From Parashewanella tropica (lineage in GTDB: Bacteria > Pseudomonadota > Gammaproteobacteria > Enterobacterales > Shewanellaceae): a stretch of DNA of 64,000 nucleotides. The DNA is taken from positions 3,690,001-3,754,000 of the forward strand of contig NZ_CP037951.1 of NCBI RefSeq assembly GCF_004358445.1, read 5' to 3'. Below the pieces are notes generated by a model, which was given only the letters and a program-made list of their open reading frames with translations, did not search any database and was not told the DNA's origin. The position numbers and the translations under genes were made by a program. Within the stretch, counting starts at the first letter, position 1; the number at the start of each line of letters is the position of its first letter. This document shows, piece after piece, positions 1 to 64,000 of this stretch.

Positions 1-242
1 ATCCCACCTGGGCTTATCCAATTGCGAGAAGTCCGAAGAGCCTCCCCTTTTCCCCGTAGGGTTTATGCGGTATTAGCCATCGTTTCCAATGGTTATCCCC
101 CACAACTGGGCAAATTCCCAGGCATTACTCACCCGTCCGCCGCTCGACGCCGAGGTGCAAGCACCTCTCGTTTCCGCTCGACTTGCATGTGTTAGGCCTG
201 CCGCCAGCGTTCAATCTGAGCCATGATCAAACTCTTCAATTA
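1..242 (-). rRNA. 16S ribosomal RNA, 5' end only (partial)
   Basis: Read on the minus strand, the stretch ending near 242 begins with the universal start of bacterial 16S rRNA (AATTGAAGAGTTTGATCATG, then GGCTCAG and the 'acgctggcggcaggcctaac' block). It continues through the V1 region to the left edge. About 240 nt of the roughly 1540-nt gene are present. The mature 5' end is placed by comparison with the E. coli start and may be off by 1-3 nt. The primary sequence is typical of Gammaproteobacteria. The gene is codirectional with and downstream of secA, separated from it by a terminator and by its own promoters. Confidence 0.97.
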
Positions 243-460
243 AAAGTTTAATTTGTTCACCCTAAGATGAACTACTCAATGAATTCTGTCGTTGACTCGT
301 CATTTAAGACAAATCAATTTGCATGTCTGAAATCAGTTAAATTAATAACTCATTTCAATCAGTGCGGACTCTTCATTGATAGAATTTTTGTTAGCACCCG
401 AAGATGATAACTGGATGTTTCTATCTCTGTGAGTGTCCACACAGATTTGCTTGATACTTA

Positions 461-473
461 TTTTTAAAGAACA
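461..473 (-). promoter_or_regulatory. boxA-like antitermination element of the rRNA leader
   Basis: On the minus strand this reads TGTTCTTTAAAAA, close to the rrn boxA consensus TGCTCTTTAACA. It lies between the rRNA promoters and 16S, where the Nus-factor antitermination complex is normally recruited. Confidence 0.6.
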
Positions 474-529
474 TTGTGCTTTTATCAGCACCCCGTCGAG
501 TCGTTGTTCTCAGCGGGTCAGGGCTGCGT

Positions 530-557
530 ATTCTACGCATTTCCCTGTGGCCGTCAA
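530..557 (-). promoter_or_regulatory. rRNA promoter, proximal (P2-like)
   Basis: On the minus strand the -35 TTGACG (557-552) and -10 TAGAAT (535-530) are separated by 16 bp. An A/T-rich UP-like tract lies upstream (about 560-580) and a GC-rich discriminator follows the -10. The 16-bp spacer and GC-rich start region are typical of growth-rate and stringently controlled rRNA promoters. Confidence 0.75.
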
Positions 558-677
558 CACTTTTTTTAAAGTTTTTTCTGGCCGTTTGAAAAGTGATTAA
601 ATCCTCTTCAAACCCTGACTCGTCTTGCTTGCTGCTACATCGCTGTAGTGCCTGCTGTGCCGTGTCAGTGGTGGCGC

Positions 678-705
678 ATTATAGGGAGCTTAGAATTTTG
701 CGCAA
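678..705 (-). promoter_or_regulatory. rRNA promoter, distal (P1-like)
   Basis: On the minus strand the -35 TTGCGC (705-700) and a perfect -10 TATAAT (683-678) are separated by 16 bp. The downstream sequence is GC-rich (GCGCCACC) and an A-tract UP-like element precedes the -35. With the second promoter about 150 bp downstream it forms the usual tandem arrangement of rrn operons. Confidence 0.75.
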
Positions 706-893
706 CCCTTTTTTTAAGGTTTTTTGCATTTATTTTTTACTACCAAATTAAGCACATTAAACACACCTTTAACTCACAGAGTTATCCACATTCTCGACTT
801 TTTAGTGCTTATTTTCACTGTCTAGCCAATCTATATATTTGAAGCCGCCTTAAATTATCTTCACCTATTACCGATGATGCTGTACTTAAACAT

Positions 894-924
894 AAAAAAA
901 GCGCTTCATATTAGAAGCGCTTTT
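894..924 (-). terminator. Rho-independent terminator after secA
   Basis: Arms AAGCGCTTC (899-907) and GAAGCGCTT (914-922) form a perfect 9-bp stem with a 6-nt loop. On the minus strand the stem is followed by seven T (opposite A894-A900). It separates secA from the rRNA promoters. T923-T924 on the other side give it weak bidirectional character. Confidence 0.88.
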
Positions 925-950
925 CTATGTTTACTTATATAAGTTGGCTT

Positions 951-3677
951 TTAGTTCAAACGGCCATGACATTGCTTGTATTTCTTACCAGAACCACATG
1001 GACATGGATCATTGCGCCCAATCTTCTCACCTTCTCTTACGATCGGGGTGTGGTTAGCCATTTCCGCTGTCATTTCATCACCGCTTGCCATCGACTCAGC
1101 TTGTGCATGTTGATACTCACGATGCAGACGAGCTTCTTCTTCACGGCGACGTTGTTCCATTTCTTCAACTTCAGATTGTGCTTGTACCTGAACTTTAGAA
1201 AGAATGCTGATCACATCATATTTAAGTGACTCCAACATTTCTTGGAAAAGCTCAAACGACTCACGCTTGTATTCTTGCTTTGGATTCTTTTGCGCATAAC
1301 CACGTAAGTGAATACCTTGACGAAGATGATCCATTGCCGCTAAGTGTTCTTTCCATAATGTATCGAGCGTTTGTAGCATTACTGATTTTTCAAATTGACG
1401 TAATACATCAGGACCGACCATTTCTTGCTTTTGCGCGTATTCTTTAGCCCAAGTATCTACTATACGTTCGCGAAGTGTTTCTTCATGAAGATCATCTTCT
1501 TTATCTAGCCACTCTTGAACAGGTAATTTCAGACCAAATTCTTGCTGAAGACGTGTTTCTAAACCAGGAACATCCCAAAGCTCTTCAATAGACTGAGGCG
1601 GAATGTACTGATCGATCATGCCATTAAGTACATCATCTTTAATGCTGGCGATGGTTTCTTCAATATGCTCAGCATCCATCAGATCATTACGTTGAGAATA
1701 CACCACTTGACGTTGGTCATTGGCAACATCATCAAACTCAAGTAATTGCTTACGGATATCGAAGTTACGTGCTTCTACTTTACGTTGTGCATTTTCAATG
1801 GCACGTGATACCCATGGGTGCTCAATCGCTTCACCTTCTTCCATGCCCAACTTCTTCATCATGCCAGATACACGATCAGAGGCGAAGATACGCATCAAGC
1901 TGTCTTCCATAGATAAGTAGAATCGAGAAGAACCGGCATCACCTTGACGACCAGAACGACCACGAAGCTGGTTATCAATACGGCGGGATTCGTGACGCTC
2001 AGTACCTAGAATATGTAAACCACCTGCTGCAACGACTTCGTCATGACGGATTTGCCAATCAGATTTGATTTTTGCTACTTGGTCGTCAGTTGGATTGTCT
2101 AGTGCGGCAACTTCAACGTTCCAGTTACCACCCAATACGATATCGGTACCACGACCAGCCATGTTAGTTGCAACGGTTACTGAACCCGAGCGACCGGCTT
2201 GCGCAACAATTTCTGCTTCTTTTTCGTGAAATTTAGCGTTCAATACATGGTGCGGAATTTTTTCTTGCTTCATTAAGCGTGACAATAATTCAGATTGCTC
2301 AATCGAAACGGTACCAACCAAGACTGGCTGACCACGTTCACGACAGTCTCTGATGTCATCAAGAATAGCGTTGTACTTTTCACGAGCAGTTAAATAAACC
2401 AAGTCAGCACGATCATCGCGAATCATTGGTTTGTTGGTTGGCACAACAACCGTGTCTAAACCATAGATGTGTTGGAATTCGAAGGCTTCAGTATCGGCTG
2501 TACCTGTCATACCCGCTAACTTTTCGTATAAGCGGAAGTAATTTTGGAAGGTAATCGATGCCAACGTTTGGTTTTCGTTTTGAATGTCGACGCCTTCTTT
2601 GGCTTCTACCGCTTGGTGTAGACCTTCAGACCAACGACGCCCCGGCATAGTACGACCCGTGTGTTCATCAACAATGACAACTTCACCGTCAGCGACGATA
2701 TAGTCAACGTCTTTTTCAAATAAGGTATGTGCACGCAAGCCAGCATTTACATGGTGCAGTAATGAAATGTTCGCAGCAGAATAGAGTGAATCACCTTCTT
2801 GCAGTAATCCCGTTTCAATAAGCAAGTTTTCAATCTTTTCTTGACCACGTTCAGTCATATGAACTTGCTTAGATTTTTCATCTACGCTGTAGTCACCGTC
2901 GCCAGTGAACTCATCACTGTCTTCTTTTTCTTGTGAAACAAGATTCGGAATAAGTTTATTAACTTTGATGTATAACTCAGAACTGTCTTCTGCCGCACCA
3001 GAAATAATCAGTGGCGTACGAGCTTCATCGATAAGAATCGAGTCTACTTCGTCAATCAGTGCATAGTGAAGTGGACGTTGAACACGCTCTTGAGGTGAAA
3101 ACGCCATGTTGTCACGAAGGTAGTCAAAACCAAATTCGTTGTTGGTGCCGTAAGTAATGTCAGCTGCGTAAGCTTGCTTTTTCTCTTCTGGTGCAAGACC
3201 AGCTACGTTGATACCAACACTTAAACCAAGAAATTCAAACAATGGACGGTTTAACTCGGCGTCACGACCTGCAAGGTAATCGTTCACGGTAATGATGTGT
3301 ACACCTTTACCTGTTAACGCGTTTAGGTATGCCGGCAAAGTTGCGGTTAGCGTTTTACCCTCACCTGTACGCATTTCTGCGATGCGGTTACTGTCTAATA
3401 CCATGCCGCCAAGTAACTGAACATCAAAGTGACGCATTTCGAAAACACGTTTAGAGGCTTCACGTACAACGGCAAATGCTTCTGGCGTGATGCTATCTAA
3501 CGTTTCGCCATCTTCAATACGCTTGCGAAACTCATTGGTTTTCTCTGCAAGTTCGTTGTCTGAAAGCTTCTCAAAATCCGCTTCCATTGCGTTAATTTGG
3601 GTGACAACTTTTCCTAAACTTTTTAGGGTGCGTTCGTTACGGCTACCAAATATTTTTGTTAGTAATTTTCCAAACAT
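951..3677 (-). CDS. secA: SecA, preprotein translocase ATPase
   Basis: Motor ATPase that drives unfolded preproteins through the SecYEG channel at the inner membrane. The product is about 908 aa, the usual gammaproteobacterial size. Visible features are the [14 protein letters not shown] amino end, Walker A (TGEGKT, about residue 105), the [13 protein letters not shown] helicase motif (about 208), the [10 protein letters not shown] and RGRSGRQGD helicase motifs, and the C-terminal zinc SecB/lipid-binding motif [13 protein letters not shown]. An in-frame GTG three codons upstream is possible, but the ATG at 3677 gives the family-standard amino terminus. A terminator follows immediately, then the rRNA promoters. 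The exported hydrolases in the island depend on this pathway. Confidence 0.98.
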
Positions 3678-3735
3678 CTGAATCACTTTTTCTGCTAGAG
3701 TCTAAAATCTGTCTAAAGTTAACGACCAAGGGTGA

Positions 3736-4635
3736 TCATCTTGGTTTACGGTAGACGTACTTTTGCGGGTTGACTTGTTGCCCAGCCCGCAATACTTCGT
3801 AATGCACATGAGGTCCAGTTGAACGTCCTGTGCTTCCCATAGAGGCTATCTTTTGTCCCTTGGTAACGACATCACCAAGGTGCACGCTAATACTTGCGTT
3901 GTGTCCATAACGAGTCCGTAACCCGTTACCATGATCAATTTCAACTAAATTTCCATATCCAAACATGCTACCCGCCCAAGTTACTACGCCTGAACCAGTA
4001 GCAAGGACATCTTCACCTTCAGTACCAGCAAAATCAATGCCCTTATGCATTGCTCTTCGACCTGAAAAAGGATCGTTACGTAATCCGTATGGAGAAGATA
4101 GCCAACCTTTATTAATTGGACGGCCAGAAATGTATCGCTCACCATCTATATGGTGATGAGTTACAACGGTTTCAAGTACTTCGAGTTTTTGTTGTCGATT
4201 TTCGATACGGTACGCAAGATCATCCATGTCCTGAAGTAGTTGATCAAGCTGAATACTTTCGCCAATGTCACTGACACCACCAACACCAACTTCACTGGAA
4301 AAATCAAATTGATCAGCTAAGTGGTTCTTCTTAGCGACTTGCTGACCTAAGGCTTCTACTCGAGTAAGGTTAGCTTGCATGCGAGCAACTTGAGTCGCTA
4401 ACTGTGCAATTTGAGCTTGAGTTTTCTGCTTAAGGTTTGTGACTTCTTCCTTTTGCATCTGTCTTTGATGCTTTGCAGAATTAATACTGGCTTGCTGATC
4501 GACAAATCGCTGATTATTATAGTGGTATGCGCTCACAATGATTGCGATAAGCGTCACAGGCAGTAATAGCCATCGCTTACCTAATTCAATGCGTTTTGCA
4601 CCTTGTTTACCTTGTATAAATAAAGTGACACTCAT
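3736..4635 (-). CDS. M23 family metallopeptidase (LytM domain), membrane anchored
   Basis: Predicted cell-wall endopeptidase or amidase activator of about 299 aa. An N-terminal transmembrane helix follows a short basic cytoplasmic stretch (about residues 20-38). A coiled coil follows (about 45-130, many K/Q/E residues), then a C-terminal LytM domain with zinc ligands in HKGIDFA and HVHYE and the GNGLRTRYGH strand. The catalytic HxH is intact, so it should be an active peptidase rather than an EnvC-like decayed activator. The ATG at 4635 is preferred; upstream TTG and ATG codons are in frame. It sits just upstream of secA and is divergent from dciA with only about 23 bp between the starts. This gene is commonly found beside secA in Alteromonadales (recalled). 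Confidence 0.88.
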   Translation of the reverse strand: MSVTLFIQGKQGAKRIELGKRWLLLPVTLIAIIVSAYHYNNQRFVDQQASINSAKHQRQMQKEEVTNLKQKTQAQIAQLATQVARMQANLTRVEALGQQVAKKNHLADQFDFSSEVGVGGVSDIGESIQLDQLLQDMDDLAYRIENRQQKLEVLETVVTHHHIDGERYISGRPINKGWLSSPYGLRNDPFSGRRAMHKGIDFAGTEGEDVLATGSGVVTWAGSMFGYGNLVEIDHGNGLRTRYGHNASISVHLGDVVTKGQKIASMGSTGRSTGPHVHYEVLRAGQQVNPQKYVYRKPR

Positions 4636-4658
4636 AACCATCAACCAGTATCGTTAAT

Positions 4659-5111
4659 ATGAAAAAGCTTCCTCAAGAACTCAATCAATTGCTCAATGGC
4701 TCAGGTGCATTACCTGAACTAAAAGAGAAAGCCGAACTAATTTTGCGTTTGAACCAATTGCTAAAACAGCTTTTACAAGGTCCAATTGTCGAGCAAGTGC
4801 ATGTGGCAAATTTGCGCCAAAACACCTTAATTCTTGAAACACCTTCCGCCGTTTGGGCGACTCGATTAAATGCTCAAAAATCTCAAATATTACTTACTAT
4901 TCAAAACGAAGCGTTGCCCATGCTCACTGGAATTGACGTTAAAGTCAACCCAAGGCTATCAACTCATCACTCAAAAGCACCTATAGAACACGCAAAACTC
5001 AGTAAAACTTCGGCTTCTCATATTGAAGCACTGGCAGAGCATGTTGAGGGAGAATTAGGCCAGAAACTAAAACGGCTGGCTGCATTAGCCAGCCGTAATA
5101 GGCAATCTTAG
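4659..5111 (+). CDS. dciA: DciA-like DUF721 protein (replicative helicase partner)
   Basis: A 150-aa protein with the DUF721 core: a helical N-terminus, then VANLRQNTLILETPSAVWATRL and a beta region ending near 'TGIDVKVNPRL'. DUF721/DciA proteins bind the DnaB helicase and help load it in bacteria that lack DnaC. In many gammaproteobacteria the gene lies between secA and lpxC, as here. The assignment rests on this context and the conserved W/AxRL pattern. It is the only plus-strand gene in the first 23 kb and converges on lpxC with a 4-bp gap. Its last codons contain the hairpin that probably terminates the opposing dcw transcript. Confidence 0.8.
   Translation: MKKLPQELNQLLNGSGALPELKEKAELILRLNQLLKQLLQGPIVEQVHVANLRQNTLILETPSAVWATRLNAQKSQILLTIQNEALPMLTGIDVKVNPRLSTHHSKAPIEHAKLSKTSASHIEALAEHVEGELGQKLKRLAALASRNRQS
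5067..5095 (-). terminator. Rho-independent terminator of lpxC/dcw operon, inside dciA
   Basis: Perfect 9-bp stem CGGCTGGCT (5073-5081) / AGCCAGCCG (5087-5095) with a 5-nt loop. Read on the minus strand it is followed by TTTTAGTTT. It lies about 20 bp beyond the lpxC stop, within the last codons of the convergent dciA gene, so one DNA segment both encodes protein and terminates the opposite transcript. Confidence 0.75.
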
Positions 5112-5115
5112 GTGC

Positions 5116-6039
5116 TTAGGCCATGGCAGCCGCATTACTTGGGCTGACAAATTGCACAGGAACATCCGCTTCTTGTTCGTAACTTACTAGCTCCCACGCT
5201 TCTTGGTGGGCCAGTAACGCACGAACTAATTTGTTATTTAGGGCATGACCCGTTTTGTACGCACAAAATTCGCCAATCAACGCATGACCAGCGACATATA
5301 AGTCACCAAATGCATCAAGAATTTTGTGTTTTAAAAATTCATCGTCATATCTCAGACCGTCTGGATTCAATACACGATATTCATCAAGTACAACTGCATT
5401 TTCCATGCTGCCACCTAACGCAAGGTTGTTGGCTCTTAAATACTCAATATCGCGCATAAAACCAAAAGTACGTGCGCGACTAATATCTTTAACAAACCCT
5501 GATGTAGAGAAGTCCATCACCATGTGTTGTTGGCTACGAGAGATTTCTGGGTGATCAAAGTCAATTTTGAAATCGACTTTAAAGCCAGAGTAAGGCTTAA
5601 TTTCAGCCCATTTATCTCCATCTTCAACACGGATGGTTTCTTTTATTCTAATGTATTTTTTCGCTGCAGATTGCTGAGCAATACCTGCCGACTGTAATAG
5701 GAATACAAACGGGCTAGCACTGCCATCCATAATTGGGATTTCCTCGGCATCGACATCGATATAGGCATTATCGATACCTAAACCCGCCAAGGCAGCAAAT
5801 AAATGTTCGATGGTCTGAATTTTTACACCATCGTCATTCACTAATACGGTACAAAGCATGGTTTCACGAACTTGATCCGCTTTAGCTGGAATAGCCACTG
5901 CAGGCTCCAGATCGGTACGCATAAATACAATACCTGTATTTACGGGTGCAGGGCGAATGGCAAGTGTAACTTTACGACCAGAGTGCAAACCCACACCCGT
6001 CGTTTTCACCATTTTTTGAACTGTTCTTTGAAAAATCAT
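5116..6039 (-). CDS. lpxC: LpxC, UDP-3-O-acyl-N-acetylglucosamine deacetylase
   Basis: Zinc deacetylase for the committed step of lipid A synthesis; cytosolic, 307 aa (E. coli 305). It starts [21 protein letters not shown] as in the family. Zinc ligands are the His of TIEHLFAAL (about residue 79) and the His and Asp of [10 protein letters not shown] (about 238-242). The catalytic His is in [12 protein letters not shown] (about 265). It is the last gene of the dcw cluster, with a 172-bp leader after ftsZ that contains a strong hairpin and could hold its own promoter. Confidence 0.98.
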
Positions 6040-6080
6040 GCAGTTACCTGTATTTGTTTTTTCTATAGGTCAGTAAAGGA

Positions 6081-6114
6081 ACCCACTTAACGTCGCAGGC
6101 TGACTTAAGTGGGT
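6081..6114 (-). promoter_or_regulatory. Hairpin in the ftsZ-lpxC intergenic leader
   Basis: A perfect 10-bp inverted repeat, ACCCACTTAA (6081-6090) and TTAAGTGGGT (6105-6114), with a 14-nt loop. It lies about 100 bp after ftsZ and 42 bp before lpxC. On the minus strand it is followed by TTCCTTTACTG, only weakly T-rich. It could be a leaky terminator after ftsZ or a 5'-UTR stem-loop of an lpxC transcript; a TATATT -10-like box lies just upstream at 6122-6117. Structure is seen; function is inferred. Confidence 0.4.
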
Positions 6115-6211
6115 CGAATATACTAACACATTTTGTATACGACACAAAAATCCACCATTTAAATGATGCTTTATGTCGTACATGCCCTAAAGGACATTGG
6201 CTGACCTAAAT

Positions 6212-7402
6212 TTAGTCAGCTTGCTTGCGTAAAAACGCAGGAATATCTAGATAGTCTAGCTTATTATCTGGCGTTGGTGATGTTTGGGTTGCAGGAACCA
6301 CATTGCCAGTTGGCGTTGCTACTCCTACTTTTGTATCGTCAATCGCTAGATTTTCAGCAACACTTACAGTCACAGGCTCGACTTCAACACGAGGAGCTGG
6401 CGCTGGCGTATTGGTTTTATTTACCAGTGTAATATCTGGTTTTTTCTCTGCACCAATCCCCGTTGCAACTACAGTTACTCGTAATTCATCACTCATTTCA
6501 GGGTCGATAACAGCACCAACGACTACGGTTGCATTATCTGAAGCGTAAGCCTTGACGTGATTACCCACAGTCTCAAACTCTTCAATGCTCATGTCCATAC
6601 CAGCAGTGATGTTCACTAACACACCACGAGCACCAGCAAGGTCAATATCCTCAAGTAATGGACTTGCTACAGCAGATTCAGCCGCTTCTTCAGCACGGTC
6701 TTCACCACTCGCAATTCCTGTACCCATCATGGCGTTACCCATTTCAGACATTACTGTTTTTACGTCTGCAAAGTCGACGTTAATCAAACCAGGACGAGTA
6801 ATCAGTTCAGCAATGCCTTGAACCGCGCCAAGCAGTACGTTGTTAGCTGCCGCAAATGCATCTAATAACGAAGTGCCTCGGCCTAACACTTTTAATAGTT
6901 TCTCATTAGGAATGGTAATGAGAGAGTCAACGTGCTTACCAAGCTCAACGATGCCTTCATCAGCAAAGGTCATACGCTTTTTACCTTCGAAAGGAAATGG
7001 CTTTGTCACAACCGCTACGGTTAGAATACCTTCCTCTTTGGCAATTTGAGCGACAACAGGAGCAGCACCCGTTCCGGTACCACCGCCCATGCCAGCTGCG
7101 ATAAAGATCATGTCACACCCTTTGATGGCGGCACGAATGTTATCTTTATCTTCTTCAGCCGCTAAACGCCCAACTTCTGGGTTTGCACCAGCGCCTAAAC
7201 CTTTGGTGATGTCTCTACCTAGTTGAATCGTTGCCCCTGCCGACGACTTACGCAATGCTTGCGCATCGGTATTGGTCGCAACAAACTCAACCCCTTCAAT
7301 ATTGTGTTTTACCATGTGTTCGACAGCGTTACCGCCGCCGCCACCAACACCGATGACCTTGATCACCGCTTCATCTGAATGAGTGTCCATGATCTCAAAC
7401 AT
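6212..7402 (-). CDS. ftsZ: FtsZ, tubulin-like division GTPase
   Basis: Forms the cytokinetic Z-ring. The product is 396 aa and starts [25 protein letters not shown], the family N-terminus. The GTP-binding tubulin signature GGGTGTG is present (about residue 108), as is the synergy region with the T7-loop equivalent [12 protein letters not shown] variable linker from about residue 320 leads to the conserved C-terminal tail [15 protein letters not shown], which binds FtsA/ZipA and SlmA. It lies 30 bp downstream of ftsA in the same orientation. SlmA, its nucleoid-occlusion antagonist, is also encoded in this window (32537-33130). Confidence 0.99.
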
Positions 7403-7432
7403 AATCAGAACTCCATATTGCCTGCATTAAAA

Positions 7433-8668
7433 TTAAAACTGCCCTTTAAACCAACTTTTCACTGTACCTATCACACTCGTTACCCCTTGGCGCTCTGAAC
7501 GATCATTTTCACGATCCATCAATTGACGAGCACCATAGTGCAAAAGGCCTAAGCCAGTAGAATAAATTGGCTGTTCAACGTATTCGTAAAGTCCTTTTAC
7601 TGCCAATGGGGTTGCAACCCTAACCGGCATACCGAACGTTGCTTCAGCTACATCTACCGCTCCGTCTATCGAAGCAGTACCACCTGTTAACACGATGCCA
7701 GCTGCTATTTGATCTTCAAAGCCACTGTCTCGTAATTCTTGTAGTATCAACTCAAACATTTCTTGATACCTTGGTTCCACCACTTCTGCCAGTGTATGAC
7801 GTGACATCGAACGTGATGGTCGCCCACCCACTGATGGGACTTCAATATTTTCTTCGCGGCTAACCGCTGCGCTTCTAGCATTAGCAAACTGAACTTTAAT
7901 TTGTTCAGCATGCGTCAATGGCGTTCGGAATATCTTTGCAATATCACTGCTCACTTGGTTTCCAGCAACTGGAACTACCGCACAGTGACGAAGCGCGCCA
8001 TTAGTGTATACCGCGATGTCAGTGGTCCCGCCACCAATATCAACAAGACAAACCCCAAGATCTTTTTCATCATTAGTCAGGGTAGCGTCTGCTGAAGCGA
8101 TACCAGAAAACACTAGATCATCCACTTTTAAGCCACAACGCTCAACACTTTTTGTGATATTTTTCGCCATGTCATTGGCACAGGTCACAATATGTACTTT
8201 TGCTTCCATTCGCATGCCTGACATTCCTATAGGACTTTTTATCCCATCTTGAACATCAATGGCGTACTCTTGAGGCAGTACATGTAAAATTCTACGCTCG
8301 GTGGGTATTTTAACTGAACGAGCCGTATGAATCACATTTTCTACGTCTTCTTGGGTCACTTCTTCGTCATTAATGGACACCATACCGTTCTCATTCTGGC
8401 AAGAGATATGTTTACCAGAAATGCTGAGATACACCGAGGTCACCTGACAATCCGCCATCAGTTCAGCTTGATCTAACGAGCGCTGAACACTACGAATGAT
8501 CGAATCTAGGTCGTTAACCCCGCCTTTATCCATCCCTCTAGATGGATGATTACCGACACCCACTACAGTAATTTCACCATCGGGCAATACTTCCCCAATG
8601 ATCACTGCCACTTTTGAGGTTCCTATGTCCAACCCAACGATTAAATTTCTTTCTTGGTTTTTGGTCAT
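7433..8668 (-). CDS. ftsA: FtsA, actin-like divisome anchor
   Basis: Tethers FtsZ filaments to the inner membrane and recruits later divisome proteins. It is 411 aa with the actin-fold phosphate-1 motif GLDIGTSKVAVIIGE at the N-terminus and phosphate-2 DIGGGTTDIAVY (about residue 212). The adenosine motif is GIVLTGGTASIDG, and the amphipathic C-terminal helix (VIGTVKSWFKGQF) is the membrane-targeting sequence. It is separated from ftsQ by 3 bp and from ftsZ by 30 bp, the universal ftsQ-ftsA-ftsZ order. Confidence 0.99.
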   Translation of the reverse strand: MTKNQERNLIVGLDIGTSKVAVIIGEVLPDGEITVVGVGNHPSRGMDKGGVNDLDSIIRSVQRSLDQAELMADCQVTSVYLSISGKHISCQNENGMVSINDEEVTQEDVENVIHTARSVKIPTERRILHVLPQEYAIDVQDGIKSPIGMSGMRMEAKVHIVTCANDMAKNITKSVERCGLKVDDLVFSGIASADATLTNDEKDLGVCLVDIGGGTTDIAVYTNGALRHCAVVPVAGNQVSSDIAKIFRTPLTHAEQIKVQFANARSAAVSREENIEVPSVGGRPSRSMSRHTLAEVVEPRYQEMFELILQELRDSGFEDQIAAGIVLTGGTASIDGAVDVAEATFGMPVRVATPLAVKGLYEYVEQPIYSTGLGLLHYGARQLMDRENDRSERQGVTSVIGTVKSWFKGQF

Positions 8669-8671
8669 GAG

Positions 8672-9442
8672 TTATCGATTCTCACTTTGTCTTTTATCCC
8701 AGCCGACGGCCAATCCTGTATCATACCGTAAATCTACGTTGGCTATCGGTTTGTTTTCCCTTTTTAAGGTTGGGTATACATCAATAAATCTTTGCACTCG
8801 GCGAATTTTGTCCTCTCGCCCAAGGTGAAGTTCTATACCATTAGCTAACATCACTTGCCAAGCGCGTCTTGGAGTCAGAGTTAATCGCTCTAAATCAAAT
8901 CCATTTATTGCCAATAGTTGCCTTAACTGTTGGTAAGTTTTGAGCATATCCTTTGCCTCTTCATTCGGCCCGTATAAATAAGGTAAGGGCGCCATTTTGA
9001 TGTGTTTAGGTACTATTGCTTGAAACACATCACCTTGTTGATTAATCCACTGCTCACCATTCCAATGAGCGACTACCTGTTGCTCTTGTATATAAACCTT
9101 CAATTTTGAAGGCCATTCGCGCTTTACTGATGCTCGATATACCCAAGGCAACCCTTCTAGCGCCTTTTGTACTTGAGTCACGTTTGCACTAAAAAAACTC
9201 CGACTCAGTAAATTTTTTAGTGCACTTTGAATTTCACCATCGGTTAGATAATGGCGATCTCCTTTGACAACAACCGCATCAATCGGTAATTGCTCTGCAT
9301 CATTTACCAGCTTCGTTAACTTCCATCCTGTATACGTAAACCCAAGGATCACAAGTAATAGAAAAAAAAGACCGCCAACTAAATACCAATTAACGTCTAA
9401 CATTTTTTCTTTATAACGCTGGTAACTTTCTCTCCATTTCAA
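8672..9442 (-). CDS. ftsQ: FtsQ, division protein with POTRA domain
   Basis: Bitopic inner-membrane scaffold that binds FtsL/FtsB. It is 256 aa with a short cytoplasmic N-terminus and one transmembrane helix (about residues 20-40). A POTRA domain follows (about 50-120, 'VKGDRHYLTDGEIQSAL' and 'LEGLPWVYRASVKREWP'), then a beta domain (about 125-245) with the family pattern 'NGIELHLGRED' and 'VDLRYDTGLAVGW'. The gene directly upstream is murC; ddl, usually between them in enterobacteria, is absent. Confidence 0.96.
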   Translation of the reverse strand: MKWRESYQRYKEKMLDVNWYLVGGLFFLLLVILGFTYTGWKLTKLVNDAEQLPIDAVVVKGDRHYLTDGEIQSALKNLLSRSFFSANVTQVQKALEGLPWVYRASVKREWPSKLKVYIQEQQVVAHWNGEQWINQQGDVFQAIVPKHIKMAPLPYLYGPNEEAKDMLKTYQQLRQLLAINGFDLERLTLTPRRAWQVMLANGIELHLGREDKIRRVQRFIDVYPTLKRENKPIANVDLRYDTGLAVGWDKRQSENR

Positions 9443-9498
9443 GCCTGAGTCACTCCAAGCTGCATGCTATTATTCGATTAAGCGCTTTATTCTTAAGG

Positions 9499-10953
9499 CT
9501 ATTCATCGTTTAACAACGAAAAACCTAACTCTGATTTAACTAATGCTTTTGACAATGCACCTATGTTCCCAGCCCCTTGTGTGAGCACCAGATCATTATC
9601 TTGTAAAACATCAGGCAATAGTATGGCTAATTGCTCAGTATTATTCACAAATATTGGATCCACTTTTCCTCGCTGACGTATCGCTCTGCATAACGTCCGT
9701 CCGTCAGCTCCGGGGATCACTTCTTCACCCGCCGCATACACTTCTAGTAACAGTAAGCTATCAACTTGAGATAACACATCGGCAAAGTCTTCAAATAAGT
9801 CTCGCGTACGAGTATAACGATGTGGCTGATAAGCCATCACTAAGCGCTTATTTGGGTAAGCTTGTCTAGCCGCTTGAATCGTCGCAGCGACTTCGCTAGG
9901 GTGATGACCATAGTCATCCACTAATAGCACTTGTCCTTTCGGGGTTGTAAAATCACCCAGCTTTTGAAAACGGCGACCAATACCTTGAAATTCAACTAGC
10001 GCTTTTTCAATGGGTGACTCTGCAATGTCATCCTCTTCCGCCACTGCAATCGAAGCTAGTGCATTAAGCACATTATGCTTTCCTGGCATATTGAGTTTAA
10101 TTTTTAAATCTGCCTTTCCTGAGCGACGAACGGTAAACGCACTGATAGCACCGTGTTGTTCAAAGTCTACCGCTCTGTAGTCAGCATCTTCACTGAATCC
10201 ATAGGTGACGACTTTACGACCAATTCGGGGCAATAATTCTCGGATCACAGGATCATCAATACATACCACAGCTAAACCGTAAAATGGTAGATTATGCAAA
10301 AACTCCACGAAAGCCGTTTTAAGCTTTTCAAAGTCACCGTCGTAGGTGCTCATATGATCCGCTTCAATATTAGTGATCACTGCGATCATTGGCTGTAAAT
10401 GCAAAAAGCTGGCATCACTTTCATCCGCTTCAGCAATCAGGTATCGACTGCTCCCTAATCTGGCATTGGTTCCAGCACTATTAAGCAATCCACCGATGAC
10501 AAATGTTGGGTCTTTTTCTGCCTCAGCATAAACACTGGCAATCAAACTCGTCGTCGTGGTTTTTCCATGGGTGCCCGCAATGGCGATACCATGTCTAAAG
10601 CGCATCAATTCAGCTAACATTTCAGCTCGCTGAACTTGAGGTATCCGTAACTCTTGAGCGGCGATGAGCTCTGGGTTATCGCTTTGGATAGCCGTAGACA
10701 CCACCACCACATCCGTTTGTTTAACATTATCGGCATGGTGGCCAATCGTTATTTCAGCACCTAGATTTGCGAGTCTGTCTGTTACTCTATTTGTGGCAAT
10801 ATCTGAGCCACTGATCACATAACCTTCATTAAGCAGCACTTCAGCAATCCCGCCCATACCAGCACCACCGATGCCGACAAAATGAATACGCTTAATGCGG
10901 CGCATTTCTGGAATTTGACTACGTAATTGCGCGTGTTTTTCTGCATTTGTCAT
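9499..10953 (-). CDS. murC: MurC, UDP-N-acetylmuramate--L-alanine ligase
   Basis: Adds L-Ala to UDP-MurNAc, the first amino acid of the peptidoglycan stem; cytosolic. The product is 484 aa. It has a Rossmann start [18 protein letters not shown] (about residue 22), the ATP loop [13 protein letters not shown] (about 122), the Mur-ligase motif [14 protein letters not shown] (about 180), and a C-terminal domain starting near 'GRRFQKLG', with '[11 protein letters not shown]'. It overlaps the murG end by 4 nt (ATGA), indicating translational coupling. A 56-bp gap follows before ftsQ. Confidence 0.99.
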
Positions 10954-12071
10954 GCGACTTCTTTCTCCGTTAGGGCCTTACACACCTCTGCAACCTGTTC
11001 AGTCGCATTGATCATGGCAACCTGTTTTGCTTGTTGCCCCATTTTTGCAAGTTCAGCTCTGTTTTCAGCAAGTAGGCTCAGCTTTTCAACAAACTGCTCA
11101 ACAGATGCTATCGGCTGTGGCAATAAGAATGCGCCACCAGCATTAACCAATACCTTGGCATTTAAGGTTTGGTGATCGTCAACGGCATGTGGGTAAGGCA
11201 CTAAAATGCTCGGTTTTCCAACCATTGCCAACTCTGACACCGTTAATGCCCCAGCTCTGCAAATGACCACATCTGCCCACTGATAAGCCGCTTGCATATC
11301 ATCTATAAATTCAGCCACTTGAACAGAATTTTGTTGCAATTGCTTCTGATAAGCCTTAGTAACCGTCTGCAAGTTTCCTTTACCCACTTGATGCCATAAT
11401 GTGACTGAATGAGTTCGACTTAATTCAGCAGCAACGAGCGGCATCCGTTCATTAAATACTTTTGCCCCCAAGCTACCGCCAACAACCAATACTTTTAGCG
11501 CTTTATCATCTTGAGTTAAAGATAACTCTCTTAAGCTTTCTAGCTCAGATCGAACAGGATTACCCACGACCTTTGCGTTTAACGATGAATCAAAAGTACC
11601 CTCGAAAGCACACAGCACCTTAGAAGCAATTTTCGATAGCAACTTATTCGTCATCCCTGGAATCGCATTTTGCTCATGCAATACCAGTGGTATCCCCATT
11701 AGTTTTGCGGCTACACCACCCGGGCCACTCGCAAAGCCTCCCATTCCCATCACAACATCGGGCTGAAATTCTTGGATAATTTTGCGAGCCTGCGCGATCG
11801 CTTTAAGTATTTTAACTGGCGCCATTACTTTTCGAATAATGCCATTGCCACGAACACCTTTAATATCAATAAACTTGATGTTAAAACCGTGCTGTGGGAC
11901 TAATTTAGCTTCCATCCGCTCTGCGGTACCTAACCACAGCACTTCCCAACCTTCGTTGGCCAATCTTTTGGCTACGGCTAAAGCCGGAAAAACATGACCT
12001 CCTGTTCCACCGGCCATGACTAAAATACGCTTTTGCACTGTGCTGTTATTTTTCTTGCTCATCGCCGTCAT
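10950..12071 (-). CDS. murG: MurG, lipid II-forming GlcNAc transferase
   Basis: Transfers GlcNAc from UDP-GlcNAc to lipid I on the cytoplasmic membrane face, giving lipid II. It is 373 aa (E. coli 355). The [14 protein letters not shown] glycine loop is near residue 20, a second loop '[13 protein letters not shown]' near 178, and the donor-binding segment '[26 protein letters not shown]' near 265. The first ATG overlaps the ftsW stop by 4 nt (ATGA) and has GGAAG just upstream; an alternative ATG lies 9 nt downstream. Confidence 0.98.
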
Positions 12072-13285
12072 GTACTTCCTCGCCGCTGGATTGCCTGTGT
12101 TTGATCCAACCTTACTTCATAATCAATTCGTAATAACATCATGGCTGCCGCTGTCATGATCCATAAACTACTGCCACCAAAACTGATAAACGGTAATGTT
12201 AGTCCTTTCGTGGGTAACATCCCGATGCTAGCACCAACATTGACTATGGTTTGAAAACAAATCCATATACCAATGGCGTAAGCTAAATAACCCTCAAATG
12301 GTTTATTCGATTCTACACATTTACTTCCTAGCTTTATCGCTCTCAAAGTAATAAATAACAATACCGCCAGTGCTAAAAGGATCCCTATAAAACCAAGCTC
12401 TTCACCAACCACTGCAAAAATAAAGTCAGTGTGCGCTTCAGGAAGATATTCTAATTTTTGAATACTGTTGCCAAGCCCCTGTCCTAACCAGCCTCCACGA
12501 CCATAGGCCATCAAAGACTGTGTTAACTGATACCCTGCTCCAAAAGGATCGTCCCATGGATTCATAAACGACGTCACACGCCGCATTCGATAAGGCGCTG
12601 ATACCACTAACACGACAAATAGTGCGACGCCCAGCATCATTAATAGAAAGAAATCTTGTAATCTCGCACCAGCTAACCACAACAAACTTACAGTTATGAC
12701 AAATAAAACAACCACAGAACCTAAATCTGGTTGCAAAAGAATGAGTCCTGCATAGGCAACCAATACCAGTATTGGTTTAATAAAACCAAACATTCGCTGG
12801 CGCACTTCATCATGGCGTCTGACCAAATACCCTGCCAGATATACACTGAACGCCAACTTAGCCACTTCGGCTACTTGGATCCGGATCGGGCCAAATTTAA
12901 GCCATCGAGTTGCCCCGTTAACGTTATGTCCTATTAGCAATACCGCAACTAACCCTAGAAATACGGCAATCAACATCCATGGGCTCAGTTTTTGCCAAAA
13001 GCTCATATCTAGACTCAGCACCACTAACGAAATGGCTAAACAACCTCCAAGATATATCAGATGACGATTTACAAACTGAAAAGGATTTCCCGTTAAGCTT
13101 TCTGCTTCTGGCATTGAAGCAGACATCACCATCACAAACCCAAAGCCAAATAAACAAATAATGGCAAACAATAACGCTCTATCATAAAGCTGATGACCGG
13201 GGCGTCGGTCTCCAAACCTTAGCTTTGGCCAAGACCAAGAGACCTCAGTACCAAATAAATTAAGCTGTTTCTCAGTGCTCGCCAT
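12068..13285 (-). CDS. ftsW: FtsW, SEDS-family septal peptidoglycan glycosyltransferase
   Basis: Polytopic polymerase that works with FtsI in septal peptidoglycan synthesis. The protein is about 405 aa with roughly ten transmembrane helices from residue 35 onward. SEDS signatures include 'HNVNGATRWLKFGPIRIQVAEVAKLAF', quoted only in part below, and 'TDFIFAVVGEELGF'. The characteristic core is NGATRWL near residue 140 and PEAHTDF near 290. The open frame extends upstream, but the ATG at 13285 (MASTEKQLNLFG) gives a family-like N-terminus with 14 nt overlap with murD; a longer form would overlap murD by more than 130 nt. Confidence 0.95.
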   Translation of the reverse strand: MASTEKQLNLFGTEVSWSWPKLRFGDRRPGHQLYDRALLFAIICLFGFGFVMVMSASMPEAESLTGNPFQFVNRHLIYLGGCLAISLVVLSLDMSFWQKLSPWMLIAVFLGLVAVLLIGHNVNGATRWLKFGPIRIQVAEVAKLAFSVYLAGYLVRRHDEVRQRMFGFIKPILVLVAYAGLILLQPDLGSVVVLFVITVSLLWLAGARLQDFFLLMMLGVALFVVLVVSAPYRMRRVTSFMNPWDDPFGAGYQLTQSLMAYGRGGWLGQGLGNSIQKLEYLPEAHTDFIFAVVGEELGFIGILLALAVLLFITLRAIKLGSKCVESNKPFEGYLAYAIGIWICFQTIVNVGASIGMLPTKGLTLPFISFGGSSLWIMTAAAMMLLRIDYEVRLDQTQAIQRRGST

Positions 13286-14594
13286 AATACTCACGAACCT
13301 TTTGTTGGAAGTCGTTTCCACGCTCAACAAAATTTGTGTACATATCGGTACTGGCACAAGCTGGAGATAACAACACAATATCCTTATTCTCAGCTTGCTC
13401 AATGGCATAGCTTACCGCCTGCCCCATATTTTCAACGATCTTATGCTTCTCAGTCAGCTTAGCCATAGCTTCAGCATCTTGACCAAATACAATCATTACC
13501 TTAACGCGCTCAAGCGGAGCCTTTAGTGGATACAAGTCGGCTTTTTTGGAGTCACCGCCAGCAATCAGTATGATGTTACCTTCATCATTATGCAGCCCGT
13601 CAACAGCCGCAACTACGGCTCCCACATTTGTCGCCTTTGAGTCATCAATAAAGGTTATGCCTTCATACTGAGCAATTTTTTCACAACGATGTGAGAGTCC
13701 AACAAATTGGCAGGCCGCTTCAATCATTGCTGGTTTTTTAACACCTGCAATTTGCGCTAACGCCATTGCTGCAAGGATATTTTCTTGATTATGACGACCT
13801 AAAGCTGATGCTTCATTGGCTCGCATAATACTTTCATCACCTTGACATAACACTCCATCCACCACGCCCCATTGACCTTGTTTGGGCTTATCTAATCCAA
13901 AACTGATTACATTGTTAGGTTCAAGAGGATGAGCCTGAAAATCTTTACGATTAATAACTTGATGCTGGGTTTGCTCGAATAATTTCAGTTTGGTCTGACG
14001 GTAACTATCAAAGGTCAGATATCTATCCATATGATCGTGCGAAATATTCAAGCACGTTGCTGCAAGGCAGTTTAGGCTTTTTGTCGTTTCTAATTGAAAA
14101 CTACTTAGCTCTAATACGTACAGATCCGCTTCTTGCTCAAGTAAATCGAGTGCTGGGGTTCCTAGATTTCCTCCTACAGCCACATTAATACCGCTACGCT
14201 TGGCCATATCGCCTACTAATGTGGTTACGGTAGACTTCCCATTAGAACCCGTTATCCCTATGACTTCTGCTTGTGTTGAAGCAATGGCTTGGGCAAATAA
14301 CTCAATATCACCAATCACCTCAACACCAAGTTCTCTGGCGGTTTTCACTTCAGGTGTTGAAGCCGCCACTCCAGGACTAATAATGATTTGATTGGCTTCT
14401 AACAACATATTTTGGTCGAATTTACCCACTACAACTCCCACCGTAGGAAACTCTTCCATTAAGGCCTCTAAACCTGGTGGAATTGCGCGATTGTCCATAA
14501 CGCAAGGGGTAATGCCCTGCTTAAGCAAATAACGCACAATAGAGAGCCCTGTAGCTCCCATTCCAAGTACTATGTGCGTATGTGGCTGTTTCAT
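13272..14594 (-). CDS. murD: MurD, UDP-MurNAc-L-Ala--D-glutamate ligase
   Basis: Adds D-Glu to UDP-MurNAc-L-Ala; cytosolic, 440 aa (E. coli 438). The N-terminal domain starts 'HIVLGMGATGLSIVRYLL'. The ATP-binding loop is GSNGKSTVTTLV (about residue 115). The central domain contains 'LELSSFQLE' and 'NISHDHMDRY'. The C-terminal domain contains 'FIDDSKATNVGA' and 'LLSPACASTDMY'. It lies between mraY (17 bp upstream) and ftsW (14-bp overlap). Confidence 0.99.
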   Translation of the reverse strand: MKQPHTHIVLGMGATGLSIVRYLLKQGITPCVMDNRAIPPGLEALMEEFPTVGVVVGKFDQNMLLEANQIIISPGVAASTPEVKTARELGVEVIGDIELFAQAIASTQAEVIGITGSNGKSTVTTLVGDMAKRSGINVAVGGNLGTPALDLLEQEADLYVLELSSFQLETTKSLNCLAATCLNISHDHMDRYLTFDSYRQTKLKLFEQTQHQVINRKDFQAHPLEPNNVISFGLDKPKQGQWGVVDGVLCQGDESIMRANEASALGRHNQENILAAMALAQIAGVKKPAMIEAACQFVGLSHRCEKIAQYEGITFIDDSKATNVGAVVAAVDGLHNDEGNIILIAGGDSKKADLYPLKAPLERVKVMIVFGQDAEAMAKLTEKHKIVENMGQAVSYAIEQAENKDIVLLSPACASTDMYTNFVERGNDFQQKVREYYGEH

Positions 14595-14611
14595 TCAATT
14601 ACCCTAATTGT

Positions 14612-15694
14612 TTATCTTAGTTTTAATGTCGCTAAACCTAACATGACCAAAAATAGTGAGATAATCCAAAAACGTACGATCACTCTTGGCTCTGGCCAGC
14701 CTTTTAATTCATAGTGATGATGGATGGGAGCCATTCTAAAAATCCGTTGTCCTCGCAACTTATACGAACCAACCTGTAAGATCACTGAGAGCGTTTCCAT
14801 CACGAATACCCCTCCCATGATCACTAACAAAATTTCTTGCCTAACCAACACAGCAATAACGCCTAGTGCCGCACCTAGAGATAATGAACCTACATCTCCC
14901 ATAAAGACTTGTGCTGGATAAGTGTTAAACCATAAAAAGCCTAACCCTGCCCCGACAATAGCAGTACAGACAATCACTAACTCGCCCGAGCCTGGCAAGT
15001 ATGGAATATGTAAGTAATGCGCAAAACCTGAGTGCCCTGATAAATAAGCGATCAATGCAAAAGCACCTGCCACCATTACCGTTGGCATAATGGCTAAGCC
15101 ATCTAAACCATCCGTGAGGTTTACCGCATTACTTGAGCCAACAATAGTGAAATAAGCTAAAACGATAAAAAAGGCCCCTAGCTGCGGCATGATATCTTTA
15201 AAAAACGGCACCACTAATTGCGTTTCACCGGGGGTGGAAGCATTAAAATATAAATAGCCTGCTACCAATAAAGCCGCGACTGACTGAAATATATATTTCC
15301 ACCTTGCAATCAAACCCTTTGGATCTTTACGAACCACTTTGCGGTAATCATCCAAAAAACCGATCGCACCAAAGCTACCTAGTACAAACAAGGTCACCAG
15401 CACATAATGATTATCTAAATCTCCCCAAAGAAGCGTACTGGCAAAGATACCAAATAAAATCAGCAAACCACCCATAGTTGGCGTACCGCGCTTGCTAAAA
15501 TGCGACTCTGGACCATCGTTACGAACGACTTGGCCAATTTGCATCAATTGCAAACGTTCAATTAGTTTTGGGCCTAGCCATAAGCTAAATAACAATGCTG
15601 TTAACAGCCCCAAAATTGCTCTCAATGTCAAATAAGAAAAAACATGAAACCCTGAGTAAAACTGGGCTAAATACTCCGCTAGATAAACCAGCAT
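14612..15694 (-). CDS. mraY: MraY, phospho-MurNAc-pentapeptide translocase
   Basis: Integral membrane enzyme that links the MurNAc-pentapeptide phosphate to undecaprenyl phosphate, making lipid I. It is 360 aa, exactly the E. coli length, with about ten transmembrane helices. Catalytic motifs are [16 protein letters not shown] (about residue 113), '[16 protein letters not shown]' (about 187) and the substrate-binding '[15 protein letters not shown]' (about 321). The start codon directly follows the murF stop. Confidence 0.99.
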
Positions 15695-17059
15695 TTACTT
15701 CCACTCCCCACGCTCATAAGCGCTCTTTACCGAATTCACCACTCGCTCCATAGCCGCGCTGCGTGAACCTTTGACTAAAATCGTAATCGTTTTTTGCTGT
15801 TTTACCTTGGCAACCAAAGCATCTGTGATAGCTTCTAACTCTGTATAGTGTTGACCACCAAACTGCGTTGAAGTTGCTTGACTTTTATCCCCTAACGTTA
15901 ATACATCATCAAGGTGAAGCGATTTTGCATACTCACCAATTTCCCTGTGTAAACGGTCGGTATCGGCACCTAACTCAGAAAAATCACCAAGCACAAGTAT
16001 GCGATAATTTGATTGTTGAGCTAGCCAATCAATGGCAGCCCTAACCGACGAAGGATTGGCATTATAGCTATCATCAATAAGGTGTAAATGTTCAATCTGA
16101 GTGGATTGCATTCGACCTGACACAGCCTGAGCTTGCTGTAGTCCAGACACCACCTCTTTTAAAGGGATATCCAAGGCAAGCGCCATCGAAGCGGCCGCTA
16201 AGGCATTATTTACATGATGTTTACCGTTAAGCGGTAACTGAACAACTTCCTTCTGCTCTTGATAGCAAAGAGTAAATTGATACTGACCTAAGGCGTTGGG
16301 ATGTAAATTGATCCCCATTACGTCCGCTTTATTATCAATTCCAAAGCAAAGCTGTTTATGATGTTTTGAGGCTGCTTTAAATTGCTCAGCAAAGGCATCA
16401 TCAGCATTGATCACAGCCACACCATCGCTGGATAAGTGGTTGTAGATTTCCGATTTAGCCATCGCCACATCTTCTATTGAGCCAAAGCCTTCAATATGAG
16501 CCTGCCCTACATTATTCACAACAGCCACCTGAGGTTTAACTAACGCAGAGGTATAATCAATTTCCCCTCTATGATTGGCACCAAGTTCAAAGACACCGAA
16601 CTCATCATCTTCTTCGAGTCGCAGCAAGGTCAATGGTGCACCAATATCATTATTAAAATTACCTGCGGTATACAATACCTTATGGGACTGCTTAAGGATG
16701 GTGGCCAACATTTCTTTTACGCTGGTCTTCCCATTTGAACCTGTAATCGCTACCGCTTTGATATTGAGCTTTGAACGGACGTAAGCTCCAAGCTGCCCCA
16801 GCGCCGAGCGAGTATCTTTAACCACTAATTGTGGAACGGGAATGTCTAACACTTGCGATACCAAAACGGCTTTAGCACCATTGGTAACCGCAGACTCCAA
16901 GAAGTCATGAGCGTCGAAGCGCTCACCTTTAAGGGCAATAAACAAACAGTCTTGTTCAATCTTACGGGTATCGGTACTTACAGAAGAAATCTTGAGATCC
17001 TCTCCTATGAGTTGCCCATTTAACGCCGTTGCCATTTCTTTTAAAGTGAGAGTGATCAT
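15695..17059 (-). CDS. murF: MurF, UDP-MurNAc-tripeptide--D-Ala-D-Ala ligase
   Basis: Completes the UDP-MurNAc-pentapeptide by adding D-Ala-D-Ala. It is 454 aa. The N-terminal domain contains 'SVSTDTRKIEQDCLFIALKG', the ATP loop GSNGKTSVKEML is near residue 107, the central motif 'FELGANHRGEID' near 156, and 'LIDDSYNANPSSVRAAID' near 327. It overlaps murE by 4 nt at its start and abuts mraY at its end, so the murE-murF-mraY segment is a tightly coupled unit. Confidence 0.99.
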   Translation of the reverse strand: MITLTLKEMATALNGQLIGEDLKISSVSTDTRKIEQDCLFIALKGERFDAHDFLESAVTNGAKAVLVSQVLDIPVPQLVVKDTRSALGQLGAYVRSKLNIKAVAITGSNGKTSVKEMLATILKQSHKVLYTAGNFNNDIGAPLTLLRLEEDDEFGVFELGANHRGEIDYTSALVKPQVAVVNNVGQAHIEGFGSIEDVAMAKSEIYNHLSSDGVAVINADDAFAEQFKAASKHHKQLCFGIDNKADVMGINLHPNALGQYQFTLCYQEQKEVVQLPLNGKHHVNNALAAASMALALDIPLKEVVSGLQQAQAVSGRMQSTQIEHLHLIDDSYNANPSSVRAAIDWLAQQSNYRILVLGDFSELGADTDRLHREIGEYAKSLHLDDVLTLGDKSQATSTQFGGQHYTELEAITDALVAKVKQQKTITILVKGSRSAAMERVVNSVKSAYERGEWK

Positions 17060-18522
17060 GCTGGAACTCCGACTAATGCTCGAACCAACGCACGTTCATC
17101 ATAACTATGCTTTATTCCTTGGATTTCTTGATAGGTTTCATGCCCTTTACCCGCAAGCATCACAATATCGCCGACTTGTGCATGGGACAAAGCAAACTTT
17201 ATGGCAGTTTGTCTGTCAGGTTCAATATGGGCAATTTGGGGTTGTGTTAGCCCTGTTACGATATCTTCGATAATGGACATCGGCTCTTCGCTACGTGGAT
17301 TATCATTGGTGATCACAATTTGTTGCGCATAACACTCAGCGGTCTGAGCCATTTGTGGACGCTTACCTCTGTCTCTATCACCACCGCAACCAAATACGCA
17401 CCAAAGTTTCCCTTGGCAATGTCGAGTGAGAGCATGTAACGCTTGCTCCAAGGCATCTGGGGTATGAGCATAATCAACGACCACGGTAACACCTTGGTGA
17501 TCAAAACACTCCATTCTTCCCTTAGCGGGTTCAAGTTTGGACACTTGCGCTAATAATGCCTCGAACGGATAACCTTCCTCTAATAATACTGCGAGAGCCG
17601 CCAGCAAATTAGATAAATTAAATTCAGCGAGCAAAGGAGAGCTAATCGTACCTTGACCATGTGGACATACTAACTTAGCGGTCAATCCAGCATTATGGTA
17701 CTCAACATCTTTCACTTGATAGCTAGCATTCACTTGGGGTTGAATACTAAAACCGACACTGTCAGCAAATTCAGCTTCGGTATGCCAATTCAACGCCACC
17801 TCATCATCCAGATTCAGTAAACGATGCTCTAACTCAGGAAACTGAAACAAACGGCGCTTCGCGGCCGCGTAATTACTCATATCACCATGATAATCTAAGT
17901 GATCACGAGTTAAATTATTCATTAACGCACTACTGAAAGGGACGGCATCGATGCGGTGCTGTGCTAAGCCATGGCTTGAAACTTCCATGGCACAAAGCTC
18001 TACACCTTTCAGTTGAAATTCATGCAGTTGTTTGAGAGTCGTAATCGCATCGGAAGTGGTATTTTCACTCTCTGTTAATTGTCCCCAAACGCCATTTCCA
18101 ACCGTGCCCATTACTCCGGCTTTACCACCTAAACTCACCACCAATTGAGCAATCAACTGAGTCACGGTTGTTTTACCATTGGTACCCGTGACACCAACAA
18201 TCTTCATTTTACTTTTCTCAACAGGGTAGCGCTGAAACGCTAAGGCTGACAATTGCCCTGATAAATGAGAAAAATAAATGATTGGTCCTGATTCAGTGGT
18301 GATGTGAACACCATGCTGCTCAGACTCATCAGTATGGACTATCGCTGCAACAGCACCTTGAGCAAAAGCAGGCTGTATGAAATCTCTTCCATCCACCTGA
18401 TGACCAGGAATGGCAACAAAAACATCACCGGCACTGATCTGACGACTATCTATCGTCAAGTTATTAAAGGCTTCCTCTCCTGAATAATGGAACCAAGGAG
18501 CAAGCAGATCTTTAATTTGCAT
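17056..18522 (-). CDS. murE: MurE, UDP-MurNAc-tripeptide synthetase (meso-DAP)
   Basis: Adds meso-diaminopimelate to UDP-MurNAc-L-Ala-D-Glu. It is 488 aa. Features are the ATP loop GVTGTNGKTTVTQL (about residue 110), 'AMEVSSHGLAQHR' (about 178), 'NLTRDHLDYHGD', and the DNPRSEEP signature (about 405), which marks meso-DAP rather than lysine specificity and fits a Gram-negative wall. Its start overlaps the ftsI stop by one base (TAATG), and its end overlaps murF by 4 nt. Confidence 0.99.
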   Translation of the reverse strand: MQIKDLLAPWFHYSGEEAFNNLTIDSRQISAGDVFVAIPGHQVDGRDFIQPAFAQGAVAAIVHTDESEQHGVHITTESGPIIYFSHLSGQLSALAFQRYPVEKSKMKIVGVTGTNGKTTVTQLIAQLVVSLGGKAGVMGTVGNGVWGQLTESENTTSDAITTLKQLHEFQLKGVELCAMEVSSHGLAQHRIDAVPFSSALMNNLTRDHLDYHGDMSNYAAAKRRLFQFPELEHRLLNLDDEVALNWHTEAEFADSVGFSIQPQVNASYQVKDVEYHNAGLTAKLVCPHGQGTISSPLLAEFNLSNLLAALAVLLEEGYPFEALLAQVSKLEPAKGRMECFDHQGVTVVVDYAHTPDALEQALHALTRHCQGKLWCVFGCGGDRDRGKRPQMAQTAECYAQQIVITNDNPRSEEPMSIIEDIVTGLTQPQIAHIEPDRQTAIKFALSHAQVGDIVMLAGKGHETYQEIQGIKHSYDERALVRALVGVPA

Positions 18523-20255
18523 TAGCGCACTCCTCTTGTATAAGCCGCGAGTCGAGATTGCTCTTGCGGACTTATCGGCTCAACATTAAGCATTTGCAGA
18601 GAAGCCGACATCACTTTTGCGAATACAGGAGCGGCTACATCACCACCATAGTATTGGTCGCTTTTTGGATCATTGATCACCACGGATATGGCTAACCTTG
18701 GATTGTTTGCAGGTGCGACACCAGCAAACAGAGCAACATAGTCATCGCCATAGCCACCAGCAACCGCTTTACGGCTGGTGCCCGTTTTTCCAGCTACGGG
18801 ATAACCATCTATGTGAGCCTGTAAAGCCGTGCCGCCTTTTTCTGTCACGCCGACCAGCATTTTAATCAATTCATGGGCGACGTTTTCATCTAACACTCGC
18901 TCACCCTTCGGTGGCTTTCTCAGTTTTAATATTGAAGCAGGATACGCTATGCCACCACTGCCTAAAGTGGCGTACATTCTGGCTAATTGAAGTGGTGTAG
19001 CCGTCAAACCATAACCAAAAGAAAGGGTTGCGCGCTCGAAGTCTGACCAACGATGCTGCTCTCGAATAATACCAGCACTTTCACCAACTAAATCGATTCC
19101 TGTGTAGTTACCCAGCCCCAAGGAGTGATAAGTACCGATCAACTGTTCTACAGGCATGCGTAACGATAGTTTACTCACCCCCATATTACTGGACTTTTGT
19201 AAGATACGAGCCAAGCTCATATCCCCAAAATTTCTGGCATCACGTACTTGCCTTCCCCCAATTCGCATCCAGCCCGGAGAAGTAGGAATGATCTCATCTA
19301 ATTTCACCACCCCAGCTTCTAATGCCGCTGCGACCACAAAAGGTTTAATCGTAGAGCCTGGCTCATAGGTGTCAGTAACCGCGCGATTGCGCATTCGAAA
19401 GCTTTGTAGGTTATCTCTTGAGTTAGGGTTATAGGAAGGTGTATTAACCATAGCGAGGACTTCCCCAGTATGGACATCCAACACGACAATGGAACCTGAA
19501 GTGGCTTGATTATATTCAGTAGCTTTTTTTAATTCTCGATAAGCCAAGGCCTGAATACGTTGATCGACGCTTAATACTAAATCATTGGGCTGTTCACCCT
19601 CTTCAATCACACCTAAACGTTCAACCACATGACCATCACGAGACTTACGCACTTGTTCTTTAGATGGCTTACCTGTCAACCATGAGTTATAAGCGTGCTC
19701 GATACCTTCAATGCCAACATCATCAATATTGGTGATCCCCACCAATTGAGCAATGGTCTCCCCTGCGGGATAATAACGACGCGACTCCGCTTTTAGGTAA
19801 ACCCCTTTCAAGCGTAATTTTTTAATATATTCGGCGACAGCTGGCGTCACTTGACGCTTTAAATACACAAATCGACGTTTGGGATTAATCGTAACTCGCT
19901 TCAGTAGTTTTTCTTCTTGAAGCTGCAATACATCAGCTAAAGCTTGCCAACGGCGTCTATCATCAACGCTTTTATTATCGTAGATAACTTTTGGATCGGC
20001 CCAAACCGCTCTAACAGGCACACTAACCGCCAACATTTCACCGTTGCGATCGGTGATCAATCCTCGCTGCACTTCAGTACTCGTCGTCCGAAGCGTTCTC
20101 ATATCACTTTCACGGCGTAACTTTTCAGGTTCAACGACTTGAATGTAGGCCGCACGCGCCACCAAACTCACAAAAAACAGACATACAAACCCAATGACCA
20201 CATGCAAACGCCAGTGGATCACTTCAGGTTGTTTCTGCTTTGTTGCTCTACTCAT
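18522..20255 (-). CDS. ftsI: FtsI/PBP3, septal peptidoglycan transpeptidase
   Basis: Monofunctional class B penicillin-binding protein that crosslinks septal peptidoglycan together with FtsW. It is 577 aa (E. coli 588). A short cytoplasmic tail and one transmembrane helix (about residues 18-40) precede a pedestal domain with 'RGLITDRNGEMLAVS'. The transpeptidase domain carries the active-site SxxK in PGSTIKPF (about 301), SxN in KSSNMG (about 355) and KTG in GKTGTSRK (about 490). It overlaps ftsL by 4 nt. Confidence 0.98.
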   Translation of the reverse strand: MSRATKQKQPEVIHWRLHVVIGFVCLFFVSLVARAAYIQVVEPEKLRRESDMRTLRTTSTEVQRGLITDRNGEMLAVSVPVRAVWADPKVIYDNKSVDDRRRWQALADVLQLQEEKLLKRVTINPKRRFVYLKRQVTPAVAEYIKKLRLKGVYLKAESRRYYPAGETIAQLVGITNIDDVGIEGIEHAYNSWLTGKPSKEQVRKSRDGHVVERLGVIEEGEQPNDLVLSVDQRIQALAYRELKKATEYNQATSGSIVVLDVHTGEVLAMVNTPSYNPNSRDNLQSFRMRNRAVTDTYEPGSTIKPFVVAAALEAGVVKLDEIIPTSPGWMRIGGRQVRDARNFGDMSLARILQKSSNMGVSKLSLRMPVEQLIGTYHSLGLGNYTGIDLVGESAGIIREQHRWSDFERATLSFGYGLTATPLQLARMYATLGSGGIAYPASILKLRKPPKGERVLDENVAHELIKMLVGVTEKGGTALQAHIDGYPVAGKTGTSRKAVAGGYGDDYVALFAGVAPANNPRLAISVVINDPKSDQYYGGDVAAPVFAKVMSASLQMLNVEPISPQEQSRLAAYTRGVR

Positions 20256-20566
20256 GGTAATTTTACTACCACCTCTTCATTAGGTAATGGTCTTTTCATG
20301 TGTAATTTTTTGGTCGCTATTCGGATTATGCGACTATGCTCAGTTTGCGACTGCTCTTCTAGTAGCAGGTTCCGCCACTCCACGTCCAGTTGATCTCGTT
20401 GCTGCAAAAGCCCGTCCCATTCACTGGTCAGCTTGCGGCTGGCATAACTGTAATAAACCACAGCTACGGCATTTAAAATCACAAACAGCATCAGGAGTAA
20501 AACCCATTTATGATTCCATAAATCTTGGAGAATGATTTTGGGTAAACTTAGCGGTCCCTTAGCCAT
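20252..20566 (-). CDS. ftsL: FtsL, bitopic divisome protein
   Basis: Small septal protein that forms the FtsQLB complex. It is 104 aa with a cytoplasmic N-terminus, one transmembrane helix (about residues 20-42, 'WVLLLMLFVILNAVAVVYYS') and a periplasmic leucine-zipper-like coiled coil (about 45-90). Sequence conservation of FtsL is low. Size, topology and the invariant place between rsmH and ftsI (8-bp gap and 4-nt overlap) carry the assignment. Confidence 0.94.
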   Translation of the reverse strand: MAKGPLSLPKIILQDLWNHKWVLLLMLFVILNAVAVVYYSYASRKLTSEWDGLLQQRDQLDVEWRNLLLEEQSQTEHSRIIRIATKKLHMKRPLPNEEVVVKLP

Positions 20567-20574
20567 CGTTGCTC

Positions 20575-21516
20575 CTAGTAAGGTAAGCGTTCAGCCACAC
20601 GTAATACTGAACTTCGAGCTCGAGGGTTAAGTTCTAACTCCTCTGCTGAGGGCTTCAATGCCTTACCAATCGCCTTTAATTTGCGATTTTTATTTAACTC
20701 AGCCTCTGATACAGGTAACCCATACGGCACTTCAGCTGCTTGGCTGTGTCTGCGTATAAAGCGTTTTACCATCCGATCTTCTAAAGAGTGAAAACTAATC
20801 ACGGACAATCGCCCCTCAGGTGCAAGCACTGTTAATGCGCCTTCTAAGGCTTGATCTATTTGCTCTAACTCACTGTTTATGTATATGCGTATCGCCTGAA
20901 ACACTCGTGTTGCCGGATGCTTGTTCTTCTCTTTTTTCTTAGTGATCCGATAAATCAAATCCGCGAGTTCTTTTGTACGTGTAAAGGGCGTTTTTTCGCG
21001 ATCGGCCGCAATGCATCGAGCAATATGTCGCGCATTTTTTTCCTCGCCATAAGTCTTAAACACCCAAGCCATATCTTCGAGTTCAGCTCTTGCTAACCAC
21101 TGTGCTGCCGTTTCACCTTGGCTATTGTCCATGCGCATATCCAATGGACCATCACGTAAAAAACTAAAGCCTCTTTCAGCATCATCAAGCTGTGGAGACG
21201 ACACGCCAAGATCTAATAACACACCGTCTATTTTCCCAACTAACCCTTTAGCTTCGATATAGTCAGCTAACTGCCCAAAACCACCATGAACGATCTCGAA
21301 TCTTGGATCATCTTGGTATTTTTCAGCGGCTTTAATTGCTTGTGGATCACGGTCAATCGCAATCAACCGTCCATGTTGTCCTAATGCTGAAAGTACTAAT
21401 CCTGAGTGCCCGCCTCGACCAAAAGTACCATCGATATAAATCCCGTCAGGCTTAATGCTCAAGCCATCAACGGTCTCTTGTAACAACACCGATACATGGG
21501 CAAATACTTCTGTCAT
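20575..21516 (-). CDS. rsmH: RsmH, 16S rRNA (cytosine-1402-N4)-methyltransferase
   Basis: SAM-dependent methyltransferase that modifies C1402 in the ribosomal decoding centre; formerly MraW. It is 313 aa, the E. coli length. SAM-binding motif '[19 protein letters not shown]' is near residue 28, with '[18 protein letters not shown]' near 102 and '[14 protein letters not shown]' near 258. It lies 14 bp after mraZ and 8 bp before ftsL. Confidence 0.98.
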
Positions 21517-21530
21517 ATTATTCTCTTTAT

Positions 21531-21989
21531 CTACAATGAAAAGTCCGACAGCCTTTCGCTACTGGCTAAATTTTCATTGGTTATCGCTTGTTTGCTTTCA
21601 TCGATAAGTTGCTGCCAAGCTAACTCATCCCATAGCTCAAATTTATTCAACTGCCCCACTAACATGGCGTGTTTTTCCAAGCCTGCGTATTTTCTTAATG
21701 TTTGGGGCAATAATAAACGCCCGTTGCCGTCCATTTCGCATTCATGCGCATGGCCCAGTAACAGGCGTTTTAGTGCTCTTTCTGTTTGCTGAGTGTCTGA
21801 CAACAGCAATAATTTAGCTTCGATCTTGTGCCATTCATGGATGGGATATAACAATAAACAGGTCGATTGAATGTCTACGGTGATAACAAATTTACCTTCA
21901 GATTCAACACGCAATAGCTCTCGGTATCGCGTTGGCATTGCGATCCGTCCTTTGCTATCTAAGTTGACACTGCTGGCTCCTGAAAACAC
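21531..21989 (-). CDS. mraZ: MraZ, transcriptional regulator of the dcw cluster
   Basis: DNA-binding repressor that controls the dcw operon from its own promoter. From a GTG at 21989 the protein is 152 aa, the family length, beginning (M)[18 protein letters not shown]. It contains two SpoVT/AbrB-like repeats with the DxxGR motifs 'DSKGRIAMP' (about residue 10) and 'DGNGRLLLP' (about 87). Longer in-frame starts would translate through the operator. An AAGGA ribosome-binding site lies 9 nt upstream of this GTG. Confidence 0.95.
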
Positions 21990-21993
21990 TCTT

Positions 21994-22028
21994 TCCCATC
22001 CTTGTCCACAAATATCCACAATTTCCCA
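21994..22028 (-). promoter_or_regulatory. MraZ operator: four boxes at exact 10-bp spacing
   Basis: On the minus strand the boxes TGGGA (22028-22024), TGGAT (22018-22014), TGGAC (22008-22004) and TGGGA (21998-21994) occur at a strict 10-bp period, matching the known TGGGN-N5 repeat bound by MraZ. They lie between the -10 element and the mraZ start, so bound MraZ would cover the transcription start. The two middle boxes deviate at the fourth base (A for G). Confidence 0.85.
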
Positions 22029-22037
22029 CCAAAGCTA

Positions 22038-22067
22038 AGTTTAGGGATAGATGACAAGAATTGTCAA
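22038..22067 (-). promoter_or_regulatory. dcw cluster promoter (Pmra)
   Basis: A consensus -35 TTGACA (22067-22062) and a -10 TAAACT (22043-22038) with an 18-bp spacer on the minus strand. The predicted start falls near 22030, directly in front of and into the MraZ boxes. Confidence 0.65.
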
Positions 22068-22192
22068 GAAGTCTTCACACCTCCCAATCCAATATCAATA
22101 AGCTTTAAATCAAGCTATAGCAAGCAATACAACGCACTTTGATATGGATAATACGGCAAGAAAAGGAAACATGATTTGGGGCTAAATGAGAA

Positions 22193-22283
22193 GCTTCAAC
22201 CATGTTGAAGCATAGTTTACCTATTTGAACCTGAATAATAGCAATATCAACTTACTGTGATAGAGCCCCACGAAAGTGAGGCT
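22193..22283 (-). terminator. Two hairpins downstream of the FadL-type porin gene
   Basis: The first is GCTTCAAC (22193-22200) / GTTGAAGC (22204-22211), a perfect 8-bp stem with a 3-nt loop. The second is AGCCCCAC / GTGAGGCT (about 22264-22283) with a GAAA loop and one wobble pair. They lie 13-100 bp after the porin stop and before the dcw promoter. Neither has a clear T-run, so termination is inferred from position only. Confidence 0.4.
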
Positions 22284-22295
22284 ATGGTTGGAGGG

Positions 22296-23675
22296 TTATA
22301 ATTTGTAGCTTAACTGAATCCCCGCGAGCCAAACATCACCAGTAGCTTCTCCGTCAAGATTAATAGAAACTTGTCCTAATGAAGTTGTTAAAGGGATACT
22401 TTCGTTAATCGGTGCTCTACCATGAGCTTTGATGTAGGTAACGCCGATATCCAAGCAGAGTTGTTCATTCGCTTTATAACCAGCACCTATTGAATACCAT
22501 AGGCGATCTGAATCAGGAATTGTGGTTGTGCGATATTCATCGTGTACAGCGGTTTTATCTAGTGCAACTCCTGCTTTTAATTGCCACATTGGGCTAAGTT
22601 CATAACTTGTTCCTATAGCAAAACGCCAATTATCTTTAAAGTTTTCTTCTTTTAAGAGCTCACTGCTAATAGGCTTTCCTGTGCGATCGAGCGGTTTTTC
22701 TGCGCCATAGAATGAAGCCCGCAGTTCTTTAAACACGCTCCATTGTGTCCAATTGATACTAGTATGAACTTTTAGATGCTCAGATAATTGATGAATACTT
22801 GAAAACTCAGCAAACGCAGGCAAATCTATCGGTAATTGCCCATCAAAGCGTTTTCCTGTTCCTCGATTATATAAGTAACCATCCGCTTTACCTTTCAAAG
22901 TCAAATCGACTTGACTGTGATACGCCAAGCCAAATTGGTGCTCGGAAGATGCGGCCCAAGTAAGGCCTAAATTCCAACCAAAGGCGATGTCATCACCCTC
23001 TAGTGCTTTAAGGCTTGTACCTGCAGGCGGTAATGGTAGAGGCTTGGGCAAAGTCAAACTTGACACCCACTTTGGAACACTTGAATTGAGCTCCCCTTCT
23101 GCATATACAACTCGTACACCAGCCCCAAGAGCGAAAGTGTCATTAACTTGATATGCAACGTTAGGGTTAAATTCCACAGATTTAATTGAAGTTTTTTGAC
23201 CAAATAAAGCTGAGGCGTGATCCGAATCCACTTCAGTCGCTAACCCATACTTGGAATTCACTCCAATGCCCCAGCTCCACTGCGAATTAAGCTGTTCACT
23301 ATAATAGAAGTTTGGCACTATGGCATTGTCAGCAACATCTTTGGCGCTGGCATTAAAACGCCCTAGAGGCACTGTCTTTCCATCTGCAGTCGCCACCGTC
23401 AACGAGACATCACTAGGCACATCAATATTCGTTTTAACGTAAATCGCACCCGTAGATATATTGCGCCCCTTAAGCGCGGCCAACAATGCAGGGTTTCTTC
23501 CTTGAGACGATGCGTTATCTGCAATTATCGCCTCCCCGGCAAAGGCACGACCTAATCCAGTTGCAGAGTATTCTGCAAGCTGAAAACCCGCGGCTTTTGC
23601 TTGAATACTCGATAAAGCAACAGCTGAACAAATTGCAGTAGAAAGAGCGCTCTTTTTAACTATTTTCAAAATCAT
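22296..23675 (-). CDS. OmpP1/FadL family outer-membrane transport protein
   Basis: Outer-membrane beta-barrel for uptake of hydrophobic substrates such as long-chain fatty acids. It is about 459 aa. An N-terminal signal peptide (MILKIVKKSALSTAIC..., cleaved after AKA) leads into AGFQLAEYSATGLGRAFAGE, the hallmark FadL mature N-terminus that forms the hatch. The remainder alternates beta strands, and the protein ends in an aromatic/hydrophobic strand (GIQLSYKL). The ATG at 23675 (AGAGA upstream) is preferred over a TTG 12 nt earlier. The exact substrate is unknown; paralogs take fatty acids or aromatic hydrocarbons. Confidence 0.9.
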   Translation of the reverse strand: MILKIVKKSALSTAICSAVALSSIQAKAAGFQLAEYSATGLGRAFAGEAIIADNASSQGRNPALLAALKGRNISTGAIYVKTNIDVPSDVSLTVATADGKTVPLGRFNASAKDVADNAIVPNFYYSEQLNSQWSWGIGVNSKYGLATEVDSDHASALFGQKTSIKSVEFNPNVAYQVNDTFALGAGVRVVYAEGELNSSVPKWVSSLTLPKPLPLPPAGTSLKALEGDDIAFGWNLGLTWAASSEHQFGLAYHSQVDLTLKGKADGYLYNRGTGKRFDGQLPIDLPAFAEFSSIHQLSEHLKVHTSINWTQWSVFKELRASFYGAEKPLDRTGKPISSELLKEENFKDNWRFAIGTSYELSPMWQLKAGVALDKTAVHDEYRTTTIPDSDRLWYSIGAGYKANEQLCLDIGVTYIKAHGRAPINESIPLTTSLGQVSINLDGEATGDVWLAGIQLSYKL

Positions 23676-23709
23676 ATCTCTAATCAATTATGTGCTTACT
23701 TAATTCAAT

Positions 23710-23725
23710 TAAGGGCTGCCCCTTA
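23710..23725. promoter_or_regulatory. Inverted repeat upstream of the FadL-type porin
   Basis: TAAGGG-N4-CCCTTA is a perfect 6-bp inverted repeat centred about 43 bp upstream of the porin start, in the roughly 285-bp region shared with the divergent TPR gene. It could be an operator or a leader hairpin; no regulator can be named. Confidence 0.3.
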
Positions 23726-23961
23726 GAGTAAACACTCAACGGCGCGCAATCATACTACTGATGTTTCAGTTAGCAACGTTTATTCATGAGCATTGCCATT
23801 CCGCTTTTCTTTATGTCCAATTTATCGCCAATTCTATTCAATATATCCATGCACAATTGAGCAAAAACAATTCAATTATCTTCTTCAGATTGCTACAATC
23901 GCTGTCCTTAAAATAAAACATAAAATTGCGCTAAATAAAAAACGCCATATTGGGGTAGTAA

Positions 23962-25737
23962 ATGGATTTTCGAGTGATGGTTTTCGGGCTACTTTTTTGG
24001 CTCCCAACCGCTTTTGGCAACCCAATGAAGCAAATGGATGAGTTGGTGTTATTAATAAATCAATATCCCAAACAAGCCCAAGATCAAATTAACAAGCTAG
24101 AGTCGACCCAAACGACTACAACTCCTATATACGAACAATTAAGACTTCAACTACTAAAATGTAAATCCTTAGCTGCATTAGGGGAAAATCAAGCGGCGAT
24201 AAATCTAGCCAAATTATACGAAGCTAAATCAAAACAGTTAAACTTCAACGATGCACGCCCTTATTTTTTACTCTGTATGGCTGAATCATATTTACAGCTA
24301 GGCAACATAAAAGAAGCACTTCCTCTATTTGACACCGTAATCAATATGGCTAAGGAAAAAGAACAATTTCAAGCTTTATCATCTGCATTAAGAATGAGAG
24401 GTGATTTTGAAATTTCTGCCGGAAATTATGCTTCAGCTCTGGAAGATCTAAGATTTGCAATTGATGTCCTTTCTTTGAATTTTACACAAAGCAATAATTG
24501 GGTTTGGGAACCTGAAACATTCTTCTATATCTCTTTGTCACACTTATTCAATATGACAGGAGATCTTGATAAAAGTATTTCCTATATACATAAAGCCCTT
24601 GCGACAAATGAATTAAAAGGCAAGGTTCATTATTTAGCTCTAATTGGAGCAGCCAGAAAGTATTTTGATAATAATCAGCTGAAATTAAGCCAAAGTTACG
24701 TTGAAGAAGCAAAAAAAATAGTGCCTGAATTAGAGGGTGAACTGGATATAGCTTGGAGCTACGCAACCCTAGGAGGTATGGAGTTTAATTTAGGGAATCT
24801 GCATGAAGCCCAAAAATTGCTTAATTTAGCATTAATTTACTTCGAAAGAGGTTACCAACTCGGCTATACGCTTCGCGTTAAAAGGCTTTTAGCTCAAGTC
24901 CACTTTGGGTTAAATGAAGCCCAAAAAGCCATCCCGCTCATGAAGGAAATTATAGAGCAGGCTAAAGACCTTAAATTACACCACGATTTACTTGAATTTT
25001 ATGAAATATTAGCCAAGCACTACGCCAGTACAGGCGATTTTGAATCTGCTTATAATTATAAGGTTAAAAGTTATGCTGCTACAGCCAAATACAATGAGCA
25101 AACGAGCAATGCTCGATTTATTCAATACAAAGCCAGATTAGATCGACAAGCATCAATACACAATCAACCTTCTGCGCCCATAATCGATAAGACTCAGGGG
25201 TTGTTAACAACTAACCAAACCATCACCGTCATTCTTTTTGTTTTAGGCGTGGTAGGCTTGCTTATTGGACTGGTATTTTACTTCCAGAGAAAGCAACTCA
25301 GATCGATAAAAAATCAAAATGTAAGCTCGGTTGACTCAGTTGAGTTAAGAGCAACAAATATGTTATTGAAGGCAAAGCAGTATAACTACTCTGTAACCGC
25401 TTTAGTCACCAAGTTAAATTCATTGTCTGATAATGAAAAAACTCAAGTTTTAGAAGCCATTCATGATGTACTACGTGAAGGCGATCTATTGCTTCAACAC
25501 AACTCTGACGAGTGGGTTGTTTTGTTACCGAAAGTCAATAATGTCGCTGGTTATAAAATTATTCGCCAAATCACACATAGCCTACCTTCAACTCTGAAAA
25601 AGCAGACTTTTGGCCTGAGTACCTTTAAATCGTTTGATAACTTAGATTCGTTGGTCAAACGTGCTTATTTAGAACGCCTTTCTCAAATTAAACGTCGAGA
25701 AGTGAAGGATGACAGTGTGCCCCCCATTGCTATGTAA
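23962..25737 (+). CDS. Exported TPR protein with membrane helix and degenerate GGDEF domain
   Basis: A 591-aa protein. A signal peptide (about residues 1-20, ending AFG) is followed by a tetratricopeptide-rich periplasmic region (about 30-390, e.g. '[26 protein letters not shown]'). A transmembrane helix follows (about 420-443, '[21 protein letters not shown]'), then a C-terminal cytoplasmic domain of about 130 aa. That domain has the GGDEF fold pattern ('[23 protein letters not shown]'), but the signature is NSDEW and the upstream D/N substrate residues are missing, so it should not make c-di-GMP. A sensor or scaffold role is inferred. It has a good GGGG ribosome-binding site, and its end overlaps convergent recQ by 8 bp. 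Confidence 0.82.
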
Positions 25738-27562
25738 CGCTTTGCGTTAAGAATGATTGGATTTCATCAATAAAGTCGGTACCAAATCGTTCTAACTTTC
25801 TGGCTCCAACACCGTTAATGGCTAAAAATTGCTGCTCTGTTGTCGGCATATTCGCCGCCATTTCGGCCAAACTTGCGTCACTAAACACCAAGTATGGTGG
25901 TATCTCTAATTCATCAGCTAATCGGCGTCTCAACGATTTTAATTTGGCAAACAACTGCCTATCATAATGCTGAGGGGCACGGCTGGCTGTTTTTGATTTA
26001 CGTGTCACTGGCTTAACTTGCATTCTAGGCACAGCTAATTGCAATGACTGTTCACCTTTTAGAACGGCTCTGGCGCTGGGATTAAGTATTACCGCAGAGC
26101 CACGAGTGATATCTTGGGTTACCAAGCCTAAATGGATAAGTTGACGAATAATGCTCAGCCAATGTTCATGGCTTTTATCTTTACCTATGCCCCAAGTACT
26201 CAACACGTTATGACCACGTTCTATCACTAACTGAGATTGTGAGCCTCTAAGCACATCAATTAAATAATTCAGTCCATAGCGTTGCTTAATACGATAAATA
26301 CATGACAGAACTTTTTGCGCATCTTCAGTGCCATCGTATTGCTTGGGAGGATCTAAACACACATCACAGTTACCACAAGGTTCATTGGCTTGCTCACCAA
26401 AATAGTGAAGCAATACTTGTCGCCTGCACGTTTGTGCTTCAGCAAAAGCCGCCATTGAATGTAATTTGTGCCTGTCTACCTGTTGCTGACTTTGCGATGG
26501 TGACTGTTCAATTAAATGCTGAACGCGGCCGATATCAGCAGGATCAAACAGCATAAAAGCCTCAGCCTCTAATCCATCTCGCCCTGCTCTTCCTGTTTCT
26601 TGATAATAAGATTCAATGCTCTTAGGAATATCGTAATGCACGACAAAACGGACATTAGATTTGTTGATCCCCATTCCAAAGGCAACAGTCGCAACCACAA
26701 CGTCAATGTGATCTTTTAAAAAGGCTTCTTGAACTTCGGCCCTTTCTTCATTGGTCATGCCAGCATGATACGCTTTAGCATTAATCCCTTGCAGCGTTAA
26801 TCGGTCTGCAACTTCATCCACGCGTCTACGTGATGAACAATAAACAATACCGCTGTTACCTTGCTGTGTACTGATAAACTGACGCAGTTGTTGTGAGGCA
26901 TTAAGCTTTTCGACAACGGTATAGCGTATATTTGGACGATCAAAACTCGACAGCCACTCAAACGGATGTATGTTCAAACGCTCTTTAATACTCTCTCGCG
27001 TCGCTTTATCTGCTGTTGCGGTTAGCGCCATTAAAGGTACTTGCGGAAAACGTTGCTTTAGCAGACCGAGCTGTGCATATTCAGGGCGAAAATCATGTCC
27101 CCACTGACTAATACAATGAGCTTCATCGATAGCAAATAGGCTAATGTTAAGATGAGAAAGACGTTCGACCAAATCACCATTGAGTAATCTCTCAGGTGAA
27201 ACATAAAGAAGCTTGATTTCTCCTTGATGTAAGCGTCTAAAAATATCGTTAATCTGTTCACGACCTAAAGACGAGTTCAAATAAGCCGCCGCTACGCCCG
27301 TTTGCAGCAAACTGTCTACTTGATCTTTCATTAAAGAAATCAATGGAGAAACTACAATGGTTAAACCCGGCAATAACAACGCTGGAACTTGGTAACATAA
27401 ACTTTTGCCGCCACCAGTTGGCATAATTGCCATGACATCCTGACCAGACAACACATGCTCTATCACCTGTTGTTGACCATCACGAAATGAACGATAGCCA
27501 AAGACTTCGTTGAGACAAGAGTGAAGAGAGCAGGAGCTATCCAATTGTTGTGCTGGTTCCAT
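25730..27562 (-). CDS. recQ: RecQ, ATP-dependent 3'-5' DNA helicase
   Basis: Superfamily 2 helicase of the RecF recombination pathway. It is 610 aa (E. coli 609). Walker [13 protein letters not shown] (K about 53), [17 protein letters not shown] (about 146), motif [12 protein letters not shown] (about 330), the RecQ C-terminal zinc site C...CGNCDVC (about 380-403), a winged helix, and a C-terminal HRDC domain (about 530-605, '[14 protein letters not shown]') are all present. It reads convergently with the TPR gene and divergently from rarD. Confidence 0.98.
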
Positions 27563-27697
27563 TGAGTATTTGTAATAAGCGCATCAGAACCATTATTCTA
27601 ATCAACTGCATCAATCTTGTCTTGGAAAATTAATTTCCTTGTCGGATAAGACACTCCCCCTTACAATTCTATTTCTTTCCATCTAACACCTTCATTT

Positions 27698-28591
27698 ATG
27701 ACTCAAAACGAACACCAAAAAGGAATAGCACTGGCCGTATGTGCTTATGTGCTTTGGGGCATTGCGCCTATTTACTTCAAATTACTAGAATCAGTCCCCG
27801 CCACTGAAATTCTATTGCACCGAGTAATATGGTCTTTTGTGTTTATGATCGTTTTGATGTCATTTATTGGAGGCTTTAGCCAATTTAGGCAACTTTTTCG
27901 AAAACCTAAAAAGCTACTGGTTCTGGCTTGTACCTCTGTATTGATTGCTTTTAACTGGTTGTTGTTTATTTGGGCCGTTAATAATGAGCATATGCTGGAT
28001 GCCAGCTTAGGTTACTTTATTAACCCACTGTTTAACGTTGTACTCGGAATGTTATTTCTTGGCGAGCGATTAAGAAAATTACAATGGGTTGCGGTTACAC
28101 TTGCTGTAATAGGGGTGGTTATCCAGCTCATTTCTTTTGGTTCTATTCCCATTGTTTCTATTGCATTAGCGAGCTCTTTTGCCATTTATGGTCTGGTGCG
28201 TAAAAAAGCCAATGTCGATGCAAAAACAGGGTTACTGGTAGAAACGGCTTTATTACTTCCAGTGGTCATTGGATATGTGTTTTACCAATTTGCGGTTCAT
28301 GATGTGGCCTTTATGGATCACCCTCTTGATACCAACTTTATTTTATTGATGGCAGGCATTGTCACCTCTGTACCTTTGTTGTGCTTTGCCGGAGCGGCAA
28401 TTCGAATCCCATTATCTATGCTGGGCTTTTTCCAGTACATTGGCCCTAGCTTAATGTTCATTCTGGCGACCTTTTTATATCATGAGCCCTTCACAGCTGA
28501 AAAAGCCACAACGTTTGGTTTTATTTGGCTTGCTCTAATTATTTTTGTATCAGATCTGCTCCTCACTCGTAAACGGCGTCAACAGCAGTAA
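27698..28591 (+). CDS. rarD: RarD, EamA-family membrane transporter
   Basis: Drug/metabolite superfamily transporter of 297 aa with ten predicted transmembrane helices in two EamA halves. It starts 'GIALAVCAYVLWGIAPIYFKLL', with 'EILLHRVIWSFVFM' and 'SLGYFINPLFNVVLGMLFLGERL' typical of RarD. In E. coli the name comes from a chloramphenicol-sensitivity phenotype; the natural substrate is not settled. The last 42 bp overlap the 3' end of the convergent gene. Confidence 0.93.
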   Translation: MTQNEHQKGIALAVCAYVLWGIAPIYFKLLESVPATEILLHRVIWSFVFMIVLMSFIGGFSQFRQLFRKPKKLLVLACTSVLIAFNWLLFIWAVNNEHMLDASLGYFINPLFNVVLGMLFLGERLRKLQWVAVTLAVIGVVIQLISFGSIPIVSIALASSFAIYGLVRKKANVDAKTGLLVETALLLPVVIGYVFYQFAVHDVAFMDHPLDTNFILLMAGIVTSVPLLCFAGAAIRIPLSMLGFFQYIGPSLMFILATFLYHEPFTAEKATTFGFIWLALIIFVSDLLLTRKRRQQQ

Positions 28592-29092
28592 TGCTTGCTG
28601 AGGATTTTTGATACTGACCATCACTACGACATTCTTTGTCGGTAATACCAATACATGGCGTGCATCCGTTACCGCTAACAGTGCTTTGGTTTTACCGTCA
28701 AAGGCGTGCTTTAAGCGAAAGTAGCCCAAACTAAACTCTGGTAAGCCAACGCCATTTTCTCGATGGCTGATTTCTAACAGGGACTCTTGCTCTAAATCAA
28801 CCAATTTAACCTTGGACCAATCAACGTCATCTAAAGGCCAAGATTTGCCATAAAAAGGGATAGACAAGGTTAATTGCTTATTTTCAATACTCAACGTTGA
28901 GTCCCATGTCTTTACAAAGGTATAACCTAAGGCGCTAACTAACACCGCTATAGGCAACACCCACAAGTACTTAAAAAAGCCATCCGCTGAAGCGGTTTTT
29001 ATTAATACATACCAAAGCAGCAGAAATAAGCCAACAAACCAGATAATGCCGATAGTGCTTAATGGGGCGAGTGAAAAAGTGAGGGGAGCCAT
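28550..29092 (-). CDS. Small two-helix membrane protein with PH-like domain
   Basis: A 180-aa protein that I do not recognise by name. Two adjacent hydrophobic helices (about residues 12-30 and 42-60) are followed by a roughly 110-aa soluble domain of beta strands ending in a helix ('SIKNPQQALLLLTPF'). This layout resembles bacterial PH-domain membrane proteins, in which residues such as 'STLSIENKQLTLSIPFYGKS' form the first strands. An AAGGA ribosome-binding site lies about 10 nt before the ATG. It converges on rarD with a 42-bp overlap and precedes the rpmG terminator. Confidence 0.7.
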   Translation of the reverse strand: MAPLTFSLAPLSTIGIIWFVGLFLLLWYVLIKTASADGFFKYLWVLPIAVLVSALGYTFVKTWDSTLSIENKQLTLSIPFYGKSWPLDDVDWSKVKLVDLEQESLLEISHRENGVGLPEFSLGYFRLKHAFDGKTKALLAVTDARHVLVLPTKNVVVMVSIKNPQQALLLLTPFTSEEQI

Positions 29093-29146
29093 GGCAAAAA
29101 TCCTTTTATGCCTAACAGATATATTAACCTTAACAAAATTTTGAAC

Positions 29147-29176
29147 AAAAAAAAGCCTCGAACAATGTCGAGGCTT
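29147..29176 (-). terminator. Rho-independent terminator of rpmB-rpmG
   Basis: Stem AAGCCTCG (29153-29160) / CGAGGCTT (29169-29176) with an 8-nt loop, followed on the minus strand by eight T (opposite A147-A154). It lies 22 bp after the rpmG stop. Confidence 0.93.
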
Positions 29177-29198
29177 TAGAACAGTTCAAAAAAACAAA

Positions 29199-29372
29199 TT
29201 ACTTAATTTTTGCTTCTTTGTAGATAACGTGCTTGCGAACTACTGGATCAAATTTTTTGATTTCCATTTTCTCAGGCATGTTACGCTTGTTCTTTTCAGT
29301 CGTGTAGAAATGACCAGTTTTAGCGCTTGAAACTAATTTGATCTTCTCGCGATTACCTTTAGCTTTAGCCAT
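29199..29372 (-). CDS. rpmG: 50S ribosomal protein L33
   Basis: Large-subunit protein near the E site, 57 aa. The translation ([20 protein letters not shown], then [20 protein letters not shown] and ending YKEAKIK) aligns along its whole length with E. coli L33 (55 aa). It is the cysteine-free form, which does not bind zinc. It lies 6 bp downstream of rpmB, the normal two-gene operon. Confidence 0.97.
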
Positions 29373-29378
29373 TTTCTA

Positions 29379-29615
29379 TTACACCTTCTCGCCACGGTTA
29401 CGAAGTTCAGCAACAACAACTTCGATACCTTTCTTATCGATGATGCGCATACCTTTAGTAGATACACGTAATTTAACAAAGCGCTTTTCTGATTCTAACC
29501 AGAAACGGTGGCTTTGTAGGTTCGGCAAAAAGCGGCGACGAGTCGCGTTTTTTGCGTGCGAGCGATTGTTACCAACCATCGGACGCTTGCCAGTTACTTG
29601 GCATACTCTTGACAT
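29379..29615 (-). CDS. rpmB: 50S ribosomal protein L28
   Basis: Large-subunit protein of 78 aa, the E. coli length. It starts [17 protein letters not shown] and contains '[17 protein letters not shown]' and '[17 protein letters not shown]'. An in-frame codon five residues upstream is less likely because MSRVCQVTG is the invariant N-terminus. First gene of rpmB-rpmG, downstream of radC. Confidence 0.97.
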
Positions 29616-29774
29616 GTCAATCTTCTCCAAAAAACAATTTTAACGCTCGAGCATTTATGTGCCTCGTATGGCCGTCGCCCGAGGCACAAAGAGGGCGCAT
29701 TTTATACACGATTCATAGGGTGAGATCAAGAATTTTTCATCTTCTTGGTTAATTTCACCGCATTCGTCTTATTT

Positions 29775-30449
29775 TTAGAGCCATCCACGTTCAGCAAACG
29801 ATACGATGTCTCTGTCGCCCACTACCAAATGATCCAGCAAAGCTACGTCTATGGTAGATAAGGCAGAATGAATGCGCTCAGTGATGCGCTTATCGGCCTG
29901 ACTCGGCTCCGCCACCCCAGAAGGGTGATTATGACAAACAATCACAGCTGCTGCGTTTTTTTCTAGCACCAGTCCCACTATATCCCGTGGATATACTGAT
30001 GCCGCATTTATAGTGCCGCGGAATAATTCAACAAATTGAATCACTCTGTGCTGGCTATCCAACAACAGCACGGCAAAAACTTCATAATTCCGATCCGATA
30101 ATTGGCGTATTAAATAATCTCGAGTCACATCGGGACTGGATAATACGGGACCTCGATGCAAACTTTGCTGCGCAATGCGCTTCGACAATTCTGCCGCGGT
30201 TTGCAACTGGGCGTATTTTACAGGTCCCACTCCCGGAAGTCGACAGATCTGTTTGAAAGAAGCAGAGAATAATTGCCTAAGCCCGCCAAATTCTTGTAAA
30301 AGTTGTCGTGACAATTCCACAGCATCCATGTTTTTATTGCCGTTTCGCAAGATAATGGCTAATAACTCAGCATCCGACAGCCTAGAAGCACCAAAGGCTA
30401 ATAATTTCTCTCTTGGGCCTTCTCCTGATGGCCAATGATTAATTCCCAT
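29775..30449 (-). CDS. radC: RadC-family JAMM/MPN protein
   Basis: A 224-aa member of the UPF0758/RadC family. An N-terminal helix-hairpin-helix region ('LPGVGPVKYAQLQTA', about residues 71-85) is followed by a JAMM-type metal site HNHPSGVAEPSQAD (H173, H175, D186). The older link to recombination repair was withdrawn for E. coli and the cellular function is unresolved. It lies between coaBC (divergent) and rpmB, the standard gammaproteobacterial order. Confidence 0.94.
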   Translation of the reverse strand: MGINHWPSGEGPREKLLAFGASRLSDAELLAIILRNGNKNMDAVELSRQLLQEFGGLRQLFSASFKQICRLPGVGPVKYAQLQTAAELSKRIAQQSLHRGPVLSSPDVTRDYLIRQLSDRNYEVFAVLLLDSQHRVIQFVELFRGTINAASVYPRDIVGLVLEKNAAAVIVCHNHPSGVAEPSQADKRITERIHSALSTIDVALLDHLVVGDRDIVSFAERGWL

Positions 30450-30650
30450 ATTCGTCCTTGATCACAGGTTTTGAGAAAAGCCATTATGACAAAATTTATT
30501 TTATAAACAATAAAATACAAACACCCAATGGCTATAGCAACCACGAAGCGCTTTGGATTCCATTAGGTTTTTCAAGACAAATCCATCACTTTTAGGGCTT
30601 TTGAGTCTATGATATGGTTACTCCATATTTTTTAGTTAGTGATCACTTAC

Positions 30651-31868
30651 ATGAAGCTGAGCCATAAAAAAATTCTCGTTGGGATCTGTGGTGGCATTGC
30701 CACCTATAAAAGTGCAGACTTAGTAAGAAAGCTGAAAGAGCAAGGTGCCGATGTTCGAGTGGTAATGAGCCAAAGTGCCAAGGAATTTATCACGCCATTA
30801 ACGCTGCAAGCGCTTTCAGGCTATCCTGTTTCCGATAGCCTTCTCGATCCTTCTGCTGAAGCCGCAATGGGACACATTGAGTTAGCTCGCTGGGCAGATT
30901 TAGTCATTATCGCACCTGCTACTGCCAATTTCATCGCAAGATTAACGGCAGGAATGGCCGATGAACTGATCACAACCCTATGCATTGCTACAGAGTCACC
31001 TGTGGCGATTTGCCCAGCAATGAATCAACAAATGTATGTTCATGCAGCGACTCAAGATAATCTAAACACATTGAAACAAAGAGATGTTCATATTTGGGGG
31101 CCTGCGTCAGGTAGCCAAGCTTGTGGTGAAGTCGGTCCAGGCAGAATGTTAGAGCCTTTAGACATCACAGCATTAGCTTGTGACTTTTTTAAAGCTTCTG
31201 AATATTTACCTCTACAGGGAAAAAATGTGATGATCACAGCTGGGCCAACTCGTGAGGCTATTGACCCTGTGCGCTTCTTATCGAACCATAGCTCAGGAAA
31301 AATGGGCTATGCCATTGCTCAGGCCGCCCAAGCACTTGGTGCTAATGTCACCTTAGTTTCAGGTCCAGTTGCACTTAATACTCCCACTCATGTTAATCGA
31401 GTTGATGTTGATAGCGCTGAAAATATGCTTGAATCTGTTTTATCTGACATTAAAGAGCAAGACATTTTTATTGGCTGCGCTGCCGTTGCTGATTATAAAG
31501 TTGAACAAGTAGCCACTGATAAAATAAAAAAATCAGCTGAAACAATGCAACTAGAGTTAACCCGAAATCCCGATATTTTGGCAACAGTGGCAAATTTAAA
31601 AGATAAGCCCTTCACGGTTGGCTTTGCAGCTGAAACCAGTAATGTCATTGAATATGCTAAAGGTAAACTCGAACGCAAAAATCTTGATATGATTGCGGCG
31701 AATGACGTGGCAATCCAAGGACAAGGCTTTAATGCCGATAACAATGCTCTACATGTTATATGGACGGATGGTCAACAAAGTTTACCCACGACCAGCAAAA
31801 CCGAATTAGCTCAGCAACTATTGCAACTTATCATTGAAAGAATGGATCACAATGAAAACTCCCATTGA
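30651..31868 (+). CDS. coaBC: CoaBC, bifunctional phosphopantothenoylcysteine synthetase/decarboxylase
   Basis: Two consecutive steps of coenzyme A synthesis. It is about 405 aa. The N-terminal flavin CoaC domain has '[20 protein letters not shown]', '[20 protein letters not shown]' with the catalytic His, and 'CPAMNQQM'. The C-terminal CoaB domain begins near residue 190 with '[23 protein letters not shown]', quoted here in parts, and contains AAVADYK. The ATG at 30651 ([10 protein letters not shown]) is preferred over an in-frame GTG 12 nt earlier. The gene overlaps dut by 17 nt. Confidence 0.97.
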
Positions 31869-32310
31869 ACTGAAAATTCTCGACCCTCGTATCGGTTCTG
31901 AATATCCCCTACCTGATTACGCTACCGTTGGTAGTGCAGGCATGGATTTACGAGCCATGATTGACACTGAAATAGTGATTGAACCTAGCGAAACTCAATT
32001 GATCCCAACAGGTATTGCTATTCATTTGGCCGATCCAGGATTGGCTGCCGTGATCCTTCCTCGCTCTGGTTTAGGACATAAAAAAGGGATTGTTCTGGGT
32101 AATCTGGTTGGTCTCATCGATTCTGACTATCAAGGTCAATTGATGGTGTCATGCTGGAATCGCTCAAATGAATCTTTCACCTTAGAAATTGGTGAGCGTC
32201 TAGCGCAACTGGTGTTTGTGCCTGTGGTTCAAGCTGAATTTAAATTAGTGGATGAATTTGACAGTTCACAACGTGGCGAAGGTGGCTTTGGTCACTCTGG
32301 GACTAAGTAA
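31852..32310 (+). CDS. dut: Dut, dUTP diphosphatase
   Basis: Trimeric dUTPase that keeps dUTP low and supplies dUMP for thymidylate synthesis. It is 152 aa (E. coli 151-152), starting [15 protein letters not shown]. The five trimeric-dUTPase motifs are visible: [34 protein letters not shown] and the C-terminal [11 protein letters not shown]-loop-like motif. It begins inside the end of coaBC. A palindromic element starts at its stop codon. Confidence 0.97.
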
Positions 32311-32505
32311 CCTCAGTTCTGCATAACTCAACCTCTACAGCACAGCTACTTATGAGTATTTCTGTGTTAGAACAGCACGAAATAGGCAGGCTATTACGAA
32401 CTGTTCTGCCTTGAACTACACAAAATTAGCAGCACTGTAGATAGAATTTAAGTTTTACAATGTAAATCATAATGTTACTGGCTTCTTTATACAGAACTGA
32501 GGTTA
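32308..32505. repeat. MITE-like nested palindromic element between dut and slmA
   Basis: An 18-bp terminal inverted repeat, TAACCTCAGTTCTGCATA at 32308 and its complement (17 of 18 matching) ending at 32505, bounds about 198 bp. Inside are further nested inverted repeats: CTACAG/CTGTAG, AGAACAG/CTGTTCT and ATAG/CTAT in that order toward the centre. The whole segment can therefore fold into one long imperfect hairpin. No coding potential is seen. The left end coincides with the TAA stop of dut. This architecture is typical of miniature inverted-repeat elements. Confidence 0.65.
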
Positions 32506-32536
32506 GGTAACAAAACAGGTGCAGTAGGAATACAAA

Positions 32537-33130
32537 ATGGCAGAACCAAAGAAAAAAAGCCGCAAGCAACATATTCTTGAATGTTTAGCTCATATGCTAG
32601 AAACCAATCCAGGGCAGAGGATCACCACCGCTAAATTAGCCGCAGAGGTGGGTGTATCCGAGGCAGCGCTCTATCGTCACTTTCCAAGTAAAGCCAGAAT
32701 GTACGAAGGCTTAATTGAGTTTATGGAAGAGTCTTTACTCACTCGCATAAATCTGATTATGGATGAAGAGAAAGACACCATGAAACGCTGCCAATTATTA
32801 CTACAATTGGTATTAATGTTTGCAGAGCGAAACCCAGGCATTTCACGCCTGTTGAATGGTGATGCTCTATTAGGTGAAAATGAGCGCCTACGCGATCGTA
32901 TCAACGCCCTTTTCTCTAAGATTGAAACCCATCTAAAGCAAATCTTACGCGAAAAAACCTTGCGTGAAGGCCAAGGTTTTCAAATTGATGAAGCAGTATT
33001 AGCCAATCTATTGTTGGCAATTGCAGAAGGTAGAATCGCTCAATTTGTTCGTAGCGATTTTAAGCAAAAACCAACAGCTCAATTTCCTGAGCAATGGCAG
33101 TTTGTAGAAAAGCAGTTATTGCAGAGCTAA
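32537..33130 (+). CDS. slmA: SlmA, nucleoid-occlusion factor (TetR family)
   Basis: DNA-bound inhibitor of Z-ring assembly over the nucleoid. It is 197 aa (E. coli 198). The TetR helix-turn-helix is at about residues 28-52 ('[21 protein letters not shown]'), with the SlmA-type start '[14 protein letters not shown]' and '[17 protein letters not shown]'. AGGAA precedes the ATG. Its place after dut is the ancestral order; pyrE, usually its other neighbour, is displaced about 29 kb to the right. Confidence 0.95.
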
Positions 33131-33138
33131 TAAACAAA

Positions 33139-33164
33139 AGGTAGCTCTATTTCACGAGCTACCT
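33139..33164 (+). terminator. Terminator hairpin after slmA
   Basis: Perfect 9-bp stem AGGTAGCTC (33139-33147) / GAGCTACCT (33156-33164) with an 8-nt loop, followed by the weakly T-containing ATTATACC. It lies 8 bp after the slmA stop and directly against a dispersed repeat. Confidence 0.6.
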
Positions 33165-33167
33165 ATT

Positions 33168-33330
33168 ATACCATTCGTACTAATTAACTATGCCTTTAGA
33201 ATTAAGCCTTAGCTTTGCAACTACGTCGTTGCAATTCCTCACCATAGCAACGGCTATGACTCATCATTGCGCCTTGTATTTCCTTTGCTAACGCTTCTCT
33301 ATAAACACAGTTAATTAATGTGAATGGTAT
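33168..33330. repeat. Dispersed 161-163-bp element, copy 1
   Basis: Bounded by inverted repeats ATACCATTC..TAATTAACT (left) and AGTTAATTAATGTGAATGGTAT (right), about 22 bp each with a short mismatched block. The interior has a CCATAG..CTATG stem and the block GCCTTGTATT. A second copy with the same ends, length and interior landmarks lies at 47159-47319. No coding potential. This copy sits at the left edge of the accessory block. Confidence 0.75.
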
Positions 33331-33371
33331 TATTCAATATACAAGTCTATAAATTGATTCAATCTTATAAA

Positions 33372-34274
33372 TCAATACATATCCAAATCAGCTGCCGATA
33401 CCACTTTACCTTTGTAACCATACTTACGAATTTCTTTGATCAAATCCGCATCAGTTGTCCCCCAATATAGCTGATGGTAAAGCACTAATAATTTCGGTTG
33501 GGTTTTCTTCGCAATCTCAGCCAATTCTTTAGTCGAAGTATGGAAAGACGAGTGATATTTCTGCCATACTGGTGGACGAGTTTTAAACCCTTCCGTCGAG
33601 TACACTTCATGTACCAGCACATCCACTCCTTTTGCGGCTTTAATCAATTCAGGACTTGGGCGAGCATCGCCAGAAATCACAATGCTACGCTTACCGTCTT
33701 CAAATTTATAACCAAACGAATGCTGCCAAGAACCGTGAAGCACAGGGATTGCAGTGACTTTAAAATCACCTTTCTTCAATAAAGGTTTTGCACCTTCAAA
33801 CTCTGTGACATCGACTTTATAACCTTGCTCGTTTGCGGGCTCCAACCCATTTAACCGTATATGAATATCTTGTTGATAGGCTTTTTGTAGATGGGTCATC
33901 ATCTTCTTGGTGCCTTCAGGACCATAAACGGCTAAAGGAACTGGTCGCTCTAATGTCCAAGAGGTAAAAAGTAAATCAGGTAGACCAACGGTATGATCGG
34001 TATGTAAGTGAGTCAAAAATGCCGTTTGAAGTTGACTGGCGGCTAGGGCTGGTATGTTGTGCTTTTGTCTAGCAGACTCTGCTCGACGCACCACACCAGG
34101 ACCCGCATCAATCAGATAAGATTGATTATCTTTGATCACAGCCAGTGCAGGGCCAGAGCGTTCAGGATCAGGATTAGGCGTTCCTGTTCCCAAGATCACC
34201 ACTTTCATTTGTGAAGCTTGAGCACCTGCAGCAATAAGTGTGCATAGCGCAAGGCATCGTGCCAGTTTTTTCAT
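33372..34274 (-). CDS. Exported metallo-beta-lactamase-fold hydrolase, arylsulfatase (S4)-like
   Basis: A 300-aa protein with a signal peptide (about 1-20, MKKLARCLALCTLIAAGAQA) and a metallo-beta-lactamase fold related to RNase Z. The zinc motif is HLHTDH (H89, H91, D93, H94), with a further His in VLHGSW, Asp in SGDARPSPE and His in VLYHQLYWG. The start 'MKVVILGTGTPNPDPERSGPALAV' (seen in parts) recalls the periplasmic arylsulfatase of Pseudoalteromonas carrageenovora, a zinc sulfatase unrelated to the formylglycine type. That similarity is from memory. A phosphodiesterase role is the alternative. An AAGGAG ribosome-binding site is present. It is divergent from the TonB receptor across a 463-bp regulatory region. 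Confidence 0.78.
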   Translation of the reverse strand: MKKLARCLALCTLIAAGAQASQMKVVILGTGTPNPDPERSGPALAVIKDNQSYLIDAGPGVVRRAESARQKHNIPALAASQLQTAFLTHLHTDHTVGLPDLLFTSWTLERPVPLAVYGPEGTKKMMTHLQKAYQQDIHIRLNGLEPANEQGYKVDVTEFEGAKPLLKKGDFKVTAIPVLHGSWQHSFGYKFEDGKRSIVISGDARPSPELIKAAKGVDVLVHEVYSTEGFKTRPPVWQKYHSSFHTSTKELAEIAKKTQPKLLVLYHQLYWGTTDADLIKEIRKYGYKGKVVSAADLDMY

Positions 34275-34737
34275 TATTATTCTCCTTTGTTTGAACCCCT
34301 ATTAAATCATATAAATAGGAAATTTGAATATTCATTCAGCTAATTTTTCGAAATTCGTTGATTAATAAATACCCCCTTAAAAATTTAACCTAGAGGTGAA
34401 TTTATTAACATTTCAATTTTTATTGTTAAAAAAATAAATTTACTTACAAGTTACAAAACACACACTAACACATTGATACATATAAGGTTAATCGTTTAAC
34501 CTGAAAAAAAATGACTTTTTACCTAAAAATAAAGCCTATTTAGCATATTTATTATAATTAACCGATATGTTATATATTTGTATATTCAGGTCACTATAGG
34601 TCGTGTAGCCTATATTTGCGGCAGTATCCTATGCACTTATAGACATCGTAAGCTTTGTACTCAAATGGTTGCCTCGCGGCTTTGAGAAGTAAAACGTTAA
34701 CCCTTGATCTGATAAAAACAATAAAAGGAGAAAAATT
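34275..34737. promoter_or_regulatory. Divergent intergenic region, sulfatase-like gene / TonB receptor
   Basis: 463 bp without a gene, strongly AT-rich. It holds an 18-bp palindrome (listed separately), a second inverted repeat TATAGG-N8-CCTATA at 34595-34614, and a GGTTAAT half-site on the minus strand at 34563-34557. Promoters for both directions must lie here, but no single -35/-10 pair stands out. Confidence 0.5.
34485..34502. promoter_or_regulatory. Palindromic operator candidate upstream of TonB receptor
   Basis: AGGTTAATCGTTTAACCT is a perfect 7-bp inverted repeat around TCGT. The central CG with flanking TAA/TTA is like LacI/GalR-family operators. Its left 12 bases recur with one mismatch at 52939-52950, in front of the M28 and sulfatase genes. 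No LacI-type gene is present in the window. Confidence 0.5.
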
Positions 34738-37356
34738 TTGACATCGAACCGCAAGCTGCTCATAGGGGCAACACTCATAAGCTTAGGGTTTACACCGTCT
34801 TTGATCGCGCAGGAAGTGAGTAACACAATCGCAGAACAAAGAGAAGAAAGCCAAAAAAAAGCCAACAAGAAAAATGACGATGTAGAACGCATCCAAGTTT
34901 CAGGCATTAAGTCCGCATTAGAATCTGGCCTACGTGACAAGCGTGAGTCAAATCAGGTGGTTGATGTTATTGTCGCTGAAGATATTGGTAAGTTTTCTGA
35001 CTCAAATATTGCTGAAACGCTACAGCGTCTCCCTGGTATTCAAATTGGTCGCAGCCAAACGGGTGAAGGTAGTGAAATCTCGATCCGTGGTTTAGGTCGA
35101 AGCATTACGACCATGAATGGTCGTACCATGTTTACTGGTATTGGTCGTAACATCAATGTTAAAGACATTCCATCTGAAAGCTTGTCAGGCATTAAGGTGT
35201 ATAAGTCACCACAAGCCAACCAAATTGAAGGTGGTATTGCAGGTACACTAGATCTGCAACGTGTAAAAACGACTAACTTCAATAATCAAAAAGGCTCTAT
35301 CAACGTTCAAGCTCAGTATGCGGATCTTTCTGAAAAGTGGGCACCAAAAATTTCTGGCATGGTTGGCGATTCGTTTGACACAGAATACGGCGAATTTGGT
35401 GCTCTACTCGCTTTCAACCACCAAACTCGTAATACCCGTTTCGATCGCCAACGTACTCTGCCGTTTACTGTTGATATTGCTGGTGGTAAAGATGGTGCTA
35501 AACGTTCTGCTGGTGGTGGCTTTGTATACGGTACAGAAGAAACTAAGCGTAATAACATTGTTGCACGTTTAGACTGGGATCCGAACGAAGATTCTCATTA
35601 CTTCTTAGATTTTGGCTATATTGATTTTAGCGAAGATACTCGTCGTAATGCCCTTAACTATAAGTTTGGTACCAAAGTCAAAGAAGCAAGCTTTGATAAC
35701 CCAAATTTAGACGTTACCAAAATCACCTTTACTAACCCAACCATGCAGTCTTTGTCTCAAATCGAAGAACGTGAGACAAAAACCTATGATATCGCATTGG
35801 GTGCCGAATACTTTATCGGGGATTTCACCTTAGAGCTTCAAGCCAGTTATGTAAGCAGTGAAAGTGATAATACCTTCACTAACCTTCGTCTAACTGACAC
35901 GAATAAAGCGGATGAAATTACGGTTGATTACTCTGGCGCGAACAGCTCAGCACCAAATGTTTCCGTACCAACAAACATCAATCAGAAAAGTTATTTCGCC
36001 ATCGATCAGTTCCGTGATCAAATCACTAAAACCAAAAGTGATGAAACCGCATTCAGAGCTGACTTAACTTACGATATCAATGGTGATTTTTTCCAATCAG
36101 TTGAAACAGGCTTCCGCTACACTGTACGTGATGCAGAGCGTTCTGGTTTTGACCTTCTAAAAAGAGGCAGCAAGAAAAAGCCGTTTAAATTTGGTATCGA
36201 GGGCTCAGAGCTAGATCACTTATTCATGCTGTCTGATTCTGACTTTTATGACGGTGAAGCGGGCTTGCCTTCAGGTTTCGTTATTGGCGATATGGATGGT
36301 ATCCGCGGTGAAGATGCATTAGTACGTAGTACATTAGGGTTAAAAGCCACATCTGAAGCACCAGCGAATAACCTTCGTTTTGATATTACCGAAAAAACCC
36401 TTGCGGCATATGTTCAAGCTAATTTTGAAAGCGAAATCGGTAGCGTTCCATACAGCGGTAACTTCGGCTTACGTATGGTTGACACCAAACGTGATGGTGA
36501 AGGTCTGATCCTTAACAAAGATAATGAGTACGTACCTAGCAATTCTGAGAACGACGAAACTACGTTCTTACCATCAGTTAACGTTAAATTTGAAGTCAGC
36601 GATGATGTATTAATCCGTTTTGCTGCTTCTCGCGTAATGTCTCAACCTAACTTTGCAGATTTAGCACCTGGCGTTCGTCTGAACTATGGTAACAATACGG
36701 CAAATGCGGGTAACCCTGATCTAAAAGCCTTCACGGCCGATAACTTTGATATTGGTGTTGAATGGTATGTAAATGACTCAACAGCATTGACAGGTACTTT
36801 CTTCTACAAAGAAGTGGATGGTTTCTTAGTCAAAGTTTCTGAGAACGAAACCTTCTTCGGTGAAGAGTTCCTAACGACTCGTCGTGTTAACGGTGAAAAA
36901 GGTAAGCTTAAAGGCTTCGCGGCTTCTTATCAGCAATTCTTTGATTTCCTACCTGGTATTTGGCAAAACTTTGGTCTAAAAGCCAACGCTACTTTCATCG
37001 ACTCTGAAGCACCATCGCCAATCGAAGGTCTAGACTTACCTCTGCAAGACTTGTCTAAGAGCAGTTACAATCTTGCTGGTATCTACGAAGATGATAAGTT
37101 CTCAGCTCGCTTAACTTGGAACTGGCGTGAAAAGTACTTTGACTCAATCGTTGCAGGCAAGCCACTGTTTAACTCTGGTGGCGGCGTGTTAGATGCTTCA
37201 TTCAACTACAAGTTAACTAAGAAATTTAAAGTGAAGTTGAGTCTTAAGAACATCAACAACAAAGAAGTACACACTTATTACCAAGATGAATACCGTCCTC
37301 GTGATTTCGCCATCAACGATAGACGTGCCGTACTTGGTGTTACTTATAAGTTCTAA
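34738..37356 (+). CDS. TonB-dependent outer-membrane receptor
   Basis: A 22-strand barrel with N-terminal plug for energised uptake of a large or scarce substrate. It is 872 aa from a TTG start preceded by AAAAGGAG at proper spacing. A signal peptide (about 1-24, ending LIAQ) is followed by the plug with 'VVDVIVAEDIGKFSDSNIAETLQRLPGIQI' (seen in parts) and 'EISIRGLGRSITTMNGR'. These are typical of the Xanthomonas/Caulobacter-type TonB receptors used for glycans and other organics rather than siderophores. It ends with an aromatic strand (RRAVLGVTYKF). No SusD partner is present. A strong terminator follows, then an exported hydrolase operon 66 bp downstream. Confidence 0.93.
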   Translation: MTSNRKLLIGATLISLGFTPSLIAQEVSNTIAEQREESQKKANKKNDDVERIQVSGIKSALESGLRDKRESNQVVDVIVAEDIGKFSDSNIAETLQRLPGIQIGRSQTGEGSEISIRGLGRSITTMNGRTMFTGIGRNINVKDIPSESLSGIKVYKSPQANQIEGGIAGTLDLQRVKTTNFNNQKGSINVQAQYADLSEKWAPKISGMVGDSFDTEYGEFGALLAFNHQTRNTRFDRQRTLPFTVDIAGGKDGAKRSAGGGFVYGTEETKRNNIVARLDWDPNEDSHYFLDFGYIDFSEDTRRNALNYKFGTKVKEASFDNPNLDVTKITFTNPTMQSLSQIEERETKTYDIALGAEYFIGDFTLELQASYVSSESDNTFTNLRLTDTNKADEITVDYSGANSSAPNVSVPTNINQKSYFAIDQFRDQITKTKSDETAFRADLTYDINGDFFQSVETGFRYTVRDAERSGFDLLKRGSKKKPFKFGIEGSELDHLFMLSDSDFYDGEAGLPSGFVIGDMDGIRGEDALVRSTLGLKATSEAPANNLRFDITEKTLAAYVQANFESEIGSVPYSGNFGLRMVDTKRDGEGLILNKDNEYVPSNSENDETTFLPSVNVKFEVSDDVLIRFAASRVMSQPNFADLAPGVRLNYGNNTANAGNPDLKAFTADNFDIGVEWYVNDSTALTGTFFYKEVDGFLVKVSENETFFGEEFLTTRRVNGEKGKLKGFAASYQQFFDFLPGIWQNFGLKANATFIDSEAPSPIEGLDLPLQDLSKSSYNLAGIYEDDKFSARLTWNWREKYFDSIVAGKPLFNSGGGVLDASFNYKLTKKFKVKLSLKNINNKEVHTYYQDEYRPRDFAINDRRAVLGVTYKF

Positions 37357-37363
37357 CCAACAC

Positions 37364-37397
37364 AGAGCCTAATGCCTAGCATTAGGCTCTTTTCTTT
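37364..37397 (+). terminator. Terminator between TonB receptor and amidohydrolase operon
   Basis: Perfect 12-bp stem AGAGCCTAATGC (37364-37375) / GCATTAGGCTCT (37379-37390) with a 3-nt loop, followed by TTTCTTT. It lies 8 bp after the receptor stop and 25 bp before the next start, so it probably lowers downstream expression relative to the receptor. Confidence 0.88.
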
Positions 37398-37421
37398 CCA
37401 CCTTTTAACGTTATATTTACA

Positions 37422-38807
37422 ATGCCATTACTAAAAAAACTAAAACAATTAAATGTACGGTGGCAAACGATTGCTGTAGCCGCCAGCTTATTAGCCCCAC
37501 AAGCTTACGCTCACACAATCAACAAAAATCCTTATCCAAGTACTTATTCTCCTGAGCCTTCGCAATTAATCGCCATAACCAATGCGACCGTGCTAACGGG
37601 TGCTGGTGAGCAAATTAATAATGCCAGCATCGTAATGAAAGCAGGCAAAATTGTAGAGTTAGGAAAAAATATTCAGATCCCGAATAATGCAAAAAAAATA
37701 GATGGCACAGGAAAATGGCTAACGCCTGGCATTATTGATGCCCACTCTCATTTAGGACTGTTTTCATCACCAAATCATAAATCACAAAAAGAGGGTAACG
37801 AGTGGACGAAACCTGTCACTCCTGAAGTGTGGGCAGAGCATTCTATTTGGCCACAAGCTCCTGAATTTTCACGCGCTTTAGAAGGTGGCATCACTACAAT
37901 GCTAGTGCTTCCCGGCTCAGCCAACCTATTTGGTGGTCGCGGCGTAACCATTAAAAATGTGCCTAGCATTAGTCGTGAAGGCATGAAGTTTCCGAACGCT
38001 CCCTACAGCATAAAAATGGCTTGCGGTGAAAACCCAAAACGCACCTATGGAAATAAAGGTGGCCCTAAAACCAGCATGGGCAATATGGCAGGTTATCGCA
38101 AAGCATGGCAAGACGCCAAAGCCTATAAACAGAGATGGCAAAATTATGAACGTGCATTAAAGGCTGGAAAACAGGCGACACCACCAGCCCGCAATGTCGC
38201 ACTCGATACGCTTGTCGGCGTACTGGACGATGAGATTCTAGTGCATATTCATTGCTATCGAGCTGATGAAATGAACTCGATGATCAACCTCAGTAAAGAA
38301 TTCGATTACAAAATCACAGCCTTTCATCATGCCGTAGAAAGCTTCAAAATTGCTAACACGCTTGCAAAAGAAAACATTTGCTCAGCCATGTGGGCTGATT
38401 GGTGGGGCTTTAAAATGGAATCTTTTGATGCCATTGATGAAAATGTGCCTATGGTAGCCAGCCAAGGTGCCTGTGCCGTAGTGCATTCCGATTCTGCGAC
38501 ACAAGTTCAAAAGCTCAATCAAGAAGCCGCTAAAGCATGGGCAGATGGTAACAAAGTCGGGCTTGATATTTCTAAAGCACAAGCCTTTAGTTGGTTGACC
38601 TTAAATGCCGCTAAAATCTTAGGCATTGATGAGGTAACTGGCTCATTAGAAAAAGGCAAAAACGCTGACGTTGTACTGTGGAGCGGTGATCCCTTCAGTA
38701 GCTATACCTTAGCCGAGCAGGTCTACATAGACGGTAATCTCATGTTCGATAGAAAAGCCAACTTCAACAAGATCCAAAGTGATTTTGAATTAGGGATTAA
38801 CGAATAA
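37422..38807 (+). CDS. Exported amidohydrolase, imidazolonepropionase-like, metal site intact
   Basis: A 461-aa amidohydrolase-superfamily enzyme with a signal peptide (about 1-30, ending AYA), so periplasmic. Metal ligands are present: DAHSHLG (H108, H110), VHIHCYRADE, AFHHAVESF and HSDSA. Exported relatives of known function include prolidases and Xaa-Arg/Lys dipeptidases, which fits the peptidases around it. The exact substrate cannot be read from the sequence. It is the first gene of a four-gene operon and is followed after one base by a paralog whose metal ligands are lost. No clear ribosome-binding site is seen. Confidence 0.88.
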   Translation: MPLLKKLKQLNVRWQTIAVAASLLAPQAYAHTINKNPYPSTYSPEPSQLIAITNATVLTGAGEQINNASIVMKAGKIVELGKNIQIPNNAKKIDGTGKWLTPGIIDAHSHLGLFSSPNHKSQKEGNEWTKPVTPEVWAEHSIWPQAPEFSRALEGGITTMLVLPGSANLFGGRGVTIKNVPSISREGMKFPNAPYSIKMACGENPKRTYGNKGGPKTSMGNMAGYRKAWQDAKAYKQRWQNYERALKAGKQATPPARNVALDTLVGVLDDEILVHIHCYRADEMNSMINLSKEFDYKITAFHHAVESFKIANTLAKENICSAMWADWWGFKMESFDAIDENVPMVASQGACAVVHSDSATQVQKLNQEAAKAWADGNKVGLDISKAQAFSWLTLNAAKILGIDEVTGSLEKGKNADVVLWSGDPFSSYTLAEQVYIDGNLMFDRKANFNKIQSDFELGINE

Positions 38808-38823
38808 CATGGGACCCGATAAG

Positions 38824-40068
38824 ATGAAACTTAACAAACCATTACTGCTTAGTCTTTCTGTGTTATTCACTAGTATTTATAGCCAGCAAAGCCTATCCGA
38901 AACACTCGCTGTGACAGGCGCTACCATCCACACGTCATCAAATAAAGGTGTCATCACCAATGGCATCCTATTGATTGAAGATGGCAACATCAAAGCGGTA
39001 GGCAAGAACATTAGCATTCCAAGTCAAGCAAAGCGCATTGATGCTACAGGTAAACACATTACCGCTGGAATTATTTATCCAGCCAGCCAAATCGGTTTAT
39101 TTGACTTACCCGGTAATCCAACCGCCGATGTTCAAAGTGCCAAAGGCAGCGATCTAAACGCGGCTTATCGCATTGATTATGCATTTAACCATAATGCAAT
39201 AGCCATTGCTGAAAACCGTCGCCATGGTATCACTCGAGCCGTCACTGTACCCACAAGCTCAGGTAAGCTTTTCCATGGAACAGGTGTCGTGATTAAACTT
39301 AGTGGCGATCACAACACCCTGCTTTCTCAAGGGCCGATGAAAGCCAGCTTAAAAGGCATTGGAAATCGTAATATCGCTTGGGAACGCCTTTATCGCATCA
39401 TGGATGAAGTCCATTATTTTAAAAAACATCAATCCGCTGTAAAGAAAGGTAAAGATACTCGTTCATTTACTCTAAGCCCACGTAATATGCAGGCGTTGTT
39501 TCCTGTGATCCAAGGCGATAAACCACTGCTGTTAGAAGTCAATAATGCTATTGAGCTACTGCAAGCCATCAAGTTTAAACAGCAATACGACATTAAGCTG
39601 GTGATCACAGGTGCAGCCGAAGCCTGGAAAGTCGCAAGCGAACTTGCTAATGCTGACATTCCAGTGCTTATCAACCCTCAAGAAAATCGTCCTGTGGATT
39701 TTGATAAGCTTGGCGCTCGATACGACAATGCCGCACTATTGGATAAAGCTGGCGTCTTGTTTGCCTTTACTTATGAGAACAGCAATCAACGCGCGTTCTT
39801 AGTCAGACAGTCAGCGGGGATCGCTGTTGCACATGGCTTATCCCATGCCAGTGCGCTCAAAGCCATCACCACCAACCCTGCCAAAATCTTTAACCTCAAT
39901 AAGGTTGGAGAGTTAAGCAAGAACAAGGTGGCTGATTTTGTGATTTGGGATGGCGATCCTTTAGAAATAACCACTAATGCTGATGCGGTCTTTATTGAAG
40001 GGCAGTCATACAAGCTTGAATCTCGCAGAACAAAGTTACGCGATAAATATTTGAATAAGAGCAAATAA
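38824..40068 (+). CDS. Exported amidohydrolase paralog lacking metal ligands
   Basis: About 414 aa with a signal peptide (MKLNKPLLLSLSVLF...). An ATG 15 nt upstream is also in frame. It keeps the fold pattern of the preceding enzyme ('KRIDATGKHITAGII', 'TNPAKIFNLNKVGELSKNKVADFVIWDGDP'; read in parts). The metal-binding DAHSHLG is YPASQIG here. The HxH of the second half is LEVNN, the GG/HH segment is TGAAEAW, and the catalytic HSDS is TYENS. All expected metal ligands are replaced, so hydrolysis is unlikely. A partner or substrate-binding role with the upstream enzyme is inferred. The reading frame is intact and its spacing is tight, so it is not a decaying pseudogene. Confidence 0.85.
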   Translation: MKLNKPLLLSLSVLFTSIYSQQSLSETLAVTGATIHTSSNKGVITNGILLIEDGNIKAVGKNISIPSQAKRIDATGKHITAGIIYPASQIGLFDLPGNPTADVQSAKGSDLNAAYRIDYAFNHNAIAIAENRRHGITRAVTVPTSSGKLFHGTGVVIKLSGDHNTLLSQGPMKASLKGIGNRNIAWERLYRIMDEVHYFKKHQSAVKKGKDTRSFTLSPRNMQALFPVIQGDKPLLLEVNNAIELLQAIKFKQQYDIKLVITGAAEAWKVASELANADIPVLINPQENRPVDFDKLGARYDNAALLDKAGVLFAFTYENSNQRAFLVRQSAGIAVAHGLSHASALKAITTNPAKIFNLNKVGELSKNKVADFVIWDGDPLEITTNADAVFIEGQSYKLESRRTKLRDKYLNKSK

Positions 40069-40070
40069 GC

Positions 40071-41552
40071 ATGAAGCTAAATACAAAAACTCTCGCGCTT
40101 TCATTAGGCAGTTTCATTCTGTCTTGTAGCCTCTTCCCCAGTGTTGCGGCAACCAAAGCGCCTAGTACATTTGAAAAACAACCCAATATCATCTTTATTC
40201 TGGCGGATGATCAAGGTTGGAAAGATGTTGGCTTTAATGGCGCAGAATTCTATGAAACGCCTAATATTGACCGACTTGCTAGTGAAGGCATGACCTTTAC
40301 CGATGCCTATAGCGCTGGCCCAAACTGCGCACCAACTCGTGCATCATTTATTTCGGGTAGCTACACCCCAAGACATAAGATCTATACGCCAGGTGCGGCA
40401 TCGAAAGGCGATCCACGCTTAATGAAACTCAAAGTGGTATTGGATGACAAGCGCCTTAAATCTTTTGGCTTTAAATCAGGCCCTCGCCCATTTGAAGTAT
40501 TAAATGATTTAACCCCAAGTACCACCAGTGTCGCTGAAGTGCTAAAGCAGGCGGGATACACCAGTGCTCGTTTTGGGAAATGGCACGTTGGAAAAGATAC
40601 CCAAGGCTTTGATATCAGTAGTAGTGATGGTATCGCAGGCCCAGAGGGCAAATATTATAACGATGCCGATGCATCCGTTCGTATCACCGATGCCAGTGTC
40701 AATTTCATTAAACAGAATAAAGATAAGCCTTTCTTCTTGTTTATGTCGTATTGGGATGTTCATATTCCGTTAGTGGCCGATCCTAAAGTCGTCAAAAAGT
40801 ACAAAAACAAGCTTAAAGATCACCCTCTTCACAGCAGTGGTCGCAAATACAACCCAACGTATGCGGCGATGGTTGAAGCAGTTGATACAGGTGTAGGTCG
40901 AGTGTTGAAAACATTGGATCACTATCAACTTGATGAAAACACCCTTGTGATATATACCTCTGACAATGGCGGTCTGAATAATATCTCCATCAATGCGCCA
41001 TTACGTGGTGGTAAAGGCTCACTGTATGAAGGCGGTATTCGTGTCCCATTTGCCGCTCGCTGGACAGGAACCATCAAACCCAACAGCAAATCATCAACCC
41101 CAATCAATACCGTTGATATGCTGCCAACGTTTGCTGATATTGCCAAAACATCATTATCAAAAGTTAAGCAGCCATTAGATGGCATCAGCATTCTGCCTGC
41201 TCTGAAAGGGCAAGACGTAGAATCACGTTCATTATTTTGGCATTACCCACTTTACCTTTCAGGAAAAGGCTTACAAAACTATACGCCTGAGCCTTTAAGC
41301 AAAAATGCCAATACGGGGTGGAGAGGCAAGCCAGCCAGTGCCATTCGCTCAGGCGATTGGAAGCTCATTGAATATTTCGATGATGGACACCTTGAACTGT
41401 ATAACGTTAAACAAGACCTCAGCGAAAGCCAAAATCTCGCCAGCCAATATCCGAAGGTTGCCAAAAAACTACAGGATGAACTTATCCAATGGCGTAAAGA
41501 CACTCAAGCCGTAGTGCCAGAAAAAGGCCGCCCTGATTACAGAAAAAGATAA
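40071..41552 (+). CDS. Sulfatase (formylglycine type), exported
   Basis: A 493-aa S1-family sulfatase that starts two bases after the preceding stop. The signal peptide is about residues 1-27. Calcium ligands ADDQG (D46, D47) are followed by the formylglycine motif C86-A-P-T-R90 in PNCAPTRASF, GKWHVGK (about 170), DVHIPL and SDNGG (about 297). The Thr in CAPTR is a common variant of CxPSR. Substrate class is not readable: both sulfated sugars and aryl/amino-acid sulfates are possible. Maturation needs a formylglycine-generating enzyme that is not in this window. Confidence 0.93.
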   Translation: MKLNTKTLALSLGSFILSCSLFPSVAATKAPSTFEKQPNIIFILADDQGWKDVGFNGAEFYETPNIDRLASEGMTFTDAYSAGPNCAPTRASFISGSYTPRHKIYTPGAASKGDPRLMKLKVVLDDKRLKSFGFKSGPRPFEVLNDLTPSTTSVAEVLKQAGYTSARFGKWHVGKDTQGFDISSSDGIAGPEGKYYNDADASVRITDASVNFIKQNKDKPFFLFMSYWDVHIPLVADPKVVKKYKNKLKDHPLHSSGRKYNPTYAAMVEAVDTGVGRVLKTLDHYQLDENTLVIYTSDNGGLNNISINAPLRGGKGSLYEGGIRVPFAARWTGTIKPNSKSSTPINTVDMLPTFADIAKTSLSKVKQPLDGISILPALKGQDVESRSLFWHYPLYLSGKGLQNYTPEPLSKNANTGWRGKPASAIRSGDWKLIEYFDDGHLELYNVKQDLSESQNLASQYPKVAKKLQDELIQWRKDTQAVVPEKGRPDYRKR

Positions 41553-41566
41553 TGAAGGTACTTAAA

Positions 41567-42715
41567 ATGAAAACCAAATTAAGCTCAATTGCTATCGGTT
41601 GCTGTTCATTATTAATGAGTCACATTGGCTTAGCTGCCGAACAAAGTCAGGCTAAAAATGATAGCTTGATCCACATGGTCATGTTTACCCCCAAAGGACA
41701 AACAGCGCCACAAAAAACCGAGCAGCGTCTAAACGAAGTTGCCGATATTAGCGAAAAGTTTTTTAACCACTGGATGCACTATTGGGGCTATCCCGTTGCA
41801 CAGCCTTTTAAACTAAATCGTAATGCAAACGGTGACGTTAAGATCAATTATGTAGAAGGCCGTTATACGCATGCCAGTAAAAAATACGAAAACTATGGCT
41901 TTTATAAAAAGTCGGTAATTGCTCAGACTTCAAAGCAATACGATTTGCCAAAAGATCATCAATTTTGGTGGGCATTTTATTACCCTAAAAAAATAAAAAA
42001 AGGCGCTTATGTTGGCGGTGGTGATTTTCAGGGAGGGTTCTCTCGTGCAGGGTTTAAAGATGTTAACGGCAATATTGATGTCAATGGCTCATTAGCCGCT
42101 AAAGGCACCGCCGATGCTTTCTTACTGAAAGCGGTAGTCCATGAAATGGGACACGCATTAGGCTTACCTCACAATGGCCCACATATCAAAGATGGCTTAG
42201 GTAACTCTTTAATGGGACCCGTAAATAAGCGCTATAAGCAATTAAATAATGGTGATGAACGTGTCTATTTATCCAAAGCATCTTCGGCCATGTTATGGAA
42301 AAATCCTGTATTTACAGGCACAGACAAAGACATAGATAAAAAAATCAATTTTTCACTTAATGACTATCAAGCGCATTTTGACAAAAGCAAAAACCAAATC
42401 ATTGTCAAAGGCCAGTTAAAAACCGACTACCCTGCACACAGTGTTGTGATTGCTGATACGCCAAACTCGATAAAAAGTGCTTACTGGCAAAAAATGTACG
42501 TTTGTGACATTAAGGAAGGCGGAAAATTTACATGCGTCATCAACGAACCAGAGCAATCTAGCGGTAAATTACAAATGGTGTTCTGCTTTGATAATGGTGC
42601 CGTAATGGGGATCCCAAAATCTAAGCGCTCTAGAAGTAAAGAAAAACTCGTTTGGAATAAAGCTTTACGTAAGAAATATACCTTTAAGAAAGGTGAGTAT
42701 CAGTTTGAACAATAA
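41567..42715 (+). CDS. Exported metzincin-like zinc metalloprotease
   Basis: About 382 aa with a signal peptide (MKTKLSSIAIGCCSLLMSHI, cleaved near GLAA). The zinc motif HEMGHALGLPH (H192, E193, H196, H202) is the extended HExxHxxGxxH of metzincins. A Met-turn candidate NSLMGP follows about 20 residues later. The C-terminal roughly 150 aa are beta-rich with two cysteine pairs possible. The ATG at 41567 has AAGG upstream; an ATG overlapping the sulfatase stop is 15 nt earlier. It is the last gene before a strong terminator, so it is in one operon with the sulfatase and amidohydrolases. The family within metzincins is not assigned. Confidence 0.83.
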   Translation: MKTKLSSIAIGCCSLLMSHIGLAAEQSQAKNDSLIHMVMFTPKGQTAPQKTEQRLNEVADISEKFFNHWMHYWGYPVAQPFKLNRNANGDVKINYVEGRYTHASKKYENYGFYKKSVIAQTSKQYDLPKDHQFWWAFYYPKKIKKGAYVGGGDFQGGFSRAGFKDVNGNIDVNGSLAAKGTADAFLLKAVVHEMGHALGLPHNGPHIKDGLGNSLMGPVNKRYKQLNNGDERVYLSKASSAMLWKNPVFTGTDKDIDKKINFSLNDYQAHFDKSKNQIIVKGQLKTDYPAHSVVIADTPNSIKSAYWQKMYVCDIKEGGKFTCVINEPEQSSGKLQMVFCFDNGAVMGIPKSKRSRSKEKLVWNKALRKKYTFKKGEYQFEQ

Positions 42716-42743
42716 CTCGTTTTAAGCAACGTTTACCCTGTTT

Positions 42744-42792
42744 GAGGCTCTTATTTCTATATTCTCCCACAGAAATATGAGCCTCTTTTTTT
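42744..42792 (+). terminator. Terminator of the amidohydrolase-sulfatase-protease operon
   Basis: A long stem with arms GAGGCTCTTATTTCT (42744-42758) and AGAAATATGAGCCTC (42771-42785) and one mismatch, a 12-nt loop, then seven T. It lies 28 bp after the protease stop and 25 bp before the end of the convergent gntR-type gene. Confidence 0.93.
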
Positions 42793-42816
42793 CTAACTGA
42801 TAAAAAAGATTAAAAG

Positions 42817-43512
42817 CTACAGATTAGAATTAATCAGCTCTATTGCTTCGTCCAAAATCTCTTTCACACATTGTCGTGCTGTATCAGGCTCACCCGATTT
42901 AATCGCATTCAAAATCTGTGTATGCGCTTCAATATCGCCAGTCGCACCTTTCGTTGCATTGGTATAACGAATACTGACTTTAAGCGCAGTACTAATAAAA
43001 TCCGTTAATTGAATAATAAACGGATTACCACTGGCTTTTAACAAACCAGTATGGAAGGCGATATCGGAATCTAAAGGATCATCTAAGCCTGTTTCTGCGG
43101 CTTTCATGCGTTCGAGTGCATAGGCGATTTCAGCAATTTCTTCATCAGTCGCATTGACTGCTGCTAGTGCTGCTGCACTCGGTTCAATGGCAGCGCGAAC
43201 TTCGGTAAATGATTTCAATACTTTCAGTGATGGGTTACTGCTCAAGATCCACCCCAAAACATCGGTATCAAACATATTCCAGCTTTCTTCTGGTAATACC
43301 GTGATCCCTTTTTTCGGTCTTGATGTGATCAAACCTTTTGCCGAGAGCATTTTAACTGCTTCTCGTGTTGCGCTGCGACTAACATCATATTCCACAGACA
43401 ATTCTGCCTCTGTGGGCAAACTTTCATTAACCTTATAAGTCCCTGTTACAATTGCTTTACCTAAATCATGCGTCAATTGATAGGTTAAGTTATGCTTTAT
43501 ATTTGTAGCCAT
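42817..43512 (-). CDS. GntR/FadR-family transcriptional regulator (FCD domain)
   Basis: A 231-aa repressor or activator. The N-terminal winged helix (about 8-75) has 'LPTEAELSVEYDVSRSATREAVKMLSAKGL' (seen in parts). The C-terminal all-helical FCD domain (about 95-225) has the metal-binding pattern DIAFHTGLL...EAHTQILNAI. The linker 'SWNMFDTDVLGWILSSNP' resembles DgoR-type regulators of sugar-acid metabolism, so a hexonate or similar organic acid effector is inferred. A FadR-type operator lies 145 bp upstream in the region shared with the divergent SDR gene. Confidence 0.9.
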   Translation of the reverse strand: MATNIKHNLTYQLTHDLGKAIVTGTYKVNESLPTEAELSVEYDVSRSATREAVKMLSAKGLITSRPKKGITVLPEESWNMFDTDVLGWILSSNPSLKVLKSFTEVRAAIEPSAAALAAVNATDEEIAEIAYALERMKAAETGLDDPLDSDIAFHTGLLKASGNPFIIQLTDFISTALKVSIRYTNATKGATGDIEAHTQILNAIKSGEPDTARQCVKEILDEAIELINSNL

Positions 43513-43949
43513 ATCCAGCTCTTATTTGATGCTTTGTTATTTATTATTCAATTACCTGTCAATGATTGCACAGGACTTAAATGAAATCTGATTTGCCGTA
43601 ACTCAATCGAGAAAATATCTTACGTTAATTTTTGAGTCAACTGTAGTGTTAATCTCTGGTACAACCACAAAGCTACAGTTAAATCCCCTACTTTAGTACC
43701 AATATCTCTTTGATACTCAAAATAAAGGTCGGCTATTGTACACTAACACTAAGACTTAACTTAACAAAAAATCAACAGAATTTGAGTTTGCTCACTATAC
43801 CTCAATCTACAAGATTGTCTATGTGAACACCATGCCGTTTATTTTATGAGTGTTTTTTCAGCAAAACTGCGGTTATTTTTTGTTATCCACTTGCAAAGTC
43901 ATTAAGCCATAGAGTAAAAAATGTAATCTTAATAAGTTAAATTTAGCGA
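43513..43949. promoter_or_regulatory. gntR/SDR divergent control region
   Basis: 437 bp without a gene between the regulator and the SDR gene. It contains the FadR-type operator at 43657-43667 inside a wider 8-bp inverted repeat (AACTGTAG at 43639-43646, CTACAGTT at 43673-43680). The rest is AT-rich. Promoters are not individually resolved. Confidence 0.5.
43657..43667. promoter_or_regulatory. FadR-subfamily operator candidate (TGGT-N3-ACCA)
   Basis: TGGTACAACCA matches exactly the palindrome bound by many GntR/FadR-subfamily proteins. It lies next to the gene for such a regulator, which is the natural candidate for its binding and for autoregulation. Confidence 0.65.
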
Positions 43950-44726
43950 ATGGGTAAGTTAGTGGTAGCAACAACTCAATATCATTGTTTAACCAACAAG
44001 ACCGTTTTTATTACGGGCGGTGCATCAGGAATAGGTGCAGCTGTGATCCGTGCTTTTTTACAGCAAGGCGCGAAGGTCGCTTTTGTCGATATAAACCTTG
44101 AAGCCGCTGTTGATTTAGTAGAAGCCTTCTCTGAAAAAAAGCAGGATATTTGGTTTCGTCAATTAGACATTAGCCATACCCATGAATTACGACAAGCCAT
44201 TACTGATGCCCAACAACATTTTGGTGGTTTTGATGTATTGATCAATTGTGCCGCTGATGATACTCGATTCGATACTTCTGATATCACACTCGCACAATGG
44301 AACGATAGTTTAAATATAAACTTAACTCCTGCTTTTACTGCGGCTCAATCCGCATACAAAATAATGCAGTCTCAGCAAAGCGGCAGCATCATTAATTTTG
44401 GTTCCATCAATGCCTTAATTGGCATGGAAAATATGGCACCTTATATTACCGCTAAAGCAGGATTAATGGGGATGACCAAAGCACTCGCTAAAGATTTTGG
44501 CAAAGATAATATTCGAGTTAATGCCATTCTTCCGGGCTGGGTGGCGACTCAAAAACAACTCGATTCTTGGCTGACGGATGAGCAAGAACAAAAATGGATG
44601 GAGCATTTAGCCATAAAAAAACGCATTCAACCCGAAGATGTTGCGAACTTAGCGCTTTTTTTAGCGTCAAACCAAAGTACGTTAATTACTGGGCAGTGTA
44701 TTTCAGTTGATGCGGGGAGGACTTAA
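43950..44726 (+). CDS. Short-chain dehydrogenase, sugar 1-dehydrogenase-like
   Basis: A 258-aa classical SDR. NAD(P)-binding TGGASGIG (about 22-29), NCA at 99-101, and catalytic S152, Y165 and K169 (YITAK) are present. The segment 'LPGWVATQKQLDSWLT' and the ending 'TGQCISVDAG' resemble bacterial galactose/xylose/arabinose 1-dehydrogenases, which make sugar lactones. Together with the DgoR-like regulator transcribed away from it, this suggests oxidative sugar metabolism; no further enzymes of such a path are nearby. Cytoplasmic. No clear ribosome-binding site precedes the ATG. Confidence 0.85.
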   Translation: MGKLVVATTQYHCLTNKTVFITGGASGIGAAVIRAFLQQGAKVAFVDINLEAAVDLVEAFSEKKQDIWFRQLDISHTHELRQAITDAQQHFGGFDVLINCAADDTRFDTSDITLAQWNDSLNINLTPAFTAAQSAYKIMQSQQSGSIINFGSINALIGMENMAPYITAKAGLMGMTKALAKDFGKDNIRVNAILPGWVATQKQLDSWLTDEQEQKWMEHLAIKKRIQPEDVANLALFLASNQSTLITGQCISVDAGRT

Positions 44727-44770
44727 ACTCCCTTCCACAAGCCACTTGCTCAACCACAAAAAGGATTTGT

Positions 44771-45421
44771 ATGAAAAGCTGGCTACTTAAAAGCTTCAAA
44801 GATAATAGAGGCTTGTTCATTTTTCTTGTTCTAATGAGTGTATTTCGTAGTGCGGTGGCCGATTGGTATACCGTACCAACAGGCTCAATGAAACCCACCA
44901 TATTGGAAGGTGACAGAATTTTAGCCAATAAAATGGCTTATGATATCCGTATACCCTTCACTCACACTTCGCTTTATAAAATGTCTGATCCACAGCGTGG
45001 TGACATTATTATCTTTGAATCAAAAGTGGCTGATGAAAGGCTGATAAAACGGGTAATTGGCATACCTGGTGATGTGATTGAATTAAAAGAAAATCAATTG
45101 ATTATCAATGGTCAACCATTGCCTTATCAAACCATTTTGAGTAACGGCTCAGTAAATGACAGACAAGAAAATTTATTGGGGATAAAGCATAAAATTAGAA
45201 CCGATAAAGCAAATTCACAATATTCTAGTTTTCACAGTGTTACTGTTCCACATGGGCACTATCTCGTCCTTGGAGACAATCGAGATCACAGTGCCGATTC
45301 ACGAATGATTGGCTTTGTGCCAAGAAATGAAATTATCGGCAGGAGCAAGCAAGTGGTGATGTCGCTGAATTACGATAACTATTATCTGCCACGATCTAAT
45401 CGGTTTCTTCAAGATCTATAA
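44771..45421 (+). CDS. Signal peptidase I, short second copy (LepB-like)
   Basis: A 216-aa S26 peptidase. One N-terminal membrane helix (about 13-30), the catalytic Ser in PTGSMKPT (S39), the general-base Lys in LIKRVIGIPGD (K93) and box E GDNRDHSADSR are intact. It lacks the second transmembrane segment and long insert of housekeeping LepB (E. coli 324 aa), which is normally linked to lepA and rnc. AAAAAGGA precedes the ATG. It follows the SDR by 44 bp. It may specialise in the exported enzymes of this locus; that is inference. Confidence 0.9.
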   Translation: MKSWLLKSFKDNRGLFIFLVLMSVFRSAVADWYTVPTGSMKPTILEGDRILANKMAYDIRIPFTHTSLYKMSDPQRGDIIIFESKVADERLIKRVIGIPGDVIELKENQLIINGQPLPYQTILSNGSVNDRQENLLGIKHKIRTDKANSQYSSFHSVTVPHGHYLVLGDNRDHSADSRMIGFVPRNEIIGRSKQVVMSLNYDNYYLPRSNRFLQDL

Positions 45422-45460
45422 ATAAAAATGATGCAAAAAGTGATGGCTGCCTAATGAATG

Positions 45461-45551
45461 AGTAATAGTGTGGTAAGACAACCGTCCGTGACAGGATGTC
45501 ACGGTCGTCAGCACAAGAATGTGCGTTTCTGTTGTCGTTCACACTCTTACT
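45461..45551. repeat. Cloverleaf-forming inverted-repeat segment
   Basis: Outer stem AGTAATAGTGTG (45461-45472) pairs with CACACTCTTACT (45540-45551), 11 of 12 bp. An inner stem GACAAC (45477-45482) / GTTGTC (45531-45536) encloses two hairpins: CCGTGACA (45486-45493) / TGTCACGG (45497-45504) with a GGA loop, and GCACA (45511-45515) / TGTGC (45520-45524). It fills the gap between two convergent genes and ends in TTTTT on the plus strand, so it may also terminate the signal-peptidase transcript. Confidence 0.65.
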
Positions 45552-45581
45552 TTTTCGCTACTCAATGCACATTCAGAAGAT

Positions 45582-47135
45582 TTAATACCCGTTCTGCTTA
45601 ATATCTTGGATCTTCTGCTGCAATTGCTTCACCAATTCTGGGTGCTCAGCAGCGATATCATTCTTCTCACTTGGATCTTTTGATAGATCAAATAACTGTG
45701 GTTCATTACTGAAACCTACATCCATCTTTTTATCGGCAATCCAATCTGGGATCTTGCTGGCTTTATCAATCAACTTCCAGTTTTTGTAACGCAGTGATGT
45801 AGTACCTACTGACTCTTCAATCAGATACTCACGCGCGGTGTGGGACTTACCCATAAACACGTCTAAGAAATCATGGCTATCTTGAGCCTCACCTTCTGCA
45901 AGTGGTGCATTGATCAGCTTTGCAAAAGAAGCATATAGATCCATTTGTGAGATCAAAGCGTCTGATTCAGTTGGTTGGATTTTGCCTTTCCAATAAACAA
46001 TCGTTGGGACACGAGTTGCGCCTTCATAAGCACCGTACTTACCACCGCGATAAACACCACCCGGTTTGTGATCGCCAACCAGCTCTTTAGCTTGGTCAAA
46101 ATAGCCATCATGTAATACAGGGCCATTATCACTGGTGAAGACAATCATAGTGTTATCGTCAATACCTAAGCGCTCCAGCTCTTTTACGATTTCACCAGAA
46201 ATCCAATCCATTTGAACAATAGCGTCTCCTCTTGGCCCCATTGAACTTTTACCTTTAAAGCGCTCATGTGGCATTCTTGGTACATGGATATCATGGTAAG
46301 AATGGAATAAGAAAAACGGCTGATTTTTGTTAGCACGAATAAACTTAACCGCTTTTTCGGTAAAGATATCAGCAAACTCTTCGTCTTTCCAAAGGGCTTT
46401 TTCACCGCCAGTCATACTGCCCATGCGGCTAATACCATTAACGATGGTTTCGCTGTGCTCAAGATCCGCTGGGTATTTAAGTAATTCAGGGTGGGTCAAT
46501 CCTGTTGGTTTATTACCGACTTTTTCATGGTAACTTACGGTAATAGGGTCATTTTTATCTAAATTAACCACATTATGATTTTCAAGATAAACGGTAGGCA
46601 CTCGGTCACCGGTTGCAGGCAGTAAGAAACTGTAATCAAAACCGATTTCAAGTGGCCCAGGTTTAACGTCAGTGTTCCAATCGACGCTGCCGTTACCGAG
46701 TCCTAAGTGCCATTTACCCACAACAGCGGTCGCATAGCCCTGTTGTTTTAATAAAGACGGTAAGGTTTTCTTACCCGGACGAATAAGCAGTGGTGCATCA
46801 CCGGGTAAAATAGCGGCATCATTTCTAAAGCCATGCTCACCGGTAAGTAATGAGTAACGCGATGGCGTACAAGTCGCTGATGAAGAGTGTGCATCGGTGA
46901 ACATCACACCGCCTGCCGCTAACTTATCAATGTTTGGGGTTTCTACGCCTTTAGCGCCATATGCACCAACATCGCCATAACCAAGATCATCGACATAAAG
47001 CACGATCAAGTTTGGCTTTTGTTGTTTTTCAGTCGCCGCTTTTTCAACTGACGACTCAGGGGTACTTTGTTTGCTACAACCGGCTGATAACAGTACTAAC
47101 GCTGTTGCTACGGCTGTGGTTAACTTTTTTGCCAT
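45582..47135 (-). CDS. Sulfatase (formylglycine type), lipoprotein
   Basis: About 517 aa from the ATG at 47135. The signal peptide ends in a lipobox LLSAGC (lipid-modified C20), so it is membrane-anchored. Calcium ligands VDDLG (D49, D50), formylglycine motif C89-T-P-S-R, GKWHLGLG, 'HSYHDIHVP' and TSDNGP are intact. It reads in the same direction as the upstream sulfatase operon but is separated from it by the 161-bp repeat, so it may have its own transcript. The gene ends next to the cloverleaf element. Substrate unknown. Confidence 0.93.
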   Translation of the reverse strand: MAKKLTTAVATALVLLSAGCSKQSTPESSVEKAATEKQQKPNLIVLYVDDLGYGDVGAYGAKGVETPNIDKLAAGGVMFTDAHSSSATCTPSRYSLLTGEHGFRNDAAILPGDAPLLIRPGKKTLPSLLKQQGYATAVVGKWHLGLGNGSVDWNTDVKPGPLEIGFDYSFLLPATGDRVPTVYLENHNVVNLDKNDPITVSYHEKVGNKPTGLTHPELLKYPADLEHSETIVNGISRMGSMTGGEKALWKDEEFADIFTEKAVKFIRANKNQPFFLFHSYHDIHVPRMPHERFKGKSSMGPRGDAIVQMDWISGEIVKELERLGIDDNTMIVFTSDNGPVLHDGYFDQAKELVGDHKPGGVYRGGKYGAYEGATRVPTIVYWKGKIQPTESDALISQMDLYASFAKLINAPLAEGEAQDSHDFLDVFMGKSHTAREYLIEESVGTTSLRYKNWKLIDKASKIPDWIADKKMDVGFSNEPQLFDLSKDPSEKNDIAAEHPELVKQLQQKIQDIKQNGY

Positions 47136-47158
47136 TGTTCTTGCTTCCAATTATTTAG

Positions 47159-47319
47159 ATACCATTCGTACCAATTAACTGTGTTATAAATGAAGCCGTT
47201 GCTTCGACACTACTGCGTTACAACTCCTCGCCATAGTCAAAACTATGACTCGTCTTTGTGCCTTGTATTGCCATTGCAAGGGCTCCCTAATAAACACTTT
47301 TAATTGATGTGAATGGTAT
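47159..47319. repeat. Dispersed 161-163-bp element, copy 2
   Basis: Same terminal inverted repeats and interior landmarks as the copy at 33168-33330 (ATACCATTCGTAC at the left, TGTGAATGGTAT at the right, central CCATAGTC..ACTATG and GCCTTGTATT). The interior differs in many positions, yet the central stem is conserved by compensating bases. It separates two sulfatase genes, and its last base belongs to the stop codon of the second. Confidence 0.75.
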
Positions 47320-48761
47320 TATTTTTTTAATGGTTTTAAAGAAAATTGTGGATGTGGGCTGCGCGCGCCATCCATCATTTTTGTTATTTTTTTCACTACG
47401 TTCGGGTATGTTGTGGCGACATTATTAAGTTCACCTGCGTCTTTAGATAAATCGTAAAGCTCAGCAGGCTTTTCATAGAATCGAACCAGCTTCCAATTTT
47501 GATGACGCACCGCCTGAATCGGTCCTTGGCGTTCATTAAATTCCCAATATAGGAAATCGTGCTGCGCTTGTTTGCGGTTTTTTATTAGTGTTGGAACAAG
47601 CGACACACCGTCTGTCTTAGGGCAATCCGCACCAGACAACTCACAGAAGGTTGGCATCATGTCCCACATTGCCGAGATATGGTCAGACTCTGTGTTAGGC
47701 TTGATTTTATTAGCCCATTTGGCAATGAATGGCACTCGAATGCCGCCTTCATATAAGTCGCGTTTCTTGCCTCGGAAAGGGCCGTTAGAATCAAAGAAAC
47801 CGTTGTCGTAGTGGTGGCCATTGTCTGATGCAAAAATCACTAAGGTATTGTCATCAAGCCCTTGCTGTTTTAACAGTTTCAGCAAAGAGCCAATATCTCT
47901 ATCCATTCGAGAAACCATACCTGCATAAGTCACATTACCTTCTTTATCATTGCGATAATGCCCTTCGGTATTCATCTTACGCTTTGGCCAGCCTAAGTCT
48001 TTATATTGGGCTTTAGAATCATCAGGTACCGTCATTGGCAGATGCGGAATGGTGTATGCCAGATACAAAAAGAATGGCTTGGTTTTGTCGCTTTGTTTGA
48101 TGTAATCAATGGCTTTATTGGTGAACAAGTCATGGGTATAAACCCCTTTATTGTTCATATAATCATTTTCTTTTAACCAATAAGGCGAGTTATTTTCCCA
48201 AAGTTTGTCCCAATAATAATAATGGGCATCACGGTGGTATTTGAAACCGAAGAAGTAATCAAAACCTTGCTGATTGGGCATACTTGGGTTGATTTTATCT
48301 TCAGGGAAAGTTCTGTCTTCGGTCATGCCCCATTTGCCAATTACCGCGGTTTGATAACCCGCGGTTTTTAGCATTTCACCTAAGGTGATGTCTGAATCTT
48401 GTAAATCATAGGGCTTACGGTTATCGGTCCATGTTGGGTTTCCGCGAACGGGGCTATTACCTGAATGCAAGCCAGTTAATAAACTGGCACGAGACGGACC
48501 ACACACGGTAGAACCAGCATAATGCTGCGTAAAACGGATACCTTCCGATGCCATTTGATCAAGATTTGGGGTTTTGATCTTAGTTTGACCGTAAGAGCCT
48601 AAATCCCCATACCCCATATCATCGGCCAAAATATAAATAATGTTGGGCTTTTGGGTTTCTGCGGTTTTTTCCGTCTGTTGTTCAGAAACAGTCGCACACG
48701 AAGTGCCACTGAGCAGTAGAGCCGCCATAAGGCTAATTGATGAGCATACTTTTAGATTCAT
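47319..48761 (-). CDS. Sulfatase (formylglycine type), coupled to patB-like gene
   Basis: 480 aa from the ATG at 48761, which overlaps the PatB-like stop in ATGA; a longer frame exists but MNLKVCSSIS begins a proper signal peptide (cleavage or lipidation near SGTSC). Calcium ligands ADDMG (D47, D48), the formylglycine motif C87-G-P-S-R91, GKWGM, 'YTIPHLPMTVP' and SDNGHH are present. 'GSYGQTKIKTPNLDQMA' is typical of the arylsulfatase-A-like branch. It is the last gene of the M28-NhaC-PatB-sulfatase operon. A dispersed repeat follows its stop. Confidence 0.93.
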   Translation of the reverse strand: MNLKVCSSISLMAALLLSGTSCATVSEQQTEKTAETQKPNIIYILADDMGYGDLGSYGQTKIKTPNLDQMASEGIRFTQHYAGSTVCGPSRASLLTGLHSGNSPVRGNPTWTDNRKPYDLQDSDITLGEMLKTAGYQTAVIGKWGMTEDRTFPEDKINPSMPNQQGFDYFFGFKYHRDAHYYYWDKLWENNSPYWLKENDYMNNKGVYTHDLFTNKAIDYIKQSDKTKPFFLYLAYTIPHLPMTVPDDSKAQYKDLGWPKRKMNTEGHYRNDKEGNVTYAGMVSRMDRDIGSLLKLLKQQGLDDNTLVIFASDNGHHYDNGFFDSNGPFRGKKRDLYEGGIRVPFIAKWANKIKPNTESDHISAMWDMMPTFCELSGADCPKTDGVSLVPTLIKNRKQAQHDFLYWEFNERQGPIQAVRHQNWKLVRFYEKPAELYDLSKDAGELNNVATTYPNVVKKITKMMDGARSPHPQFSLKPLKK

Positions 48762-49933
48762 GATGCAAATGCCTTTACGATACGTTGAAGTTTTTGTTCG
48801 AGTATTGAGCGTGGACAACTCAGGTTTAAGCGAATAAAGCCTTGTCCCGCTTCACCAAAATTTTCACCAGAATTCGCCAATAGCTTTTGCTCTTGAACCA
48901 ACTTTTCCATCATTTGTTGCTGAGAGAGTCCTAATTTACGGAAGTCTAACCAGACTAAATAGCTGGCCTCTGGTTTTTGGAATTTGATTTTCGGTATGTG
49001 AGTACTTAAATAATCAGCCGCGAAATCCATATTGGCTTCTAGGTAGCTCAGCATCTCATCCAGCCATGCTTCACCTTGTTCAAAAGCAGCAATACTCGCT
49101 TGTACACTCAAGCAACTAAAGACGTCCATGCCATAAGCCGATAATTTACGTTTAAGCTGCTCTGATAACTGGGTGTTTTTAATAATGGTATTGGCAAGCC
49201 TTAATGCCGTTAAACCAAAGGTCTTGGTTGGCGAGGTGCACACTGCAAGTTGTTGATGCCAATCAGAGTTAGTTGCCAAACAACTGTTGAAGCTTTTGCC
49301 ATATAAGTTGTAATCCGCCCACACTTCATCACTGATAAGCATCACTTGGTATTGGTGACAAAGCTCCACGACTCTTGATACTTCATCGCGTGTCCATAAA
49401 CGCCCAACAGGGTTGTGAGGGTTACAGAAAATCATGGCTTTTACGCCAGAGTTTAATTGCTTCTCAAGTAAGTCAAAATCAATTCGATAATAACCGTTAT
49501 CGTTGATTAGTTGATTGTTTACTAAAGTGCGGTCAAGATTATTCACCACTCTTGAAATGCCGTGATATATAGGCGTTTGTACCACGACCGCATCTTGCTC
49601 TTGAGTGGTTAACTCAATCAACATAGCCACCGCTGGTAAAATCCCCTCTGTAGTATGAAACCATTCTTTCTCAAGCGTTAAATTATGGCGTTTTTGATAC
49701 CAGTCTATGGCCGATTGATAATAACGTTCGCTGCGCTCTGAATAACCCAAAATTGGATGTTCTAGACGCTTGGTAACCGCTTCAACAATAGGTGCATAAA
49801 TCGCAAAATCAGAATCTGAAACACCACTGGCGAGCACTTGATCTGCATCAGCTTGCAGGCTTTCATCAAGAAAATCCCACTTTAAGCAATCAGTGCCTTG
49901 TCGTTGCCATATATGGTCAAAACTTATCGTCAT
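48758..49933 (-). CDS. PatB/MalY-type PLP enzyme (C-S lyase/aminotransferase)
   Basis: A 391-aa fold-type I PLP enzyme. The Schiff-base lysine lies in SPTKTFGL (K237); NPHNPVGRLW (about 171) and SDEVWADY (about 201) bind the cofactor; the C-terminal 'GFIRLNLSCPRSILEQ' carries the carboxylate-binding Arg. 'ILGYSERSERYYQSAIDWY' and 'EGILPAVAMLI' are characteristic of the MalY/PatB cystathionine beta-lyase group, which cleaves C-S bonds in cysteine conjugates. Cytoplasmic. It starts 8 bp after the transporter gene and is translationally coupled to a sulfatase gene. Confidence 0.9.
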   Translation of the reverse strand: MTISFDHIWQRQGTDCLKWDFLDESLQADADQVLASGVSDSDFAIYAPIVEAVTKRLEHPILGYSERSERYYQSAIDWYQKRHNLTLEKEWFHTTEGILPAVAMLIELTTQEQDAVVVQTPIYHGISRVVNNLDRTLVNNQLINDNGYYRIDFDLLEKQLNSGVKAMIFCNPHNPVGRLWTRDEVSRVVELCHQYQVMLISDEVWADYNLYGKSFNSCLATNSDWHQQLAVCTSPTKTFGLTALRLANTIIKNTQLSEQLKRKLSAYGMDVFSCLSVQASIAAFEQGEAWLDEMLSYLEANMDFAADYLSTHIPKIKFQKPEASYLVWLDFRKLGLSQQQMMEKLVQEQKLLANSGENFGEAGQGFIRLNLSCPRSILEQKLQRIVKAFAS

Positions 49934-49941
49934 CGTTATCC

Positions 49942-51420
49942 CTACCCGTTGACCACTTTGGGTTCATTTGATTTAGCACGAACAGTTGAAATCCCAATAC
50001 CTGTTGCCGCTAAAATTAAGGCAAAGATGACACCACTGTGACATTGGATCGCCCAAGGTAAATAATCCAAGGTTGGTACATTTAGAGTTGATGCCATAAA
50101 TACCCCAGCAGCCGTCCAAGGCATTAATGGCTCGATAACGGTACCCGCATCTTCGATAGTCCGGGACAGGTTAGTGTAGTTAAGTTTAAAGTCACGATAC
50201 ATGTCTTTAAATAGCTCAGCAGGCACAATCAGAGCCAACTTACCATCAGCAGTCGTCCCCACAACCAGCAAGGTCGTGGCAATGGTCGCACCAATCAAAC
50301 TAAAGACATTAGTGATCCCTTTAGCAAAATGCTGAACAATCACTTTTAAGCCGCCTGATACCGATAAGGCTCCCGCAAATGAAAAAGCACAAATTACAAG
50401 CAGCAGTACATCCAGCATTGATGCCACACCGCCACGATTTATGATTTTTGCAACATCAGGGTTAATCACGGTATCAGCAGGGAACATACTGCCATTAAAG
50501 CCATTTAAGAAGGCTTGAAAGATCACGTCTAAGCTGAAACCTTGGAAATAGAAGGCATTGAAACAACCTAAACCACAGGCCGCCAACATCACAGGAATGG
50601 TTGGATATTTTTTAATAGCACCAAACAAAACTAATACAGGTGGCAATAGTAGCAGCAGGTTTAAATCATAAAGCTGCTGTATATTAGCTAAAATCGCCGC
50701 TACTTCTTGAGAGGAAACCATTGGCTTAGAATCATCAACCTGAAGAGCAAAGGTAAAGACGATACAGCTTAAAATGAAACCAGGTATAGTAGTCCACAGC
50801 ATGTGCCTGATGTGGCTATACAAATCCGTACCCGCAACCGTAGGAGCAAGGTTAGTGGTATCGGAAAGCGGTGATAATTTATCACCAAAATAAGCGCCCG
50901 ATACCACTGCACCAGCTACTATCGCAACAGGCGCATTAAGACTGACAGCGACTCCCATTAACGCCACGCCTATGGTTCCAGCTGAACCCCATGATGTGCC
51001 AGTACATAAGGATACAAACGCCGTCACCAAAAATGCGGTGATGGCGAGATATTCAGGAGTAATAATGGCTAGGCCGTAATACACCAATAACGGAATGGTG
51101 CCACCAATCACCCAAGCACCAATTAAGCCACCCACTAACAACAAAATCAGTAATGATGGCATGGCATCCGAAAGTTTATGAACAATTGCTCTTTGGATAC
51201 TCAGCCAACTGTGCCCATGATAAACCGCTATCCCTGCTGCAAATACAGCAGAGATAATTAATAACGGCTCAATCGCAAGATCGTACTGACCATAGCCAAT
51301 CACTAATAACAAAAAAGTGACCAGAATGGGCAGCGATGCCATCATCAAACTCACGGGACGATGTTTTTTAGAAGGTTGCGAGGCCAAATCAGGCACATCT
51401 ACACTCTTATTTTGTTCCAT
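49942..51420 (-). CDS. NhaC-family Na+/H+ antiporter-like transporter
   Basis: A 492-aa inner-membrane protein with about 12 hydrophobic helices. 'TGTSWGSAGTIGVALMGVA' and 'AGAVVSGAYFGDKLSPLSDTTNLAP' are signatures of the NhaC family. Members exchange Na+ or H+, but several carry organic acids or amino acids, and pairing with PatB-like enzymes suggests that here. It lies 19 bp after the M28 peptidase and 8 bp before the PatB-like gene. Substrate not readable. Confidence 0.92.
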   Translation of the reverse strand: MEQNKSVDVPDLASQPSKKHRPVSLMMASLPILVTFLLLVIGYGQYDLAIEPLLIISAVFAAGIAVYHGHSWLSIQRAIVHKLSDAMPSLLILLLVGGLIGAWVIGGTIPLLVYYGLAIITPEYLAITAFLVTAFVSLCTGTSWGSAGTIGVALMGVAVSLNAPVAIVAGAVVSGAYFGDKLSPLSDTTNLAPTVAGTDLYSHIRHMLWTTIPGFILSCIVFTFALQVDDSKPMVSSQEVAAILANIQQLYDLNLLLLLPPVLVLFGAIKKYPTIPVMLAACGLGCFNAFYFQGFSLDVIFQAFLNGFNGSMFPADTVINPDVAKIINRGGVASMLDVLLLVICAFSFAGALSVSGGLKVIVQHFAKGITNVFSLIGATIATTLLVVGTTADGKLALIVPAELFKDMYRDFKLNYTNLSRTIEDAGTVIEPLMPWTAAGVFMASTLNVPTLDYLPWAIQCHSGVIFALILAATGIGISTVRAKSNEPKVVNG

Positions 51421-51439
51421 GGTGTTTACGGCCTTGTTG

Positions 51440-52834
51440 TTATTGTTTTACTGGCAAATGTGAAAATTCAACGTCAGATTCTGCAGCCATATAAATAACC
51501 GCCGCCCAAGCTGCGACATTTTGCTGCATCTGCTTAGGATCTAGCTTATCTAACGTATCATTTGGAGTATGGTGATAATCAAAATAATCGATGCCATTTT
51601 GACGTAGCGAGAATACAGGCACGCCTTTCATTCTAAATGGCCAGCTGTCCGGCCCACCACCTGCAGTGTTGTTGCCCTTTTCAATCCCTAATGGCGCAAG
51701 CACTTTCATGACGTTATCGACAAAATGTAGATCGCTTGATGCAAAATTACTGTCGAAACGGAAAATATTACTGCCACCAAAATCAGACTCTGATACCAGC
51801 TTAATGTTTTTCAGTTCAGCCATATGCTCACGTACATATTGCTTAGAGCCAACCAAACCAATTTCTTCAGCCGCCCACAGCACAAGACGAATAGTACGAC
51901 GTGGTTTTTGTGGCATTGCCGCAATCAGTCTTGCCGCTTCACTGACAATACCCACACCTGCGCCATCATCTAATGCGCCGGTACCTAAATCCCAAGAATC
52001 CAGGTGAGCACCAAGAATGATCACTTCTTCCGGCTTTTCACGGCCTTTAATTTCAGCAATCACATTTGCCGATTTACCCGCAGGCAAAATCTCAGTGGCT
52101 AGGGTCATACTCAGCTTAACGTGACCCGCTTTCTTAAGCATGGTAGCGAGAAGATTGGCATCAGGTGAAGACAATGCACCGATTGGAATTTTCTTGCTGC
52201 CTTTGGCGTAACTCATTTGCCCAGTATGAGCAAAACGATTTTTTGAGGTACCGATAGAGCGGATCACCACACCAATTGCACCTTTATCCGCCGCAATGCT
52301 AGCACTGGTACGACGAATGACCGAGTTTTTACCGTAACCGTTACCTTCACGATGCTTTGGCGTTAGTTCATCAACGAACGCAATTTTGCCTTTCAAGCTG
52401 CCTTTTTTGGCTTTTTTAAGTGCATCAAAAGAATCAAAGCGAACTACTGACGCGGTAATGCCATCTTTAGGGGTTGGTACACTGCCACCAAGTGCGGTAA
52501 TAACGAGCTTTTGAGGATATGGGAAAGTAATTTCAGCTTTCTCAACACCACGATGCCAAACAGGGATATCAACGTCTTCAGTGTATACCTTGTCAAAACC
52601 GAAAGACTTAAGTTTTTTAACCGCCCACTCAACCGCTCGTTCGTCATTTTTAGTACCCGGTAAACGGTGCCCAACTTCAACAGTCAGTGACTCGACGATG
52701 CCGTATGGATCAGAATGATTGAGAGCTTGTTCACGTAACTGAACAGCCTTGTCCGTTATAGAATCATGATTATGAGCAGCGACGTGCCCACTGAGTAATG
52801 CAACAACTAATGGAAGAAATTTTTTGTAGCTCAT
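51440..52834 (-). CDS. Exported M28 aminopeptidase with PA domain
   Basis: A 464-aa zinc exopeptidase with a signal peptide (about 1-20, ending VAA). An N-terminal segment and an inserted PA-type domain (about 90-240) precede the catalytic core. Zinc ligands are in GAHLDSWDLGTGALDDGAG (H, D), AAEEIGLVGS (catalytic Glu plus ligand), ESDFGG (D) and DYHHTPNDT (H). The family removes N-terminal residues or C-terminal Glu/Asp; the type is not certain. First gene of the M28-NhaC-PatB-sulfatase operon and divergent from another sulfatase over a compact promoter region. Confidence 0.92.
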   Translation of the reverse strand: MSYKKFLPLVVALLSGHVAAHNHDSITDKAVQLREQALNHSDPYGIVESLTVEVGHRLPGTKNDERAVEWAVKKLKSFGFDKVYTEDVDIPVWHRGVEKAEITFPYPQKLVITALGGSVPTPKDGITASVVRFDSFDALKKAKKGSLKGKIAFVDELTPKHREGNGYGKNSVIRRTSASIAADKGAIGVVIRSIGTSKNRFAHTGQMSYAKGSKKIPIGALSSPDANLLATMLKKAGHVKLSMTLATEILPAGKSANVIAEIKGREKPEEVIILGAHLDSWDLGTGALDDGAGVGIVSEAARLIAAMPQKPRRTIRLVLWAAEEIGLVGSKQYVREHMAELKNIKLVSESDFGGSNIFRFDSNFASSDLHFVDNVMKVLAPLGIEKGNNTAGGGPDSWPFRMKGVPVFSLRQNGIDYFDYHHTPNDTLDKLDPKQMQQNVAAWAAVIYMAAESDVEFSHLPVKQ

Positions 52835-52900
52835 TTCCCTACCTATTATTTTTTGTTATCCATCGTGGGTATTTTTCTCGACAAGATAACACACATAAAT

Positions 52901-52977
52901 GGTATTTATCATATTTAATTGACATTTTATTTACTTTGAGGTTAATTGTTGTCAATAAAAAATCACTTATAAATACC
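52901..52977. promoter_or_regulatory. Overlapping divergent promoters with nested inverted repeats
   Basis: TTGACA occurs once on each strand (plus 52919-52924; minus 52955-52950), facing inward, with -10-like TTAATT (plus, 52942-52947) and TAAATA (minus, 52933-52928) between them, so the two promoters occupy the same DNA. Outer inverted repeat GGTATTTAT (52901-52909) / ATAAATACC (52969-52977) is nearly concentric. AGGTTAATTGTT at 52939-52950 matches 11 of 12 bases of the palindrome upstream of the TonB receptor. Confidence 0.5.
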
Positions 52978-52983
52978 GCCAAA

Positions 52984-54843
52984 ATGAAATTCCGCCTTTT
53001 GTATCAATGCGCTATCGTCACCTCCTTAGCCATTACTTCTGCACTCACTTTTGCGCAAGAAGTTAAACGCCCTAATTTTGTTTGGATCATTTCTGAAGAT
53101 AATTCTTCACATTATCTAAAACACTTTTCTGACAATGGGATAAATACCCCGAATATTTCAGCCTTGGCTGAATCAGGATTGACCTTTGATAATGCTTATT
53201 CAAACAGCCCTGTGTGTTCTGTTGCCCGCACAACGTTAGCGACTGGCGTTTATGCTCCCAGCATTGGCACTCAGTTTCATCGTGCAGATGCTAAACTACC
53301 GCAAACGAAAAATATAAAACTGTTTCAAAGCTACCTAAGCCAAAATGGCTATTACACTACCAATAATGCCAAAACTGATTACAACGTTGTAGCGGATAAG
53401 CAACAAGGTTGGCATCAATCTTCTAAGCAAGCTTCATGGCGCGATCGTAATAATGCAAATCAACCTTTCTTTCATGTCGAAACTCACCATGACAGTCATG
53501 AAGGACGATTGCATTTCAAAGACAAACAATATCAACAAGAAGTCAAACCTGAAACGTTAGCCGACATTAACGTACCGGATTACTTACCTGATACCCAACT
53601 GTCGCGATTTACTTATCAAAAGTACTTACAAAAAATGGTACAAATTGATGGCAAAGTCGGTGCTACCGTTGAAAAACTTCGTAAAGATGGATTACTAGAC
53701 GATACCTTTATTTTCTATTTTGGCGATCATGGTGGCGTACTACCACGCAGTAAAGGTTATCTATTTGACGCAGGACTTCGTGTCCCACTTGTAGTGCACG
53801 TACCAAAGAATTTTGAACACCTAGTGAATGCCGGTGCAGCAACACGAGTACAAGGCACGGTTGAATTTGTGGACTTTGCCCCGACGCTGTTAACACTTGC
53901 TGGTATTGAGCTACCAACGCATCTAGATGGTAAAGCCTTTCTCGGTGAGAACGTGTCGTTAGATGAGGTGAATAGCAGAGATGAGTCTATTGCCTACGCC
54001 GACCGCTTTGATGAAAAATATGACTTAGTGCGTTCACTTAAAAAAGGCAACTTCCGCTACGTTCGTAACTATCAAAGTTACTTACCTAATGGCCTACAGA
54101 ACAACTATCGCTATCGAATGTTAGCTTATCAAGAATGGCGTCAATTGCATAAACAAGGTAAGTTGAATGCTGTTCAATCACAGTTTTTCAATCCAAAGCC
54201 TGTAGAGCAACTGTTTGATACCAGCAAAGATCCGCACGAAGTGAATAATTTAGCGGCTGATCCCAAATACAAACCATTGCTAACCAATTTACGTGCACGT
54301 CTACAAACGCGTTTATTAGACTTACCCGATCTTGGTGTTTATCCTGAAAGCTATTTGATCCGTTATGGTATGCCAAACATTCAGGAATTTGCGCAAAAAA
54401 ATAAAGCTCATATCAACAAGCTATTTGCGATTGCTGATCTAAGCCTACTTCCATTTAATCAAGCTAAACCACAATTAGAAAAAGCACTGCAATCCAGTGA
54501 CCCAATGCAACGTTATTGGGCGGTGACGGCTGCCATTAACTTTGGTGAGCAGGCAAAAACTTTGTTAGCGAATATCAAACCACTTGTGAATGATCCAGAA
54601 GTCACAGTAAGAATTCGAGTTGCTGAGTACTTTGGCGTGATTGGCTATGGCAAACCACAAAAGATCCTCAGCAATATAGTGAATTCAACTCTTTACCCCA
54701 CAGTTGCCGCTGAAGCCTTTAATGCCATCGTATATTTGCATGATTTTTCTGATGGGAAATACCCTGCTGATGTTGAGAACCTAAAACCAAAAATCAAAGG
54801 TCGTGGTATCAACTGGCGTATGATGTATTTGAAGTCACTGTAA
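52984..54843 (+). CDS. Sulfatase-family protein with unusual CSVAR active site and HEAT-like tail
   Basis: 619 aa from the ATG at 52984, which begins a clear signal peptide (about 1-24, ending TFA); a longer frame would run back across the divergent promoter. The sulfatase domain has SEDNSS in place of the usual ADD (E38, D39), active-site C78-S-V-A-R82 instead of CxPSR, and FGDHGG instead of SDNG. The last roughly 130 residues look like HEAT repeats ('YWAVTAAINFGEQAKTLL', 'RIRVAEYFGVIGYG'). Distant members of the sulfatase superfamily share SEDN/DHG patterns. Whether the Cys is converted to formylglycine is open. It is divergent from M28. Confidence 0.85.
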   Translation: MKFRLLYQCAIVTSLAITSALTFAQEVKRPNFVWIISEDNSSHYLKHFSDNGINTPNISALAESGLTFDNAYSNSPVCSVARTTLATGVYAPSIGTQFHRADAKLPQTKNIKLFQSYLSQNGYYTTNNAKTDYNVVADKQQGWHQSSKQASWRDRNNANQPFFHVETHHDSHEGRLHFKDKQYQQEVKPETLADINVPDYLPDTQLSRFTYQKYLQKMVQIDGKVGATVEKLRKDGLLDDTFIFYFGDHGGVLPRSKGYLFDAGLRVPLVVHVPKNFEHLVNAGAATRVQGTVEFVDFAPTLLTLAGIELPTHLDGKAFLGENVSLDEVNSRDESIAYADRFDEKYDLVRSLKKGNFRYVRNYQSYLPNGLQNNYRYRMLAYQEWRQLHKQGKLNAVQSQFFNPKPVEQLFDTSKDPHEVNNLAADPKYKPLLTNLRARLQTRLLDLPDLGVYPESYLIRYGMPNIQEFAQKNKAHINKLFAIADLSLLPFNQAKPQLEKALQSSDPMQRYWAVTAAINFGEQAKTLLANIKPLVNDPEVTVRIRVAEYFGVIGYGKPQKILSNIVNSTLYPTVAAEAFNAIVYLHDFSDGKYPADVENLKPKIKGRGINWRMMYLKSL

Positions 54844-54867
54844 AGTAAAAATATAGTTTAAATTATT

Positions 54868-54898
54868 CCTCAGCCACATGGACGCGGTTGAGGTTTTC
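54868..54898 (+). terminator. Terminator after the CSVAR sulfatase gene
   Basis: Stem CCTCAGCC (54868-54875) / GGTTGAGG (54886-54893), 8 bp with one wobble, a 10-nt loop, then TTTTC. It lies 25 bp after the stop, so the next peptidase gene likely has its own promoter. Confidence 0.75.
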
Positions 54899-54979
54899 AA
54901 TTTATACATATTGTCTCTTTAAAAGAAATAACAATTTATTTACAATACAAGTCCTTTTAATCACTTGCATGGAAGTAAA

Positions 54980-56956
54980 ATGAAAAGGTCTTTCATCTTT
55001 TTTTGTTCACTTTTAACGTCGCTAACGCTTTTCACATTAAGTACTCAAGCCCAAATTCCAAAAGACATTAATAAACAAGCAGAATTTTTTAGCAAACCGT
55101 ATGAATATTCGGATGTAAAAATCTCCCCGAAAGGCAGCTACATCAGCATTATCTCCAACAGAAAGAACATTAGACAGTTAGCGATTTTAGACGCTAAAAC
55201 ATTCAAACCTATCTATTCAGCTCGCTTTTCAGGGGATGAAGAAGTAGGCGCTTATGTTTGGGTGAGCGATAAACGTGTTGCTATGCAAAAGGTATACAAT
55301 CGCGGTTGGTCTGAAGTGCCAGAATATTTGGGTGAAATTTTTGCTATCAATGCTGATGGACACAGAGCGACTTACTTATTTGGACAAAAATACAAGGGTA
55401 GACAAAGTGGTAACCATAATACAGCTGTTCATGCGATTGGTTACATTCAACATCCCTTGGCTAATGATGATAGGCATATGTTGATCAAAGCCTACCCTAT
55501 TGGCAGTGGGAATGAAGGCTTTATGTCAAGAGCAAAAGCACAACTGTATAAAGTCAATGTTTATACTGGTAGTCGAAAGAAGATAACTACAGCTCCAATA
55601 GAAAATGCTAGCTTTGTATTAAATAGCCAACAGCAACCAATCTTTGTAAGTGGTATCAACTCCAACAATGAAGTAAGATATTTCCAGCATATTGAGCAAA
55701 AATGGATAGATATTGATTCGATTACTAAGCAATTCAAGCAGTTTTCAATATTATCAACCACTAATGATAATCAGCATGTGTTAGTTGAAGGACAAAAAGA
55801 TCATGATCTGCAATCAATATACAAGCTCAACCTTAGCAGCGGCAAAGCCGAACGAATTGTTTCAAATAAAAACGTCGAACCACAAAAGATTTGGAAAGAT
55901 AAGCATACTAACGAAGTTTACGCTGTTGAGTTTGAAGATGGTTACCCAAATTATGCTTTCCTTGACAAGGATCACCCAAGAACAAAAAGACTAAAAGTTC
56001 TGTTGCAATCGTTACCTGGACATCAAGTTCATATAGTCAGCGAAACCCTTGACGGTAACATATCCATCTTAAAAGCATTCAACGATCGCAACCCCGGTAC
56101 TTATTATCTCTACAATCAAAAAGAAAATAAGCTCCAAAATATCGCTGCGCAGAAACCTTGGATTGACCCGAATGACTTAGCCGATGTCAAACCCGTCAGC
56201 TTCAAGAGCCGTGATGGATTAACCATTCATGGCTACATCACACTGCCTTATGGTATTGAGCATAAAAACCTACCTCTTGTTGTAAACCCGCATGGTGGAC
56301 CTGCTGCGCGTGATTACTGGGAGTACAACTCTCAAAATCAATTCCTTGCACAAAATGGTATTGCCACATTACAAATAAACTTCCGCGGCTCTTCTGGTTA
56401 TGGTCAAGACCACCAGCAAGCAGGCAACCTGAACTGGGGAACCAAAGTACAGCATGACATTATTGATGGCGTTAATTATGCCATCAAGCAAGGCTGGATT
56501 AACAAAGACAAAATTTGTATCGAGGGCGGCAGTTTTGGTGCATACAGTGCCCTGCAAAGTGCTGTGATCGAGCCTGATATGTTTAAGTGTGCCATTGGCA
56601 TTGCTGGGGTTTATGATCTACCTCTGATGAAAGAAGAAGGCGATATTCCTTCGGTTAATTTCGGCGATAGTTTCCTCGAAGAGGTTATCGGTAATGACAT
56701 CAACCGCATGAAAGCTATGTCTCCGACTTATAATGTGGATAAGCTCAAAACCAAAATCATGTTGGTTCATGGTAAAAAAGATGAGCGTACGCCTATTGAG
56801 CAATACGAAGCCATGGAAGAAGCCTTGAATAAAGCCAATTACCCATTTAAAAAAATGATCTTTAAAAAGGAAGGTCATGGCTTATATAATCCAGAGAATA
56901 GAGCCTTGTACTACAAAGAGATGCTTGGATTTATAAAAGAAAGCCTCAAACTCTAA
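54980..56956 (+). CDS. Exported S9 prolyl oligopeptidase-family peptidase
   Basis: A serine peptidase of about 658 aa with a signal peptide (MKRSFIFFCSLLTSLTLFTL, cleaved near TQA). The N-terminal roughly 400 residues form a beta-propeller-like region. The C-terminal alpha/beta-hydrolase has the nucleophile in EGGSFGAY (S518), Asp in KKDERTP (D601) and His in KEGHGLYN (H633). HGGP gives the oxyanion hole. The best match is the dipeptidyl/acylaminoacyl peptidase branch. GGAAG precedes the ATG at 54980; a TTG five codons earlier is in frame. It complements the M28 and amidohydrolase enzymes in peptide breakdown. Confidence 0.92.
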   Translation: MKRSFIFFCSLLTSLTLFTLSTQAQIPKDINKQAEFFSKPYEYSDVKISPKGSYISIISNRKNIRQLAILDAKTFKPIYSARFSGDEEVGAYVWVSDKRVAMQKVYNRGWSEVPEYLGEIFAINADGHRATYLFGQKYKGRQSGNHNTAVHAIGYIQHPLANDDRHMLIKAYPIGSGNEGFMSRAKAQLYKVNVYTGSRKKITTAPIENASFVLNSQQQPIFVSGINSNNEVRYFQHIEQKWIDIDSITKQFKQFSILSTTNDNQHVLVEGQKDHDLQSIYKLNLSSGKAERIVSNKNVEPQKIWKDKHTNEVYAVEFEDGYPNYAFLDKDHPRTKRLKVLLQSLPGHQVHIVSETLDGNISILKAFNDRNPGTYYLYNQKENKLQNIAAQKPWIDPNDLADVKPVSFKSRDGLTIHGYITLPYGIEHKNLPLVVNPHGGPAARDYWEYNSQNQFLAQNGIATLQINFRGSSGYGQDHQQAGNLNWGTKVQHDIIDGVNYAIKQGWINKDKICIEGGSFGAYSALQSAVIEPDMFKCAIGIAGVYDLPLMKEEGDIPSVNFGDSFLEEVIGNDINRMKAMSPTYNVDKLKTKIMLVHGKKDERTPIEQYEAMEEALNKANYPFKKMIFKKEGHGLYNPENRALYYKEMLGFIKESLKL

Positions 56957-56980
56957 CTATTACGCTAAATCAGATCAATT

Positions 56981-57011
56981 CAGTGTCCATTTAAATGACA
57001 AATGGGCACTG
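56981..57011 (+). terminator. Hairpin after the S9 peptidase gene
   Basis: CAGTGTCCATTT (56981-56992) pairs with AAATGGGCACTG (57000-57011), 11 of 12 bp, loop 7 nt. It lies 24 bp after the stop. It lacks a T-run, so intrinsic termination is uncertain. Confidence 0.45.
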
Positions 57012-57110
57012 ATCGATTCCCGCCACGATTTCGTATATTTCGCTGGATTTTTATTCAACTTCAGGTATCCTTTGCGCCTTTTCTGAGTAACTAACTCGGA
57101 TATTATATTT

Positions 57111-57131
57111 GCAGTCTGTTAAACTGACTGC
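57111..57131. promoter_or_regulatory. Palindrome upstream of folE
   Basis: GCAGTCTGTT and AACTGACTGC flank a single central base; 9 of 10 positions are complementary. It lies 40 bp upstream of the folE start, where a repressor site would be expected. No regulator is assignable. Confidence 0.4.
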
Positions 57132-57170
57132 ATACTTATTGAGATCCCAAAGGCTAAGTGCGAGAACGAT

Positions 57171-57842
57171 ATGACCATACAAGCAGTGACCATTAATACC
57201 CCAAATTTGAGTGACGCTGCCAGTAAAGTACAACAGGTGTTAATAGAGCGTGGTTTAGAAACGCCAATGCGCGATAATCCCCTGTCTCCAGAGCAGCAAA
57301 AAGACAAAATTGAGCAGCACATGCGTGAAATTCTCAATACTCTTGCCCTCGATTTAACGGATGACAGTCTTGCCGATACTCCAAAACGTATCGCCAAAAT
57401 GTACGTTAACGAAGTATTCTCTGGTCTGGATTACAGTAACTTCCCTAAAATCACCGTCATCGAAAACAAAATGAACGTTGATGAAATGATCAAGGTAAAG
57501 GACATCAGCTTGACCAGTACTTGTGAGCATCATTTTGTCACTATTGATGGCGTTGCAACGGTCGCTTACTTACCACGTAAGAAGATCATCGGTCTTTCAA
57601 AAATTAATCGTATCGTGCGCTTTTTTGCACAGCGTCCTCAGGTGCAAGAACGCTTGACTCAGCAAGTATTAGTGGCACTGCAAACACTTCTTGATACTGA
57701 CAATGTCGCAGTAAAAATGGATGCTGTTCATTATTGTGTCAAAGCCCGTGGTGTTATGGATGCCACTTCAGAAACCAGCACTTCTGCTTTAGGCGGTATT
57801 TTTAAGTCAGATCCAGCGACTCGAGCAGAATTCCTTAAATAA
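57171..57842 (+). CDS. folE: FolE, GTP cyclohydrolase I
   Basis: Converts GTP to 7,8-dihydroneopterin triphosphate, the first step of tetrahydrofolate synthesis. It is 223 aa (E. coli 222). Zinc ligands lie in [10 protein letters not shown] (Cys, His) and [11 protein letters not shown] (Cys). '[25 protein letters not shown]' (seen in parts) is the substrate-site signature. It is a housekeeping gene lying inside the otherwise accessory block. Confidence 0.97.
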
Positions 57843-57879
57843 TCAACACCGAAACCTTTAATAAGCCAAGCTTTCTGTA

Positions 57880-57901
57880 GATCACCTGTTTTCAGGTGAT
57901 C
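57880..57901 (+). terminator. Hairpin after folE
   Basis: Perfect 9-bp stem GATCACCTG (57880-57888) / CAGGTGATC (57893-57901) with a TTTT loop, 37 bp after the folE stop. It is followed by ACCTATCATTTCT rather than a T-run, so it is a weak or Rho-assisted terminator candidate. Confidence 0.5.
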
Positions 57902-58045
57902 ACCTATCATTTCTACCGTTCAAATTCTCCTATTCGTTCATGGTGTAAGGATTTCTTAACCAAAGCTGATACCCACTTGATTAAATTTCCGTTTTTATTT
58001 TTTTCATTATAAAAAAAGGAAAAACCCAATCAGAAAAAGTTCTCT

Positions 58046-61000
58046 ATGAGTGTACAAGTGGATGTTCGAACACCAAACCATATCGGTTTTTCTGATCCTG
58101 CACACCTCAAGAAAAAAACACTGGATAGTTCAGACGACACATTAAAATGGAAACAAACTAAAGAAGCCGACGCCTCAATTCAACAGTGGCATAAGGGTAC
58201 ATCAAACCAGAACCCATCGACCAAAACATCTCGATCACCTAAACAAAACAAAGCCTCCCCCTCTCTCAGTGAGCTTGACCCGAAGTTCGTCCAAAGTGTT
58301 AACAGTTACACTGAAGAATTAGAACAAGGCATTCAGCTATATCAAGAAACAGGAGATATCAAATCATGCCTGTATGCTATCAGGAAACTGAACGCTTTAG
58401 CCTCACAACTGAACATTTCAAATGCAAAAAATACAAGGCCGAATCAACTGACGCCCCTCAGAAAAGAGTGCATACAAACCCATTTTTTGCCACCCTATGT
58501 AGAGTTTCTCACAGCCTTTATCCATCAACAGCAAAAGCATGGGATCAAGCTCAACCCCTATGCGGCGGCAATCTATAATCAGTTGGTTTCTTTAGTTCCC
58601 TATTTAACCGAACCACAACGACAGCACGTCATAGAGCCACTACGGACGTTTATGGTAACAAAGCTCGATGCAGACTTTGATTACGCACAGTTCGTTTTAA
58701 GAGCCAACCAAACCGATCTGCTTACTTTCGAACTGGCAAGCATGGATGATTTAATTAGACCAGATACCAATCTATCTAAATTTAAATTAATTCCAGAATC
58801 ACAACTAAAGGAATACAGAGAGCGCATAAGACAATTAAGGCATCTAGCAAGAGTAACACCGCCAATCAAAACTCGATTATCTCCCATTGAATCCACAGCC
58901 TTAGAGCTCATAGACAAAAACCAACTGACTCAACTTGATACTCTGCTTTGGCGCACTCATGGGGATGTCCTTTGCCATCTTCAAAGAATGCTGGCCCAAA
59001 AAACATTTAAAAACTTACTTAGCTACCAAAACGAAGTGACGAGCTTTATGGGCATTTCAAGTACTTGCTACATGAGTACGCTGCAAACACTGCTATTGAT
59101 ATATAACAACACCCCACACACAGTTAAGAGTGTCAGTTTTGTAAGATTAAAATTTTCTGAGCTGTTATCAGATACTGTCATGAGTTGTCTATTATTGTTA
59201 GATCACGAACAAGACGCTGACCAAATCTCAGAGATACTCAACTTAATTGGCTCCGTACCTAATGCGAGTAAACTGCTTTCTGCAGAGTCTCAACGGGTTA
59301 TAGAAATATACCAATCGCCAATCACTCAATTGGAGCCTGCTGTTCAATCAAGATTGAAATCAGGGGTAATATTACAACGCTATTTCTGCCATTTTTTCCA
59401 TTCAATGAATCAAAGAAAATTTGATTGCATGTTGGTGACTCTAGCGCTTATTTTTACTCCACCTGTCAGTGAAGAGCCTACGTTATTCCCGGCTCATTTC
59501 AGAAAACTCAAGCAAAAGGTCGCGCAATCGATCAAATCACGTTCTTGTCTAAAGCTGGCTCGATATTACAGTGAGATGCCGAATCAAACGGATAGTGGTA
59601 AAGCTTCATTAAGAGTCGCGTTCGCCGCTCATCAAACTCAAATTCTCGCCTTTTCCCCACTGCATTTTTTATACCATAGTGAGAGAGAACATGCGCGAAT
59701 GGGTAAAATATCATGCCTTGCTTGGGATAACTTACTCAAGAGGATTAAAGATCAGGTGTACGAGCCATCGAACATGACTCAATTACTGCAATTGTACGCA
59801 CTCAATCCTGATTGTAGTAGCTTATTGCCTTATACCGAGACATTATTGTGTGTCATGTTAAGCCATCTTTTAGATGAACAAGCAACCTGTCAGACTTCCG
59901 ATAAACTCGCTCCAGAAGACATGAGGCACCTTGTTAACTTCTCAACTGTATTACTTAATAAATTAACCACAACACCAACCCCCGTTGTAAAAGCCAAAAC
60001 CATTACACAATTGCAAACATCACTTGAAAACTATCAAAGTGTAGCCACTGAACTTGATGAGCATGCAGCGCTATTCCCCATTAGCCACGTACTGCCAATG
60101 TTATGTAACCCTCAGTTAGTTTTCGCTATGTCTTCGCCACTAACAGAAATAACACCTGAAATCTGCCGAAGAGTCATTAATGCGATGTCGAGCAGTATGA
60201 AAGAAAAGGACTTGGAAGCAGCGTTAATTGCATTTAATAAATTGGTTTTCTATAAAAGAGAAATTGAAGACGTATTAGATCCTGAACACAAAACTCTTGC
60301 TTGTCTGTATGCCGGCGCTCAGGAAATCTTTACCACTCGGTTATTACTTCCCTTTATCACGATGCTCGGAGCTGAGTTAACGGTTACCCCGCATTATTTT
60401 ATGACGAACGATCCCAGCAAAAAGAAACAAGAAATGGCTAAGCTAAACGTATTAGCTTGCAGTCAGAGCGCTGAAATTCAACATCAATGGCAACACCTTG
60501 CCAGTAAGCTTTGGTCTCAATCAGTGTATCTTATGGTTCTAGATAGTACCGTGCTAACCAAAGAGCATGTGGATGACTTACTGGCATTAAAATTCATCAG
60601 CTTTGATGTTCATGACGATAAGGTAAAACCGTATCTAGTCCTTGCGATTTGTAGCGTGGCCAACCAATCAGAACTCGCAAATACCTTTAATGGAAAAGTA
60701 CAGTTAACAGCAATCTACCAATGGGCTATCTCATTAGCTAGCCATCCAGAATATGCTTCGTTATCAGAAACACTAAAAAACAAACTTTGCCTTGCAATCC
60801 AGCAACTCGAAAACTACGTAGTACTGAAATGCTCCCCCTTTTCAGTAAGCGACCTCCTTATAAGACGTCGCCATTATTTACCGCCTAAAACGCTTGAAGT
60901 AAAGACGATGATGGCATCAAGTCACCATCCCCAAAAGACAGTAACAAAAACCATTGCACTGACAATGGACGTTGGGCTGCCAAACGTGAACGAGTTACTC

Positions 61001-62173
61001 AAGAAGGTACCAGTAAGCTATCGCTGCACTGTCGACGAAGAACCCACTGTATCTGTTGAAGTCGACCAACCTGTAGTCGAAATGGCTCTTGGGACTACAA
61101 CGGAGAAAGCACAGCAACGCCCTTCTACAGATACGACGATAGACGAAGAGCAGCCGATTCAGCCTACTGGAAATACACCAGAACTAGCCAATGAGGTACA
61201 TAAAGATATAGCTGAAGTAGACTCAACATATACCAACGATGCGATTGAAGTTATCCCCTCGGAAACACAAGAAGATGAACCTGTTCTATCAGATCCAAAC
61301 GGTGAAACAACGGTTCAGCAAATTGAAGTTGTATCTGAATCTGACGATGAAGTATCTCAAGAAATCGATAACATTACTGAACAAGTAGAAAGTATCCAAG
61401 AAGGAGTTAATGAAGAGCCTCAAAATGTCAGTGCTTCGGAACAGCAAAAAACGGCTGAGCCGAATCTTGAAATTCAATCCAGCAACTCGACTCCATCAAT
61501 AGATGCACCTGCTGTTTTAACATCCTCTCCCTTCCTTGTAGTACCAGATCATACTCAACCAACGTACATCATGCTACTTCCACAAATATACCAAGAGATA
61601 CCACAGTTTTTAGAAGAATTACCTAAGCTATATTGGCGAGCACCACAGCTCCTAGAACAAGAACCCACATTTTACAGCATTGCACATGAAAACATCCCTG
61701 AGTTAATGCTATTGAACCAATATCAAACAGAAATGGCCTTAGCGATATTTAATATTTCATTTCTAATTGATTATCGGTATCTATTAGACGAGGCGCCTGA
61801 AGGGATCACTAGGGCGGCAGTACAACTTGGCATTGACACCGTTATTCAAGATGTCCAACAACAGCAAGAGTTAGTTGAGGTTCAGCTTCAAGCCGAAATG
61901 AGTAAAATTCCCTCCCTATTATCGAATTACATTGCCTCCGATACCCAAAATTCAGGCTCTTTAATGTTGGAATTATCACAACGATTTTTATCGCTCAACA
62001 ATGAAGAGTTCGAACAACTTATTCGTGAAATTGAGGCCCATGCATCGGCACATATATCTCAATTTAAATTTGTGCCATGCCATACACTGCTTTACGTCAA
62101 AATGCTGCTGAAAATAGTCTATCAGCAGCATAAAACGTATTTGGAACACGTAGGGGGCGTATATGATCTATAA
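58046..62173 (+). CDS. Unrecognised 1375-residue soluble protein
   Basis: I do not recognise this protein. It has no signal peptide and no membrane helix, so it is cytosolic or secreted by a non-Sec route. Residues 1-75 are polar (K, S, T, Q) and look disordered. Residues 80-970 look almost wholly alpha-helical, Leu- and Gln-rich, without a visible nucleotide or catalytic motif. Residues about 990-1160 form an acidic E/D/T/Q-rich linker. A C-terminal domain of about 210 residues opens with six proline heptads (1171-1212). No strong ribosome-binding site is visible. It converges on pyrE with 2 bp between. The intact 4.1-kb frame and protein-like composition argue for a real gene. Large size, disordered ends and helical body recall effectors or scaffold proteins, but that is speculation. 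Confidence 0.85.
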   Translation: MSVQVDVRTPNHIGFSDPAHLKKKTLDSSDDTLKWKQTKEADASIQQWHKGTSNQNPSTKTSRSPKQNKASPSLSELDPKFVQSVNSYTEELEQGIQLYQETGDIKSCLYAIRKLNALASQLNISNAKNTRPNQLTPLRKECIQTHFLPPYVEFLTAFIHQQQKHGIKLNPYAAAIYNQLVSLVPYLTEPQRQHVIEPLRTFMVTKLDADFDYAQFVLRANQTDLLTFELASMDDLIRPDTNLSKFKLIPESQLKEYRERIRQLRHLARVTPPIKTRLSPIESTALELIDKNQLTQLDTLLWRTHGDVLCHLQRMLAQKTFKNLLSYQNEVTSFMGISSTCYMSTLQTLLLIYNNTPHTVKSVSFVRLKFSELLSDTVMSCLLLLDHEQDADQISEILNLIGSVPNASKLLSAESQRVIEIYQSPITQLEPAVQSRLKSGVILQRYFCHFFHSMNQRKFDCMLVTLALIFTPPVSEEPTLFPAHFRKLKQKVAQSIKSRSCLKLARYYSEMPNQTDSGKASLRVAFAAHQTQILAFSPLHFLYHSEREHARMGKISCLAWDNLLKRIKDQVYEPSNMTQLLQLYALNPDCSSLLPYTETLLCVMLSHLLDEQATCQTSDKLAPEDMRHLVNFSTVLLNKLTTTPTPVVKAKTITQLQTSLENYQSVATELDEHAALFPISHVLPMLCNPQLVFAMSSPLTEITPEICRRVINAMSSSMKEKDLEAALIAFNKLVFYKREIEDVLDPEHKTLACLYAGAQEIFTTRLLLPFITMLGAELTVTPHYFMTNDPSKKKQEMAKLNVLACSQSAEIQHQWQHLASKLWSQSVYLMVLDSTVLTKEHVDDLLALKFISFDVHDDKVKPYLVLAICSVANQSELANTFNGKVQLTAIYQWAISLASHPEYASLSETLKNKLCLAIQQLENYVVLKCSPFSVSDLLIRRRHYLPPKTLEVKTMMASSHHPQKTVTKTIALTMDVGLPNVNELLKKVPVSYRCTVDEEPTVSVEVDQPVVEMALGTTTEKAQQRPSTDTTIDEEQPIQPTGNTPELANEVHKDIAEVDSTYTNDAIEVIPSETQEDEPVLSDPNGETTVQQIEVVSESDDEVSQEIDNITEQVESIQEGVNEEPQNVSASEQQKTAEPNLEIQSSNSTPSIDAPAVLTSSPFLVVPDHTQPTYIMLLPQIYQEIPQFLEELPKLYWRAPQLLEQEPTFYSIAHENIPELMLLNQYQTEMALAIFNISFLIDYRYLLDEAPEGITRAAVQLGIDTVIQDVQQQQELVEVQLQAEMSKIPSLLSNYIASDTQNSGSLMLELSQRFLSLNNEEFEQLIREIEAHASAHISQFKFVPCHTLLYVKMLLKIVYQQHKTYLEHVGGVYDL
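61556..61681 (+). repeat. Six tandem proline heptads within the 1375-aa protein
   Basis: Residues 1171-1212 read as consecutive heptads QPTYIML, LPQIYQE, IPQFLEE, LPKLYWR, APQLLEQ, EPTFYSI. Each has Pro at position 2, and a bulky hydrophobic or aromatic residue at positions 4 and 5. The DNA is not an exact repeat, so the period is kept at the protein level. Confidence 0.75.
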
Positions 62174-62175
62174 AT

Positions 62176-62817
62176 TTAGATCCCGTATTGTTCTCGATAA
62201 GCTTCAACAGCAGCTAACTCAGCTTCCATTCCTTCTTGGTCTTCAAGGTAGGTAAGCAGATCAGCCAAAGTGACAATCGACACCACTTGGCAAGCAAAAT
62301 CACGTTCCACTTCTTGAATAGCCGATAATTCTGCTTTACCTTTCTCTTGGCGATCCAGTGCAATCAAAACGCCAGCTAATTCAGCGTCATTCGCTTTAAT
62401 GATTTCCATCGATTCACGAATTGCGGTACCTGCGGTGATCACATCATCCACCAACATGACTTTGCCCTTCAACTCACTCCCTACAAGTGAACCGCCTTCA
62501 CCGTGATCTTTCTTCTCTTTGCGGTTAAAGCAATAAGGCGCATCAATATCGTGATGCTCTGAAAGTGCTACGGTTGTCGTCGTTGCAATTGGAATGCCTT
62601 TGTAAGCCGGGCCAAAGACCAAATCATAATCGATATTCGAGTCAACAAGCGCCGCTGCATAAAAGCGTCCTAACTTGGCTAAGTCTTTACCTGTATTAAA
62701 TAAACCAGCATTAAAAAAATACGGGCTTGTACGACCGGACTTCAAGGTAAATTCGCCAAAACGTAGGACTTGGCGCTCTAACGCAAATTCGATAAATTCT
62801 TTTTGATAGGCTTTCAC
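62176..62817 (-). CDS. pyrE: PyrE, orotate phosphoribosyltransferase
   Basis: Forms orotidine 5'-phosphate from orotate and PRPP in pyrimidine synthesis. It is 213 aa, the E. coli length. The PRPP-binding motif [14 protein letters not shown] (about residue 119), '[18 protein letters not shown]' and the N-terminal '[33 protein letters not shown]' (in parts) are diagnostic. It follows rph and an attenuator, as in E. coli. Confidence 0.98.
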
Positions 62818-62843
62818 AACGGTTCTCTCTTTTTATTTCGGGT

Positions 62844-62871
62844 ACAAAAAACGCCCCGATTGGAGCGTTTT
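62844..62871 (-). terminator. pyrE attenuator between rph and pyrE
   Basis: On the minus strand AAACGCTCC / GGGGCGTTT (62870-62862 and 62857-62849), 9 bp with one wobble, is followed by TTTTTT. It lies about 10 bp after the rph stop and 30 bp before pyrE. This is the layout of the UTP-sensitive pyrE attenuator of enterobacteria, in which translation of the rph end controls termination. Confidence 0.85.
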
Positions 62872-62879
62872 AAAATCTA

Positions 62880-63593
62880 TTAATTTAATGCGGTTTTCTG
62901 CACATCGACAATTTCTCGAATGCTGTTTTTCGCCAGCTCTAACATTTCGAGTAATTCTTCATGGCTGAACGGTTCACCTTCTGCGGTGCCTTGTACTTCA
63001 ATCATTTTTCCAGTTTCAGTCATGATCACGTTCATATCGGTTTCTGCTTCGCTGTCTTCAACGTATTCCAGATCCGAAATGGCTTCACCTTTATAAATGC
63101 CTACACTTACTGCAGCAATTAAGAACTTAAGCGGATTGGTTTTGATAATGCCTTTACTACGAGCAAAATTAAGCGCATCAACCAAAGCGACACAAGCGCC
63201 TGTAATCGAAGCGGTACGAGTGCCACCGTCTGCTTGAATAACATCACAGTCGATAACGATCGTGTTTTCACCTAAGGCTTTCATATCCACGCAAGCACGT
63301 AAGCTACGACCGATCAAACGTTGGATTTCTTGAGTGCGACCCGATTGCTTACCACGTGCCGCTTCTCTGTCCATTCGGCTGTGAGTAGAACGAGGTAACA
63401 TGCCATATTCAGCGGTAACCCAGCCTTGCCCTTGACCTTTTAGAAAACGCGGTACGCCTTCGGTAAAGCTAGCCGTACAAAGTACTTTGGTTTCACCAAA
63501 TTCCACTAATACTGAACCTTCAGCATGGGCAGTAAAATTGCGGGTAATCGTAATTGGGCGAGTTTGTGCAGCTGTGCGGTTGCTAGGACGCAT
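62880..63593 (-). CDS. rph: RNase PH, phosphorolytic tRNA 3'-processing exonuclease
   Basis: Trims tRNA precursors at the 3' end using phosphate. It is 237 aa (E. coli 238). It starts [20 protein letters not shown], with '[17 protein letters not shown]', '[15 protein letters not shown]' and the catalytic '[20 protein letters not shown]' region. It is complete, unlike the frameshifted copy in E. coli K-12. First gene of rph-pyrE; divergent from yicC. Confidence 0.98.
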
Positions 63594-63818
63594 GAGAATT
63601 CCTTTGAAAAAGGCTTAGAAAAGTTGTTTCGTATTATAATGATTTGTCTAACCAGTTACTATGTTTACAAAGAAAAACGTCTTATTTTCTAATTGTTAGA
63701 AATATAGGCTGGATATATTAACAATTGCTTACCCTTCCCCCCAAAAGCAACTCAAACATACACTGTCTCTTTTTTTGTTATACTCGCTGCCAGCTAATGA
63801 CATTTCAAAGGTTTACTT

Positions 63819-64000
63819 ATGATCCAAAGCATGACTGCCTATGCTCGCATCGAGCATAAAGCCGACTGGGGTAACGCCTCATGGGAACTGCGTTCTGTTA
63901 ACCAACGCTACTTAGAAACCTATTTCCGTTTACCCGAGCAATTTCGCAGTTTAGAGCCAGCTCTTAGAGAAAAACTTCGTAAGCGCCTGAATCGAGGTAA
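63819..64000 (+). CDS. yicC: YicC-family endoribonuclease, N-terminus (partial)
   Basis: The first 60 codons are present, beginning MIQSMTAYARIEHKADWGNA, with 'WELRSVNQRYLETYFRLPEQ' and 'LEPALREKLRKRLNRG', the conserved N-terminus of the YicC family. The gene runs off the right edge. AAAGG lies about 8 nt before the ATG. Its place divergent from rph is the normal gammaproteobacterial arrangement. Confidence 0.95.
   Translation, partial: MIQSMTAYARIEHKADWGNASWELRSVNQRYLETYFRLPEQFRSLEPALREKLRKRLNRG

Follow-up and report, generated by a model that had tools for sequence, protein, structure and literature searches.

Why should a sulfatase gene overlap the gene of a PatB-type lyase, in one operon with a transporter and an exported peptidase? 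The question is raised by a locus of the marine-type bacterium Parashewanella tropica (genome G000), found in a window of 64,000 nucleotides, which is the whole stretch of DNA analyzed. The minus-strand operon runs from M28 through NhaC, PatB and sulfatase A to a repeat and sulfatase B:

51440..52834, minus strand: M28 metallopeptidase, exported, first gene of the operon (PF04389, 131 bits; best solved relative 3iib, 498 bits)
49942..51420, minus strand: NhaC-family transporter of a PatB-linked clade (TIGR00931, 496.8 bits)
48758..49933, minus strand: PatB/MalY-type PLP beta-lyase (TIGR04350, 370.5 bits, residues 5-389)
47319..48761, minus strand: sulfatase A, S1_20-like (3S-galactose type), motif CGPSR (331 bits to 7an1)
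47165..47322 (limits approximate), no strand: MITE-like repeat of 158 bp between sulfatases A and B (12 copies in the genome)
45582..47135, minus strand: sulfatase B, S1_15 (6S-galactose type), lipobox LSAGC by eye (645 bits to 9bas)

The gene identities given by the original prediction were upheld by HMM scores of 131 bits for Peptidase_M28, 497 for TIGR00931 NhaC (Na_H_antiporter; cut-off 370), 370 for TIGR04350 (cut-off 340) and 213 for Sulfatase. Its gene order and spacing were confirmed from the coordinates, with 19 bp between M28 and NhaC, 8 bp between NhaC and PatB, and a 4-nt ATGA overlap between PatB and sulfatase A. The ATG of sulfatase A (48761) overlaps the PatB stop; a TTG start at 48818, which gives a longer ORF, was dismissed as a mechanical call. 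The proposed compartments also stand, as M28 and sulfatase A have N-terminal signal peptides by eye, NhaC is of a membrane family and PatB has no signal. Sulfatase B, as the next gene, and two further sulfatases (C and D) in the same island had been missed.

The arrangement recurs in a relative from the same genus (G004, a draft assembly), whose island block (L020) shares 79-97% identity with the window, and 94-97% over the four operon genes. The order is the same, with gaps of 20 and 8 and a 4-nt overlap. Because order and spacing recur in G004, the arrangement is more than chance. There, sulfatase B lies 27 bp after sulfatase A and the site of the 158-bp repeat, which splits the two genes in the window, is empty. 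The 12 genome copies of this repeat, including this one, have 72-100% identity. The M28 frame of G004 is broken once, which may be a sequencing error in the draft.

The M28-NhaC-PatB-sulfatase linkage was found in G000 and G004 only, among all genomes and loci searched: 117 relatives, the genus, 394 genomes of the order (scores for the best 3-4 candidates per genome), 321 genomes of the class and the best 80 named loci. In the class genomes the only match was G000 itself. In three further genus members, PatB is unmatched at E<=1e-60, NhaC is present only as a 38-39% paralogue and, by the match list alone, no PF00884 match resembles an island sulfatase. Among the best 3-4 candidates per order genome, sulfatase A was matched at E<=1e-90 in at least 5 of 394, G000 included, and the four others have no NhaC, PatB or M28 in the surrounding 20-39 kb. 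M28 was matched at E<=1e-140 in at least 44 of 394 on the same basis, G000 again included. M28 was rejected as a member of the NhaC-PatB unit, the three of its neighbourhoods that were read (L115-L117) being without PatB or NhaC. On plasmids, sulfatase A (16 records) and PatB (89 records) were searched separately, and the set is absent at the 5 places read. The conservation of the four-gene order proposed as a check thus ends with the two species, as none of the 48 other NhaC-PatB loci described below, among the loci listed, has an M28 or sulfatase gene within 6 kb at E<=1e-12. What comes closest is L025, where a sulfatase-family match of 88 bits lies 6.7 kb past the pair, and L119, with one of 26 bits. 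With the set seen in just two related species, a common pathway for sulfated glycopeptides is a possibility and not a demonstrated fact.

NhaC and PatB, by comparison, travel together widely. The pair census covered 127 loci (L021-L023, L024-L103, L118-L147 and L005-L018), with NhaC in 113; the 14 loci L005-L018, with about 1.5 kb of flank only, are PatB loci without NhaC. Among the loci listed, PatB adjoins 47 of the 51 NhaC genes scoring at least about 439 bits, against 0 of 61 below that score. One split frame (L144, larger piece 343 bits) brings the pairs to 48. The strong NhaC genes without PatB are in L136 (contig edge), L031 (5-kb contig), L036 and L039, and L042 was counted as unpaired (NhaC 400 bits; a 100-bit PatB about 1.8 kb upstream, with a gene between). 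The pair was also found on plasmids, behind LacI. NhaC-PatB is an old, recurring, mobile unit.

The neighbours of the pair were compared with those of 65 unpaired NhaC genes in the same scan; these controls come from other lineages, and the lineage effect is therefore only partly controlled. Among the loci listed, xylose isomerase (xylA) is near 11 of 48 pairs and 0 of 65 controls (Fisher p 4e-5 by loci, 2e-4 by clusters), RidA near 7 and 0, and LacI near 25 and 3, while XylG, a generic sugar-ABC seed, is near 6 of 48 pairs vs 7 of 65 controls. There is one ROK neighbour among the pair loci. The same organism is repeated in L026/L134 and in L032/L135, with identical NhaC, and cluster counts (14 and 51) were used for this reason. 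The xylose context is that of sister clades, whose PatB has His205, and is absent from the window's own clade, which has Trp205.

In the NhaC tree, which left out L144 and L029 and included 26 of the 65 unpaired NhaC, the window protein falls in a 27-row clade (100/100), sister of L118/L119 (100/99). Its end branch is long (1.31 vs a median of 0.24), so its placement is less sure. The group labels of the tree are our own: 'LacI_NP' includes L022 and L023, whose 6-kb flanks show no LacI, and 'rid' includes rows without RidA. Like the NhaC-superfamily amino-acid transporters MetT and ArcD, the window protein scores above the NhaC cut-off and reaches 291 bits with the ArcD model; unlike them, it is under the ArcD cut-off of 650, has no S-box that we could find and belongs to PatB-linked clades. 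PatB resembles the PatB/MalY C-S beta-lyases (TIGR04350; 4dgt, 6qp3, 3t32, 1d2f) over nearly its full length. The catalytic K237 is present, and so are D202 and R368, as in all aligned rows reaching those columns; we take the Lys and Asp to be PLP-binding and the Arg substrate-binding. It differs from the solved enzymes in its NhaC partner, in Trp205, which replaces the usual His of the SDEIH motif and is shared by its whole clade, and in Gly37, where its clade has Trp. The long NhaC branch and Gly for Trp37 look as if the substrate had changed after capture; a relaxation of constraint would account for the branch and the altered residues as well.

The rest of the island comprises a second gene run, a regulator and genes beyond M28:

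34738..37356, plus strand: TonB-dependent receptor, opening the other gene run (TIGR01782, 626 bits; 79% in G004)
37422..38807 and 38809..40068, plus strand: two amidohydrolase-superfamily proteins, exported by eye (PF01979)
40071..41552, plus strand: sulfatase D, S1_16-like (4S-galactose type; 306 bits to 9fo1, a kappa-carrageenan S1_16 and nearest solved relative)
41552..42715, plus strand: M10/matrixin-like protein, exported by eye (PF00413, marginal at 24.2 bits vs cut-off 24)
42817..43512, minus strand: GntR/FadR-type regulator (PF00392, PF07729)
52984..54843, plus strand: sulfatase C, S1_8C-like (2S-galactose type), divergent from M28 (536 bits to 9bba, S1_8C, residues 89-672)
54965..56956, plus strand: S9 prolyl-oligopeptidase-type peptidase (PF00326, 159 bits)

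Among solved structures, sulfatase A matched 7an1 (331 bits, residues 36-476) and 7ana (303 bits) best, the next reaching 244, and its alignment to S1_20 sugar sulfatases is nearly end to end. We take 7an1 and 7ana to be the S1_20 enzymes BT1636 and BT1622 of B. thetaiotaomicron. H180, D319 and R334 align with H178, E335 and R354 of the 7an1-type chain, presumably the S1_20 recognition residues in their usual numbering; His and Arg are kept and Glu is changed to Asp. In the part of PMC10154612 consulted, His recognizes the axial O4, and Glu and Arg recognize O2. By these matches sulfatase A belongs with the carbohydrate sulfatases. Unlike those mucin sulfatases (PMC10154612, in part), it shares an operon with PatB and NhaC, in an island without mucin glycosidases. 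Sulfatase B is similar over its full length to 9bas (S1_15A, 645 bits) and 9bau (S1_15B, 615 bits), and one Trp aligns with Trp471 of S1_15A (residues counted by hand). For sulfatase C, the start at 52984 was picked by its signal peptide (52798 in the ORF list), and the motif CSVAR departs from CxPxR. The best matches of A, B, C and D are 3S-, 6S-, 2S- and 4S-galactose enzymes, respectively, which suggests these positions by similarity; those of the reference enzymes are from PMC12549532 and PMC10154612.

We tentatively prefer to explain the locus as a composite operon, in which a mobile NhaC-PatB catabolic cassette would have been captured, in the ancestor of the two species, into an island for sulfated galacto-glycoconjugates. 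Family membership, gene order, the narrow distribution of the set and the separate occurrence of cassette and sulfatases elsewhere are established at the sequence level; the route that follows is proposed. Sulfatases A and B would act outside the cytoplasm and take 3-O- and 6-O-sulfate off galactose-type residues; there, too, sulfatases C and D would take off 2-O- and 4-O-sulfate, and M28 would trim the peptide part of the glycoconjugate amino acid by amino acid. NhaC would import, by ion gradient, a small beta-substituted alanine, either a cysteine conjugate or serine or cysteine carrying a sugar, from which PatB, by PLP beta-elimination, would release the leaving group and 2-aminoacrylate, the latter giving pyruvate and ammonia. 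As substrate we envisage a glyco-amino-acid remnant, freed of sulfate, that derives from sulfated glycoproteins or proteoglycans. We count in favor of the composite operon the tight spacing kept in G004, the four sulfatases, whose best matches are 2S, 3S, 4S and 6S galactose enzymes, and the orthologues of sulfatases A, B and C in one GH2 locus of G137, as well as the recurring pair, its xylA/RidA/LacI context, a genome without GH2, the long NhaC branch and Gly37. Against it, a common operon is not a common pathway, just two species were found to have the set, the xylose neighbours are those of sister clades, and M28 has a frame break in G004. Furthermore, no sulfatase maturase passed in the genome: inspection by eye of its two PF03781 proteins did not show the cysteine pair of the formylglycine-generating enzyme, and the best TIGR03942 match has 85 bits vs a cut-off of 349.

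There is also a real possibility that two unrelated functions share one transcript after a recent, neutral junction, with NhaC-PatB drawing sulfur or carbon from cystathionine or cysteine S-conjugates, the sulfatases desulfating sulfated galactans or free galactose sulfates, and M28 acting as a general aminopeptidase. The pair and the S1_20/S1_15 sulfatases are each found apart elsewhere and were seen joined only in G000 and G004. Cystathionine beta-lyase activity is ascribed to PatB and MalY proteins (PMC11203769), and MetT, of the NhaC superfamily, is presented as a possible methionine transporter controlled by an S-box (PMC2940859). However, the overlap and order are kept in G004 at about 94% identity, and the xylA, LacI and single ROK neighbours point to sugars, not sulfur. 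In addition, Rfam gathering searches found no S-box or T-box in six Gram-positive pair loci (three tRNAs only) and no matches in the window at 33000-58100. Riboswitch control of the pair was rejected on these searches. Even if the joint pathway is wrong, the locus illustrates how neat operon spacing can hint at a pathway not shared by the same parts in other genomes.

A more specific proposal, which we consider unlikely, makes NhaC-PatB a cassette for glycosylated amino acids in general. NhaC would import O-glycosyl-serine or S-glycosyl-cysteine, and PatB would cleave the sugar-amino-acid bond by PLP beta-elimination to sugar and 2-aminoacrylate, the window operon being the sulfated-glycopeptide version. 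Xylosyl- or galactosyl-serine left by proteoglycan or glycoprotein breakdown would be an example cargo, with downstream steps and controls supplied by the neighbours of the pair (xylose operon, RidA, LacI, ROK kinase). PatB may cleave a glycosylated amino acid, and we are aware of no report of such an activity. Among the matches listed in the open-access literature (titles and abstract openings), nothing was found on glycosyl-serine catabolism or on an NhaC-PatB link, both weak negatives. To our knowledge, bacterial disposal of the sugar-amino-acid stubs that remain after glycoprotein or proteoglycan digestion is poorly known. The plasmid-borne LacI-NhaC-PatB cassette, with relatives in sugar operons, is a testable candidate for this role, and the window is a case of the cassette joined to sulfate removal.

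It is quite improbable that the island represents a galactan (carrageenan-like) utilisation locus that has decayed or is incomplete, with NhaC, PatB and M28 as bystanders. For sulfatases B and C the best matches are enzymes from the lambda-carrageenan cascade of Pseudoalteromonas distincta U2A, which comprises S1_15A/B and S1_8A-C (PMC12549532), and the island starts with a gene for a TonB-dependent receptor. A GH2 locus in G137 (L108/L109) also carries orthologues of sulfatases A (62-65%), B (57%) and C (46%) and a 34% relative of D; unlike the window, it has three GH2, an MFS_2 transporter and LacI, and no NhaC, PatB or M28. In contrast to these systems, the 16 island proteins scanned include peptidases, NhaC and PatB and no glycoside hydrolases or sugar transporters, and lack the linkage of glycoside hydrolases or lyases to sulfatases that marks a polysaccharide utilisation locus. 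The genome search for GH2 found none, and beta-galactan is therefore not finished by GH2, as it may be in G137 or P. distincta. Five peptidase- or amidohydrolase-type genes in the island also speak against a galactan locus.

Desulfation of sulfotyrosyl peptides or sulfur-amino-acid sulfate esters, followed by import and C-S cleavage, fits the compartments (M28 and sulfatase exported, NhaC in the membrane, PatB cytosolic) and is nevertheless highly improbable, since sulfatase A matches S1_20 nearly end to end with the galactose-recognition His and Arg kept, and its relatives whose surroundings were read sit among sulfatases or glycan genes, except in Flammeovirga, where the neighbours are uninformative. 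These two substrates of the original prediction were set aside on the family of sulfatase A and the glycan context of its orthologues. Its second option, sulfated glycopeptides, is possible and slightly favored because sister NhaC-PatB pairs lie in sugar operons and the genome is without GH2. The identities, coupling and compartments of the predicted pathway hold. The linkage was not found beyond G004, an outcome named in advance as refuting the pathway, and the carbohydrate-type sulfatase A weakens the proposal. Action on polysaccharide sulfates only, named in advance as a refutation, agrees with sulfatase A as far as carbohydrate type goes (S1_20 best relatives, G137 orthologue among GH2 and sulfatases); exclusive action on polysaccharides is a step beyond sequence.

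Some other features of the island and genome were noted. Xaa-Pro dipeptidase matches of the two amidohydrolases (37422-40068) are weak, far below the cut-off. The S9 peptidase (54965-56956) has no counterpart in the G004 block. The remaining four PF00884 matches in the genome (556-610 aa) resemble, by eye, phosphoethanolamine-transferase-type membrane enzymes. Finally, the GntR/FadR-type regulator has 44% identity to a Catenovulum regulator that adjoins two sulfatases.

The minus-strand order M28 peptidase, NhaC-type transporter, PatB-type lyase and sulfatase, noted in the original prediction, is present as claimed, as ORF and HMM checks confirmed. The run contains one gene more, a second sulfatase (B), and a repeat lies between the two sulfatases:

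51440-52834, minus strand, M28 peptidase
49942-51420, minus strand, NhaC
48758-49933, minus strand, PatB
47319-48761, minus strand, sulfatase A
45582-47135, minus strand, sulfatase B
47165-47322, MITE-like repeat of about 158 bp, splitting sulfatases A and B
33174-33333, MITE-like repeat, second window copy, adjoining the slmA-side edge of the island

The 158-bp repeat has 12 copies in the genome, including the one between A and B, with 72-100% identity; in G004, another genome of the genus, the A-B gap is 27 bp. The genes belong to an island (33372-56956) flanked by what we take, from their translations, to be slmA- and pyrE-type genes. It harbors four sulfatases, a TonB-dependent receptor, two amidohydrolase-like proteins, an M10-like protein, a GntR regulator, an SDR, a signal peptidase, a metallo-beta-lactamase-fold protein, M28, NhaC, PatB and an S9 peptidase. 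The sugar-type sulfatases and the M28 peptidase carry predicted export signals, in the same run as a predicted membrane transporter and a PLP lyase. Among the genomes searched, only G004 also has the block, keeping all island genes but S9 at 79-97% identity, with the M28 frame broken once in this draft. The S9 peptidase (54965-56956) and a 1375-aa protein (58046-62173) are absent in G004 between sulfatase C, folE and pyrE. Three other genomes of the genus gave no match to the window PatB at E<=1e-60, and NhaC is represented there only by a paralogue (38-39%). Their six PF00884 matches, with frames of 381-613 aa, look unlike the island sulfatases in frame length and score.

Sulfatase families were assigned by comparison with solved structures. 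Sulfatase A matched 7an1 (331 bits) and 7ana (303 bits), presumably BT1636 and BT1622 of family S1_20. Sulfatase B matched S1_15A (645 bits), sulfatase C (52984-54843, plus strand) S1_8C (536 bits) and sulfatase D (40071-41552, plus strand) an S1_16 kappa-carrageenan sulfatase (306 bits). One report assigns S1_8C and S1_15 of Pseudoalteromonas distincta to 2S and 6S galactose of lambda-carrageenan (PMC12549532), and another assigns S1_20, S1_15 and S1_16 of B. thetaiotaomicron to 3S-, 6S- and 4S-Gal/GalNAc (PMC10154612). Because the island matches families with these specificities, it plausibly covers all four sulfatable galactose positions. The galactose site of sulfatase A retains His and Arg, with Glu replaced by Asp, and the motif of sulfatase C is CSVAR, not CxPxR. 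A search of the genome for a sulfatase maturase yielded no acceptable candidate; two PF03781 proteins are without the catalytic cysteines (by eye) and the best match to the anSME model is far below cut-off. Locus L150 of this genome has two tandem FGE-sulfatase-domain proteins without the catalytic cysteine pair, by eye (6200-7839), and a nearby xylose isomerase gene (11641-12972; TIGR02630, 697 bits) adjoining a sugar MFS gene. Locus L151 (1249-3897), in this genome but outside the window, encodes a radical SAM/SPASM-like protein (by eye) and, next to it, a 357-aa protein whose tail is a cysteine-rich repeat; the two may act together in maturation of a ribosomal peptide.

Homologs of sulfatase A at E<=1e-90 were found in 5 of 394 genomes of the order, this one included. 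In G137, orthologs of sulfatases A, B and C stand alongside three GH2 enzymes, an MFS_2 sugar transporter and LacI, and NhaC, PatB and M28 are all absent from the locus. The GH2 enzymes are above the Pfam cut-off, and their nearest NCBIfam models, GalB (twice) and LacZ-type beta-galactosidase, score just to well below cut-off. This locus (L108/L109), with five sulfatases, three GH2 enzymes and a transposase-like gene (by eye) inside it, may serve a sulfated beta-galactan. The Catenovulum and Persicobacter relatives also adjoin other sulfatases, and the neighbors of the Flammeovirga one are uninformative. GH2, the sole glycoside hydrolase family searched genome-wide, is absent from the window's genome.

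More interesting than the four-gene set is the NhaC-PatB cassette, with its association with sugar operons. We read 113 NhaC neighborhoods: the best 80 from a species-genome scan with an NhaC alignment, an order search (33/394 genomes at E<=1e-115) and three earlier loci. Among these matches PatB adjoins NhaC in 48, and the NhaC score separates them: PatB stands beside 47 of the 51 NhaC that score about 439 bits or higher and beside 0 of the 61 at 404 bits or less. L144, whose NhaC frame is split, is the remaining one of the 48. Pairs occur in Enterobacteriaceae, Vibrionaceae, two genomes of the window's family, Succinivibrionaceae, Paenibacillus, Clostridiales and Actinomycetaceae. PatB homologs at E<=1e-60 occur in 89 of 72,556 plasmid records; the two neighborhoods read, from Vibrio parahaemolyticus and Serratia proteamaculans (L154, L155), hold a LacI-NhaC-PatB cassette of about 3.8 kb.

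Three architectures recur. The first is LacI, NhaC, PatB (the window's clade). In the second, PatB precedes NhaC and the neighbors are XylR, xylAB or xylFGH. The third has a PAS_6/HTH_22 regulator, in some cases together with RidA. Within 6 kb, XylA is found at 11/48 pair loci (5/14 NhaC clusters) versus 0/65 NhaC loci without PatB (51 clusters), RidA at 7/48 versus 0/65, PAS_6/HTH_22 at 10/48 versus 0/65 and LacI at 25/48 versus 3/65. The xylose-associated pairs (L021, L033, L034, L037, L137, L140, L142-L146), from several gammaproteobacterial families and Actinomycetota, are embedded in or adjoin groups of xylose genes, namely xylA and often xylB, XylR and xylFGH, and form sister clades of the window's pair clade; NCBIfam backs XylA at L037 and L033.

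The four-gene linkage did not prove conserved beyond this genome and G004: in none of the 48 pair loci elsewhere does an M28 or sulfatase match (E<=1e-12) fall within 6 kb. Sulfatase-family matches lie 6.7 kb past the pair in L025 (88 bits) and upstream in L119 (26 bits). The two halves, NhaC-PatB and the sulfatases, occur separately elsewhere. The sulfated peptide or amino-acid pathway originally proposed is partly supported: with so narrow a linkage and a sugar-type sulfatase, its glycopeptide variant survives and the other variants do not. In the favored reading, the operon as a whole would salvage sulfated galacto-glycopeptides. Outside the cytoplasm, the sulfates and the adjoining amino acids would be taken off; NhaC would then import a small substituted alanine, which PatB would beta-eliminate. 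RidA beside the sister pairs agrees with release of 2-aminoacrylate. LmbF, a PLP enzyme of lincosamide biosynthesis, is known to act on an S-glycosyl-cysteine by beta-elimination (PMC11794154), so sugar-bearing substrates are chemically feasible; for the window PatB such a substrate would be hypothetical. Nearly as likely is the main rival, that two unrelated functions share one transcript.

The window copy of the pair has diverged. The window NhaC falls within the LacI-NhaC-PatB clade (support 100/100), its long end branch (1.31 versus a median of 0.24) making the placement less sure. In the window PatB the catalytic Lys is conserved, and Gly stands where its clade has Trp37. At position 205, in the SDEIH motif, this PatB shares Trp with the 26 other rows of its clade, where other rows have His and one distant row Tyr; this Trp may change the PLP site in the clade. 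The NhaC branch and Gly37 are consistent with a switch of cargo once cassette and sulfatases had been brought together, and equally with relaxed constraint. In Bhargavaea (L036) and Edaphobacillus (L039), a similar NhaC (about 10000-11500) has as its neighbor, in place of PatB, a gene of the beta-aspartyl-dipeptidase type (by eye in L039; in L036 TIGR01975 scores 443 bits), hinting at an amino-acid or dipeptide cargo.
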